Of a stretch of DNA of 64,000 nucleotides, positions 1 to 64,000 are shown in pieces. Source of the stretch: Taxillus chinensis (Eukaryota; Streptophyta; Magnoliopsida; Santalales; Loranthaceae); assembly GCA_023512835.1 (NCBI GenBank), contig CM042088.1, positions 12,206,078-12,270,077 on the forward strand. The letters run 5' to 3'. Both the position numbers and the translations under genes were made by a program. A model generated the notes under the pieces. It ran no database searches and was not told the origin of the DNA. It was given only the letters and a program-made list of their open reading frames with translations. Every line of letters begins with the position of its first letter. The first letter of the stretch is position 1.

Positions 1-2
1 CA

Positions 3-1391
3 GATCATTTATCAAGACTGGAAACCAACAAAGATGGGATTCAGGAACTTGATATCCAAGCATCCTTTCCTGATGAGCAGTTACTGTCTTGTGAAGAAAC
101 CACCCCTTGGTTTGCTGACATTGCTAATTTTCATGCATGTCAAATTGTGCCAGAAAATTGTACATACCAACAGAAGAAACGGTTCTTACATGAAGTCCGG
201 CGATATATATGGGAGGAACCAGTTCTGTATAAAAGATGTGCTGATCAAGTAATCCGTCATTGTATTCCAGAGGCAGAAGTACCAGCCATTCTCAACCATT
301 GTCATGCTTCTTTATATGCTGGTCATTTCGGTGTTCAAAGGACAGCTGCGAAAATTCTACAAAGTGGTTTTTATTGGCCAACACTTTTTAAGGACACTTA
401 CTTATTTGTAAAGGCATGTGATAAATGTCAGCGTATGGGTGGAATTACTAGACGCCAAGAGATGCCACAAATTGGAGTTCTTGCAGTTGAGTTATTTGAT
501 TTGTGGGGGATTGATTTTATGGGTCCGTTTCCTATATCATCTAGTTATTCTTATATACTGGTCACTATGGATTACATGTCCAAATGGGTGGAAGCAATAG
601 CAACGCGAACAAATGATGCTCATGTGGTTACTTCTTTCATTCATAAAAATATCTTTACCAGGTTTGGTACTCCTAGAGCAATAATCAGTGATGGGGGCAG
701 TCATTTCTGCAACAAATTGTTCGCTGGTTTACTTAAGAAGTATGGAGTGCAACACAGGAAATCTTTGGCTTATCACCCACAAGCCAATGGTGAAGCAAAG
801 GTTTCTAATCGTGAGATCAAATAGATTTTAGAGAAAATAGTGGGTTCCAACAGAAAGGATTGGGCTTTGAAATTAGATGATGCTTTATGGGCATATCGAA
901 TAGCCTTCAAAACACCGATTGGAATGTCACCCTATCGATTGGTGTTTGGTAAAGCATGTCATCTGCCAGTTGAATTAGAGCACCGTGCATATTGGGCTAC
1001 AAAGAAGTTGAACTTAAATCCACTTGTAGCTGGAGAGGAAAGATTGCTTCAATTAAATGAGCTTGATGAGTTCAGGATGGAAGCTTATGAAAATGCTAAG
1101 TTGTATAAGGAGAAGAATAAAGCATGGCATGATAGCAAAATTCTTCCACATACCTTTCACCCTGGTCAGAAAGTACTATTGTTTAATTCTCGACTCAAAG
1201 TATTTCCTGGTAAGCTCAAATCCAAATGGATGGGACCATATACAGTCAGAACAGTGTTTCCTTATGGTGGAATAGAGATTGAATCTCCTGCAGGTGGGAT
1301 ATTCAAAGTCAATGGCCAGCGCCTAAAACCTTACTATGAAAATGAAGAAACCAAGGTGTCGGAACACATCTCCGTACCATTACATGCTTAA
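3..1391 (+). pseudogene. pol: Element D pol: RNase H tail and integrase (one stop codon)
   Basis: One frame runs from base 3 to the TAA-side end at 1391, broken by TAG at 822-824 where relatives have Gln. It starts with the RNase H end motif DHLSRLE. The integrase follows: a zinc-binding region with two His (HCHASLYAGH) and a C-x2-C pair (CDKCQ), then the catalytic core with the first Asp in LWGIDFMGPF and the second in IISDGGSHF. The region of the third acidic residue reads HPQANGEAKVSN; relatives have QAE there, so the catalytic Glu seems changed to Lys. The C-terminal part ([23 protein letters not shown], given here by its start [18 protein letters not shown], and later KWMGPYTV) is typical of Athila/Tat integrases. 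The enzyme would insert cDNA copies; this copy is dead from the stop codon and the lost Glu. Confidence 0.88.
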
Positions 1392-1806
1392 TAGCAGGAA
1401 GGTCAGGCTGAGGACCTTAAACAAGCGCTAAATGGGAGGCAACCCATTAGTTATCCTTTGGCTTTTGCTCAATTCTTCTTCTTTTAGTGTGGTTTATTTA
1501 TTAGTTTCCAGAGAGCTCAACTGTCTTCCACCAGCTTCATTGTCAGTTGCAGGGATTTTATACAATTAATCATCAGACAAGCTGAGGTGCACGGGTCCAC
1601 TGAGGGTTACTTATCTCAACACGTGCAACACTACACTTGGTTTATTCTGTCCAATGTGCCACTATCAACAATAAAATATCTGCACGTGTCCACTGCCTGG
1701 TCCAATATCTCACACGTGCAGACCAATTATTGATTGGAAAGGATTTCTCAAATCATCTGTGATCGAATAACCATGCACGTGTCCAGTGAACGTGTCGACA
1801 TTCGAC
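1392..1806 (+). other. Element D spacer with CACGTG / ACGTGTCC words
   Basis: Noncoding stretch between pol and the third ORF; the solo LTR at 1807 splits it from 3315-3674. It starts with a short inverted motif (TGGGAGGCAACCCA, about 1434) common after pol in Athila/Tat elements. From about 1585 it carries repeated words around an ACGTG core: CACGTGCA, GCACGTGTCCACTG, CACACGTGCAG and GCACGTGTCCAGTG. The same words fill D's own 3' LTR. CACGTG is the plant G-box, and ACGTGTCC matches an ABA-response type element; that they act here is my inference. Confidence 0.6.
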
Positions 1807-3314
1807 TGATAACGCGCATTTATGTCGTTATCCTATGCCATATTTAGGGTGATTTAGAGTATGTTTTGAGCCTATTTGCATGGTATTTGGCTTATATTTG
1901 CTCTAACCCCTAGGAAGCCCTTGTTTGGTGCATAGTTGTATTTTTTGAGTGGTTTTGGAAGGTTTTGGAGCAACTTTTTCTCACACACCTTGGCTAGATC
2001 ACTCCATACACTCAAGAGGAAGCTATAGGAAGAAGATGGAAGCAAAATGAAGGGAAAATCAAGGTGCACATGAAAAGGCTTTCTCACGTGCATTCTCACG
2101 TGCAAGGATTATATTGCTTAGATGTCTTCTACAACTCAAGAGGAAGCTTTGGAGCAAATTTGGGATGATTTGGAGCTGCGCATGAAAAGGCTCTTCTCAC
2201 GTGCATTCTCGCGTGCAGGCATTTTGGAGCTCCAAATGATGTGTTTTGTTGTTTTTCTCATTTTCTTCTAAAGAACTAGTGTCAAATTTGGTGTAGTTTG
2301 AGTGTTATTGAGCCTAGAATGTTGAATAGTGTCATTAACCAAAACGACGTCGTTTTGGCTGCAACCACATTTATAATTAGGGCACACCTTTTGTTACCCT
2401 AATTTGGCCCACCAAATCCTATAAATAGGGGTCTTTGGAGGCATTGTAAAGCATCTTGAGTGGGAGAATCTAATCTGAGTTCTGAAAAAGAGCTATAGCC
2501 ATTGCTAAAAGATCGGATTGTCCTTGGCAAAGAGTGATTTTGGGAAGCAGACGCCGGAGTCTTTGGAGGCTGGAGTCCTGGTTGATCTTAGGGTCTTCCT
2601 TTATTGTCCTGGTACTGTAATCATGTTCTTTCTTGTAATTGTTATTGCTTTTGTCATGATTATGGAGTAGTTTTGTTAGTCTAGGGGAGCAATGTAGCCC
2701 CCAATAAATTGTATTCAGTTTGGTTATGGTTGTTCAATAAAATAAAATTCAGTTCTTGTTTAATTCACTTGCTTGAACGGAAATGCCTAGTGTATGCATA
2801 ATTAGGTAATCTTAGCCCTTGTCTAGGGTGGAACACTAGTGAATTAGATTTAATATTGTATGATGGACCAAGTCTGCAACTATTAGATTGTTTATCTACC
2901 TTGATCACTTTTATTCACATGGACCAAATGGGATAAAAGCCTTAAATCTATCTTAGCATGGACCAAATGTAAGATAGGTAGGAGATAATCAACATGAACA
3001 TGAACTAGAACATAAATCAAGAACAAGATCCATAACTAGACTATTACAATCGATTGCGTGGTAAACATTGTGACCCTAGATCCTTAATCACTGCAATTTC
3101 TATACCAACAGCTTGCCAACATTCGGATTTAATCACTTTTGCTTAAACAAAAATCAATTGTCCAGACATAAGTTCAACTTGATAGCTTAGTGCTTGCTGC
3201 TTAATAGCATTAGCTACCTCCCTGTGGGTTCGACAACTGGAGTCTTAATACTCCATTTTATTACTTGACCAGTGCACTTGCTGCAAAACCTATAGACATA
3301 ATTTATACGGGTCA
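1807..3314 (+). mobile_element. Solo LTR, Athila/Tat type, inserted in element D
   Basis: The unit begins TGATAACG, ends GGGTCA, and is flanked by an exact 5-bp duplication TCGAC (1802-1806 and 3315-3319). There is no internal coding region, so this is a solo LTR left by LTR-LTR recombination. It has a palindrome around AAAACGACGTCGTTTT (2341-2356), a TATA box TATAAATA (2420-2427), a transcribed-side block with 'CTAGGGGAGCAATGTAGCCC' (about 2681) and a tail with CCCTGTGGGTTCGAC. D's own LTR has related blocks (CATGGACCAAATG, GATGTAGCCCC), so the two are relatives but clearly different families. Both flanks carry the CACGTG words of D, which confirms the target. Confidence 0.88.
2339..2427 (+). 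promoter_or_regulatory. Solo LTR core promoter: ACGT palindrome and TATA box
   Basis: A perfect 20-bp palindrome (2339-2358, core AAAACGACGTCGTTTT) lies about 60 bp upstream of TATAAATA (2420-2427). The same arrangement occurs in the LTRs at 7713-7771, 35694-35715 and 42665-42742. An ACGT core is a known bZIP contact; the binding protein is not shown here. Confidence 0.6.
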
Positions 3315-3319
3315 TCGAC

Positions 3320-3674
3320 ACGTGCACCATTAATCTATGTGCACATACTTTACGCACTCAGATATGGTGTATTCCAGCTGCACGGTTCTGCACGTGTCCA
3401 TGTCAATACGTGCAAGATTAAATCGCGTCCACATATTTATCTAACTCATTAATGGTGGATTCCAGCTGCACGGCAGGTGCACATGTCAAAATTTTATCCG
3501 TGCCCGTTTAAAAAGATGTTACGGGTTGTAAGCAGCTGAATTAGGTCAATTTAGATCCAATCGAAGACAGAGCTGTCTCCACTCTCATTTTTCCCTTTCA
3601 GTTGCGGCAATCTTCTGAAATTTCAGGCCAGCTTCCAGCCATTAGAGTTATTGTTGATTTCTACTTCTAAAATC
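3320..3674 (+). promoter_or_regulatory. Candidate promoter region of D third ORF
   Basis: Noncoding sequence between the solo LTR and the third ORF start. It carries more ACGTG words (CACGTGCACC, CTGCACGTGTCC, ATACGTGCAAG, AGCTGCACGG twice) like those in D's LTR. A weak TATA-like TTTAAAAAG (about 3508) and a pyrimidine-rich stretch (about 3575-3600) with TTTCAG acceptor-like sites come before the ATG at 3675. It could be a promoter or a spliced leader; the sequence alone cannot decide. Confidence 0.4.
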
Positions 3675-6005
3675 ATGGTGCGGACTCGACAATCAGGTCC
3701 TGCATCTTCTTCCACTGATGAGGACAAGTTCTGTACGGTTTATACTAGCCATGTTCTTGACTGGCATGCTCTAGCTGGTACAGCATGTTCATGGACAAAG
3801 GAGATGCTTGGGAGGCTTGAAACACTTGGTTTGCGTCGGGTCCTTGCGGATCCGTGTCCCTTACTGATGGAAGAGATGACAGAATTTTACAATAATGCCG
3901 CGGTGGATGAAGATGAAACACTGATTTAAAGAGAAATCCAAGGCTTGGTGATCTTCATTTCAGCAGACATCATCCAAGACTGTTTTAACCTTCCAGAGGT
4001 ATGTCATCCTTTCCCTGAAATTTCTGTTCACCAACTAGCGCGTTTGATGTGTTATACTGCTCCAAATGAGAGAAGACGACAGTATACAAAAAATGGTTTT
4101 AATGGTAGATACCGGTTCTTAGCACATATAGTGGGTAAATGTTTACTCTCCCAGCAAAAAGGAACTGATGGAGTCCCAACTGAGCATATGCAATGTATGT
4201 ATAGTATTGACCAAGGAATGCAAGTTAATTGGGCATCTATGATTTTTATGCATTGGGTCAAGTACTTTCATCAAAGAGGTTTTGGTAGATTGCTCACACA
4301 CATTCTGAAATATCAACATCCTTCTGTGTTTGGGGTACTAAAAGGCAGTCCATATCCTCATAATTTTATAATAAGAGATTTTTCAGAAGATGGACATGTA
4401 GGTTCTCGCCTGAGGGGGAGATGGGCTCCTCTCAAAACCAGAAGCAAGCCAGCCACACAGCAGGAGGCTAAACCAGCTTATAGACAATCTGTTCATGCTA
4501 TTTCTACTGCTGAATATTTTAACGAGCAAACATTTTCTGCTGCTGAGACTGATGGGGAATTACTAGCTCATTTATACCCTCTTAGAGCTTCTTATGCTTA
4601 TCATAATATTCATATGGAAGCTGCTATGAATTTTTGGGGACAGTATGGAGCATCCATGGCTCCTAACAGAGATGTGGTATTATGGGCTTATGCACATCAT
4701 GAAATTACTAGTGAACTGAGGGATGCATTATTGGCTATGTTAAATAGACAACAAGGTGCAACATCTTTTAGCAAAAATGCTACGCCTCAGCAACCATCTT
4801 CAAGTAGGCCTGCTACCGAAACACCTCCGCGTGCATCTGTTGATTCTAAGATAGCCCATTTGGAGATACTAGTAGGTGAGTTACGGCAGGAACAAAAGGA
4901 TACCAGGGGCCTCATCAAAAAGCTTTTTTCTAGATTCACCAAAAGAAGCAAAAGTCGTTCTGTCACTCCTCCAATGGACATTCCATCACCCCCTGCTGTC
5001 TCTTCACCTCTGCACCAAGCTGCTAAGGATCAACATTATTCACCATCACCTCCTGCGGTATCCTCTCCTCTGCGTCAGGCTTCCGTTCCTTTTCACCCAC
5101 CGACTTCTCCCGTTGCTGAAGCAACTGCCCAATATAACGCACCAGAATGGGATGACAATCCGATAGCAGTTTTACCTTTGAATATCTGGGTTCCTCCTTC
5201 TTCAGCTGAGGCTTATCCATCTTCTTCACAAATACCTATACATGACAGCCTTACTCAGCAGCTTCATCTTCAATTAAACCCAGCCATGGAGACTTCAACT
5301 GCACGTGTGGCTTATTATGATTATATGTTTGCCTCCCAAATGCTGCGGCGTTCCACCGGTTCTGCAGATACTCTCATTCCAGATGCCTTACGCAGAATTG
5401 TTGGACCGGAGTGGTTATCTATTGTTGATATTGATCATTTTGTCTACACCTTGCGGCGAGTGGTTGTTAGTCAAGCAGCTCGTTATCCACGGGCATTTGA
5501 CACTGAAGTTCTTCCATGTATGCTTGCGTCTTCTCCCAGCTCTATGAAGACCTTGCGAGCTCAAATGCGGGGAGAGTGTGATGGCATTCAGCCTTGGTCT
5601 GGCATGCATTCTGTCCTTATTCCAGTGCATATCCTTAATCACTTTGTGCTGCTTCACATTGACTTGGTTGGCCATGTTATATGGTTATATGACTCTTATC
5701 AGGGCTATGGGTTCCCCACACGCCAAAAAGAGTTAACCAAGGGACTTATACGCCGTTTGAAGAGTGCCATGTCTGATGTGGGATTAGTTTCAACCAGGAT
5801 TCCTTTCCGCACGCACAATGAATTTCATATTCCTCAACAACCTGATGGTGGTAGCTGTGGCGCTTTTGTCTGTTATTTTATCATTGCTTTTCTTCAGGGG
5901 CGTACTTCATGGGATTTTGGAGAAACGTCAGGTGTTTTCGCTGATGCTTTGCGGGAAATGGTCGTGCAATTGATTTATTTTTATAGTTTACCAGCTGTTC
6001 ACTAA
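3675..6005 (+). CDS. Element D third ORF: plant transposon-type N domain plus Ulp1-like (C48) cysteine protease, one stop codon
   Basis: A frame of about 776 codons from ATG at 3675 (MVRTRQSG) to TAA at 6003-6005, with one in-frame TAA at 3927-3929 (CAA to TAA would fit). Residues about 1-290 form a helical domain (EEMTEFYNN, ISADIIQDCFNLPE, LLTHILKYQHPSVFGVLKG) like the N-terminal part of plant transposon proteins. Residues about 350-520 are Ser/Pro-rich with a short repeated SPPAVSSPL. The C-terminal 200 residues look like the Ulp1/SUMO-protease fold: His in NHFVLLHIDL, Asp in IWLYDS, then QQPDGGSCGAFVC with the Gln-x5-Cys spacing of Ulp1. I see no signal peptide or membrane helix, so it is not a classical envelope. 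Family activity is cleavage of SUMO-like conjugates; the target in this element is unknown. Confidence 0.75.
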
Positions 6006-6438
6006 AGCTTCTTCGTTTCCAGGTTTCTTTCTTTCTTTTGTTGTTCTTCTCTTCGCATTGAGGACACTGCTATGTTTTAAGTGTGGGGGAGGGGTTTTAT
6101 TTATTTATTTATTTATTATGTTCTTTGATGCTTTCTTATGTTGCTTTCTTGTTTGATTGCATGCACTATGTGTGGCTTTGGTTATATTTGCAACTCATTT
6201 CCTGAACATTGCATGATGATAGTGATGTTTACTTCATTCCATCGTCTAGGCTTTTTTTTGTTTAAGACGAACTCACTATATGCCGAGCCACAACTAAGGT
6301 GTATGCTAGGCTTGCCTGTATAATAAGTTCTTATTTTCTTACTTGAGGAGTTGTGTGACATGAGCGATACAGTCTAGCATTTTATTGTTCATTGAGTGAT
6401 TATTCCCTTGGTTGATGAGCTTATAAATAGCGTGAAGA
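6006..6438 (+). other. Element D 3' noncoding sequence, first part
   Basis: No gene. It opens with CATTGAGGACACTGC and AAGTGTGGGGGAGGGG (about 6056-6096), a block usual after the last ORF of Athila/Tat elements, followed by a short TTTA repeat. It ends at the TSD of chromovirus C (TGTTG, 6439-6443) and continues at 13760. Confidence 0.6.
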
Positions 6439-6970
6439 TGTTGTGTCACGCCCCGGATTTCCGATTCGGGGAAACCAGTACGTGACTCCCCATTCACCCA
6501 CACGGAGGGCAACGGGGTTGGATTACTAGATGCCACACAAACAAGACTAACAATTACAATAAATCAAACAAGCTACATCTTTATTTAATTTCAAACATTT
6601 AAGGTTCACAAACCAACCATGTTCCTTACTACAATTCAATTCCCTTAGTACATTTCCCCCCTTGGGGTTACATAAATTAAGAAATTACATCACTGAAGTG
6701 AACAATAAAATGAAGATGGTCTTCCACCTTGGTGTATCCACCTAACGCCTGTAAGTCCCTGGAAAACAAGCAAACACAGTAGGAGGGATGAGCAATCACA
6801 GCTCAGTAGGGATCAAGTCTCCCCAACCCTTCCTATGCTCCTAGCGGCTACATGCATGTGCACAAGTGTAGTGACGTGGCAGTATTAAGAAAAATAAAGC
6901 ATTCCACACAAGCGGGCGTAACCTCAGCCCCAGCCATACTGGCTAACAAACCACATTTCAAGCAAGTAAT

Positions 6971-7090
6971 TTAACCGCCTCTTCAGGCCACTGATTTAAC
7001 CGCCTCTCAGGCAAAGTAATTTAACCGCCTCTTCAGGCCACTGGTTTAACCGCCTCTCAGGCAAAGTAATTTAACCGCCTCTTCAGGCCA
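6971..7090. repeat. 50-bp minisatellite in the C LTR (TTAACCGCCTCTTCAGGCC)
   Basis: Two full 50-bp units and a partial third, each made of two half-units: TTAACCGCCTCTTCAGGCC and TTAACCGCCTCTCAGGC with short spacers. The matching array in the solo LTR of the same family is at about 43300-43430. Confidence 0.85.
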
Positions 7091-7600
7091 GATACCACAA
7101 TCATGCACACAACATACACCACGGTCACTCAAGCATAAAACCAAACACTTGGTGTGCACCCATTCACAAGTGCACAAACCCAGCCGTTTAGGCAATAGAA
7201 CAAACATCCATCATGCATACATACACCAAAATCATAAGTCCAGCCACACAGGCATATTATCAAACATGTAATAGGCATATACACACAGCTATATTCACAC
7301 AGGCATTTCATCGAACATATAACATGCACTGACCACCCAACAACAGAATCACACCAAAATGCCATTGAAGGCCAACATCCATATAGAAGATCACACCTAT
7401 ATGGATTTATATATACATAATAGCAGGTATAGACCAAATTCTACCTAAGAACCCTAGGACAGAGAGGGATTAGCAGAAACAGAACCCCTACCTCAAGTAA
7501 AATGCAACAACACAGCAATATTCTGTTCCCACGCCGAACACCGTCTGCCCACGAGACACCGACCACCCACGCAAGATGCCCGGCAGCAACCAGGAGCTCT

Positions 7601-7641
<41 letters not shown>
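7601..7641. repeat. CT/GA microsatellite in the C LTR leader
   Basis: An almost pure (CT)n run. On the transcribed strand it is (GA)n just downstream of the TATA box, so it lies in the expected 5' leader. The solo LTR at 42798-42820 has the same tract. Confidence 0.85.
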
Positions 7642-7643
<2 letters not shown>

Positions 7644-7690
7644 GACGGCTGGTGGAGCAACAAACCCTAAACCTAAAACAGAGGCTTCTC

Positions 7691-7771
7691 CCCCTTATAT
7701 AGACAACACAACATCAAAACGACGTAGTTTTGATTAAGTGAACCCCAGCATCAAAATGACGTAGTTTTGAT
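7691..7771 (-). promoter_or_regulatory. C LTR core promoter: TATA box with two ACGT palindromes
   Basis: Reading the - strand, two near-palindromes with the ATCAAAA...TTTTGAT frame and an ACGT centre (7750-7771 and 7713-7734) precede a TATATAAG box (about 7693-7700). The solo LTR at 42102 has the same pair and TATA in + orientation. Confidence 0.65.
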
Positions 7772-8313
7772 GGAACAAGCTATGACCTTCCCACATCCAT
7801 ACACACCAAAATATCCACAATTCCAACATGGTCCTTTGGGAAAAGATGATTAGAATAACAAAACTAAGGTAACCATGCAAAAATATGCCTGCACGTCAAT
7901 TCCCCAATTGGCGTGCAGCTCCAAATGCACTCAAACTTTACCCCAAGCCTTCTTGCATCATGTAAAAGATATCCATGCAAAAATAACCTTGCACGCCAAA
8001 TGGGTCCAATTCGCGTGCACGTCCTTTTGGCCTGAAACTTCTGTGGTAGATAGAAGACATCATTCTAAGAATCTTTTGCTCTACACGCCGATTCATCTGA
8101 GCCCATCTACTAGGTCAAAATAAATCTCCAAAACCTGACAAAACAACCTAAAAGCGCCTGTATATGTATAGCATCTTCCTAGGGCATAAATGCACGTTAT
8201 CACTTGTCACATGCACCTCCCAAAAGTCCCCTCTTGGGCTCATCTCTTACCTCAAACTTGTGCACCAACATCCAAGGTGTTTGTGATTAACTTCTTACAC
8301 ACGGGTCATTACA

Positions 8314-8330
8314 TCCTCTCCCCCTTAAGA
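8314..8330 (-). other. Element C polypurine tract
   Basis: On the - strand TTAAGGGGGAGAGGA ends directly at the LTR start TGTAATG. A second, weaker copy (CTTAAGGGTGGGAGG, preceded by GAGGACGAA) lies about 185 bp upstream near 8494-8510. The 8331-8490 stretch between them has no gene. Confidence 0.75.
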
Positions 8331-8502
8331 CTTTTCGTCCTCGAAAAGAAACGACATGCAAGGAAAACAAACACATGCGGACATCTCAAACACATTGCAA
8401 TCTCAAAACACATCTCAATAAAAATACCAGTTTACAAGTAGAAATACAAATACACCAAACCATGAGCCACAAGAAAACATATCACTAAGCCACCTCCCAC
8501 CC

Positions 8503-10047
8503 TTAAGATTGTTCGTCCTCATACAACTCTGGGTGCTGCTCACGCATTACGGACTCACGTTCCCATGTCTCCTCCTCAATGCCACGGTGCTGCCACAGCA
8601 CGCAAACCAAAGGAATAGCACGACCACAAAAAAGCTTCTCCCGTCGATCTAGGATACGGATAGGGGCCTCAACAACGGACATGTCATCCTCAATGTCCAA
8701 TGTCCCCCAATCGATCACATGAGTGGGGTCAGGATGATACCTCCTCAACTGGGACACGTGAAACACGTTGTGCACTCGACTCAGCCGCGGTGGTAACGCT
8801 AATCGGTAGGCCACAGGCCCCACACGATCCAGAATCTCAAAAGGACCAATAAACCGCGGAGATAGCTTCGAATCTCGCCCAAACTGTCAATGTCCACGAC
8901 GTGGAGAAACACGAAGAAACACATGATCACCAACAGAAAACTCCAAAGTTCGCCGCCATTGATCCGCATAAGATTTCCGCCGACTCTGAGCTGATAACAA
9001 ACGCTGACGAATCAACTTAACCTTCTCGGTAGCCTCTTGAACCAACTGTAGTCCCAAGAGAGCTGTCTCCCCCACCTCGGTCCAACACAAAGGTGATCGA
9101 CACGGCCGCCCATACAACGCCTCAAAAGGAGCCATCCCAATGGATGCCTGATAACTGTTGTTGTAGGCAAACTCCACCAAAGCAAGGTGAGTCGCCCACG
9201 AACCCCCAAAATCTAACACACAGGCCCGTAACATGTCCTCCAAAGTCTGATTCGTCCTCTCTGTCTGGCCGTTAGTCTCAGGGTGAAAGGCTGTACTCAA
9301 GTGAAGTTTGGTCCCCATAGCCTCCTGCAAACCTGCCCAAAAACGGGAAGTGAACCTCGAATCCCGGTCAGAGACAACCGATGATGGTACTCCATGTAGT
9401 CTCACAATCTCGTTCATGTATAAATGACTCAAGGTCCCAATAGAGTCCCGCTCGCGAACAGCCAGCAAATGGGCCAACTTTGTGAGTCGATCCACAATCA
9501 CCCAAATCATATCTTTACTCCCTGTGGTGGGCGGAAGACCAATCACAAAATCCATCGCTATGTGGTCCCACTTCCACTCCGTGATGCGCAAGGGCTGTAA
9601 CATGCCCGCCGGCCGCTGATGCTCAGCCTTCACCTGCTGACACGTGAGGCACCGCGAAACAAAGGCAGCCACATCGCGTTTCATCCCAGGCCACCAAAAA
9701 TGTCCTCGAAGCACATGGTACATCTTCGTACCCCCTGGATGCACAGCAACTCTAGACTGGTGAAACTCCCTCATCACCTCATCCCTGAGAGAAGAAGCCA
9801 CTACCAACCGCCCCTGAAAAGACAACTCATGCTCAGGACCCTCTGTCCAGTCCTCAGATAGCTCCCTAGCCTCAATACGGGCACGGAGAACCTCACACTC
9901 AATGTCACCCAACTGTCCCTCCCGGACGCGCTGGTACAACTCAGGCATAACCACCAAAGGACTCAGGACTGTCCCACCATCACGAACAACAGTGCCGCAG
10001 TGCAACATCACCAACTGCTCCATCGGCTTCCACTCTCTCATGGCCAC
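8503..10047 (-). pseudogene. pol: Element C integrase with chromodomain-like C terminus (one stop)
   Basis: The long frame 8887-10047 has the zinc-binding part (EFHQSRVAVHPGG ... CLTCQQVK), and all three core acidic residues look kept: HIAMDFVIGLPP, VVSDRDSRFTS and FHPETNGQTERTNQ. TGA at 8887-8889 ends it after SPRRGH. The same frame resumes with [11 protein letters not shown] and [17 protein letters not shown] (the GPY/F-like region) and a chromodomain-like tail ([28 protein letters not shown]), ending at 8503. In chromoviruses this tail is thought to guide insertion into particular chromatin. The core is intact on paper but is cut from its tail by the stop. Confidence 0.88.
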
Positions 10048-10477
10048 CTCGGCTTTCCCTTTTTCTCGCTCAACGCGTCGGCCACAACATTACCCTTGCC
10101 CGGGGTATAGGCAAGAGTAAAGTCAAAGGTCTGCAAATACTCCACCCATCTCCTCTGCCTCAAATTCAAGTCCTTCTGAGTAAAGATGTACTGAAGGCTC
10201 TTGTGATCTGAGAACACCATGAACTTCTCCCCCAAAAGGTAATGTTGCCAACTCTTCAGGGCGAAGATGACAGCCGCCAACTCAAGATCATGGGTAGGGT
10301 AATTCTGCTCATGAGGCTTAATTGCCTTGACCCATAAGCTACCACATTGTGCTCTTGCATAAGCACACACCCCAAACCAACCCTGGACGCATCGCAAAAT
10401 ACCTCATACGGAATATCCTCCCTAGGCAACCTCAACACAGGTGCAGTGGTCAAACGGGTTTTGAGAGTCACAAACAC
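10038..10477 (-). pseudogene. pol: Element C RNase H domain (frameshifted)
   Basis: Two overlapping frames together give an RNase [19 protein letters not shown] (first Asp) in 10256-10477, then [36 protein letters not shown] and [11 protein letters not shown] in 10038-10397. A frameshift near 10340-10390 separates them. The conserved acidic positions are visible. It would degrade the RNA of the RNA:DNA hybrid. It is followed at once by the integrase frame, which overlaps it by a few bases. Confidence 0.85.
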
Positions 10478-11567
10478 CTACTGGCACTTGTCCGTCCACT
10501 CAAACTTCACTCCTTTCCTAGTCAACGCCGTCATAAGGGCCGCCAAACGGGAGAACCCCTCGACAAAACGACGATAGTACCCCGCCAAGCCAAGAAAGCT
10601 ACGGATCTCAAAAATGTTGGTTGGCCTCGCCCACGATGCCACAGCCTCAATCTTGGCTGGGTCCACCCTAACTCCCTCAGCTGACACCACATGGCCAAGA
10701 AAGTGAACCTCCTGAAGCCAAAACTCACACTTGCTAAACTTAGCAAACAGCTGCTGGTCCCTCAAGGTTTGCAACACCGTTGCCAAGTGCTCCACATGAT
10801 CCTTCTCGGTCTTGGAATACACCAAGATATCATCAATAAACACCACCACAAACGAATCCAAGTATGGAGCAAAGACCTGGTTCATCAAATGCATGAACAC
10901 CGCTGGCGCATTAGTGAGCCCGAAAGGCATCACTACCCACTCATAATGCCCATACCTGCACCGAAAAGCCGTCTTAGGGATGTCCTCCTCCCTAACCCTG
11001 AGCTGGTGATACCCCGACCGTAAATCTATTTTGGAAAACCACTGGGCCCCACTCAATTGGTCAAACAGGTCATCTATCCGAGGCAACGGATACTTGTTCT
11101 TCACGATCACCGAATTCGACTTCCTGTAGTCGATGCAGAGACGAAGCGTGCCATCCGCCTTTTTAGCAAAGAGCACCTGGAGCACCCCAAGGTGAGGTAC
11201 TCGGTCTGATATACCCCTGGCCCACCAACTCCTCGATTTGCCTCTGAAGCTCCCTCAACTCGGCTGGCCTCATACGATACGCTACTTGGGAAATCGGACC
11301 CGTCCCCGGCACCGACTCAATGGTGAACTCCACACTCCTCTTAGGTGGCAAACTCCTCAACTCTTCAGGAAAAACATCCTGAAATTGGTCCACAACAATG
11401 AGGCCACACCCTCTTTTCCACCTTCCCCTCCTCGGCCAAAGGTCGGGCGCCAACCTGTGGGTAATGGCACCCCACCTGGTCCAACACCGGCCCGGCTCGA
11501 CTCGCCTCACGATCCCACTCCCCTCGCAGGGTACAAGAGATTCCTGCGGGTGACACGAAGGATACAC
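10478..11567 (-). pseudogene. pol: Element C reverse transcriptase
   Basis: Frame 10478-11185 covers most of the [40 protein letters not shown], and the catalytic FIDDILVYS. It stops after KFEWTDKCQ. The N-terminal part (PELREL-type region [28 protein letters not shown]) is in another frame, 11163-11567, so a frameshift lies near 11170-11185. It would copy the element RNA into DNA. The FIDD box is unchanged, but the frame break kills the polyprotein. Confidence 0.88.
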
Positions 11568-12000
11568 GCCGCCGGTAACAGTCTATCTTGGCTTGGAAAG
11601 CCATAAGCCAATCCATACCCAAGATCAGGTCAAAAGTACACAAAGGCATCACATGCAAGTCGAAGCTCAGTTCCTTATCACCCATGGTTAACACACAATC
11701 GCGGCAAACGTGTCACACCTCAATCATACCTCCCACCGGAGACTCGACAACTAAGGGCCTCTCCGCCTCGACACACGTTAACCCCAAGCCCTCAACTATA
11801 AGCTTAGCAATAAAAGAACGCGATGCACTCGTATCGAAGAGAACAGAAGCAAGCATGCGGGAGATCAAAAGAGTACCTCTAACCACCGATGGTCCTGCTC
11901 CCTCCTCTGCCGGTGAAGGTGGTAGCTCAGCCTCCTCCTGGGGTGTCGCATTCAATGCAAACACCCTCCCTTGGCCCGTGCCACTGGTCGGCTCACTCAC
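11365..12000 (-). pseudogene. pol: Element C aspartic protease region, active-site Gly changed
   Basis: Frame 11713-12000 has the retropepsin site as VLFDTSASRSFIA; relatives have DTGA, so the Gly after the catalytic Asp-Thr is Ser. A stop after GGMIEV is followed by frame 11365-11694 with VMPLCTFDLILGMDWLMAFQAKIDC, the usual end of this domain. The protease would process Gag-Pol. The site change and the stop make it very likely inactive. Confidence 0.8.
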
Positions 12001-12057
12001 TGGGTGGCTCCCGCCCTGACTGCCTCTAGCATCAGCCAGCTGTCGCTCTGGCCTCCC

Positions 12058-13290
12058 CTAAGGTCGGGTCTGACTGGATCCTGCCTGCCTAGCCTGCCAC
12101 TGACGAGCTAGTCTCTCAGCTAGTGCACGGAAGCTAGCATCACTCCTCACGCTGGATGCCACGCCCCCCGCTCCCCTGTTGCCACTCCTGCAAACCCGGC
12201 GTAAATGGCCCTCTCGTCCACAGTTGTTGCAGTGCCAGTCCTTCTTGGGGCACTCCCCCTTGAAGTGACCCTGCTCTCCACAGCAGTGACAACTGCTAGG
12301 TAGACCCCCAGATGGACCACCCTGTCTTCCGCTGCCAAAGGTGAACCTCCCAAGGTTCACAGATGTCCGACCCCGATCGCGAAAAGAACTCGCTATCCCT
12401 CTCCTCCGTCTTGAGCCTCTTGGGCCCTGCATCTCGATCAGGCCCGCTCTGCAACTGGCAACCTTGGTGGGCCTGCCTCCCATCATCCAGCTCTCTCTCG
12501 GCTATACGGGCCGTCTCTACAACCTCAGCATAGGTCCTCAAGTGTAGAATTGCCACCCTCTGCCTAAGGGCTGGCCTAAGGCCCAAAGTGAACTTGTGGG
12601 CCTTCAGGTCCTCCCTTGCCACGGCCTCAGGAGAAAACCTACTCAAGCTCCGGAACTCCCGCTCATACTCAGGTACCATCCTGGATCCCTGCTTCAGGCT
12701 GCCGAATTCTTCCCTCTTCTGCTATCTCACTGATTCCGGGAAGAACTCATCATGGAAGAGTTGCAAGAACTCCTCCCAAAGCATGAGTTGCACCGCACGG
12801 CTCCCCACAACACTCGTCCACCACTCCAAAGCATCCCCCTCCAGCTGCCGAATGGCCAGTCGCACCTTATCCTCCTCCCGGGGCAGGAGAAAGGAGAACA
12901 CATGCTCGATCTGCCTCAACCACTGCTCAGCTACCACGGGATCACCTTCCCCCTTGAATCGCGGAGGTTGTTCCTTTCGGAACCGTGTCACCACGTCATC
13001 CTCTACACGAGCCGGTACACCACCCAGCGAACTCTCACGCTCACGAGGTAGCTCTCCTACTGGTGGTGGTGGTGGCACCACCTGTTGTGCTACCATCTCA
13101 CGGCGCACCTCCTCCCGAACCACCTGCCGGAGTCCCTCCCGTAGCTCTCGTACTTCCAGCCGGATGCCTTCTCGTAGCTGTGCCAGCAACAACGCATGCC
13201 CTCCAATGGACTGTCCCGCACCCGGACCCTCATGGGCAGATGACTCATCGCCCATTGCCCGGACGCACGTGTCTCTCTCCTCGGCGGCAT
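12058..13290 (-). pseudogene. gag: Element C gag with two zinc knuckles (stop and frameshifts)
   Basis: The expected start is MPPRRETRA at 13290. A frameshift near 13255 moves to the frame of MGDESSAHEGPGAG. Next come a coiled, Arg/Glu-rich part and the Gag core (PPRFKGEGDPVVAEQWLRQI, WEEFLQLFHDEFFPESVR). TAG at 12722-12724 replaces an expected Gln codon; the frame goes on with MVPEYEREFRSL to about 12480, then shifts. The last part has two CCHC knuckles, CHCCGEQGHFKGEC and CNNCGREGHLRRVC, which in the family bind RNA. The capsid protein cannot be made from this copy. Confidence 0.86.
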
Positions 13291-13710
13291 TTTTACTACA
13301 CGAAGTAAGAAGCACAAATGTCAAAACGAATTTATAATCTATCGCGTCACTACCTCTACCCCACTGATCAATTCCACTATCACATGACATTACACACATA
13401 CATTGTATCAATCACATTTCACAGGTCGGTACACATTGCCAAACAAATCAGAGTTGCACATTTCACACTTAATCATATTATCTTATCCACAATTTCCACA
13501 GTTTAGCACACATTCACAGCAAATGCAACTAGTGCCCTAATGCCAATGCATGCAAATCTTACCACAAGACTGGACTACCCTAAGTACACCTTGGAGGCTC
13601 AAAGAGGACCATGTTGATCAGGCATGTCCCTCCAGGCTCCTCCAAAGGACTTAGGATAGCCAGGTCTGCCCACTACCCTAGGCCAACTAGACCATGCTCT
13701 GATACCATAC
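13291..13710 (-). other. Element C leader with primer-binding site
   Basis: Noncoding leader upstream of gag. The reverse complement of an initiator tRNA-Met primer site (GCTCTGATACCA) is at 13696-13707, three bases from the LTR remnant. Nothing else is recognised in it. Confidence 0.75.
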
Positions 13711-13754
13711 TGTCACGTACCGGTTTCCCCGAGTCGGAAATCCGGTGCGTGACA
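13711..13754 (-). repeat. Collapsed 5' LTR of element C: 44-bp hairpin
   Basis: All that is left of the 5' LTR between the PBS and the right TSD (TGTTG, 13755-13759). It begins TGTCACGTACCGG and ends CCGGTGCGTGACA, which pair over 13 bases (one G:T). A further five-base stem (TTTCC/GGAAA) follows, with a 7-base loop. It matches the LTR's last 43 bases in the opposite reading sense to that expected at this end. Confidence 0.8.
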
Positions 13755-13759
13755 TGTTG

Positions 13760-14604
13760 CGTTATGGTGATTGGTCAGTGTGAGCTGGTTGGGTTAGAGT
13801 TATAAGTCACTTTGATGTGAATCTTGGTTGATGCTATTTGTTTCCATGTGTTGTAAATGTTTTGGTTGAAAACAACCAAGTGTTTCTGAGTAGTGTTTCA
13901 AAGTTGTAATTCAAAAAAAAAAAAAAAAAAAAGAGAGAGCAAATGATTCTGTGGCTGGAATATCATTTTGGGCAGGAGCTACATTCAAAGAAAAATAAAA
14001 AACAAAACAAAAGCAAATGTTACAGTTTTTGCCCTTGCACTTTGTTAGAAGGGAGCCACATGCAAATATTCAGTTTTTCTCTGTTTATAGAATATGAGTT
14101 TGTTGTATCTAAATAAAGCATCATCTAAGAGTACACCTCTCGTTGTGAATTTATAGCAAAGGCTAATTGGGTTAGTGGTACGAAAGGTTGTATCACCATA
14201 ATGAGGGACACTAATCACTTTTGTACGGTCTGAAAACCCGTAGGGAACATGAGTGTGAGAGATGTGAGATTCGACTTGAGTAAGGTAGCTTTGGCCCCAT
14301 TGTGAGGCCTCCTTCAAGTAGTAAATCAGAGCTTTTTGTTCATCAAAGTTAAGCTACACTTTTGATTTTGGTCATGACACCATATAGTTGTTGGATTAAG
14401 TGAGAAGGAAGCTTATTGATGTGATGTAGTTTACATTGATTGAATCATGTGTATGTTTGATGGATATGGGTGCTTTTATAACTTAAGCAGGGAGTCTGCT
14501 ATTTTATTTTTATTTTCTTGTTTTACATCCTTTTGTTTGATTGAGTGTTTTATTTTGTTTGCTTTATTGCTCGAAGGCGAGCAATGTTTAAGTTTGGGTG
14601 AATT
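13760..14604 (+). other. Element D 3' noncoding sequence, second part
   Basis: No gene supported. It holds an A-run with GA tail (about 13912-13939). At the end, GCTCGAAGGCGAGCAATGTTTAAGT-type sequence (about 14570-14600) lies right before the LTR and is the usual polypurine side of Athila/Tat elements. Short frames on either strand match nothing I know. Confidence 0.6.
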
Positions 14605-16232
14605 TGATATGTGGAATTTATGTAGTATATTTATATATGTTTTATCCCCTAGTTTGAATGTCTTTTGGTGCCTCGAATGTGAGTTTTGGTAATATTTTAG
14701 GAGATATTATGCTTGTTTGCTTTTGTGTGTTTTGCTTTGTTTTGTAGGCTAATTTAGGAAAAGGGAGCCGAAGAATGTAAAGCAAGGATGAGCAAGGTAC
14801 CTAAAGATGTTCAAGAGCATGCATGAAGAATTTCACTATGCACGTGTTCAGTGCACGTGTCCACTGCATGTGATGATCTTGGATACGTGCAGAAGAAAAC
14901 ATGAATAGAATAGGTTTCCAAGCAACATTTGTTCTGCACGTATGGAGATTTCTAGTGCACGTGTCCAGTGGATGCCATGTTGGACACGTGTAGAGCCGGT
15001 CATGAAGAGAAAGATATCCTGAGCAACTTTTGTCTTGCACGTATGCACTAATTCACTTGCACGTGATGAGTTTGGACACGTCCAAGAGCATTTATGAAGA
15101 CAATGTTATTTTAGGAAACTTTTGCCTTGCACGGTTGAAGATTTCTGATGCACGTTCCCAAGTGTTGGAGTATTTGTGGACACGTGCGCTATCCAGGGAA
15201 AAGGAAACAAAATTTCAAGCATCTTTTATGCTTGCACGTGTCCATAAATAAGTGGTTGTTATTAGAAGATCTTTGGACACGTGCACCCTTATTTTTGCTC
15301 CAAAATGACGTTGTTTGTCTTAAGTTTGACTTGGAAACTTTTAATGAAGGCCAAGAAGGGAATTTCACGTGTAATGACGGTTTAGGGTTATTTTGTTAGA
15401 ACTCTATAAATAGAGGAGGAGGCAGACGACACAAGGGGTTGAAAAACGTGGAGAAGGTGTCTTGGGGTAGATTTGAAGATCGTTTCTCCGATTTGGAAAA
15501 CGGTGGAGCTCAGAGATTTAATTCTTCTATTTTCTTCTAGTATGTTTGTTTTGATTTATGTAATTTCCTATTTTATTATGTCTGGCTAAAACTCTCTTTT
15601 CTAGGGGAGAGATGTAGCCCCTTTTGATCACGTTGTGTTGGATATTGAGTTGTGAGATTCTTGGATTTATGTTTGATTAAAATACCATGTTTTGATTGTA
15701 TTGATTTTATGCATGAATCAATTTTATATTAGCCTTAGTCTGAGGTGGATTCTAGTATTTTAGATTGAAACTTGCAAAGTGGACCAAACTTGTTCTGATT
15801 TCGATTGGTTAACATCACTTTATTATTAAATTTTAATTCGCATGGACCAAATGAATTTAAGATAGGTTTTAATTCTCTTCTCATGGACCAAGTGGTAGAG
15901 AGTAAGTGATAACCATTAAATTAAAATCTTAAGAACAGCAACTTGATTGATAATTCAACGTGTGAAAGGTTGGTGAAATCAAACCCCTGGAATTCTTTAA
16001 TTTGAAGTTTTATCTTGAACTTGTGCGTATTATTTTAGTTCAATTTAAATTCCTTTTAATCCAATTGATTAATTCATAAAGATTTGATTTTTCTAGATAA
16101 ATATGCTTAAGTTTTGCCTGGTGCTTATCTCCCTATTTTATTACTCTATTCTCTGTGGAACGATAATTTTTAGGGTATTTTACTGCTCTATATTACTTGA
16201 TCTGTATACTTGCAGTGGCACCGCAATTGTCA
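14605..16232 (+). repeat. Element D 3' LTR (1628 bp)
   Basis: It begins TGATATGTGG and ends AATTGTCA. Blocks shared with the solo LTR at 1807 (GAGATGTAGCCCC, CATGGACCAAATG) place it in the same lineage. It holds the CACGTG word array (14835-15370), TATAAATA (15405-15412) and, close to the end, CTCTGTGGAACGATAA, the counterpart of the solo LTR's CCCTGTGGGTTCGAC. The next bases, TGTCA (16233-16237), may be the right target duplication; the left one is out of view. Confidence 0.75.
14835..15412 (+). promoter_or_regulatory. D LTR: array of G-box/ABRE-like words and TATA box
   Basis: More than ten words share an ACGTG or ACGT core: GCACGTGTTCAGTGCACGTG, GTGCACGTGTCCAGTGG, GGACACGTGCGC, TGCACGTGTCC, GGACACGTGCACC and others. 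They precede a degenerate AAAATGACGTTGTTT (about 15303) and TATAAATA (15405-15412). The words match those around the third ORF of the same element. Confidence 0.6.
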
Positions 16233-16604
16233 TGTCAGAGAGAGAAAAAGGAGAGGAGAGAGAAACAGAATGGAGAAAGCAAAACGATCCGAAGCTCAAA
16301 TCGACCAAAGTCGAGGTAGGGATTCGTTTTTCTCACTCCTATGTTGTTGATTATGCTTGCTGGAGTAGCTAAAACATGTGATTTAACTCCCAATTTGTTA
16401 AATTGGAAGTATGAACCCTAGAGTTTGAGAAACTCGTTTTATGTTGTTTTGGTATGAATTGTTGTTGTTTTGGTAGCCTAAGATGGCCAGGATGAGTTAG
16501 AAAGCCATTTGGGGGATGAATTAATGCTTAAAAATGGAGATTTAACGGGTATAATTGGGTTTTGGGACGAAATCAGGAAGAACGCAGTTGACGGTTCACG
16601 ACTA

Positions 16605-16750
16605 GGGAATTGCTCGAGGCTAGCATCGAGTAGAGCTTCGAGCAAAGTGTCGAGCAGAGCATGGAGCAGAGAGCTTCGAGCAAGAGTGTCGAGCAGAGTG
16701 TAGTGTCGAGCATAGTTTCGAGCAATCTCGAGCAGGGTGTCTCGAGCAGT
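16605..16750. repeat. TCGAGCA-word array in LTR E
   Basis: About nine degenerate copies of TCGAGCA(A/G)AG or TTCGAGCA in 150 bases. It sits before the motif ACATTGTAACC, as does the different word array of the A LTR. Confidence 0.75.
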
Positions 16751-17159
16751 TAGATAGTCCAGTTGCCAGTGCATGTTGCCAGGGTGCCTGGACTCATTTA
16801 CATTGTAACCATTAAGCCTCTCCACAATTTAAGTATTATACATAAGTTACAATGTAAATAAGGAAATACCCCCATAACGTGAAAAATGGGATTTAGTGTA
16901 AAATCCCGGAAATATGTAGTTTTTTGTAGTGGTAACTTTTTAGAAAGTGGGGTTAGACCTCTTAGAAAAATCCCCAAAAATCAGATTATCTCAATTATGG
17001 TATGAGAAGCCAATGCCGGGACTTTTTATTTCAAGAAAATAGCTTCTGCGAAAATCCTCTCTCTTAGTCAAGACATGAGGATAGAGTTGTGAACTCAAGT
17101 GGTCATGTGGGCCTGTGAAATTACCATGGTAAGCCTAGGACGCTACTATTAAGGGCCTA

Positions 17160-17560
17160 GGAAGTTAGAAGTGTTTAGAGCCTAAGAGGCTACTATACCT
17201 AAGAGGTAATACATTAATGTACCTGAGAGTTAAGGCGGGGCCTGAGGTAATACTGTACCTGAGAGGCAATGCTGTGCCCGAGGGGCAATATGATGCTTGA
17301 GAGGCCATACTATGCCCGAGAGGCAATATTGTGCCTGAGAGGAAACGTTGTGTCTGAGAGGCCATACTACGCCTGAGAGGTAATTTACCTGAGAGGTAAT
17401 ATAGTAATGTATTTGAGATGCAATGTACCTGAGAGGTAATATAAAATATTGTGCCTGAGAGGCAATACTGTGCTCGAGGGGCAATACTATGTTTGAGAGG
17501 TCATACTGTTCCTGAGAGGAAATACTGTGTATGAAAGGTAAGACTGAGCCTAGTGAGGCT
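17160..17560. repeat. CCTGAGAGGCAATACTG array in LTR E
   Basis: About 18 imperfect units of 15-22 bp built on CCTGAGAGG(C/T)AATA. The core GCCTGAGAGGC also builds the minisatellite of the C-family LTRs (about 43330). Confidence 0.8.
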
Positions 17561-18782
17561 ATGTAACGAAACTATTGTGGCTGGTTTGATGCTATTGTTT
17601 GGGTCATGAGGGCTATGGTGTCAAAGGGGTGGTGAGGGTGGTCGACACTGTGAGAGCCTCATGGTATGTTGACGGTTATGGTAATGGTTAGCTCGTATAC
17701 TTACATGTACTATGTAGGACCATTGGGTCTGTTGTGATATGTTATGCTCGCTTGTATACGTGTGTCTGAGATCTATGTGACACGTGGAACTCTTAAGTCC
17801 ATGTGAGATGTCAATTGTGCCTGGTGGCATATTCGGTGGTTGAGTTTGAGCTGAGTTGAGCTCAGTGCGGATGTACCTTTGCGTAGATGTGATAGGTGGC
17901 TAAGGCCCCCTGGTTTATGATGTACCCTGTTAGGTGAGGTTAAGGCCTAATGAGCTTGTCGAGTTGATATGATCTTGTGAAGGATCATGGAGGCTATGCC
18001 CTAAGGTGATGTCGATCCTGTTTAGGATTGTGGTGAATATGCTGGGTCCTTGTGTGGAGAGGATGTCCTGGTGTAATGTTGTATTGATGTGATGTTGTGA
18101 GGCTTCTGATGACAAGTGGTAGAGACCCCTGAGATGTTATGCTGGTGCCAGAGTCTGTTTGTTCTCATGAAGGTGTTTCATGTTATCGAAAGTCCTCTCA
18201 ACCCGAGGTGGTTGGGCGGCGTGTCCCGAAGAGCGGCGGTATCAGATTGGAATACCTATCCCTTGGCACTTAGTAATGGAACCAGTACGTTGTGAGAGTT
18301 ATCTGAAGAGTTGGAGGTTAAAAACAAGGAATTTGCTACCTGATTTTAGTTTGCTTCAGGCTGCGTCCTGACGTTTGTTGTATGTATGGTTATGCTTTGA
18401 ACATGTATTGAGTGGAGGGTGTAGAGTGATAGGATCCCTACTGAGCTGTGGTTGCTCACCCCTCTTGTTGGGTTTGTTTTTGTTTGTTTCAAGTGCTTAC
18501 AAGAGCTAGGAGGTTTACCAGAGGTGGAGAACTTGTTTGTGTTTGTTTATTTTGTTGGATTAGAAAAATTATGGTGTAACACTGTGGGGGAAAGAACATA
18601 TGTGTATGTGTGTTTGTATTGTGATTTGAAATGAGATTTTTTTTGTATGTGTGATATGGTTTTAGGGACGGCACCCGTGCTAAAGTCCCTTTCTTGGTGT
18701 TCTCACCAACCCCTTGTCCCTTCGGGTGCGGGCATGGGAATTCACTACCCGGTTTATGCAGGCCGAAAAGCCGGGCGTGACA

Positions 18783-20774
18783 ACATGCTTTGTGTACTCG
18801 TGCACTGTGTAGTGTGCACAATCATCAGGACACTGCCGCAAACAAATATCAGGACCTAGCCTATCCACACAGGACAGCTTGTCCGCGATCCTCTATGGGA
18901 TCCCAGCTCAGGGCACTCAGCCTTAGCTCCACGAGCTCAATGGCTCAACACCAGCCTCAACGGGATCTCAGCTCAGGGCTCTCAGCCCTACCACAGTGCT
19001 ATATGCCCAGATACAGTGCCATATAGGCCTGCCATCGGCGCATATGCCTGCCCCGTCATAAAGCCCAAGCCCCAATTGCTCAAACCAACATACCAACACC
19101 AATATGGCATTAAGGTTCACCATACTCCCTTTATAACTGAAGCTAGTCTTCACAAACCGATCATCATTCCTTGACCAAGGAAGGAGATACCCATAGGAGT
19201 TGTTTTCTTGAAATAAAAAGTCCTAGCATTGTGTCCCCATACCATAACTAAGATAATCTGATTTTTGGGGATTTTTCTGAGATGTCTAACCCCACTTTCC
19301 AAAAATTCACCTCTACGAAAAACTGGATTTTTTCGAGATTTTACACAAAATCCTAATTTTCACATTTTGAATGAGTGGGAATTTAATTTTCTAGTATTTT
19401 TCTTTGAATCCGAAAGGAGGGTATTTCGCTATTTACATTGTAACTTAAGTATAATCCTTAAATGTTGAGAGACTTAAAGGTTACAATGTAAATGGGTCCA
19501 GTCCAGTGCAGTTGCACTGGCTTGAAGCTGCAGAACTGCCTGACTCATAGGTGCGAGACTGTGACCCGTAGCTGCGGAACCGCGACTCATAGCTGCAGAA
19601 CCGCGACTCGTAGCTGCGGAATTGTGACCTCGGAGACTCGAAGCTGCGACCTTCGACCTTTGGATCTTTGACCCTATGACTACAGGTCTATGGACATTTG
19701 ACCCTATGACTACGGATCTTTGGATCTTCGACCCTTCAACTACGGATCTCCGACCCTACGACCCTACGACCCAAAATCTTCAACCCCTCGACCCAAATCT
19801 TCGGGTCTTCGTCCTTTCAACCCAATAGTTCGCCCAGGGTACTGTTTATCGTCATTTTTGCTTGTTCTTCATCTGGAATCAACCCAACGACCCCCAGACG
19901 CTCCCAAACACACGTTTTATGCAACACACTACAATATCTACCTCAAAACGCATCCTGAACGCCTCTAACTCGCACAGTAACAACAGAAATATGCATATAA
20001 TTACAAATTTCCAAAAATCTATATCTAAATCCAGATTTCCATGGTTGACTTTCTCAACCCTCATGGAATATGCAGTTAAACAACCCCAAATCACATAAAC
20101 ACATATCAAAACTGACATAAATCAGTTCTTAACCATAGATCTTATGATAAACCATTGGATCTAACCCAAAATTGGATTTCCCCCAAAACCTAGGGTTCAT
20201 GCTTAATTACATAAATCATGACAAATTCGTGCATACCAAAGACAGAATCAAGATAAGAAGTTCAAAGACACTTACCTGGAGTGATTCTTTGAGCTCCATG
20301 AACCCAAATCGCCCCAAATAGCCAAGGCTTCAAGCTTCCAAGCTCTCTCTCTCTCGCAAACACACAAACGTGATAGCGTAAAGTGAAAGCACTTACTTTT
20401 CATTCTATTTATATTTCTGCCAATCATTGACCACTAATTAACCCAGCAAATAATTGACCTATTCAACCATTGACCTCCCAAAATAATAATTGACCTCCAA
20501 GGTCCCAAACTCCAAATTGAGTCAAATTACAGTCAAACCGCTCGAAATAACGAGTACAACACTCTTCAGATATTATCACACATAAATGACCGCTCAAATG
20601 CAAAGTCAACCAATAAACCCCGAAAAGTCAACAATCGGGCCACTTGGGGCCCCGACTCGGAATCGAGCCCAAGAACTGTCAAAATGCTTACATCGACGAC
20701 TACATTACCGTCCAGATCATTGCATTCCTATAGAATGGCTATCTCTCAACACTACCCAAATACGAGTCTTTACA
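18783..20774 (-). repeat. Element A 3' LTR (part)
   Basis: On the - strand it starts TGTAAAGACTCG at 20774. It contains a TATA-like ATATAAATAG region (about 20405), a GA-rich leader (20342-20358) and a word array of CTCGTAGCTGCGG, CTTCGACC and TACGGATCT (19540-19830). The part up to the usual TGTCACGCCC end is cut off by LTR E at 18782. Confidence 0.78.
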
Positions 20775-21047
20775 TCCTCCCCACCTTAGGACTTTTCGTC
20801 CTCAAAAACAAAAGACATGCCCAAAGGGCATAGCAAAATTCAAGCTCAAGCACTGCACGACAACAAGACACAAACACATGATCATCAACATGATCACCAA
20901 CCACACATGTGCAATGCAACTCACAACAAGCCAAACAAGATGCCAACAAACAATAACCACATTTCTAGTAGAACCACATAAAAAACATATGAATGCATAA
21001 AACATAACTCATACCTCAGGGAAGGTCCTCACATCCTCCCCACCTCA
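20775..21047 (-). other. Element A polypurine tract and its duplicate
   Basis: On the - strand CCTAAGGTGGGGAGGA ends at the LTR start (20775-20790). A near copy, CCTGAGGTGGGGAGGATGTGAGGACC, lies at about 21022-21047 just after the integrase stop; it even continues into an LTR-start-like TGTGAGGACC. Element C has the same doubled layout. Confidence 0.6.
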
Positions 21048-22600
21048 GGACCGATCGTCCTCGAACAGCTCAGGATGAAGAACCCGCATCTGGCTCTATT
21101 TCTCCCAAGTCTGCTCCTCCATGCCTTGGTGTCGCCATAACACCCGGACCAGTGGGATCGTCTTGCCCCGCAAGACCTGCTCCCGCCTGTCCAAAATCTG
21201 TGCCGGCATCTCAACAACTTCACCATCATCAGCCAAGTCTATCTCGCGATAGTCCAACACATGAGAAGGATCTGGGTGATACCCTCTCAACTGAGACACA
21301 TGAAATACATCATGTACTCGCACCAACTCCGGTGGCAAAGCTAATCGGTAAGCCATAAGCCACTGCGCCTACGGTGGCAATAATCTCAAATGGCCCCACA
21401 AAACGAGGGGAGAGTTTGGATCCACGCCCAAACCACCGATGCCCTCGACGCAGCGAAACCCACAAAAATACATGACCACCCACCTCAAACTGCAAAGGTC
21501 GACGCCTCTGATCCACGTAGGACTTCTGCCTACTCTGCGCTGTCAAAATACGTTGTTGAATCAGCTGCACAATCTTTGTGGTCTCTTGAACCATATCGGG
21601 ACTGAGAACCGCTGTCTCTCCCATCTGTGCCCAACACAAAGGTGATCTACAAGGCCGCCCATATAGCGTCTCATACGGAGTCATCCCAATCGTGGTCAGA
21701 TAACTGTTGTTGTAACAAAACTCCACCAAAGGAAGGTGAGTCTCCCAACAACCTCCAAAATCTAGGACACAGGCACGCAACATGTCCTCGAGTGTTTGAA
21801 TCGTCCGCTCCGACTGACCATCCATCTGCGGATGAAAGGCTGTACTCAGGTTTACCCTAGTACCCAAAGGTCACTGCAACTGTCTCCAAAACTAAGAGGT
21901 GAACCTAGCATCCCGTTCAGATACAATAGACAATGGGACTCCATGCAACCACACAATCACATCAAGATACCTCTGTCCCGAAGTCTTCACTGGGTCTATC
22001 TCCTGAATCGGAATAAAATGCGCCGATTTGGTTAATCGGTCCACAATAACCCATATAGTGTCGTGTCCCCTGAAACGAGGATGTCCAGTGACAAAATCCA
22101 TGGTTACGTGGCCCCATTTCTACTCTGGCACTGGCAATGACTACAACTCACCAGCTGATCTCAAGTGCTCTACCTTGACCTGCTAATAAGTCAAACACCT
22201 CCTCACATAATCAACAATGGCCTTCTTCAGGCCTGTCCACTAATACTGCCTCCTCACGGCATGGGACGTCTTGGTCCCACCAGGATGTACAGCTAATCGT
22301 GACTGGTGAAATTCCCGAAGAACCTCCTCCTGAAGAGAAGTGGGAACTATCAGTCTACCCCCATACTGCAGTACATGCTCTGCATCCTCAGTCCAATCAG
22401 AAGATGCCTGCCCTGTCTGAATCCTGTCCCTGATGACCTCACAATTAATGTCCCCCAACTGATCCTCTATCATCCGATGTTGCAACTCTGGGACTGCTAC
22501 AACAACACTGAGCATTCCTCGCCCATCACTGGTCACCATCTACAACCTCATCGTTGCCAACTGGTCCATCATCTCCCAATTTTAAATGACACAATGGGCC
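21046..22600 (-). pseudogene. pol: Element A integrase and chromodomain-like tail, broken
   Basis: Pieces in order: zinc-binding N part (VLREFHQSRLAVHPGG; 22240-22539, then a stop), catalytic core start (MDFVTGHPRFRGHDTIWVIVDRLTKSAHF, positions 21892-22101; SERDARFTS), core end (FHPQMDGQSERTIQTLEDMLRACV; 21310-21867) and tail ([37 protein letters not shown]; 21046-21356). At least four stops or shifts split it. PQMDGQSER has Met-Asp where relatives have Thr-Asn. The tail marks the Tekay lineage, as in C. The copy is inactive. Confidence 0.85.
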
Positions 22601-23760
22601 ACCATGGCCCTACTCTTCCTACTCAGAGCATCTGCCACCACATTACCCTTGCCAAGGGTATACAACATATCAAACTAAAACTACTACAAGTACTTCACCC
22701 ACCGCCTTTGCCTAAGGTTTAGGTCTCGCTAAAAAAAGATGTACTGCAAGCTCTTGTGGTCTGTATATACCACAAATTTCTCCCCAAGGAGATAATGCTG
22801 CCAGCTCTTTAAAGCAAAGATCACTACAGCCAACTCCAAATCATGCGTGGGATAGTTCTGCTCATGTGGTCTCAACTGCCTAGACCCATAAGAAATCACC
22901 TGCCGAGTCTGCATCAACACACAACCAAACCCCACCCTAGAGGCATCACAATACACCTCAAAAGGCACACCCTCCTTTGGAAAAATCAGGATAGGCGCTG
23001 AGGTCAATCGTGCCTTCAGCTCCATGAAAGCACTCTCACAAGTATCAGACCAAACAAAAGGAACTCCCTTCCTGGTCAAGTTCGTCATCGGAGCTGCCAA
23101 CCTAGAAAAATCCTCCATAAACCTCCAATAATAGCCTGCCAAACCAAGGAAGCTATGAACCTCAAACACATTCGTGGGCCTCTTCCACGACATAAACGCC
23201 TCGATCTTCGTAGGATCCACTGTGATACCCTCCGAAGATACCACATGTCCCAAGAAGTTCACCTGCTTTAACCAGAAGTCACGTTTTGTGAACTTTTGCG
23301 TACAATCGATGCTCTCGCAAGTTCTGCAACACAACCTGCAAATGCTCCTCATGCTCCCTCTTGGTCGCTGAATGGACCAAAATATCATCAATGAACACCA
23401 TAGCGAACATATCTAAATATAGAGCAAACACCTGGTTCATCAATCCCATAAACACTACTAGAGCATTTGTGAGCCCAAACAGCATCACAAGTCACTCATA
23501 ATGCTCATAACGACAACTGAACGCTATCTTAGGGATATCTGCCTCCCTAACCCTCAACTGATGGTATCCAGATCTCAAGTCTATCTTGGAAAACCATCTC
23601 GCACCTCGAAACTGATCGAACAGATCATCGATCCTTGCCAATGGATACCTGTTCTTCACAGTCACCTGGTTCAGCTTCCGGTAGTCTATACACAGCCGAA
23701 GCGAACCTTCTGCCTTCTTGGCGAACAACACTGGAGCACCCCATGGTGAGCTACTCCGCC
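22600..23760 (-). pseudogene. pol: Element A reverse transcriptase and RNase H, broken
   Basis: Frame 23492-23731 gives the RT start ([27 protein letters not shown], by position; [15 protein letters not shown]). Frame 23279-23488 gives the FIDDILVHS catalytic box, and 22729-23391 gives the thumb ([22 protein letters not shown]) and RNase H ([48 protein letters not shown]). Frames change near 23290 and 23490. The remaining RNase H end has stops. RT and RNase H would make the cDNA; this copy cannot. Confidence 0.86.
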
Positions 23761-23770
23761 TGATAAAGCC

Positions 23771-24440
23771 TCATGCCAATAGATCATCTATCTGCCTCTT
23801 GAGCTCTCTAAGCTCTGTAGGTGCCATCCGGTAGGCCACCAACCTAATAGGTGCTGTCCCCGACAACAACTCAATCGAAAACTCTACCTCCCTCACGGGT
23901 GGCAAACTGACCAAGTCCTCGGGAAACACATCCGGAAATTGATCTACAATGGATGGCAAAACAGCCTTCCCCTCTCTCCTCCTGTCAACCAACGTCAAGC
24001 TGGCTAACTGGTGGGTCACATCACCCCACCCATGCCTCAAAGGTCCCAACCTTCATGCCTCCTCAGTCCACTCACCCACAAAGACACCCTGCGTGCCCTC
24101 TGGCGTGAGGAACGTCATACGCTGTCAAAAACAATCAATCTTGGCCCCACGGAGACCAACCAAGTGTTACCTCACAAGCACGACAGGTTAACACCCCCAA
24201 GTGTTACCTCACAAGCACGACAGATACTCTCAAGTATCACAATTCCGCCCAAAGGTGAAGTAACCATCAGAGACTGATTAACTGTCTTCTGGTCTAACTC
24301 CAATCCAACCACCGTAGCATACGAAATAAAAGAATGGGTAAGACCAGTATCAATCAAAACTGAACAGATAGTATGAGAAATGATGATGGTACCTCTCACC
24401 ACTAAAGGTCCTGGTCCGGCCTCATCCACTGGCGGAACCT
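23771..24440 (-). pseudogene. pol: Element A protease region with deletion and 38-bp tandem duplication
   Basis: Frame 24172-24429 shows VVRGTIIISHTICSVLIDTGLTHSFISYA, with the DTG site kept. The usual middle with GMDWL is missing: the frame breaks after GGVNLSC. A tandem copy of CAAGTGTTACCTCACAAGCA (24161 and 24199, period 38) sits at the break. Frame 23771-24049 holds the linker to RT ([36 protein letters not shown]). So the protease lost part of its fold. Confidence 0.78.
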
Positions 24441-25424
24441 CTGCCTCTCTGCTAGTAAGGGCAAAAGTCCTCCCTCGTGGCCCACTACCACTAGCCTGGC
24501 CATTTGGGGCCTTGCCCTGTTGATCAACATGACCCTGTGCCTCCCGCTAGGGCTGTTGCACTGCAAGTCGCGTCTGCGTCCTTTGTGCCGGCGGCACCGA
24601 CCTCTGAGACGGAGCCCCACTCCTCTGTCCCTGCTCTCTCGGATGAGGGCCTACACTGCTGGTCGAGCTAAGGGTAACACATTCCCTAGCTCCATGCCCC
24701 ACCTTACCGCATCGATAACATGTCATCTTTTTTCTCGAGCAATCTCTCGATACATGCCCGATCAAACCACAACTCCAACAGGCACCTGGCCTCCTGCTGG
24801 CTGAACTCTCCCGAGGTCCCCCTGCCTAGCTGGAAACCCTTTGCACCTACCTCCTCTTAGGCTGAACTGCACTGCTCTCCCCACTCTGCCTCTTCCTGCT
24901 CGGACCCGCCATACCGCCTGGTCTCGGGGCTCTCGCTTGATCCTGACCTCGCTCAGTAATGAGTGCCTTGTCGACCGCCTCCCTATAGCTGGTCAACTGC
25001 ATTGGTTCCATCTTGTTTTTCAAAGATGGCCTCAAACCCTGAATAAAATCCTGCATCTTACGGGCTTCCTTCTCCCAAGCCTCAAGAGCAAACCGCCCTA
25101 AATTTGTGAAGGCTTGCAGATACTCACCCAACGTCCAGCTACCCTACTGAAGCTCATAATACTCTCTCTGTCGTGTATACCATAACGAGCTGAGAAAATA
25201 CTCCCCAAAGAAGCGCTCCACAAACTCTCTCCAGCTCATCTGACTGCCATGGACAGCTCTAGTGGACTCCCACCACCTACATGGGATACCCAACAAATAG
25301 TGCGTCGCCACTCGCACCCGCTCCTCATCTGGCACCCCAATCATCTCAAAGATGTCCTCTGTCCACCTAATCCAGTCCTCGACTGCCTCTGGCCGTAAAC
25401 CATCCTCAAAAGTCCAGGGTGCAT
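24441..25424 (-). pseudogene. gag: Element A gag, 3' two thirds, with zinc knuckle
   Basis: Frame 25144-25424 carries the Gag core (PEAVEDWIRWTEDIFEM, HYLLGIPCRWWESTR, WREFVERFFGEYFLSS), 24847-25131 continues (EYLQAFTNLGRFALEAWEKEA), and 24547-24765 has one CCHC knuckle, CYRCGKVGHGAREC, preceded by a half-knuckle MIGHVSRDC. Several TAG stops lie where Gln codons are expected. Element B cut the gene at 25424; the N-terminal part is at 36004-36349. Confidence 0.82.
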
Positions 25425-26191
25425 TGTCACGCCCCAATTTCCTCTCACTTGGAAATGAGGAGTAACTGCCCATGCCCGCACCCGAAGGGTCAAGGGGTTG
25501 GTGCAAGCACCTACAAAGGACTTATGTTACGGGTGCTGTCCCAAACCTGTACAACCAGGCTAACATGCCACGGGGCATGCTCCTGATCCCAAACCATGCA
25601 CACAAACATAGATTAAACAATAAACATATCTCAATCTATTACACCTCAAGAAGAGTTCCAAGTTTATTACAACTCAACTGGGAAAAACTCCCATCAAACC
25701 ACAATATATATAGTTTATAAACAATCCAAACCATAAAACATCGGTCCACAAAAACAATAAAAATAATAATAATTCTTTATCCTCAGTAGCCTACCACCAC
25801 AGCTCTTTCACCTACCGCCTGCTAGACCCTGCAAAAGAATAGTTTATAGGAGGGGTGAGCAAACCATAGCTCAGTAGGGTTCAAGTCTCCCCAGACCCGT
25901 CCCACTCTACAATATGCATGACAAGTGTATGCTTGTGCTCGTGTAGTGCCTAATGCTAAGCAGCACACATCACCCAGTAACACACCATTTACCTGAGCCC
26001 ACACTGGAGGGCAGAGGACACCCCGCCACCACGGCGACATGACATACCATATCCAGGCGAATGTTGCATGGTCACTAATGCAATATTTCCCACCCGAGTC
26101 AAATATGGCCATCACCTCCTCAGACGCCATACCTACCCTCAGGAATAGGTGCAGACTTAGCCCACCGTCATGAGTGCTACACCGAGACAAA
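25425..26191 (-). repeat. Element B 3' LTR remnant (767 bp)
   Basis: Nearly identical to 33627-34390 of the 5' LTR, then broken off within CTACACCGAGAC, where sequence of element H starts. A 141-codon frame over the junction is an artefact of the fusion. Confidence 0.88.
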
Positions 26192-27423
26192 AATCCATCA
26201 TCAGATTTTGGTTCAAATTTATTCCGGGTTTCTTTACCATTTATCAATATATAGCAACTACACCCAAAAGCCCTGAAATGTGATATTGAAGGCTTTCATC
26301 CTCTCCACATCTCATAGGGTGTTTTCATGGTAGATTTATTTATTAGAGTTCTGTTCTGAACATAGCAGGCAGTGGACACAGCTTCAGCCCATAGACTAAA
26401 AGGAAGCGTTGCCCCTACTAACATAGATCTGCCAGCCTCGACTAAAGTACGATTCTTGCGCTCAGCTACCCCATTTTGTTGTGGAGTTCTGGGCGCAGAG
26501 AAGTCGTGCTGAATGCCCTGTTCAGAACAATATGATCTCATATCTGAAAAATCAAATTCTGTACCATGATCACTCCTGATGCACTTTATGCTCAGTCCTT
26601 GTGAGTTGCTTATCCAGTTGAAGAGATCTATAAGATGCTCAAAAGTTTGATCCTTTGATTTCAGGCACATCACCCATGTGTATCTGGTGAAATCATCGAT
26701 AACCACAAGGGTATATCTCGCACCAGCCAGCGAAGGAACAGAAATAGGACCACAGAGGTCCATATGAAGAAGTTGTAAAGGAGCAGTTATTGAATTAATT
26801 GATTTGCTCTTAAAGCTGTGTTTGGTCTGTTTGCTGAGTTGGCATTCTCGACAGAGAGTGTCTCTGGAGTATTTGAGTTTAGGTAGACCAGTGACAAGAT
26901 CAAGTGATGCTAACTTAGACAGTGTCTTAAAGTTTAAATGTGCGCATCGCTTGTGCCATAGCCAACTATCTTCATCTGAAGCTTTAGTGAGGAAGCATAC
27001 AGGGTCAGAAGAATTATTTCTTAAGACCACTGAGTATATGTCCCCATCTCTTGTTCCAGATAACTTAACATCTCCGGATAAGTTTTCCCTTACTGTACAG
27101 GTATTGGACATAAAGGAAATAGTAAATCCTTTGTCACATAAATTACTAACACTTAGCAAATTATGCTTCAAACCCTCGATTAGTGCAACTCTAGTGATTG
27201 ATACACAGCCGTTGGTTAAAGTGCCATACCCGACAGTCTTACCTTTGCTGTTGTCACCATATGAAACGAATGGACCTCGTTTTTCATTAACTTCTACAAG
27301 CAGAGTCTGATCACCCGTCATATGTCCAGAGCATCCACTATCGAGGATCCACTTGCTTTGATTGATCTTTAACTTCAAGTGATCCGGCAGTACATTCCAG
27401 AGATGCTCCTGAAAGACAACAGT
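26192..27423 (-). pseudogene. pol: Element H protease and integrase (C-terminal part cut off)
   Basis: One frame from 27423 to TGA at about 26296 holds the protease site WILDSGCSGHMTG and the integrase: zinc region WHKRCAHLNF ... CRECQLSKQ, and a core with HMDLCGP, IRSDHGTEF and PQQNGVAERKN, so the acidic triad is complete. After CYVQNRTLINKSTMKTPYEM the frame meets a stop, then goes on with SISHFRAFGCSCYILINGKE-type sequence to the deletion break at 26192. In copia elements integrase precedes RT; RT is absent here. Confidence 0.88.
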
Positions 27424-29723
27424 TTACACTTTTGGTGCCCAAACTTGTTTCGGGCAGTTAGAAAGAACAGCAGTAATGTCAATAGTTTCGGATTTGACTT
27501 TGCTAGGACTTTTAGCTCTCCAAGTTGACTTTAATTTGTTAGTTTCAGCTGCTTCTTTTATTTGGGTTATCTTGGGAGAGACACTCCTTTGAGGTTTAGC
27601 TTTTGTTTTGCTCGAAGAACCCTTTTTATTGAACTGATCTTTATTGGTACGAATTTGATTACAAAGCCAGTTATCAGATAAACTCCAATATTCATAGTGA
27701 TAATGACCTATTTCCCTACAGATGAAATAGACACTATAATGCGGAGTACAAACAGGGGATACACGTCTCTTAGATTTTACAGACTTTCTACTCTGTTCCC
27801 TGTGGCCTAATCCATTGAGTTTGGGTGACGCGCTCTTGACCCTAAATGCGTCAGCCTTAGCCTTTCCTTTCTTTTTGGGTGCTACAGTTTTGGCTTTAAC
27901 TGCAGCAGCCTTCCCTTCATCATTAGTTACGGGTGCTACTGCTTCGGGAAGTGCGAATGACCTCAACTCCACAGTCATAAACTATGGTGCCACCTGAAAT
28001 GAAACCATCCAACGGTTTAGACGTACTAACAGGATATAAGTTGGTTAGTTTTGGAGTGAAATCCGGAGGACACTCAGTAGTTTGAGCATTGGAAGTTGAT
28101 AATTCTGAGCCTAGGCCAGGTTTGACTCGAACATTATCCGGATCAGTCCTAAATGAAGAGGCTATTTCCCCGGATTTAAGCCACTTGCGATTTATTTCCT
28201 TTTCCTGTTCTAGTTCATTCTCGAGTCTTTTTACAATAACATTTAGGCCTAAGAGATTGGTATTAAGCAGATGATTTTCAGCCCTTAGATCGTGATACCA
28301 AGCTTCTTTTCCTCTGAAGTCAGCTATGTCTTTTTCAAGTCTAGCAATAGTAAATTCAAGACGTTTATTCTGACTTTCCATATCTTTGTACATTTGAGTA
28401 ATTATTAGTCTCTCATTCTTTTCATGATCACGTTTAGTAACAAGAGATTCTATTTTACTCATGAGTTCAGAGATAGAAGGTACCTTAGTATTTGCCATGA
28501 GGCAAACATTCGGCTTAGGAGTTAGCTCATCATCCGAGGATTCCTCCTCTTTTTCCGAGCCACTGATGTACTTTGTCACGAACGCCTTCCTCTTGTTTTT
28601 GCTGTTGTCTGAGGTGGCACGTCAAGGAGTAACCTTGTCACTTTTCTCTGCCGTCTTAGGTTTGGATCTGCATTCCTTGGCCCAGTGACCGGGTTTCCCA
28701 CAGTTAAAGCATTCTTAGGAGCTCGACTCCGATCGTTCCTTCCTTCTGGATGATGAGGAGCCTCTTCTGAATCCTTTTCTGGTTTTCCGAAGGAATCGTT
28801 CAAAGGATTTAACAAAAAGAGCTATTTCCTCTTTTGCGTCTGAGTCAGAATTCTCTGACTCATCCGTATCATCCTCTTGATGATTACTGGAGCATTCCGT
28901 AGCTTTGAGGGCTACCCCTTTTTCTTTCCGAGCTATCTTCTCATCACGGTCAGTGTATCTGAATCTGACCTCATGAGTCCGAAGCTCTCCGTATATTTCC
29001 TCAAGGGCAGTAAACGGCCAGTTTTTGTCAGCTTGCATTTGGAGCTGCTTGGAGTAGTAGCGATCCGGCAAGGATCGAAAGAACTTGTCATTTATTTGAG
29101 ACTGAGTGTAGTTTTCATTGACAGTTTTTAGCTCTAGAATGAGCTTGCCAAATCTCCGATAGATGCTCTCAAGGGATTCGCCAGGTTTGTGATTGAAACT
29201 CTCAAAATTCTGTCTGAGAGCACATATCACATTTTGCATCTGGGACTGACTCCCCTCATAGAGGATTGTCGGTTTATCCCCGCACGACTTTTGCCGATGT
29301 GCAGCCCTGGACGTCCGTGAAAGCCTCGGAATCCAAAGACGATGTAACGTAAGCGTGGAACCTTTTCGCTAGCGCCCGCCAGGCTCTTTCATCGTTGGTA
29401 AGTTCGGCATCCGTCTTTGGCCTTCTAACTCCAAGTTCTCCGATAGTCATCGGAATTGGAATCTCCTGATGAAGACAGGGCCACATGAGATGGTCATGGC
29501 ATACCATGAACATCTTCATGCGAGCTTTCCACTGGGAGAAAAGCTCAGGTGTGAATTTGGGCGGTCTTGTCAGAGTAAAACCAGAACTCCGTGGTTGAGC
29601 AGTGGCGGCAGCAGCAGGTTGAGGTGGGTCGACATTTTCACTGCTGCTTCGATTCGGGATGGGCTCTTGTGCACCTCCGGAGTTAAGGTGAGTGTTGAAT
29701 AGCATCTCGCTTTCTTCGGCCAT
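27424..29723 (-). pseudogene. gag: Element H gag with zinc knuckle and coiled coil (shifts and stops)
   Basis: The start MAEESEMLF is at 29723. Frame 29274-29783 gives the N part (PPKFTPELFSQWKARMKMF), then a shift leads to 28715-29239 (ESLESIYRRFGKLILELK, DKFFRSLPDRYYSKQLQM) and an acidic tail. After a stop comes the CCHC knuckle CFNCGKPGHWAKEC (about 28665-28710). Next is a long coiled coil (LMSKIESLVTKRDHEKNERL, KRLENELEQEKEINRKWLKS; 27923-28579). The end (27424-27978) is Lys-rich with a damaged second knuckle (CTPHYSVYFICREIGHYHYEYW, positions about 27670-27735). Coiled-coil Gag is usual for Sireviruses. Confidence 0.82.
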
Positions 29724-29770
29724 TCTTGAGAGTGAAAGAGTGGGATCTCTACTTAGAACAAATAAAACTT

Positions 29771-29782
29771 GCTCTGATACCA
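29771..29782 (-). other. Element H primer-binding site
   Basis: GCTCTGATACCA is the complement of TGGTATCAGAGC, the initiator tRNA-Met primer site, two bases from the LTR end. Confidence 0.85.
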
Positions 29783-29784
29783 CT

Positions 29785-31135
29785 TGATGGTCCCTTGGAG
29801 CCTAGAGGGGGGTGAATAGGCTCTTATCCAAACTCTTTTTATTCTCTTATGACACAAATACTTATCTAGTTAAGTGATAGAATCATCGAGGAAGATAACC
29901 GAGATAGTGGAAGTATTTTGTTTTATTATCAAAAGATAAATACAACAAAATAGAAGCAAGACTCTTTTACACTCTGTTTACAAAAGGATTCACACTCTAG
30001 CCTATATTATCTCTTGAACTCTTGTGCATACAAAGATTGATTCAGGCTCGCTTACTCTCTTTTCACAAATGTACAAGTATGAATATTTATACAAATATTC
30101 CTAAGAGACACCCTTGGAACTTGTAGTTCCGGAATGCATTCAGCACTAACTATTCCTCGGTAATCTCTCTGCCTTGACTGCTGCGGTTTGTGGAGCTCAA
30201 GATCTTGGGCTTGAAGAGTATAAGTGCCTTTGTGAGTTCCCAAGTATAATTAAAGTTGTGTCCACATATCCGAGTGATCCACGTGTAAGATTCTTCAGGT
30301 TCTCAATGAGTTTGTCTTACATTGGGACACCACGAGCTGATAACTTTAAATGCGGTAAGTTGAAGTAGCATCTTCTTGGTCCGGTGTAATTTTCCTTACT
30401 CCGTTGCTAATGAAGCTCGGAACCTTACTCCGTGTCAGTGGTTGCTTACTCCGTATCTATTTGGTACTAAAATCCTTAGTCCATGTCAGCGCTTCCTTAC
30501 TCCACATGTAAGTTCCTTACTCCGTATGTAAGTTCCTTACTCCGTGCGAGTTTAAAGGATCGGATGGCTTACTCCATACTAGTGCATCCTTACTCTACAT
30601 GAGTGAGTGGTCCGGATTCCTTATTCCGCATCTAGTTTCCTTACTCCGTGCAAATAAAGACTTGGGTCCTTATTCCGCAATACTTCCTTACTCCGTATGT
30701 ATGAAAGACTCGGATGCCTTACTCCATGTCTTTTTTACTTTAGTTCGCTTGAGGAGAAGACTTAACTTTTTAACTCCATGTCAAACCTTTTACTTCGTGC
30801 GACCTTGTAGACCAAGACTCTTACTCCGCATCAGTTTGACTTAGTCCGTTTGAGGCATTAGGAACAGATTCCGTAATCCGTAGCTTTTAAGTTCTTAGTC
30901 CGCACGAATGTTCCTTATTCCGTATGTATTGGTGACTTGGTTATTTACCAAGTGTTTGATGACACTCACTCTTGTCCGGATCAGGATTATGTATCCTGTC
31001 CTTAGCTTTGCTCTCACGAGTGTATCTCCGGATTAATAACACATCTTCTGCAACGATCAAAAAAACACAAAAGATCTCAGATCAAATTACATAGGGCTTT
31101 ATCAGCATTATCCAAATTCTGGGCTTGATCCAACA
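29785..31135 (-). repeat. Element H 5' LTR (1351 bp)
   Basis: On the - strand it runs from TGTTGGATCAAG (31135) to GGGACCATCA (29785). It joins B's coding sequence directly at 31135/31136, where B's frame turns into LTR sequence. It carries the array at 30380-30930. Confidence 0.82.
30380..30930. repeat. CGGAGTAAGGA word array in the H LTR
   Basis: About 20 degenerate copies of TCCTTACTCCG (complement CGGAGTAAGGA), with spacers such as TATGTAAGT and GACTCGGATGC. LTR I (56160-56500), a gypsy LTR, has the same core. Confidence 0.85.
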
Positions 31136-33190
31136 AAGCTCCCGCAACTCGGCAGGTCCTATCCGGTATGCTACTTGTGAGATGGGTCCCACTCCTGGCA
31201 AAAGTTCAATTGTGAACTCAATACTTCTGTTTGGGGGCAATTCCAACAATTCCCCAGGAAACACATCCTGGAAATTTTCAACAACATCTGGCCACACCCT
31301 TTTCTCTAAGTTACCTTCCTCCTCAAAGGTTAGAGTGGCAAGTCTATGGGTAATATTACCCCATACCTCCCTTGTCGGTCCAGCTCTCCCAACATTCTTA
31401 TCCCATTCACCCACTAGGGTACAAGAAGATCCTGTGGGTGAAATAAACGACACTCGTCGTCTATAACAATCAATCTTAGCCTGGAAGGCCATTAACCAAT
31501 CCATCCCTAGAATCAAACTAAAAGTTCTCATGGGCATCACGTACAAATCAAATGAGAGCTCAACATCTCCTATCGTGAGCACACACTCACGACATACTTG
31601 GTAAATTGACTCCATACCTCCCATTGGTGACTCGACCCTCAAAGGTCGATCAGCCCTCACACAATCAAGTCCAAGGCTCTCAACCAAGGACTCTGCAATC
31701 AGGGAGCACGAAGCTCCAGTATCAAACAGTACAGCAACAATAGTGCGAGATATTAAAATAGTACCACGAACTACCGAAGGTCCAGCTCCACCTTCCTCGG
31801 AGGGTGATGGTAAGTCCTCCCTCTCAGCTAGTGTTGAGGTAAGTGCAAAAACCCTGCCCTGGCTTGCCCCACCACTTGCCTCTACTGCCTTTCCTTTAGT
31901 CCCCGCCTGGGGTCCACTTGGATGGCCCTCCGAACCTCCTTGTGGTAGCCTCTCCCCCTGTGGTCTGGTACAACTGGAACCAGCCTGACCGGCTTGCCAA
32001 GAACGTGCTAACCTCGGAGTTGGGGCTTGAAATTGGGTCCCACCCCTGCCTCCTTGTGTTAAACTCCCAACTCCCCGACTGTTTCCTCTACTGAAACACA
32101 CCGTACTGATGTGTCCTGTTTTCCCACAACTGTGACACTTCAGGTGTTGCTTGGGGCACTCACGTTTGACGTGCCCTAACTGGCCACAACAGGTACACCC
32201 GCTTGGGAAACTCCCAGCTGAGCCTCCCTGTCCTCTAAAATAACGGGATCTGGGTGGAGCCATTGAAGCTTGGCCCCTGTCCTTGGGAAGAGTCCCACTC
32301 CCAGGCTCAACCCTCTGTCTCTTGGTTTCCCCCTGCTTGTCACGCATACTCTGTCCCAGCCGCTCTTGATGAGCCTGTCTACCCTTTTCTAATCCTCTCT
32401 CCACAATCTTTGCTGTATCCACAACTTCAGCATAAGTCTTCAATCGCAGCATCTCTACCCTCTGCTTCAGGGCAGGTCTGAGTCCCATGGTAAACTTATG
32501 GGCCTTCAGGTCCTCCCTTGAGATTGCTTCTGGAGCAAACCGACTCAGCCCTCTAAAATCTCGCTCATACTCTGCCACCGTGCGCGATCCCTGCTTAAGA
32601 CTGCTGAACTCTTCCCGTTTCTGCCACCGCAACAACTCGGGGAAGAACTCCTCATGGAACAACTGGAGGAACTCATTCCAGGATATGGCCTCCATGTCCC
32701 GGCTTCCTGAAACGCTAAGCCACCATTCCAAAGCTTCCTCCTCCAACTGTCGGACTGCCAGCCTCACCTTGTCTTCCTCCTGGGGTCGGAAGAAGGAGAA
32801 TATATGCTCGATCTGTCGCAGCCAATGCTCTGCTGCTAAAGGTTCAGCTCCTCCCTTGAACCTTGGTGGGTGTTCCTTTCAGAACCGTGTCACCACATCT
32901 CCCTCTTCCCGCCTCACCGGCACTTTCTGCCTACGCGAAGGTCCTGCCTCACGGGGTGGAGAGGGTAGCGCTGTCTGTCGTGCCATCATCTCCTGACGTA
33001 CCTCATTTAGGATCTCCCCCCTGAGATCCTCACGCATTCCCTGCACGTTCTCACTTAAGGCCCAGACTTGGGCCATGATCCGCTCCAGGGGATCATCGCC
33101 CTCTACTCGCTGTTCTCTCTCCTGTCCAGCACGTGCAGAAGATTCATCTTCTACAGCTGGGGTAGCTCGGGTTACTCTCCTAGGAGGCAT
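31136..33190 (-). CDS. gag: Element B gag-protease ORF, one stop, cut by element H
   Basis: One frame from MPPRRVTRATPAVEDESS (33190) with a single TGA at 32879-32881 (CGA to TGA, F-R-K in relatives). It then runs through the Gag core (PPRFKGGAEP, LRWQKREEFSSLKQGSRTVA, position about 32640), two knuckles CTCCGQLGHVKREC and CHSCGKTGHISTVC, a Gly/Ser-rich linker, and the protease site VLFDTGASCSLIAES (intact DTG) with LILGMDWLMAFQAKIDCYRR. It ends in the linker to RT (FQDVFPGELLELPP, AYRIGPAELREL) exactly at 31136, where the H LTR begins; the last 20 codons to 31082 are LTR sequence. It is the best-kept gag-protease here. Gag would form the particle and the protease would cleave it. Confidence 0.88.
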
Positions 33191-33626
33191 AGTCTACATA
33201 TTAAACAAGACTAGAGTCAGCATCTCTCAGGCTCTATACACCCTCATCCCCATGGGCCATGAGGTACTCAAGCAACTTTTCACATGTAAACATACAGGAT
33301 AATCACTCAGAATTGCACAGCAATAATTCACAGCAATAATTCTCAATAACAATTCGCAGCAACAATTTTCAGCAACACAACATTCCAAATCATAACATTT
33401 ATATTGAAATTAAACTAGTGCCCTAATGCCAATGCATGTATGCACCCCCAACCCAAATGCAAATGTCCTACTCCTTGGTCTAACTACCCCTGAGTGCACC
33501 CCAAAAACCCAGATAGAACCACGGTGATCAGGCGTGTCCTATACTGCCTCCTGAGAGCCTCGAAAGTAATTATCCCTCCCCACTATCCTAAGTCCACTAG
33601 ACCATGAACGAGCTATGATACCATAT
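33191..33626 (-). other. Element B leader with primer-binding site
   Basis: Noncoding leader. The PBS complement at 33612-33623 reads GCTATGATACCA, one base off the usual GCTCTGATACCA. An imperfect repeat of CAGCAATAATTC/CAGCAACAATTTT lies at 33318-33378. I see no gene. Confidence 0.7.
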
Positions 33627-34688
33627 TGTCACGCCCCAATTTCCTCTCACTTGGAAATGAGGAGTAACTGCCCATGCCCGCACCCGAAGGGTGAAGGGGT
33701 TGGTGCAAGCACCTACAAAGGACTTATGGCACGGGTGCTGTCCCAAACCTGTACAACTAGGCTAACATGCCACGGGGCATGCTCCTGATCCCAAACCATG
33801 CACACAAACATAGATTAAACAATAAACATATCTCAATCTATTACACCTCAAGAAGAGTTCCAAGTTTATTACAACTCAACTAGGAAAAACTCCCATCAAA
33901 CCACAATATATATAGTTTATAAACAATCCAAACCATAAAACATCGGTCCACAAAAGCAATAAAAATAATAATAATTCTTCAGCCTCAGTAGCCTACCACC
34001 ACAGCTCTTTCATCTACCGCCTGCTAGACCCTGCAAAAGAACAATTTATAGGAGGAGTGAGCAAACCATAGCTCAGTAGTGTTCAAGTCTCCCCAGACCC
34101 GTCCCACCCTACAATATGCATGACAAGTGTATGCTTGTGCTCGTGTAGTACCTAAAGCTAAGCAGCACACATCACCCAGTAACACACCATTTACCTGAGC
34201 CCACACTGGAGGGCAGAGGACACCCCGCCACCACGACGACATGACATACCACATCCAGGCGAATGTTGCATGGTCACCAATGCAACATTTCCCACCCGAG
34301 TCAGATATGGCCATCACCTCCTCGGACGCCATACCTACCCTCAGGAATGGGTGCAGACTTAGCCCACCGTCGTGAGTGCTACACCGAGACTCAGGACCGC
34401 AGCCCTGGCCAAATCTCAAAGGGTCCAGTAATTGTGCCTGGCCCATAACTCAGTTCAACCCACATGCATTTGGGTACTCAAACTTAATCACAAATTCACA
34501 GCATCTCAGCAAGTACATCAGAGTACATCTCAGTAAACACAGCTCAAGCGCAAGTATATCTCAGTAATGCAACTCAGGTGTACATCCCAACTCAGTACAA
34601 GGTACTTAACAATATATCTCAATACAAACATGTTAATATAGCTTAGCAAGCACAACTCAGGCATAACAAAACAACTCAACGGTACACT

Positions 34689-35179
34689 TGATAACGTGCG
34701 TTTATGCCATTATTCTATTGCCTATTTAGGGGTGTTTAAGAACATGATTAGAGCCTTATTGTATCATAATTCATTTATATTTGCTCTAACCCCTAGGAAG
34801 ATGCTATTTGCATATACATGCGCTTTTAGGCTGTTTTGTCAGGTTTTGGAGTTTTATTTTGACCAAGTAGATGGTCTCAAATTAATTGGCGTGCAGAACT
34901 AAAGTTTATCAGAATGATGTCCTCTACCTTCCACAGAAGTTTCAAAGCCAAAGACCTTGAACGCCAATTGGACCAATTGGCGTGCAAGCATATTACTGCA
35001 TACCAGCCTTCTACGTGATGCAAGGAAGCTTGGGGTAATTTTTCAGGGCATTTGGACCTGCACGCCAATTGGGGATATGGCGTGCAGCCATGTTTTTGCA
35101 CAGTTTTCTTTGTTTTGTTATTCTAAAGACTTCTCTCTAAAGAATCCTTCTCAAATTCCTTTTTGTTTGTGAGTTATCA
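34689..35179 (+). mobile_element. 0.5-kb module with TGATAAC...GTTATCA ends inside the B LTR
   Basis: The module starts TGATAACGTGCGTTTATGCC and ends GAGTTATCA, so the termini are short inverted repeats. Its body (CTCTAACCCCTAGGAAG, TTTTGACC(A/T)AGTAGATGG, CCAATTGGCGTGCAAGC, GACCTGCACGCCAATTGGGG) is related to the first 0.5 kb of the solo LTR at 1807 and to the early part of the C-family LTRs (42210-42600; 7870-8195). In B it points against the LTR direction. I see no clear target duplication. It may be a small non-autonomous element or an exchanged U3 block. Confidence 0.5.
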
Positions 35180-35675
35180 GGTTTTAAAGGTTGGATACAC
35201 AACCTACTTTCAATTCCAGTCAGAATACTCATGCCAAACTACCCATCCAGACAAATCCAGGGCATCCAACACAATTATTTTCAGTTATATATATTAGAAA
35301 TCTCATATTAATCCCACATGCATCTACATGTTTATATATGTATTAATCATCTCATTCAGAATTGGGGTTAAGAGAAGAATCACAACATGAAATTCCAGAA
35401 TTTAGAGAAGGTACTAGGGTTAACAACGAATCCCTACCTCAAGAATTTGGGAATACAACAGATCATTGTATCCTAGCTACCTTGACGCCTCCGGTCTCCC
35501 GTCGTCAGCAGGAAACTTAGATCGTCGGCCTTGGATCGCCTCCCTCCCTTTCTGGCCGTCTCTCCCTCTCTCTGGCCGTCTCTCCCTCTCTCTGGCCATG
35601 TCTCTCTCTCTCTAGGGGTGACGGCTGCTAGGGTTTTAGAATGAGAAATCCCCTAATTTCCAAGCCCTTTTTCTT

Positions 35676-35715
35676 TATATATTTTCCCACAAAATCAAAA
35701 CGACGTAGTTTTGAT
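35676..35715 (-). promoter_or_regulatory. B LTR core promoter: ACGT palindrome and TATA box
   Basis: On the - strand, a near-palindrome with core AAAACTACGTCGTTTT (35694-35715) directly precedes an AATATATAAAG box (about 35674-35684), as in the C-family LTRs. Confidence 0.6.
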
Positions 35716-36003
35716 TAATCTAAAGCCCAGCATCTCTAAGCCCAAAGGCCAAGGTTTTCTAACCCATCTCTTAAGCTCAACAGCCCAATTCATTAAGCCC
35801 AACAAATATTTAAAATAAATCCCTCAAATAAATATTATTTATGATATGTGAAATTCCCAAAATACCCCTCAGGGCCTCGAACTCCAACTTGAGCCCAAGT
35901 ATAGTCAAAATTCTCCATTCGATTAGCGATGTTCATTCTCTAAGACGAGGTCTTACTTAAGGCTAACTCCAAGAACCCCTCAAATACGGGTCCTTACATG
36001 CAT

Positions 36004-36349
36004 GTTTCAAAAACTGTGCAGCCTAGTCCACTCCTCGTCTTGCTGGCTCTATCACGACCTCCTGCTGGTGCACATCCTGCACTACCCTCGCCTCCTGCTG
36101 CTGAGGCTATGGCAGCTGTTGAGGCTACTGCTGCCTCTTCAACTCATCCACCTCTCTAGCCATATCCCTCATCGAGCCCTGCATACCCTGCATGGCCTTC
36201 TACAACTGAATCAACACCTGAGCCAAATCAGGTCCCACAACGGGAGCTGATGACCTCTACTGCGGGCTTTGTTGCCCCTAGTGCCCCGACTCTATCGTGG
36301 GCTCCTCTGCTGGGCCCTGGCCTCGGACAACTCTCCTCAGTGGTACCAT
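36004..36349 (-). pseudogene. gag: Element A gag, N-terminal part with several stops
   Basis: Start MVPLRRVVRGQGPAEEP at 36349. The frame continues with MQGMQGSMRDMAREVDELKRQQ and a Gln-rich stretch (QQLP, PQQQEARVV). There are six or so TAG stops, each where CAG (Gln) would fit. It ends at the TSD of element B and continues at 25424. The Gln-rich, coiled part precedes the Gag core in relatives. Confidence 0.78.
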
Positions 36350-36437
36350 CACACTGGCCACAACAACAAACAACAAACAATCAACACTAGCACTACTAAC
36401 ACAAACAACCATCAAAGGCACAGATCAACTCGTAGGT

Positions 36438-36562
36438 TCTCACCACACGACCCGTAGGTCCACAACCATGCATATAACATCGTGTCCCCCTCAGGGTACA
36501 CCACACGACCCATATGTCCACAACCATGCATATAGCATCGTGTCACCCCTTAGGGTACACCA
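36438..36562. repeat. 62-bp tandem duplication in the A leader
   Basis: Two copies of ACCACACGACCC...CACAACCATGCATATA(A/G)CATCGTG follow each other, each ending CAGGGTAC or TAGGGTAC. They lie in the noncoding leader between gag and PBS (36350-36831), where I see no gene. Confidence 0.75.
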
Positions 36563-36831
36563 CATGCAAGTCCTGGCTCTCACGGCCACATGACATCCAG
36601 GCACCACATACAAGCACATCACACACAAAAAATAGCTAGTGCCCTATATGCACACAATCATACCACTAGAGATGCATCCATGCCTACATATGCTCCTAAG
36701 ATTATCTAACTTACACCAACATAACCTAGAAGACATGTAAATACTGCGTTGATCAAGCGCCCTCCCTACAATTTTCCAAGTCACATGGAATCAATTAACC
36801 ACCCCTCACTAATCTAGGTCCGCTAGACCAT

Positions 36832-36843
36832 GCTCTGATACCA
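36832..36843 (-). other. Element A primer-binding site
   Basis: GCTCTGATACCA, complement of the initiator tRNA-Met primer site, three bases from the LTR start at 36847. Confidence 0.85.
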
Positions 36844-36846
36844 ACT

Positions 36847-38434
36847 TGTCACGCCCACAAATTCCAGGGAACCCGGAACCAAGAATATGACTTCCCCTTG
36901 CCCGCACCCGAAAGGTCAAGGGGTTGGTGACTAGCACTAATAGAGACTACACCGCGGGTGCTGTCTCAATCATGCAACCCTTTACAGTCATACATCAAGG
37001 GTAATCCTGTACTTTCCATATATCATCATGCATACAATAAGTCAAACAGTCATACAGACATCACATCATAAACAGTATGCAAATATAACTGTCCACGGAC
37101 CTATGTCTGGGATATCACACAAAAACATAATAAAATATAATACTATATCATACATCAGAGTAGTGGGCACGTCCTCCTAGAAGAAAGTCCTCCACTAGTC
37201 TCGGGTCACACCTGAAAAAGGTAAACAACAAGTAGGGGTGAGCAACAAGCTCAGTAGGTGACCCCAATACTCCACATCATGCAAACATACAAATCTATAC
37301 TACATGCTCTGTGTACTCGTGCACTGTGTAGTGTGCACAATCATCAGGACACAGCCTGCAAACAAACATGAGGACCTAGCCTTTCCACACAGGACAGCTT
37401 GTCCACGATCCCCCATGGGATCCTAGCTCAGGGCACTCAGCCCTAGCTCCATAAGCTCAACGGCTCAACACCATCCTCAACAGGAACTCAGCTCGGGGCT
37501 CTCAACCCTACCACAGCGCTATATACCCGGACACATTGCCACACAGGCCTACCATCGACGCATATGCCTACCCCGTCAACTACATAGCGTCATCTGTGCT
37601 TCACGGTGAGAACCCAACAAGTCATAGAGCCCATGCCTCAATTGCTCAGACCAACATACCAACACTAATATGGCATTAAGGTTCACCATACTCCCTTTAT
37701 AACTGAAGCTAGTCTTCACAAACCGATCATCATTCCTTGACCAAGGAAGGAGATACCCATAGGAGTTGTTTTCATGATATAAAAAGTCCTGGCATTGTCC
37801 CCATATCATAACTAAGATAATCTGATTTTTGGAGATTTTTCTAAGATGTCTAACCCCACTTTCCAAAAATTCACCTCTACGAAAAACTGGATTTTTCTGA
37901 GATTTTACACAAAATCCCAATTTTCACATTTTGAAGGAGTGAGAATTTAATTTTCTAGTATTTTTCTTTGAATCCGAAAGGAGGATATTTCGCTATTTAC
38001 ATTGTAACTTAAGTATAATCCTTAAATGTGGAGAGATTAAAGGTTGCAATGTAAATGGGTCCAGTCTAGTTCAGTTGCACTGGCTCAAAGCTGCAAAACT
38101 GCCTGACTCATAGCTGCGGGACTGCGACTCGTAGCTGCGGAATTGCAGCGTCGAAGACTCGAAGCTGGGACCTTCGACCTACGGATCTTCGACCCTACGA
38201 CTATGGGTTTATGGACATTCGACTCTACGACTACGGATCTTCGGATCTTCGACCCTACGACCCAAAATCTTCGACCCTTCGACCCAAATCTTCGGGTCTT
38301 TGTCCTTTCAACCCAATAGTTCACCCAGGGTACTATTTATCGTCGTTTTTGCCTATTCTTCGTTTGGAATCAATCCAGCGACCCCCAAATGCTCCCAAAC
38401 ACACGTTATACGTAACACACTACAATATCTACCT
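36847..38434 (-). repeat. Element A 5' LTR, part
   Basis: It begins TGTCACGCCCACAAATTCC and matches the 3' LTR closely (37290-38434 with 18783-19950). It has the word array GACTCGTAGCTGCGG, CTTCGACCC and TACGGATCTTCG (38085-38320). It ends at TACAATATCTACCT, where element F begins. The remaining 0.85 kb does not follow F; another LTR (I) does. Confidence 0.85.
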
Positions 38435-40514
38435 TGTTGGAAACACAGGATTTGATGAAGCTGCCAAATTATAGTCTAAGTCTGGAGACTCGAAGAACCG
38501 AAGCTCATAGGGTCTAAGAGTCGTAGTTCATAGAAGTAAAACTGTCACAGGACACGATTGGTGGGAGGCTCGCAGGCTCGTAGGGTCTAGAGACTCAAAG
38601 CGAAACAGTGACAGAACATTGCAACTCGTAGATCAAGGGTCGAACGTCGTAGAGTCATAGTACAGAAAAGAGAGCGTTATTGGAAGCGTCAATAAGTTCG
38701 GAGGCTCGTAGAGTCGAAGAATTCTTAAGAACAGTAACCAAAACTAAATGACTCGTAGACTCGTAGAATCGTAGACTCGCAACCCGTAGAACTGTAGAGT
38801 CCCCAAAAATACTTAAGTCAATTAACAGAACTTAAACTACCACTAGACTCAAAGACTCATAGAGTCGTAGAGTCGAAGCCTTAGAACACTGTTAAGAAAA
38901 CAGGACTCGTAGACTCGTAGATCAAAAGTTGTAGAATCGAAGCCTTCAAACAGTGTTAAGAAAACCGGATTCGTAGACTCGTAGATTGAAAGTCGTAGAG
39001 TCGAAGCCGTACTGTTAAGAACACTGGACCCCTAGACTCGTAGGATTGAAAGTCGAAGAGTCGATGCTATAAAGACTAGCAAACAAATGAAACTATAACT
39101 CAAGGGTCGTAGAGTCATAGACTCATAGACTCAAGGGATACAGTCACTATAAAGAAATTGCCACACTTTCAGACTCGGAGATCGATGGCTGAGAGTTGTA
39201 GCTGAAGGGTCTTAGCCATACAGAAACTCAATTTATGATCCTCTGTGAAAGACTAAGTAAGAAAAGCGAAGTTTAAGACTCGTAGAGTTGAAAATTTTCA
39301 GAACCACTTAGTCAAATATAGTAAACTGAGAGACCCGAAGGTCGTAGACCCGCAGAACTAGGGTCGTAGACCCGCAAAACTAGGGTCGTAGACTCGTAGC
39401 TATAATAACAGGTAGATTAGATGGACTCGAAGAAGTCACTCTAAGCGATTATTCTAAGAGTCGCAGACTCGCAGAGTCGTAGACTTTAGTTAACGGAGTG
39501 ACACAAAAGGCTAATCCATCCTGAACTCTAGCCTCGAAGACTCAAAGATATGAGTCGAAGACTCACAGAAACAATATAAAGCCTGAAGCAAAACTTCGCA
39601 ACTTCTGACAGGTTCTAACTGAAATCTTCGAGTCACTAAACCTACGATGCATCTACCTTCGAGGCAGACTTACAACCCTAAACACAGCCACTTAGTGATA
39701 TTGTCAGCTAGGGTTTGTACAGCAAGTCTGCGTCGTCCCGAGCAGTTGAGCGCATTAATGACACATTAATTGCTGCCAACTACCACCCATGGATGAACGG
39801 CCAAGATCGACTGCATGCCAAATACACAATATGGGCATCTGATCTGCAAATCAAAGCAGATCAACTCATCCCCTGACATTCCGCATTTTCAGTGGCGGGA
39901 AGTCAGTTTGTCGGGATGGACATCATGGCGCACGAGCACTTTAATCTTAAAAATATATCTCTCACGCACTTAACGACTAAATCAAGAGTTTAACCTCTCT
40001 CTCAAAAGAAGGAAACACACAGAACACAAGAAGGTGGTTCTGACACACTTGAAATAAATAATCCTTTGAAGAACCAACAAGAAAGAGTTCCAACGATAGA
40101 GAGAGAGAGAGAGACAAGGAGAGAATATTGAGAAGTGTTGTGCGCCGCGGTGAATCAAGAACAAGAGAGCAATCCATCTGATTACTCAAGAACCTTTTGT
40201 TCATCAAAGATCTAGCACTTGCATTAAGTCTTAATCTCTGTGTTGTTTGTTTTCCACACTTCGATCTATCATAAACCATCTCTTTCACAACTGAAATCTG
40301 TTGAGAAAAGAGCATTTACTCTTATCTCAGTTTTGTCTGATAGTTCATCATCACTCACGTTATCCTCACAATACAACTATCATCTTCTCCATAAATACTT
40401 CCATCATAGTCATCTGTAGAGTAATCCAAAACCAGCTAATAGTCTAGCTTTCATCATAGTCACACATGAAGAAAGTCTATTCACCCCCCCTCTAGACTCA
40501 CTTTGGGACCTACA
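38435..40514 (+). repeat. Element F 5' LTR (2080 bp)
   Basis: Starts TGTTGGAAACAC and ends TTTGGGACCTACA. The pair at 53472-55538 differs by scattered changes and small indels. From 38470 to 39600 it is full of the words ACTCGTAG, GTCGTAGA, GTCGAAG and GACTCG. A GA run (40098-40114) lies near a TCTCTCAAAAGAAGG block. Confidence 0.92.
38470..39600. repeat. ACTCGTAG / GTCGAAG word array in the F LTR
   Basis: Dozens of degenerate words (ACTCGTAGAC, GAGTCGTAGA, AGAGTCGAAGCC) with irregular spacing, plus larger near-repeats of about 60 bp (AAGAAAACAGGACTCGTAGA type, 38889-39050). The same array is at 53500-54670. Element A, a gypsy family, has the same words in its LTR. Confidence 0.85.
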
Positions 40515-40516
40515 AT

Positions 40517-40528
40517 TGGTATCAGAGC
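40517..40528 (+). other. Element F primer-binding site
   Basis: TGGTATCAGAGC, two bases after the LTR end; pairs with initiator tRNA-Met in this class. Confidence 0.9.
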
Positions 40529-40555
40529 GGTTCTACAACTCCGTAGAGATCCCTT

Positions 40556-42101
40556 ATGGCCGACATGGATTCCAGCAGTGCAGCTCTAGCTCCCGAACAG
40601 GCTCCAGTTCCTGTTGAGGAACTTAAGGCCAGTCGTGTTCCAGAGGAAGGAGCGACTGGAGACCAGGAGCAGGAAGAACCGAGTACCAGCAGCAACAAGA
40701 AAGAACGAGAAAACTTCTATGATGTTTTGCCTGGCTCATCCTCCCAAGTACCTATGTGCACACCTGCTCGTTTTTCCAAATGGAAAGCAAGGATGAGAGC
40801 ACACCTAGACATGCTCGACACGTATCTCTGGGAAACAATAAAGAACGGACCTTTCACTCCAAAGATTGTGCAGAGAGGTCAGTTAATGACAAAAGACCCA
40901 GATAGTTGGTCTAAGGTGGAGCAGAGAAAAGTAAAGCTCGGCTTCAAGGCAAAAGCCGTACTTTTCTTTACACTCGATGATGACATGTTCACGGATGTGT
41001 AGGATGTTGAGACTACTAAAGAGGTATGGGACAAGCTCTGTCTCAAATACAGGACAACAAGATCTCCATGCTCAAACAAAAGTATGAAGCCTTCAGATGT
41101 GAACCGAAGGAGTCATTGGATAGTATCTATAAAAAGTTCATAGGTCTGATTCAACGGATGAAGACTTACAACGTTGAGATCTCTCAAAAGGACAAGAATG
41201 ACAAATTTCTGAGATCTCTACCCTTGAGACTACTGATAAAAACATTAGCCATCCGTCAGCTGAAAGAATGGAAGACTTGTGCCTTGGAAGCGTTATATGG
41301 GGACCTCAAAATGTTTGAAATGCAAAAAGAAGATCTTGAGGCATTTGAGAACCCTTCCAAGAAAAAGGAGAAGTCTGTTGCCTTTAAGGGTGCTGTTGAA
41401 CCCCAAGAACCATCTTCAGAAGAGGAAAAAGATGAAGTTGATGAACTTGTTTCAGATAGTGTCTCAGATGAAGAAATGGCATTTCTGATCAAGAAACTGC
41501 TGAAGAGAAGGGGGAACTACAGGAGAAAAGCAAGGCATTCATCCTCATCCTTCTCTAAGGGAAAGGATAAGGAGAAGTTGCAATGCTACCACTGCAACAA
41601 GCCCGGCCACTTCGTTGCCGACTGTTACAAGTTGAAGAGGGAGAAAAAGGAGGCAGCTTAGCAAAAGAAGAAGATTAGAGGCTCCTCAAGTAGAAAGGAT
41701 GACAAGAGGAAGAAGGCTCTTGTTACAAACAAGTTCAACAGTGAAACTGAGGTGGAAGAAGAATCTTCTGATGAGGAGAAGAAGGAAAAAGGTCTCATCT
41801 GCTTCATGGCTGACCATTCACCTCCCCTCAAGGTAAGAACATATGAACAACTCTACATTGAATATGAAGATACCTATAGAGCTCTTAAAGAAATAGAGGA
41901 ACAATTTCTTCCTATGAAAGCTGACAAAGAAAGATACTATTCTAAATTGGAACAGCTTTCATGTGAATATAGAGACTATATAGATGATTATGAAAGAACA
42001 GAAAGAAGATTAAGAGCTGAAGTGAGTGAGATGAGAAGCACACACGATGATCTTTTGGACAAAGCTAGACAACTAAAAATGGCTAATAAAGACATCGATA
42101 G
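40556..42101 (+). pseudogene. gag: Element F gag, first part, with zinc knuckle
   Basis: ATG at 40556 (MADMDSSSAALAPEQAP). The first frame (CTPARFSKWKARMRAHLD) ends at TAG 41000-41002, a Gln position, then shifts. Frame 41026-41661 has ESLDSIYKKFIGLIQRMK, NDKFLRSLPLRLLIKTL and the knuckle CYHCNKPGHFVADC. TAG at 41659-41661, then the same frame continues with acidic and coiled-coil sequence (YIEYEDTYRALKEIEEQF). A C-family solo LTR cuts it after DID at 42101; the coiled coil resumes at 43933. The layout equals gag of element H. Confidence 0.85.
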
Positions 42102-43927
42102 TGTAATGACCCGTGTGTAACCCGTGTGTAAGAAGTTAACCACAAACACCTTGGATGTTGGTGCACAAGTTTGAGGTAAGAGAGGAGCCCAAGAGGGGAC
42201 TTTTGGGAGGTGCATGTGTGAAGCGATAGCGTACATTTATGCCTTAGGAAGATGTTATGCGTTTACAGGCGGTTTTAAGCTGTTTTGGCTGATCTTGGAG
42301 CTCACTTTTGACCTAGTAGATGGCCTCAAACAATTGGCGTGCAAGAACAAAAGTTTCTTAGAATGAGGTCCTCTATCTATCACAGAAATTTTAGAGCATT
42401 TGGAGCTGCACGTGTATTCACCCATTTCACGTGCAAGCATATTTTTGCTTCTCAGGCCTCTACAAGATGCAAGGAGGCTTGTGGTGAAGTTTGAGTGCAT
42501 TTGGAGCTGCACGCCAATTGGGGAATTGGCGTGCAAATTGGCGTGCAGGCATGTTTTTGCATGGTTACCTTGGTTTTGTCATTCTAATCATCTTTTCCCA
42601 AAGGACCATGTTGGAATTGTGAATATTTTGGTGTGTATAGATGTGGAAGGGTTGTAACTTGTGTAATCAAAACTACGTCGTTTTGATGCTGGGATTCACT
42701 TAATCAAAACTACGTCATTTTGATGTTGTGTTGTCTATATAAGGAGGAGAAGCCTCTCTGTTTTAGGTTTAAGGTTTGTTGCTTCCCCAGCCGTCGCAGA
42801 GAGAGAGAGAGAGAGAGAAAGGGAAGGAGAGCTTCTGGTGGCTGCCGGAGCGTCTTGCATGGGTGGTCGGAGCCTTGTGTGGAAGCGGGAGCAAGAGAAC
42901 ATACAAGGTAGGGGTTCTGTTCTTCCTAAATCCTCCTCTGTCCTAGGGTTCTAGGGCAAATTATAGAGTTATACCTGTTTATATATATATGTAATCCATA
43001 TAGGTGTGATCTCCTATATGGATGTTGGCCTTCAGTGGCATTTTGGTGTGATTTTGTTGTTACATGCTATATGTTCGATGAAATGCCTGTGTGAATATAG
43101 CTGTGTGTATATGCCCATTACGTGTTTGGTAATATGTCTGTGTGGCTGGACTTGTGGTTTAGTGTATGTATGTATCTTTGGGTGTTTGTTCTATGGCCTG
43201 AATGGCTGGGTTTGTGCACTTGTGAACGGGTGTACACCAAGTGTTTGGTTTTATGCTTGAGTGACCGTGGTGTGTGTTGTGTGCATGATCGTGCTATCTG
43301 GCCTGAAGAGGCGGTTAAACTACTTTGCCTGAGAGGCGGTTAAACCAAAGTGGCCTGAAGAGGCGGTTAAACTACTTTGCCTGAGAGGCGGTTAAATCAG
43401 TGGCCTGAAGAGGCGGTTAAACTACTTGCTTGAGATGTGTTTTGTTAGCCAGTGTGGCTGGGGCTGGGGTTACGCCCACTTGTGTGATGTTTTATTTTCC
43501 TTTTCTTAACACTATCACGTCACTACACCTGTGCACATGCATGTAGCCTTTAGGAGCATGGGAAGGGTTGGGGAGACTTGATCCCTACTGAGCTGTGGTT
43601 GCTCACCCCTCCTACTGTGTTTGCTTGTTTTCCAGGGACTTACAGGCGTTAGGTGGATACACCAAGGTGGAAGACCTTATTTATTTTACTCTCCTCCCTT
43701 TATGTTATTCTGTTTATGGGAATTGATGTAACCCCAGTGGGGATGGGATTGGAAAGGATTTTGTTGTAATAAACTGGTTTGGATTGCTTTTATGAACACT
43801 TTTTTGAATGTGTTGTGGATGTTTAAAATGTTATAATCTTGGTTTGTATCCTAACCCCTTTGCCCTCCTGTGGGTAAAAGGGGAGTCACGTACCGGTTTC
43901 CTCGGGTTGGAAATCCGGGGCGTGACA
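42102..43927 (+). mobile_element. Solo LTR of the C family inside gag of element F
   Basis: 1826 bp from TGTAATGACCCGTGTG to GGGGCGTGACA with exact duplicates GATAG (42097-42101 and 43928-43932). It is the + oriented relative of element C's LTR: two ACGT palindromes (42665-42686, 42702-42723), TATATAAG (42736-42743), a GA run (42798-42820), the GCCTGAGAGGCGGTTAA array (43300-43430), the box TACTGAGCTGTGGTTGCTCA (about 43585), and a terminal hairpin (43883-43927). A CCGTGTGTAA near-duplication lies right after the start. Confidence 0.92.
43300..43430. repeat. GCCTGAGAGGCGGTTAAA minisatellite in the solo LTR
   Basis: Alternating units GGCCTGAAGAGGCGGTTAAA and GCCTGAGAGGCGGTTAAA, about five in all; same family as 6971-7090. 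Confidence 0.85.
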
Positions 43928-43932
43928 GATAG

Positions 43933-44845
43933 GCTGGAAAAGGAACTAGCTGAAACTAAAGCAGAACTGGAAAAGGAAAGACAAATCAGTCAAAAGTGGC
44001 AAGATTCTGCTGAAATTGCATCCCACTTTAGGACCACTCCAGATGTTAAAGGTCTAGCCTTAGGTCTAGGTTTCTCTGAAGACCAAATAGCCAAGGCCCA
44101 GACTTACCCTGTGCAAACCAAGTGTCTTGCCGGCTTTGTTCCTGCTAGTAGTGTGCTTCTTGATTGTGGAAAGGAGGTACATATGGCTGTTACTAGTCTA
44201 CCCAAACCAGTAACACCCGAACTCAAAGACCTGGGTACTGTTGCATCTCAGGACAGTGATACAGTAGTTGCTGAGATAGAACTAAAAGCTAAACCTTCAG
44301 TCAACCTGTCCTCTACATCCCAATGCAAGGGTAAGGGTGTAGTTATTCCAGAGATAAAACCAATTAGACACACTACTACATTTGAGACTGGTTCATCCAG
44401 CAAGGCTGCTGCTCTCCAGCTTAAGTTTGTCTCTGATGGTAGAGTTAAGAACGGTCTAGGATATGTGAGAAAACCTAGGAAACCTCTTAACACTCCAGCA
44501 AAACCCTTGAGACAGAGTGTTCAACCCAAACCTGTTAAATGCCTCATATGTTGTGAAGTTGGACACCTCTCCTATCAGTGCAGATTCTACCCTGAGTATC
44601 TTAGGAAGGAGATTGCCACGGAAATCAGGGTAAACTTTAAACAGCTGAATTTCTCTAAAAATCTGCAGTGCAACAACAACTCTGATAGGAAGAAACAAAT
44701 CAGGCACATACAGGCTACCCATTCAAAAGACTTAAAGACCAAACCTGTGAAGAAAACTGTCAAACCTGTGCCTACTAAAGCTGCCAAAGATAATAATAAG
44801 GAAGGAAAATGTGCAAAAAATCTGAAGAAGGATCACCAAAATTAG
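43933..44845 (+). pseudogene. gag: Element F gag, second part
   Basis: The frame after the solo LTR (RLEKELAETKAELEKERQIS) continues the coiled coil. Then come low-complexity Lys/Pro-rich sequence and a second CCHC knuckle, CLICCEVGHLSYQC (about 44540-44580). It ends at TAG 44843-44845 after KKDHQN. The region before the first base (43808-43927) is LTR, not gag, although the frame is open. Element H has the counterpart with SGEIASSFRTDPD where F has SAEIASHFRTTPD. Confidence 0.83.
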
Positions 44846-46320
44846 CATGAAAAGTTAAATCTGCCCCTTCTTATTGGAAACCTAAACTGTCAACTGTAGC
44901 TTTCACTTGCCTAAAGCCCAATCTTAACTGGGCCCCCAAGACTTCGTTGCTCATTGTGCAGGAACAGGTACCTGAAGCTGAAAGCAGCCACTGGAAACAA
45001 AAGTTCAATTCCAGCCAGTGGTATCTTGACAGTGCCTATTTTGTGCACATGATAGATGATGCCTCTCTATTGAGTGAGGTAAGGGAGGTTGCAGCGTCAT
45101 CTGTCACTTTCGGGGACAATAAAAAGGGTAAGATTGTTGGTAAGGGTACTCTCTCTAATGGTTTTGTTTTAATTCAAAATGTATCTGTTGTTCAAGGTCT
45201 TAAACATAACCTGTTGAGCATAAGTCAATTGTGTGACAAGGGTTATGAAGTTCTGTTCACTAAATACACCTGCACAGTTATGGAACCCGTCTCCAAAGAG
45301 GTGAAACTAAATGGGCATAGACAAGGCAATGTCTACAAGTTGGTCTTTGGTAATGCTCAATCTGCTGAACCAATTTGTTTTCTGTCCAAAGCTTCACCTG
45401 ACATTAGTTGGTTGTGGCACAAGAGATTTGGCCATTTAAACTTTAAGACTGTCTAAACTGGCATCTCTTGATTTGGTTGAGGGCTTACCCAAGCATGTTT
45501 ATGACAAAAAACACCCCTGTAGGGATTGTCAGCTGGGTAAGCAGGTTAAACATTCCTTTAAGAGTGTAGATAAAACCTCAATCACACAACCACTCGAACT
45601 TCTGCACATGGACCTATGCGGACCAATTAATGTGTCTTCCCTATCTGGTGCACGATACTTTCTTATAGTAGTAAATACTACACCAGATACACATGGGTCA
45701 TGTTTCTCAAAAACAAAACTGAAACATTTGCGAATCTTGTTGAACTCTTCAATTGGGTCACAAATGTTAAGAGTCTTTCTATTAAATATATTCGTAGCAA
45801 TCATGGCAAGGAATTTGAATTTTTTGATATGTTAGAGTTTTGTACTGAACATGGTATCCAGCATAATTTCTCAGCACCAAGAACTCCACAACAAAATGGA
45901 GTAGCTGAAAGAAAGAATCAAACTTTAGTTGAAGCAGCTAGAACCATGTTGACAGGAGCTCAGTTCCCAAAATCTCTATGGGCTGAAGCTGTTGCCACTG
46001 CTTGTTATGTACAAAACATAACTCTAATCAACAAACGAGCCATGAAAACACCCTATGAGTTATGGAAGGGGAGGAGACCAAACATTGGTCACCTAAGGAT
46101 CTTCGAGTGTACTTGCTACATTCTGAACAATGGCAATGATTACTTGAACAAGTTTGATACCAAATCAGATGATAGATATCTTGTTGGATATTCCATGACC
46201 AGCAAGGCTTATCATGTATTTAATAGAAGAACCAAAGTAGTTGAAAAGTCTATTCATGTTTCTTTTGATGAGACTAACCATGGAATGCAGAAAGGAGACC
46301 CAAATGTAAATGAAGTGTAG
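44846..46320 (+). pseudogene. pol: Element F protease and integrase, with changed active sites
   Basis: Frame 44947-45456 carries the protease site as WYLDSAYFVHM; relatives have DSGCS, so the Gly is Ala and the Cys is Tyr. Integrase: zinc region WHKRFGHLNF, then a shift at about 45456, CRDCQLGKQVKHSF, HMDLCGP (first Asp), a second shift at about 45680-45700, IRSNHGKEF (the second Asp is Asn), PQQNGVAERKN (Glu kept). The end has FECTCYILNNGND and GYSMTSKAYHVFNRRT. It stops at TAG 46318-46320. Protease and integrase are both clearly inactive. Confidence 0.86.
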
Positions 46321-48211
46321 GACATTGTCATTGTAGAAGACTAAGACACAGATAATCCCACTACAACAGAAACAATGGAAGATACACCTGAACCCAATGA
46401 ACATAAAGCTGAACTGGTAGCTGAGGAACCAAGTCAAAAATCAACAGAAAATCATGAATCTAACATTCAACCTGTTCAGACTCTGCCACTTCTACCAGCT
46501 CAAGAGTCTGACATTGAGCAATTGGGCATTCATCATGAAGAAAGAGAAGACCTTCCAAAGGCAAGAAGAAGGTTAAAGGACCACTCTTCTGAACTGATAA
46601 TGGGAGATCCTGCTGCTTAAGTCAAAACAAGGGCTGCCACACTTCATGAAAACCTGTATATGTGTTTCCTATCACAAGTGGAGCCAAAGTCAGTTGATGA
46701 TGCAGTTTAGGATCACCATTGGATTGATGCGATGCAAGAAGAATTAAATCAGTTCAAAAGACAGAAAGTATGGGAGTTGGTTAACAGGCCCAGATCACAG
46801 CAAGTCATTGGCGTGAAATGGATCTTCAGAAATAAACTTGATGCTGATGGTGTTGTAATCAGAAACAAGGCCAGACTGGTTGCAAAAGGATACAAACAAG
46901 AAGAAGAAATCGACTATGATGAAACATTTGTACCAGTTGCTAGACTGGAGGCCATTCGCATGTTCTTAGCATATGCAGCATTCAAGGACTTCAAAGTTTA
47001 TCAGATGGATATCAAGAGTGCTTTCTTGAATGGAGACCTCCAAGAAGAAATCTATGTTGAACAACCACCCGGATTTCTAGAGCCAAACCAAGAGCACAAA
47101 GTATACAAACTGAAAAAGGCTCTTTATGGACTAAAACAAGCTCCTAGAGCGTGGTATGAAACATTGTCAGAGTTTCTGATCAAGAATAAGTTTAGAAAAG
47201 GCAAGATTGACCCCACACTGTTTCTCAAGGAAGGAAAAGGATCACCCTTGATCGTCCGGATTTATGTGGATGACATCATTTTTGGATTAAGGGATAAAAA
47301 GCAATTTGGAGACTTCTCCCATCTAATGAAAAGTGAATATGAAATGAGTATGATGGGAGAACTCTCATTCTTCCTTGGATTGGAGGTCAAACAGTTGGAG
47401 GATGGGATTTTTATCAGTCAAACCAAATATACAAAGGAGATACTGAAGAAGTTTAAGATGACTGATGTGACACACATGAAAACTCCCATCCCTACAAACG
47501 CCAAATTGGATATGAATGAATCAGGCAAGGAGGTGGATATCTCAGAATACAGAAGCATGATTGGATCCTTACTGTACCTGACAGCAAGCAGACCTGACAT
47601 AATATTTGCAACATGCATCTGTGCCAGATACCAAGCTAATCCCAAGGAATCCCACTTGTCACATGTCAAGAGGATTATGCGGTATCTAAAGGGAACAGAG
47701 AATTTGGGACTATGGTATCCAAGAGAGTCTGATTTCAAACTGAGAGGATATTCAGATGCAGACTTTGCAAGATGCAGGATTGATAGAAAGAGCACAAGTG
47801 GAACATGCCAACTTCTTGGCAACAGACTTGTATCCTGGTTTAGCAAGAAACAGAATTCAGTTTCAACCTCCACAGTTGAAGCTGAATATATTCTTCCGAG
47901 AAGTCTGTTGTGCTCAATTGCTTTGGATGGCCAGTCAACTTTCAGACTATGGGTTTAACCTGAAGGCCGTGCCTCTGTACTGTGACAATACAAGCGCCAT
48001 TGCAATCTCCAACAATCCTGTTATGCAGCCCAAAACCAAGCACATTGAGGTCAGATATCACTTCATACGTGACCATGTGCTAAAGAAAGACATTTCCCTG
48101 GAGTATATATCCACTGATGACCAGCTTGCCGACATATTCACCAAACCACTGCAAGAAGCCAGGTTGAATGAACTTCTGACAAAACTTGGCATGTTAGATT
48201 TAAATTCATAA
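46321..48211 (+). pseudogene. pol: Element F reverse transcriptase and RNase H
   Basis: After an acidic, stop-broken linker (46375-46620), frame 46732-47958 gives a nearly full copia [67 protein letters not shown], and the catalytic YVDD in [10 protein letters not shown]. RNase H follows: [38 protein letters not shown] shift near 47885 moves to frame 47756-48211 (YCDNTSAIAISNNPV, KTKHIEVRYHFIRD, DIFTKPLQ). RT is the best-kept domain of F; YVDD and the RNase H acidic residues are present. Confidence 0.88.
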
Positions 48212-49479
48212 ATCTCATAACATGTCGTGTGTTTCATTTCAACCTAATTACCTGTGCATGAACATAAGTACGACACTATTAATAACTGTTTATGTCTCCA
48301 TGAAAATTAGTAATGGCTAAGTGTGATTCATGCATGTCTACAGCGAGAAAGTGAGAAATCACATGGATGAAACTTGCCACCTCTGAACCTGGTTCAAGTC
48401 TTTTATGCAACCTGTCGTGAACCCTCAAGTCTTGAGTGAAATGAGTGCAATTCCATTTATGTTTAAATTAAATGATATTCCTATTACTTGTCATTTTCAT
48501 TCTGAGCGAATATCACCTGTGTGGCATTGCATTCATTAACTAGCAGGAACTGTTGTATCTCATGGTACTGTTGGCTTGCACGGAAAGGATCCTCAATGAT
48601 TTAATGCTTAAAGGATGACTGGGACTGTAGTATTTGAGAATCATAAAAAGCCTATTACTTAAAAAGAGCCGCTATCTTTCACTAGAAAAAGGCAAGGTGA
48701 AAAAGGCAAAATGATAATAGACAATAGATTGAATGCCTATCTTAGGGGGAGTCCTCACTATTCCCCTTGATTGTGTCTCTGTTAGAGTAATAGTTGGAGG
48801 TCAAATTGAATGATCTTGTGATTTAAAAAGATACTATGTTGAGCTCTGTCCATGTAAAAAGGCTCATGAATAAGCACTGAAAAATTGTGCTCCATAAAAG
48901 AAAAGAGACAACTCACACAGACAAGCTGAATGATCAAACTCCAAACTCTACCTGTACTATGTTGTAAATTAGGCAATGATAGAGTGTGTGTTCTGATTCT
49001 CAATAGGGCCATCTTATCTCTCAAGTCATCTATGCTGAACTGAAAATCATTGTTGGATCAGGGTTGTGGTAAGATTCGGTTGACCGTGAGCATACCAAAC
49101 AGTGTAATTCTAGTTCCTGAATCAAACTCACATGCTGATCCGAGAGTGAGAGGGTGAGGCCTCCGCTGAGTGAGTTTTGCTAAATATGTGAGGAGAATCT
49201 AAATTCATGAGTGGGTTGCTGCAATTGGTAAACCATGGTTTACTGGATGCTATGTTAACATAGTGATCATTTTCTCGCACAAGATGTAGTGTGACGAAGT
49301 ACTTAGTCATTTCTAAGGTAAATGGAGAGTTAAATGGCAGTGATACAGTAGCCATACATGTAAACTAGATATTACGGTTGAAAGAAATCAAGTTCTGAGC
49401 ACGTAATTTCAATTCCATTCACAACACTGTTCATCATGAATAATATTATGTGAGTTGTCATATACATCTCATGTGTGTT
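48212..49479 (+). other. Element F spacer after pol
   Basis: Noncoding. It contains one polypurine-like run, CTTAGGGGGAG (48741-48751), as known inside Sireviruses. The short frames in it match nothing I recognise. Confidence 0.6.
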
Positions 49480-50066
49480 GTTAAGTGTTGAAAAAGTCCA
49501 AAGAAATCCACCGCTCGCTGAATTCGCAGTCGACCTCGAAGCAAACTGCATTGAAGAAATGCGGGATCGAAGATTGCTGCTTCAAAGCCTTGAAGGTCAT
49601 AGCCTCGAAGCATCCTAATGCAGCTTCGTAGAGTCGTAGTCCAAAGGATCGAAGCGAGACGGAATCTATCACTTACTACTCAAGCATCGCAGACACATCA
49701 GCACGTCACTGTGCACTTAAAATTAAACTTACACCGACTTAAGGGGTGATGTGCACTCGTTGCTTGAGTACTCCAGCGGGTGGATCCGGATAATAAAAGA
49801 CGGGTCAGAGAAAAGAACGCGGACCATGAAGACGAACCGACAGAGTGAGTGACTTCTACGATACACTTCTCAACTCATATATAAGTCATTGATAGAGACG
49901 GAGCTCAAAGGTATGTTCGTTGTTTTCACACTCGAACCCTAACCCTAGAACTCTCTCTCTCTCTCTCTCTTCGATTCTGTCTCCTTCTCTCTTTCTCTCT
50001 CCTCTGACCACCTTCGAACCTTACAATCTCTCTCTACGAGTGTCTCTTTCTCTCTCTACAAGCTAA
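49480..50066 (+). promoter_or_regulatory. Candidate promoter of F third ORF with LTR-type words
   Basis: From 49520 to 49670 the words CCTCGAAGC (twice), GATCGAAG (three times) and CTTCGTAGAGTCGTAG match the array of F's own LTR. Further on there is CATATATAAGTC (about 49876, TATA-like) and a CT-rich stretch (49948-50062) right before the ATG at 50067, again as in LTR leaders. The combination looks like an internal promoter; no transcript data are at hand. Confidence 0.45.
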
Positions 50067-53061
50067 ATGGCAGGACCAAGCTCATCGATGGCCAACAATC
50101 TACGCAACATCGTCCTGGGATTCATCATCGACTAGGAAGCCATAGGCGATGCCAAAGTCATCTGGCTGAACGAATTCAGAAGTCGCCTCGATGAAACCGG
50201 TATTGCGTCTATCTGCTCAGGGTTACAAGACTTACTGATAGAAGATGTCGCGGAATTTTACGAAACCATGGCATTCGCTGGAGATGACCTGGTGGGAACT
50301 GTACACGGAGTGGAGATTCGAATCTCTGCCGAAACGCTCAAAAATGCACTTCCACTCCTGAAAGGTAACTTTGATTCTCTTCCTAGTCTCTCCAGAGAAG
50401 AGTGTAAGTCTTTTCTTGGGTATTCCAATCCCGGAAAGCAAGGCCGGGGAACCCTGAAGATTGAGTTTTTCGGTTAGGCGCTGGCGACTCTCATAGTCAC
50501 CAAACAGTGCCTATTGTGTAAGAAGACTGCTCATCACTCTGCAAGTCATGAGCAGATGAAGATCATGTGCAGTGTTCTACAGGGAAGACAAGTAGACTGG
50601 GAACTCAGATACACTCCATGATCAAAAGCAAGAAAGGACACTTTGGACTACTTCTCACCAAAGTCCTCAGGTTCCTAAACCCTGACGTATTCTACAACAG
50701 ACCTTCAGTGCCACTGCCGACCAAATACATCTTTAAAAGCATTTATGAGGATGGTCAGCTGGAGATCAAGTCAATGAAGAGGCCTGAGTCAAGTGCAAGA
50801 AGTCATGCAGAGACACAGCCAGCTCTATACGAGCCCCAGCTCGCATACCACGACAACCGGTTCGTGTCTCACAAACTTCTAGGGGCTCCTCTGCATCCGT
50901 CGCAATGATACATATAGCTGAAGTGGTGGAGAACATTGCCAGAACTCATCTCCCCACTGATTCTACACCTGAGGAGGCCCCTACTGCTGAGCTGTCCAAG
51001 GATACTACAGAAGTAAGAGTACCTGCAGATGGAGGGCAGACACCAGCATAGGAAACCCCAGAGGATAGGGGTACTACACCTGTACTGTTGAGCACTCTTG
51101 GGGAGTCTGAGCTAGAAGATTTTTATATGGAATATGCCAAGGCTCATATGACCCCCACAGATTTATGAAAGGCATGGATTACCTTTGGTAAACAGATGGT
51201 AGATAGAGACCATCTGATTAATTGGTTAGTTGATCAGGGTCTTATAAGAAGAGACCCAGTGGAAGCCATATCAGTGGTTGCCCCATCTCCCATCATGGTG
51301 GACTCACCTACCATATCTACTCCATATGATGCTGAGGTGGTAGGAATTGTTGTAGAAGAAGAAGCAGAAGAAGAAGAAACTCTTGGTGCTGCAGCCAGTG
51401 ACTCTGATGCAGGAGCTGTCCCACAAGTCCCTGAGACTGTGGAAAGGACTAACATGGCCACACCATCTGCACCTGTCTTTCATCAAGTGGCCACTCAAGT
51501 GAGTGAGGAGTTTGTAGCCAATATCCCAATGGCTATCCCAGTACCAGCTGCGTCTCACTCACGTTCTCTGATGGCCGAAGAAGTAGATCTTCTGGCAAGC
51601 ATGGTCATTAAGAAACTGATTTCCTCTGGCATCCTCAAGACATCAGTATCTCAGGCCTTTGAAGAACGACTGGCTACCATGAAGTCAAGTATGGAAGAGG
51701 TACGAACTCAAGTTGAATTATCAGACCGTACCCTCGACAAGGTGCAGCAAGAAATGACATCACTCACAAGTGTGACCACAGATGGGTTTAGACATCTGGA
51801 GGAACACTGTGAAGACATCAAAGGAGCTTACTAGAGACAATACAAAGGACTCAGTACAACTCTGGGAGCTATTCTTTCGGAATGTCATCATCTTGCCAGT
51901 GGCGAAATATCTCTTACTGTCAAAAACACACTCCCACAGCCATCCGACCAACCTGCACCTGAACCAGTAGATACTCCACAGCCAGCTGTGCCTTCCCCGA
52001 GCCACTCACCACCTCTATCTACTGCCACTTACATGTGTGGGCAAAAGCGTGCACATAAAACCACAGTCATCACCGATTCTGATGATGATGATGATGATGT
52101 TGCCATTGCAACCCGCATGAAGAAGCAGTCAGCTGCTCCCTACTAACCCTCTTTTTCCACTCAACCTGGTCCTTCCACTACCCATCCAAGTGCGGCTGAG
52201 TACACCATGCCTGCTTCACCTACTAAACCAGCCGCTACTACCACCGACCAACCATTCGCCCCACCTCGCATTATAACAACTAGAGGCACCTCAGCTGAAC
52301 TGGCTGCATTCAACACTTATGTTGCTGGGGATACCACTGCAAGGACTTGTGGCTATGAAGCCTTCTTCACCGGACCTAACCTGTGTCGACTACTACATGA
52401 CGGTGAAGAAATGGATAATATTGAGATGACTCAGTTCATCTTCGCACAGAAGTCATTCCTCGAGAAGCTACCTCTCCATATCCGCAGAGATACTAGGGTG
52501 GAACTCTGTTTGCCGATCATGTAGGCTCAGCTCCTCAATGATGCAACAATGATCGAGATTATACAGGGTCGCAGATATGAGAACTCCTTCCGTCCCTGGA
52601 ATGAGGTAGACCATGTGCTCATCCCCTACTTGTCCACATCCCCGCACTGGTTTCTTCTCGATCTTGACTTCAAGAACCAATAGATCGTCATCTTCGACTC
52701 CAAACCTAGTACTTTACTAATCTATCGGCGTGAACAACTGTGTGAATTCAATCACACTCTCACTCGTGTCATGCAAGGATATTCGCATGGGTGTGGTGGC
52801 TATCATCTCTCCAAACCGATGGAAATTACGCGAGTCAAGCAAGACGTTCCTGCTCAGGATGATGCTCATAGCTGCGGCTTCTATGTTTGCCATTACATTC
52901 GCATCCTGACCACCAACGGGTTCCCAGCTCTCGTGCCTGAATTTGATCGTGTGAGCAGTCGAGCGGCCTCGTTACACTTGACTCCTGCTCAACTCCTGCA
53001 CGAGCAAGCTGCTGCTTTTTTGTTTACACAGAGTGTATTGTACTTTGAATTTAACTCATAA
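50067..53061 (+). pseudogene. Element F third ORF: same N domain as D plus Ulp1-like (C48) protease, broken
   Basis: ATG at 50067 (MAGPSSSMANN), with TAG at 50133-50135. The N domain includes LLIEDVAEFYETMAFAGDD, RISAETLKNALPLLKG and, after a shift near 50590, LLTKVLRFLNPDVFYNR and KYIFKSIYEDGQLE. These line up with D's EEMTEFYNN, ISADIIQDCFNLPE, LLTHILKYQHPSVFGVL and FIIRDFSEDG. A Val/Glu-rich and coiled middle follows (51196-51834). From about 52207 one frame with two TAG stops gives the protease: His in PHWFLLDLDF, Asp in VIFDSK, QDDAHSCGFYVC with Gln-x5-Cys. So the catalytic residues remain although the gene has stops and shifts. No membrane helix is seen. Confidence 0.75.
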
Positions 53062-53471
53062 CTGTCTTGTACTCTAATTCCTTGTACACTGCATTTCTTG
53101 CTTTTCACTTTTCTGTGTACTTACTTTCTGTCAGATACCTTTTATACATGTCTTTGCTCTGCTGCCTGCTGTTCTGTACTTTCTTCCATTGCTCCCATGA
53201 GGTTTGTGTTCTGGTGCTTGTTCCTTACCCCAGAAAGGGGGAGTGTTTCTCAAGGGGAGCAAGTTCGTAGGGGGAGCTATCTTTGATAGGAGCCAGCTAA
53301 CGCAGCCTTCATGCCTACGGGGGAGAGGAGTGTGTATTTGTGAACTTTTGACTCCTCCAAATTCGTTATATGCAAAGACATCTTCTGATTAATCTAAAAT
53401 TGCCCATCAAACTTGTAGTCTCAGACTTCATGTACTCACCCGTTGTCAACTTACATTAAATAGGGGGAGAT
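53062..53471 (+). other. Element F 3' noncoding sequence with five polypurine runs
   Basis: AAAGGGGGAG (53234), AAGGGGAG (53252), TAGGGGGAG (53269), ACGGGGGAGAGGAG (53317) and TAGGGGGAGA (53461), the last touching the LTR start at 53472. Several PPT-like copies are a known Sirevirus trait. Confidence 0.75.
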
Positions 53472-55538
53472 TGTTGGAAACACAAGATTTGATGAAGCTG
53501 CCAAATTATAATCTAAGTCTGGAGACTTGAAGAACCGAAGGTCGTAGGGTCTAAGAGTCGTAGTTCGTAGAAGTAAAACTATCACAGGACACGATTGGCA
53601 GGAGGCTCGCAAACTCGTAGGGTCTGGAGACTCAAAGTGAAACAGTGATAGAACATTGCGACTCATAGATCCAAGGTCGAAGGTCGTAGAGTCATAGTAC
53701 GGAAAAGAGAGCGTTACTGCAAGCGTCAATAAGTTTGGAGGCTCGTAGAGTCGAAGAATTCTTAAGAACAATAACCAAAACTAAATGACTCGTAGACTCG
53801 TAGACTCGCAACCCGTAGAACTGTAGAGTCCCCAAAAATACTTAAGTCAATTAACAGAACTTAAACTACCACTAGACTCGAAGACTCGTAGAGTCGTAGA
53901 GTCGAAGCCTTAGAACACTGTTAAGAAAACAGGACTCGTAGACTTGTAGATCGAAAGTTACAGAGTCGAAGCCTTCGAACAGTGTTAAGAAAACTGGACT
54001 CGTAGACTTGTAGATTGAAAGTGATAGAGTCGAAGCCGTCGAACACTGTTAAAAACATTGGACCCATAGACTCGTAGGATTGAAGGTCGAAGAGTCGATG
54101 CTATAAAGGCTGGCAAACAAATGAAACTGTAACTCAAGGGTCGTAGAGTCGTAGACTCATAGACTCGTAGACTCAAGGGATACAGTCACTATAAAGAAAT
54201 TGCCACACTTTCAGACTCAGAGATCGATGGTTGAGAGTTGTAGCTAAAGGGTCGTAGCCATACAGAAACTCAGTTTATGAGCCTCTGTGAAAGACTAAGT
54301 AAGAAAAGCGAAGTTTAAGACTCGTAGAGTCAAAGATTTTTAGAACCATTTAGTCAAATATAGTAAACTGAGAGACCCGAAGGTCGTAGACCCACAAAAC
54401 TAGGGTCATAAACTCGTAGCTATAATAACAGGTAGATTAGATGGACTCAAAGAAGTCACTCTAAGCGATTATTCTAAGAGTCGCAGACTCGCAGAGTCAT
54501 AGACTTTAGTTAACGGAGTGACACAAAAGGCTAATCCATCCTGAACTCTAGCCTCGAAGACTCGAAGATATGAGTCGTAGACTCACAGAAACACTATAAA
54601 GCCTGAAGCAAAACTTCGCAACTTCTGACAGGTTCTAACTGAAATCTTCGAGTCACCGAACCTACGATGTATCTACCTTCGAGGCAGACTTACAACCTTA
54701 AACACAGCCACTTAGCGATATTGTCAGCTAGGGTTTGTACAGCAAGTCTGCGCTGTCCCAAGCAGTTAAGCACATTAATGACACATTAATTGCTGCCAAC
54801 TACCACCCACGGATGAACGACCAAGATCGACTGCATGCCAAATGCGCAATATGGGCATCTGATCTACAAATCAAAGCAGATCAACCCATCCCCTGACATT
54901 TCGCATTTTCAGTGGCGGGAAGTCAGTCTGTCGGGATGGACATCATGGCGCATGAGCACTTTAATCTTAAAAATGTCTCTCACGCACTTAACGACAAAAT
55001 CAAGAGTTTAACCTGTCTCTCAAAAGAAGGAAATACACAGAACACAAGAAGGTGGTTCTGACACACTTGAAATAAATAATCCTTTGAAGAACCAACAAGA
55101 AAGAGTTCCAACGATGAGAGAGAGAGAGAGAGAGAGACAAAGAGAGAATATTGAGAAGTGTTGTGCGCCACGGTGAATCAAGAATAGGAGAGCAATCCAT
55201 CTGATTACTCAAGAACCTTTTGTTCATCAAAGATCTAGCACTTGCATTAAGTTTTAATCTCTGTGTTGTTTGTTTTCCACACTTCGATCTATCATAAACC
55301 ATCTCTTTCACAACTAAGATTTGTTGAAAAAAGAGCATTTACTCTTATCTCAGTTTTGTCTGATAGTTCATCATCACTCACGTTATCCTCACAACACTAC
55401 TGTCACCTTTTCCATAAATACTTCCATCATAGTCATCTGTAGAGAAATCCGAAGCCAGCTAACAGTCTAGCTTTCATCATAGTCACACACGAAGAAAGTC
55501 TATTCACCCCCCCCTCTAGACTCACTTTGGGACCTACA
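53472..55538 (+). repeat. Element F 3' LTR (2067 bp)
   Basis: Partner of 38435-40514 with the same ends and the same word array (53500-54670). The 3' flank AAAAT does not repeat the left flank TACCT. Confidence 0.92.
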
Positions 55539-57361
55539 AAAATGCTTATGCCCAATAGAGTTTCTTAGGGTGTCACTCATAAAGAATGTCCTGGCCCAGC
55601 AAGAAAAGGTTCCCCAATTGAGTGAACCGACTCCCCAGCTGAAGCAAAATATACCGTCTAGGAATACAATGACCTCCTAGCAAAGTTCAATTGAGTCAAA
55701 AAAAAGTTTTCTTGATCATTTTGACATTCCAAAGAGTTAGAGCACCTTCAACTAAAGAGTTTTCCAAATAAAATCCGAATCTCATTCCCCAGCAAGTCCA
55801 TATGAATTTTAACAGCACCAACCCCCTAGCGGGTTAAGCTCCCTTTCAATATAAAATTAATTCTACACCCTAGACATGTATCTTATTGCACTCTATGCAT
55901 TGTTGTACCCCATTTTGACTGGGTTTGATCACAGCCAAACTTAACAAGGAAGCCCAAAGCAGAGGGTTACTTCTAAAACCTCAAGATGCTCCAAGGCCAA
56001 CACCAAATGATAGAGAATGAAATTCAGAGACTAACGCACTTGACTATGCTCAATTCTAGCTTAAAATGAGAAAGTTATGGCTAAAACAGCTTTGGTCATA
56101 AGAAATCCAACTTGTGAAAACATGGTCAACACCCCTGGTCAAATCCGGAGCATCAAGGTCAAATTTGAGCTAACACTGATCCGGAATAAAGAGCTTTAAC
56201 ATGGAGTAAGGATCCGAGCTTTTTATTAATTCAGACTAGCCTCCACTGATACGGAGTAAGGAACCAAGCTAACCTTAGCGCGGAGTAAGGATCCGAGCCT
56301 TCCATTAATCCAGACTAAACCTCCACTGGTACAGAGTAAGGATCTGAGCTAACCTTAGCACGGAGTAAGGATTCGAGCCTTCTATTGATCCGGACTAAGC
56401 CTTCACTGATACAGAATAAGGATCCGAGCTAAACCTTGACACAGAGTAAGGAATCCGAACAATTCCTTAGCACGAAATAAGGGATCCAAGCCATTTTTGA
56501 TCCGCATTGCCTCCCCGCTAGTTCACAAACACACGTTTTATGCAACCGACTACAATATCTACCTCAAAACACGTCCTAAGCGTCTCTAAATCGCACGGTA
56601 ACAGCGAAAATACACACATATAATTTCAGATTATATCCATCTAGATCTAAATCTAGATTTTCATTGTTGACTTCTCAACCCTCATGATATATACAGTTAA
56701 ACAACCCCAAATCACAGAAACACATATCGCAACTGATATAAATCATTTCTTAACCACAGATCTTATGCTAAACCATTAGATTTAACCCAAAATTGGATTT
56801 CCCCCAAAACCTAGGGTTCATGCTTAATTTCATGAATTATGACAAATTTGTGCATATCCAAGACAAGAAAGAGGTAAGAAGGTCAAAGACACCTACCTGG
56901 AATGATTCTTTAAACTCCACGAACCCAAATCACCAAGGCTTCAAGCTTCCATGCTTTCTCTCTCTCAAACGTACCAACGTGATAACAAAAAGTGAAAGCT
57001 CTTTCTTTTCATTCTATTTATATTTATGTCAATTATTGACCCCCCAAAGCAATAATTGACCTCCTAAAGCAATAATTGACCTCCAAGGTCACGAACTCTA
57101 AATTGAGTCAAATTACTGTTAAAATGCTCGAAATGACAAACACAATACTATTCAGATATTATTACACTCAAATGACTACTCAAATGCAAAGTTAATCAAT
57201 AAACCCCGAGAAAGTCAATAATCGGGCCACTCAGGGCCCCGACTTGGAATCGGGCCCAAGTACTGTCAAAATGCTCACATCGACGGCTACAGTACCTTTC
57301 AGATAGTGGCATTCCCATAGAATGATTATCTCTCAAGACTACCCAAATATGAGTCTTTACA
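55539..57361 (-). repeat. LTR I: part of another A-like chromovirus LTR
   Basis: 56525-57361 matches 19910-20774 of the A LTR with many differences, down to the end GAGTCTTTACA at 57361. It even repeats the TACAATATCTACCTCAAAAC target spot that F broke in A. Before it lies a CGGAGTAAGGATCCGAGC array (56160-56500). I recognise nothing in 55539-56160. The LTR's TGTCACGCCC end is missing. It is too different from the A LTRs to be the lost half of A's 5' LTR. Confidence 0.65.
56160..56500. repeat. CGGAGTAAGGATCCGAGC array in LTR I
   Basis: Six to nine units of about 40 bp, with ATACGGAGTAAGGA, GATCCGAGC and CGGACTAAGCC. Same core as the array in copia element H (30380-30930). Confidence 0.85.
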
Positions 57362-58260
57362 TGGCCCGTATCCTGAAGACTCTCCGAGCACTCTCGTGAG
57401 CAACGTGATTCCAAGGTTAGAGCTCACAAAGGTGAGTCGACCGGTAGCATCTTGCATACATTCGCATCCAAAGAGGTGGAGTATCCTAGAGTGTGATATA
57501 GAGTTGGGCAAGGTGGGTGAAGGAGCGCATTAGACAATCTTGGAAGCCTCTTATCCATTGGAGATTGTGTGAGCGGGGAACATCTTGTTGAACGTGTTGC
57601 AACCTGTAGGGAAGTGATGCCCAACCAATTGTTATTAAGCGAGCGTTGGGTGTCAAGGTGAATATGCCGTATCCTGCGAGAAAGCGATGTTAACACCTGC
57701 AATGAGGGCATTACGAGGATTGGGTGGAGGAGAATGTCACGCCCCGAGAATTCGGGACGTCTTTCAGTGGTACTTTCCGAATAGGAAGAAGTGCAACATG
57801 TAGAAGAGGGGCAGGTTGAAGCGTAGGCGGTGCGCAACGGAAGGCTCCAAACAGTTTATGTCGAAGAATGGATGGAATCCCTTTGGAGTTCAGACATGCT
57901 GATCCACTTGAGTTCGAAGAGCATGTTGCTAGTCAAGAACTTGATGTTGAAGAAAGGATTTGACTATCCTTACACAAATTGGTCGAGAACTGGAGCTGTT
58001 CTCTTGATGAGCCTAAGGTAGGGCAAAACCAGTCTACGTATGCTTCAACTCTCAAAAGCTAAACTTAGCGGACTCAGTAAAGGAAAGTTAAGTGCTGCAA
58101 CGGGTTAAGAGGCACAAAAAATGACCCCGTGACACGTGCCACTATGATGTATCATTTTTTTATCATAACCTTGGCTAGGAGTGAAAAACGGACCAGTCTA
58201 GTCTGACTGGTTCGATCCGTCGCCCGTTTAGGCCCACAAATTTAATGGACTAAGGACGAA
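57362..58260. other. Spacer between LTR I and the MBD9-like gene, with an LTR-like start
   Basis: No gene recognised. GGGTGGAGGAGAA followed by TGTCACGCCCCGAGAATTCG (57722-57754) looks like a polypurine tract and LTR edge of one more element, with a small hairpin (CCCGAGAATTCGGG). Neither frame over 57424-57837 matches a known protein. A MITE-like stretch with GGACCAGTC and GACTGGTTCG inverted words is at about 58190-58220. Confidence 0.4.
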
Positions 58261-58783
58261 TTGGTCTGGACCGATCCTCGGATCAAATTGTATTTATTTA
58301 TTTAAATATAATAAATTAATTTTTATTAAATATTTTAAAATATATTTAAATATTTATATTTTAAATTTTAATTTTAAAAATAATAAATTTAGGGTTTATG
58401 TGTTAATATATTAAATAAATTTAGTAATATGTTTAAAAAAAGATAAATAAAATAAATATTAGTTCACGGATCGACTGCGTTTATACGGACATTTATACGC
58501 CTAAATGAATTCAATTTTTTCTATCTGTCCATCCGCGGACCACCGGTCCGGATCTAGACACGGGATTGGCTTCCCTGCCCGCGTTCTCACTCCGTCTCCC
58601 ACTCTCCCTCCCTTTTTCCCTCTAAACTCTATACCGTCGATCCACCACCGCTTTACGTTTCCCAACGCTCGCATTCAAAGAGATCGAAATCGAAGCATTT
58701 CTCGAGTCGTCCGTCTCCGCCACCCCCCCTTCCCCCCCCGCAAAAAAAAAAAAAAACACAATGTCACAACTCCTAGGACAACG
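58261..58783 (+). promoter_or_regulatory. AT-rich upstream region and 5' leader of the MBD9-like gene
   Basis: 58288-58460 is almost pure A/T, then composition turns to the CT-rich leader of the gene (58560-58740) ending in a C run and an A run (58722-58757). No clear TATA box can be chosen. An upstream frame from 58505 is in phase with the protein, but its composition is leader-like. Confidence 0.45.
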
Positions 58784-59346
58784 ATGATGGGCCTCAACGC
58801 TTCAGCTTCCGCATCCGCCTCAGCTTCCACCGCTGTGGACGGCGGTGAACTCCTGCACGCCAAGTCGGAGGCTCGCTCCGTCCTCGGCATCGATCTCAAC
58901 GAGATTCCATCGCCTCCCTCCCACGAAACCCTACCCTCCTCCCCTCGCGACGCCGTTGCCGTCGTCCGGGCCTTCCACGATAGCATCATTCCATCCACCG
59001 GGGCTCCGGCGGAATTCCTCGTTGCCGGCGCGAGCTCCGCCTGCGCTGCGTGCGGGCTTCCCGAGGCCAGCGGCCATGTGGTGGTCTGTGACGGCTGCGA
59101 GCGCGGGTTCCACCTCCCGTGCGCCGGAATGGGGGATCGGAATCAGCTCGGTGCGTGCGAGGATTGGGTCTGTTGTGAGTGTACGAGGAATGGGGTGACA
59201 AGTCGGCGGTGGCAGTTGGGTGCGTTGGCGTCGTTTTCGTGTGCTGCTTCAGGCCAGAAGCGCAAGGGAGTTAGGTTTTTGGACATGAATGCTTTGCCTT
59301 CAAGTGACGGAGAAGGCGAGTGCAGCGTGGAGTGGCAGGATTCGAG
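58784..59346 (+). CDS. MBD9: MBD9-like exon 1: EAR-like motif and PHD finger
   Basis: 188 residues. The N terminus has an Ala-Ser repeat (ASASASAS). DLNEIP at about 37-42 is a DLNxxP-type EAR repression motif. Residues 87-133 form the PHD finger: CAAC, CDGC, HLPC, CCEC, giving Cys4-His-Cys3 metal ligands; PHD fingers usually read histone tails. It ends TCGAG with donor GTACTT, phase 2. GC content is high, unlike the surroundings. Confidence 0.88.
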
Positions 59347-62300
59347 GTACTTGGTTTCATGGCATTTTTTCGTTTTGAGTTAAATCTTTGATGCTTGTAC
59401 TTTAAAGATTAAGGCAATGGAAATCTGAAATGTTGAGTACACTCATGGATTTTAAGTTCAGTAAGAGTTAATTAGTTGATAATAGCAGTTGGATACAGTT
59501 TCACATTAATTAAGAAATTAACAAGTTACAAATCATTAATAAGATTCGATCCTTATCTGTAGGACAAAGTTTGTACCTATATGCGAGTTGTAGTAGTAAA
59601 CTACAAATTGCCTTTTTGATGGCTTATCAAGAAGGCAATTTATTAATTTCCCTACAAACTTTATTGAATCACCAAAACATCAATCATGACTCATGAGGCT
59701 ATGGTGATATTATCGGGCCACTGTCAATAGAAATGGATTGTTTAGTACTGGACCATTAGCTACCACTATTCACTGTTTGGATTTAGTGCTAATCCTACTT
59801 CCTGTTCATCCTTCAATTAGTATTATAGAATCATCAAAATAGTTATACACTGTAAGCTTTAGCTGTTTACAGATTGCCTTCTTGATGGAGAATTAATCTT
59901 GTTGTAGTTCCCCAACTCAGCTTATAGATTCATTACAACACTGATATTTTCAGGTGGCTTTAAGAGGGAATGAGTCCGTTGTATTGGTTTACTCCATTCA
60001 TTGTGTGAATGTAGTTCTAAATGAGCATCTCACTGATCATTTAAAATGGGCCTGGTTCTTAGTTTTTCATGGCATGGTTAGGGCATAGTTATTTAAGGCG
60101 CAAGGCACACCCAAGATGCAAATGCAAAAAAAGAAGCATGGGCTTGAGGGAACGAAGGCGCATCTTTTTATAATTTTTTTTAAATATACTAATGAAATAA
60201 ACAAACCAATTTAAACATAAATAAGTCAATACTTTCAATTATAGCAAACTACTTAAATATGAAATTATTACAACTCAATAGTTTAAAGCATAAAAGCTTA
60301 AAATAATAAATCCAAACATCCTCCTCATCAAGGAAAATATCATCATCATCATCGCCATTAGCATCACTAGACTTGTAACCCTCAACATTATCTTCTTTTG
60401 TTTCTTTAGAATTTGCCTCTTCTTCCTTATACACTTGATTTGGCCTCGATGTAAGAGCTCCTAGAGGTAGAAGGTTATGCTCTTGGTGTGCTCCTTTTGT
60501 TTGATGATGTTCTTGTATAAAACCTACTATGGCTAACTTCTGCAGCTCTAGCAACAACACTCCATGTCAAGAAATCATCCTAAAAAACAAGATTATCATC
60601 ATTCTCGTCAGACTCCATCCATTCGCCCAACCAACCACTCATTAGAGTTATCTATGTCTGTTAATGATATGGGGTATATCACAATATGCATATTTTATCG
60701 GTGCTTTAAAGCTTGGTTGTACTTGATAAATATCAATTTATTTAGGCTTTTTTGCTATTTCTCTTCTTGCTGGAGCATGGCTACCAGGTCCGGAGTTTTT
60801 ACTCCCTTCTCATGCATATTTGGCTTGAAAGCTTTCCCTGGCGGGGTGTCTGGAAGGTGCGGGTTCTGTATGAAGTTGCCTTCTTCGCTTGGATAACTGT
60901 CTTGGGCAAGATTTTGACTATTGATCATTTGAGATGGAGGGGTTTCGCTCTTGTTAGCCAGTGCTACATGTGTAAGGCTTTAGCTGAGTGTGTGGTCCAT
61001 CTGTTCATTTGCTGTCCTTATGCTAGGGGGTTGTGGGATATGGTCTTGGGCTTGTTTGGGGTCCTGTGGGTGATGCCTTCATCCCTTCGAGTATTGTTTG
61101 CGTGTTGGCAAGGGGGCGTGGGATGGCATTTGGTGGTTTGATAGGTTGTCCCTTATTGTTTTCTATGGAGTTTTTGGCGCGAGTGAAATGCACGTGTATT
61201 TGACAACCGGGAGCGGACTGCTGTCGAATTCTGTTATTTTTTTTGTTCTCTAGGAGGCTAGTTGTATGCTTCGGGTGGGTTACGTTTTTTCTTCTATGTG
61301 TGATGTAAATGGTTACTCTTTTTGAGCTAGTTGTTATAATTTTGCTCTTCATGTATTTCTTGTAGACGATTTTTCTCTAATAAAAATTGTCTTTTTAAAA
61401 AAATAGTTGAGGTGCCCATCTCAATTGTACTGAGGCACCTGCACCACTGCACGACTTAGGGGCTGTACCATACCGTTCCAGCTCACATACTTTTGAATCT
61501 TGATTGTGCTAAAATGTTGATCATTGTTGACACTATGAATAAAGGATTATAAAGAAATGAGGATTCTACTTGAGGTTACATTAATCAACAAAACCATCAC
61601 AATTATATGCTGTTTCTATTATTCCTTCCTTCTGTCTTTCTTGTTGACTGCACTGCCCTTGTTCTTGTTTTTTTCAATGCCATTATTGGGGACAGCCTCA
61701 GTTTTATTGTCTTTGGTTATTTTTGTTATTATTATTATTATAATATCAAATGCATTTTCTTTTGCTATTGTCACACACACACACATCCTCTGCTTTTGCC
61801 TTATTTTATAGTTTCCTCTGCCAGCAGACTCTGCACCTTATTTTAGTTAAGCGTCTAATCCATTGACATTTCTTAAAATCCAATTTCCCATATCAAGTTA
61901 ACTATTCATTGATTTATTTGTTTTTCCGAAGGAACACTCATGGTAATGATTGTTTTGGTGGAAGCTCAATTTGTGTGCCCGTTGAAAGCCCAAATTTGCG
62001 GGCAGGAAGCACATTCAGCTTTCACAAAGTGCGTGGAAAGACAGGGACAGTCAAAATTAGTTTTGAAGATGTATTACACCATACTCAGACATTCAGTAGA
62101 TGTTTTCAGGAAGTAGATTTGGGATTCCCATTAGAAAAGCTTTTGAGCTATAGCAATGCAGCTCCTAAATTACCACCCAGGAGCCCAAATGATGTGTCTT
62201 TGAAGGTTTTGAAAGAGTTCATTTCTGAAAGGCACGATATGCTTGAGGAAGGATGGCATGTAGAATTTAGACAACACATTAACAGTTGTGAACTGTATGC

Positions 62301-64000
62301 AGTTTTCTGTGCTCCAAATGGAATGACATTCAAGTCAATGTCTGAAGTCGCTGGTTATCTTGAGTTGATGTCTGATGGAAAATCTCTAGATCCCGAATTG
62401 AGAATTGATGGTTCTGCTGCACTCCAGAAAAGATTGGCTTTGGCTAAGAGAAGGAAGTCAGCCAGACTTCCACATGGTTTCTCTGAAAACAAAGAGAATT
62501 TGATAAGTGGTGTTGGCAACAAAAAACTCTCGCCTGGAATTCAATACATGGAAAATTGTGGTTGTGGTTTTGAAAATGATCCCAAAGTTGCAGAATATTC
62601 AGCAGAAAATAATTGTGACACTGAACATCAACATCAACCTTTTGATGTAAGTATACATACATCTCATAGATAATGTTTTCTTTACAACAACCCCCCCTGC
62701 CAATATTGTAAATGCACATTAATTCCTCATTATTCAGTACATTTTACTTTCCAGGATGGATTTCCTGTTCAGTTTGAAGATTTCTACGTTTTTTCTTTGG
62801 GGAGGGTTGATGTGAGACCATCATATCACGATGCCCACACTATATGGCCTGTGGGTTATAAATCTTGTTGGCATGATAATATTACCGGGTCTCTTTTTAC
62901 ATCTGAGGTGTTAGATGGAGGTGATTCTGGACCCCTTTTCAGGGTTAGTAGATGTTCTTGCTCTGCAAGGGCCATTCCAATTGGGTCAACTGTCATTTTT
63001 ATGCCAAAGCCCAGCCAGTCCGACGATCAAAAAAAAGAAAGTGATTATATTGGGTGTGATGAGGATGACAGCAATATTAATATACTTCTCTCTGACCCTT
63101 CCTCACCAAAGGAAAATGATATTTCATTGTGTCTTGGCAGTAGCTTTGATTTAACTTGTGATTCTCATATGTCAGACAGCTTTCAGTTTGAGCTGTCTGG
63201 TCATGAAAGATCTGGAAGTGCTCAATGTGATGCTTTGGAGTTTGGTGAACAAGTTGGTGAATTTTCAGTGGAAGGGCAATCCTCTTCTTCGGTATGGCAG
63301 ATGGTATCTCAGAAACTCGTTGCTTCCTTTCAAGATATCTATAAACGTACAGGAACCGTTAAATTATTTTGCAAGCATATGGGTTTCATGGAGGAAAGGG
63401 TCAATGCTAGTATTAATTCATTGGCCAGATTCTGCAATTCATCATGCTCTGTTGACATATCAATGATCCTGAATGACAGTGGTCTTGGAACATTGTCTGA
63501 AGAGCTAGGAAAATGGCTGGATCAAGATAGGTTTGGATTAGATGTGGAATTTGTGCAAGAATTCATAGAACAAATTCTTGGTGCTGATCTGTGTTCCTTC
63601 TATAAATGTCTCAGCAAACGGCATTGCAATTCTACCCCAATAACAGTTGGAAATGGACTCTTATTTTTTAAAGCAAAGAACGGAGGACAATGCGATCAGA
63701 AAGCATTCAAGAGTTTATTTAGAGGATGCATAAGCTCTAAGTTACATGTCGGTATAAATTCCTTTGTGGATGATCGGTGTTTGCCTCCAGGGAAGCACTT
63801 GGGTACAAACCTTGCGCCTGAGATTGTTGGTAATGTTATCCAGGTGTGTCTCCATGGGAATATTGTACCATTATTTCTAATTTTGTAGTATTACTTATGG
63901 GATACTGAATTCTAATTGTTAGAGGGGTCTCACCAGTTTGTTACCTTTATTTATTTATCCAGGTATGGGAATTATTATGCCGTTTCCTTGATGTTTTGGG
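58784..64000 (+). CDS. MBD9: MBD9-like protein (PHD, MBD, FYRN/FYRC), 5' part; continues beyond the window
   Basis: Four exons are visible: 58784-59346, 61932-62646, 62755-63843 and 63963 to the edge. All junctions have GT and AG and keep the frame. The order EAR-like motif (GIDLNEIP), PHD finger, MBD, FYRN/FYRC is that of plant MBD9. In Arabidopsis MBD9 is a nuclear protein tied to the SWR1 H2A.Z-loading complex and to flowering and branching control. The full protein is about 2000 residues with a bromodomain further on, so about a third is seen. Start: ATG-ATG at 58784/58787, after the C/A runs; an upstream in-phase start at 58505 is less likely. The gene is the only host gene here and shows no lesion. 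Family assignment is firm; the symbol is by similarity. Confidence 0.9.
60095..60600 (-). other. Possible transposon remnant in intron 1
   Basis: Opens with AAGGCGCAAGGCACACCCAA, a type of sequence seen in many plant introns. The - strand frame 60249-60560 ends with an acidic run (NGDDDDDIFLDEEDVW) that recalls the end of hAT-type transposases. The identity is not secure. Confidence 0.25.
60752..61405 (+). mobile_element. LINE (L1-type) 3' fragment in intron 1
   Basis: Frame 60752-61141 reads FPWRGVWKVRVLYEVAFFAW, ILTIDHLRWRG and CYMCKALAECVVHLFICCPY. This is the zinc-binding zf-RVT segment after the reverse transcriptase of plant LINEs (usual: WKVRVPYKVAFFAW, CxxC...HLxxHC). The 5' part is missing, as is common from incomplete copying. 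The 3' end is marked by AATAAAAATTGTC and a short A run (61377-61405). Same direction as the host gene. Confidence 0.75.
61932..62646 (+). CDS. MBD9: MBD9-like exon 2: MBD region
   Basis: Residues 188-426. After NTHGNDCFGGSSICVPVESP, the MBD lies at about 279-336: LKVLKEFISERHDMLEEGWH, CELYAVFCAPNGMTFKSMSE, VAGYLELMS. A basic stretch (KRLALAKRRKSARLPHG) follows. The acceptor is CCGAAG/G, the donor GAT/GTAAGT, and the frame is kept from exon 1. Whether this plant MBD binds methylated CpG cannot be read from sequence. Confidence 0.88.
62755..63843 (+). CDS. MBD9: MBD9-like exon 3: FYRN/FYRC
   Basis: 363 codons, residues 427-789. It begins DGFPVQFEDFYVFSLGRVDV and PSYHDAHTIWPVGYKSCW (FYRN), then GSLFTSEVLDGGDSGPLFRV (FYRC). 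The FYR pair in chromatin proteins forms one compact domain. The rest is acidic, then helical (SVWQMVSQKLVASFQDIYKR, EFVQEFIEQILGADLCSFYK). Acceptor TTCCAG, donor CAG/GTGTGT. Confidence 0.88.
63963..64000 (+). CDS. MBD9: MBD9-like exon 4, first bases
   Basis: Acceptor TTATCCAG followed by GTATGGGAATTATTATGCCG, which continues the frame as VWELLCRFLDVLG. The window ends inside it. Confidence 0.8.

Follow-up and report, generated by a model that had tools for sequence, protein, structure and literature searches.

A third open reading frame with a C48/Ulp1-type protease domain is homologous between a copia and a gypsy retrotransposon of Taxillus chinensis

The genome searched, that of Taxillus chinensis, comprises 520.9 Mb, and the window, as the whole 64,000-nucleotide stretch under analysis is called here, covers positions 12206078-12270077 of contig CM042088.1. 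Two of its LTR retrotransposons are compared (Table 1). The first, F, is a copia element with pol and a third open reading frame (ORF3) between two LTRs, whose borders were set by sequence and which are 92.6% identical across 2101 columns; at a rate of 1.3e-8 per site and year, this divergence would correspond to an age of about 3 million years. Its gag, integrase and reverse transcriptase (RT) match copia families, with the integrase preceding the RT, and ORF3 (50136-53061) lies in sense between the end of pol (48211) and the 3' LTR. F thus combines the copia pol order with a sense ORF at the place where Sireviruses have theirs and is presumably a Sirevirus, a name given from lineage features. 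The window copy of ORF3 is disrupted: its first frame contains a stop, the reading frame changes twice, and the last frame has six stops within 51049-52683. The second element, D, is a gypsy element at the left end of the window, the RT and RNase H of which lie left of the window within 8 kb (L035). Its RT is therefore left of the integrase, and the difference in pol order claimed for the two elements by the first-pass annotation is real. The ORF3 of D spans 3705-6005 in total, its first part being interrupted by a single stop.

Table 1. Positions in the window of the parts of elements F and D discussed in the text.
Feature	Position	Strand	Evidence
D integrase	147..824	+	PF00665 61.4 bits, PF17921 56.3 bits
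D ORF3 N-domain, first part, before the single in-frame stop	3705..3926	+	blastp E 2e-9 to L020, 9e-11 to L012
D ORF3, remaining N-domain, linker, C48 protease	3945..6005	+	PF02902 43.4 bits, PF20167 26 bits
F 5' LTR	38435..40514	+	92.6% identity to 3' LTR; then primer-binding-site-like TGGTATCAGAGC
F gag piece, capsid and zinc knuckle	41026..41661	+	PF14223, PF00098
F pol, in pieces: protease region, integrase, RT (46711-47958), RNase H	44851..48211	+	PF22936, PF13976, PF25597, PF07727 E 1.5e-80
F ORF3 N-domain, PF20167-like, two frames	50136..50905	+	matches D 4128-4400, E 1.4e-4 and 7.8e-6
F ORF3 middle block and low-complexity linker	51052..52143	+	block start common to L012-type ORF3
F ORF3 protease region, C48/Ulp1 type	52147..53061	+	PF02902 22.7 bits at 52684-53058; His, Asp, Gln, Cys present
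F 3' LTR	53472..55538	+	LTR pair identity; purine-rich AGGGGGAGAT just before

The setting of F is composite. Between gag and pol the element is interrupted at approximately 42102-43927 by an LTR-like insertion, TGTCACGCC...CATTACA in minus-strand reading, with a CTATC duplication, and a sequence resembling this insertion is also found at 6440-8306 of the window. F itself is nested in another LTR (37299-38434 and 55539-57362) that is akin to 18780-20775. Its ends show no 5-bp duplication, about 1 kb of extra sequence follows the 3' LTR, and there is a 42-bp target overlap on both sides.

The first-pass annotation had allowed that the third ORF could prove to be a separate insertion with its own ends, and nothing of the kind was found. 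A related copy (L022) aligns with positions 44812-54036 of the window in a single alignment of 9267 columns at 91%, running through pol, ORF3 and the start of the LTR without a break. A DNA search of the genome with F ORF3 gave copies at 87-94% identity among the best 40 of 1156 candidates, 29 of these 40 being essentially whole, and the gap between RT and ORF3 is constant (2099-2132 bp) in the five copies found by both the RT and the ORF3 search (each scored at 40 places, out of 3261 and 1156 candidates, respectively). With 7 to 15 copies per segment, decayed copies included, dN/dS in ORF3 is 0.23 and 0.37 for the N-domain, 0.37 for the middle part, 0.17 ahead of the protease and 0.18 for the protease, and in pol it is 0.19 for RT, 0.35 for integrase and 0.22 for RNase H. 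ORF3 has been kept by selection in the family of F. Because the alignment with L022 is unbroken, the gaps between RT and ORF3 are constant and dN/dS of the protease is like that of RT, ORF3 is an integral part of F, without ends of its own.

How far this ORF is spread over the genome was surveyed with the C48 profile, for which 26 places were inspected out of 150 scored and 4308 candidates: 19 were F-type, one D-type, five L012-type and one (L001) of another kind. A same-strand copia RNase H lies 1.9-2.0 kb upstream of the ORF in nine of the 19 F-type loci, in one of them (L025) as a 34-residue piece; in the other ten, copia pol is not at the expected place, which counts against the explanation preferred below. 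Loci not counted as copia-borne include L016, where another ORF3 lies between, L030, with no pol within 4 kb, L028 and L013, which start too late, L014, in which the N-part was not seen, and L009 and L015, where a chromovirus lies between. No copia pol was found in about 5 kb at L018, L020 and L027, nor in a further 6 kb at L020; segments of L020 served in the blastp, profile, shuffle and distance comparisons below, but the copia claim rests on the nine loci with RNase H. The loci L018 and L020 are 98% alike, and directly downstream of the F-type ORF both have part of a gene for a dehydrogenase E1 (PF00676, 113 bits; L020:909-1310, minus strand), possibly a gene captured by their carrier. The ORF3 of L012 type has a same-strand copia RT and RNase H 6 kb upstream, and its carrier is therefore probably a copia element; in the five L012-type places, the N-domain was seen in L012 itself, and the other four were assigned by protease and linker. 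A geminivirus Rep-like frame (PF00799 87 bits, PF08283 76 bits; L037:5039-5962, plus strand) stands between the copia pol and this ORF3.

A chromovirus was also considered as a carrier. Two copies of one family lie at different loci (L009:3718-4109 and L015:8626-9010), with chromodomain gypsy pol directly upstream of F-type ORFs, and this candidate was rejected as a nested insertion since at both loci the LTR pair belonging to the chromovirus (96.7% and 97.9% identical) closes before the ORF. Elsewhere a copia integrase piece, 84% like that of F (L033:4206-4370, plus strand), abuts a chromovirus end, a sign that the chromovirus there may have inserted into a copia element.

On the gypsy side, the ORF3 protein of D has at least 70 matches in the genome (65 places scored of 11,440 candidates), and of 64 entries, which represent about 62 distinct places, at least 10 have a same-strand integrase at a distance of 1.6-3.1 kb upstream. 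A second gypsy element of this kind (L036) has a pol frame of 1240 residues, with an RT 80% identical to that of D, and, 1.0 kb past pol, an ORF3 frame of 774 residues that is 32% identical to D ORF3 over 704 columns (C48 34.9 bits, PF20167 19.6 bits). Both D and L036 show gypsy pol order with a sense ORF after the integrase, as in Athila, and they presumably belong to this lineage, which is named from gag and integrase features. A search for homologous proteins with D ORF3 gave no match.

The protease common to F and D had already been claimed from a first look at the letters, and it holds up, as the C48 profile (PF02902, curated cut-off 20.7 bits) scores above its cut-off, with 43.4 bits in D, 22.7 in F, 34.9 in L036, 56.4 in L020 and 61.8 in L012. 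The active-site residues, presumably the catalytic His, Asp and Cys together with Gln, are kept in all 13 copies of the F family that hold the protease segment, and the same four were identified by eye in D from its weak alignment (E 0.04-0.2) with SENP5 and SENP1. The N-domain is harder to name. PF20167 (Transposase_32, cut-off 45 bits) stays below its cut-off everywhere, at 26 bits in D (E 9.7e-6), 19.5 in L020, 19.6 in L012 and L036, 14.7 in L025 and 14.6 in F (E 0.03, piece 50136-50474 only), and in L020 and L025 the unrelated family PF20053 scores as high or higher; for both reasons we call the domain PF20167-like and not a member of the family.

It is this N-domain that carries the argument for homology outside the protease. 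The four pairs of motifs said to occur in the same order are all present, as MEEMTEFY (upstream of the in-frame stop, in 3705-3926), ISAD, LLTHIL and FIIRDFSEDG in D, and as IEDVAEFY, ISAE, LLTKVL and YIFKSIYEDG in F. Compared with residues 1-520 of D, the F pieces 50478-50618 and 50552-50905 each scored above 500 of 500 shuffles; the piece 50136-50474 alone did not rise above chance (its score was reached by 119 of 500 shuffles); most of its counterpart in D precedes the start taken for the ORF. Stretches of open frame from related loci of this genome match D with E 3.5e-18 (L020) and 8.5e-18 (L025) in blastp, and the N-domain of L020 scores 34 and 33 standard deviations beyond 1000 shuffles against L036 and D, respectively. 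The profile-profile alignment proposed as a check by the first-pass annotation, made with the N-domain of about 220 residues, the protease excluded and two sequences a side, gave Prob 99.2 and E 1.4e-19 over 221 columns at 25% identity, so that alignment outside the protease, far from the chance level that had been named as the adverse outcome, lies well above it. The nine loci whose copia RNase H lies where expected all match the N-domain of D (E 2e-6 to 2e-23) and its protease (E 1e-4 to 6e-9), and six of them match the L036 N-domain as well. Part of the matches of these nine loci cross stops of decayed copies. The middle block is common to L020 and L012 (E 7.5e-8), but in L020 against L036 it scores like shuffled sequence (z -0.3), and what F is shown to have in common with the gypsy elements is thus confined to the two end domains. 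These comparisons show the third ORFs of F and D to be homologous, and both descend from one gene made up of an N-domain, a variable linker and a C48/Ulp1-type protease. That the likeness is instead an artefact, the ORF being a separate insertion beside F or the protease alone being common, deserves almost no credence: nested insertions are indeed frequent here, and the one beside the F-type ORFs of L009 and L015 at first resembled a carrier, but the alignment runs unbroken from pol to the LTR start, the gaps are constant and the N-domains are homologous without the protease.

The next issue is how one gene came to lie in two superfamilies. In BLASTP, copia RT against gypsy RT, taken from window pieces and L009 rather than from D, gives a best E of 1.1, and integrase a best E of 0.006. 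Maximum-likelihood distances (LG+G4), rough since they come from few sequences and are near saturation, are 0.25 for RT and 1.56 for the N-domain between D and L036, and across the superfamilies 3.3-5.2 for RT, 1.8-2.9 for the N-domain and 2.7-3.2 for the protease. Inheritance from an element ancestral to both copia and gypsy, followed by loss in most lineages, would account for the presence of ORF3 in both and for nothing further, and we regard it as very improbable, given that the N-domain diverges so much faster than RT within gypsy and is nevertheless closer than RT across the superfamilies. By the same reasoning, ORF3 would not have descended together with pol. It was probably either passed between copia and gypsy, in one direction or the other, or captured by both from one source, and the earlier proposal that a single module had been gained by both or passed between them fits the divergence as well as the occurrence in both superfamilies. 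That copia and gypsy each took up the gene independently, from a single host or DNA-transposon gene of the same make-up, is a rather unlikely alternative to passage between retrotransposons, although not a negligible one. Ulp1 domains are described in plant MULEs and CACTAs (PMC13317346, PMC8978399), and the N-domain of L012 type is as near to D (32%) as to F (31%); on the other hand, 25 of the 26 C48 places inspected, of 150 scored, are F-, D- or L012-type, with no outside donor seen, and the place and orientation of ORF3 are identical in both carriers.

As to what the protein does, third ORFs of this kind are often labelled envelope-like, and an envelope-like membrane protein is nevertheless a highly improbable reading of ORF3. 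The ORF has a protease domain with active-site residues, and in D, L020 and L012 hydropathy, the only measure by which a membrane segment was judged, exceeds 1.6 (1.63-1.78) solely within that domain and reaches at most 1.57 elsewhere. We saw no remnant of a former envelope gene, so the suggestion that the module had replaced one finds no support; ORF3 may simply be what is termed env-like in these lineages. Viral maturation proteases, e.g., those of adenovirus type, belong to the C48 fold class, and ORF3 could by analogy cut the proteins of the element during particle maturation instead of acting on SUMO, a reading we consider unlikely, as an aspartic-protease region, recognised by similarity and from general knowledge, is already present in the pol of both elements. 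Judging by analogy, by the active-site residues and by the fact that no clear membrane segment is present, ORF3 most likely encodes a nuclear protease of SUMO or another ubiquitin-like protein. The protein would enter the nucleus and act on SUMO or such a protein there, the N-domain would address the protease to its targets, and the protease might strip SUMO from host factors that restrain the element. In yeast, mutants read as lowering SUMOylation raise Ty1 RNA (PMC8585004), an analogy that is indirect because loss of Ulp1 itself is among the changes that do so. The explanation that we prefer joins origin from one gene, selection in the F family, transfer or joint capture, and a nuclear SUMO or ubiquitin-like protease, and taken as a whole we consider it somewhat more probable than its negation.

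Sense-oriented additional ORFs between pol and the 3' LTR, termed env-like, have been reviewed for plant LTR elements (PMC7264820) and are described in Athila and Calypso (PMC1142308) and in SIRE1-like elements (PMC4093653), that is, in one gypsy and one copia lineage and in the same position and orientation as the ORF3 considered here. According to these descriptions, plant env-like proteins share little sequence, only those of Calypso and Cyclops-2 seeming homologous (PMC1142308), while those of Sireviruses resemble each other (PMC4093653); in contrast to such mutually dissimilar, possible envelopes, the present ORF3 is homologous across superfamilies and bears a C48 domain. A further hint comes from sunflower, where a 3' additional sense ORF of Athila 14 (487 residues, predicted nuclear) has similarity to PF20167, as here, but the cited account reports neither a protease nor a copia counterpart (PMC11728184).

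Proteases of this type are otherwise associated with DNA transposons. Ulp1 has been described in plant MULEs (PMC2836005, PMC13317346), among them the KIU genes, VANC-type genes of anti-silencing VANDAL elements in which, as in ORF3, a Ulp1 protease is fused behind another domain of an accessory gene, with no role for it assigned in the text cited (PMC13317346; VANC, PMC5735166). KIU genes contain DUF1985, whereas this domain was absent for ORF3 from profile lists up to E 10, whose filters drop most weak matches. CACTA ORF2 also contains Peptidase_C48, paired with Transposase_24 and not with the N-domain of ORF3 (PMC8978399), and in Ginger1, a group of animal DNA transposons, a deconjugating-type protease domain (Ulp1 or OTU) is fused to the transposase (PMC2836005). 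The sharing of ORF3 types between unrelated retroelement classes has a parallel in bdelloid rotifers, where it is read as gene sharing, albeit for a GDSL esterase and a DEDDy exonuclease in animals rather than a C48 protease in a plant (PMC5408684). The first-pass annotation knew of no description of the shared module, and among the matches listed in open-licence PMC we likewise found no plant LTR element described with a third ORF that bears Ulp1, nor any account of its sharing, the nearest hints being PF20167 in the sunflower Athila and Ulp1 in MULEs and CACTAs. A tblastn search of phages and one IMG/VR scan with the N-segment of L020 gave no relatives. Plant database entries named Ulp1 protease family are many.

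A bolder proposal, advanced tentatively and with less confidence than the explanation above, is that a single gene underlies the env-like third genes of both Athila-type gypsy and Sirevirus-type copia elements, and that this gene has crossed between them and would encode not an envelope but a SUMO-type protease freeing the element from host control. If this were true across plants, the envelope reading of the third ORFs in two large groups of retrotransposons would give way to a testable enzyme, and the passage of an accessory gene between copia and gypsy, or its joint capture, would be documented in parallel to the rotifers. Since this protease type also occurs in MULEs and CACTAs, the conjugation of ubiquitin-like proteins would moreover be a host process that several kinds of plant transposon meet. 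The best C48 match of the genome, at 84 bits, belongs to the one place of another kind (L001, on a small contig, 94603-95094), another long frame with no visible match to the N-domain. Outside the elements discussed, a PHD finger (PF00628, 26.9 bits, which exceeds the cut-off) is encoded by an ORF at 58505-59383 of the window.
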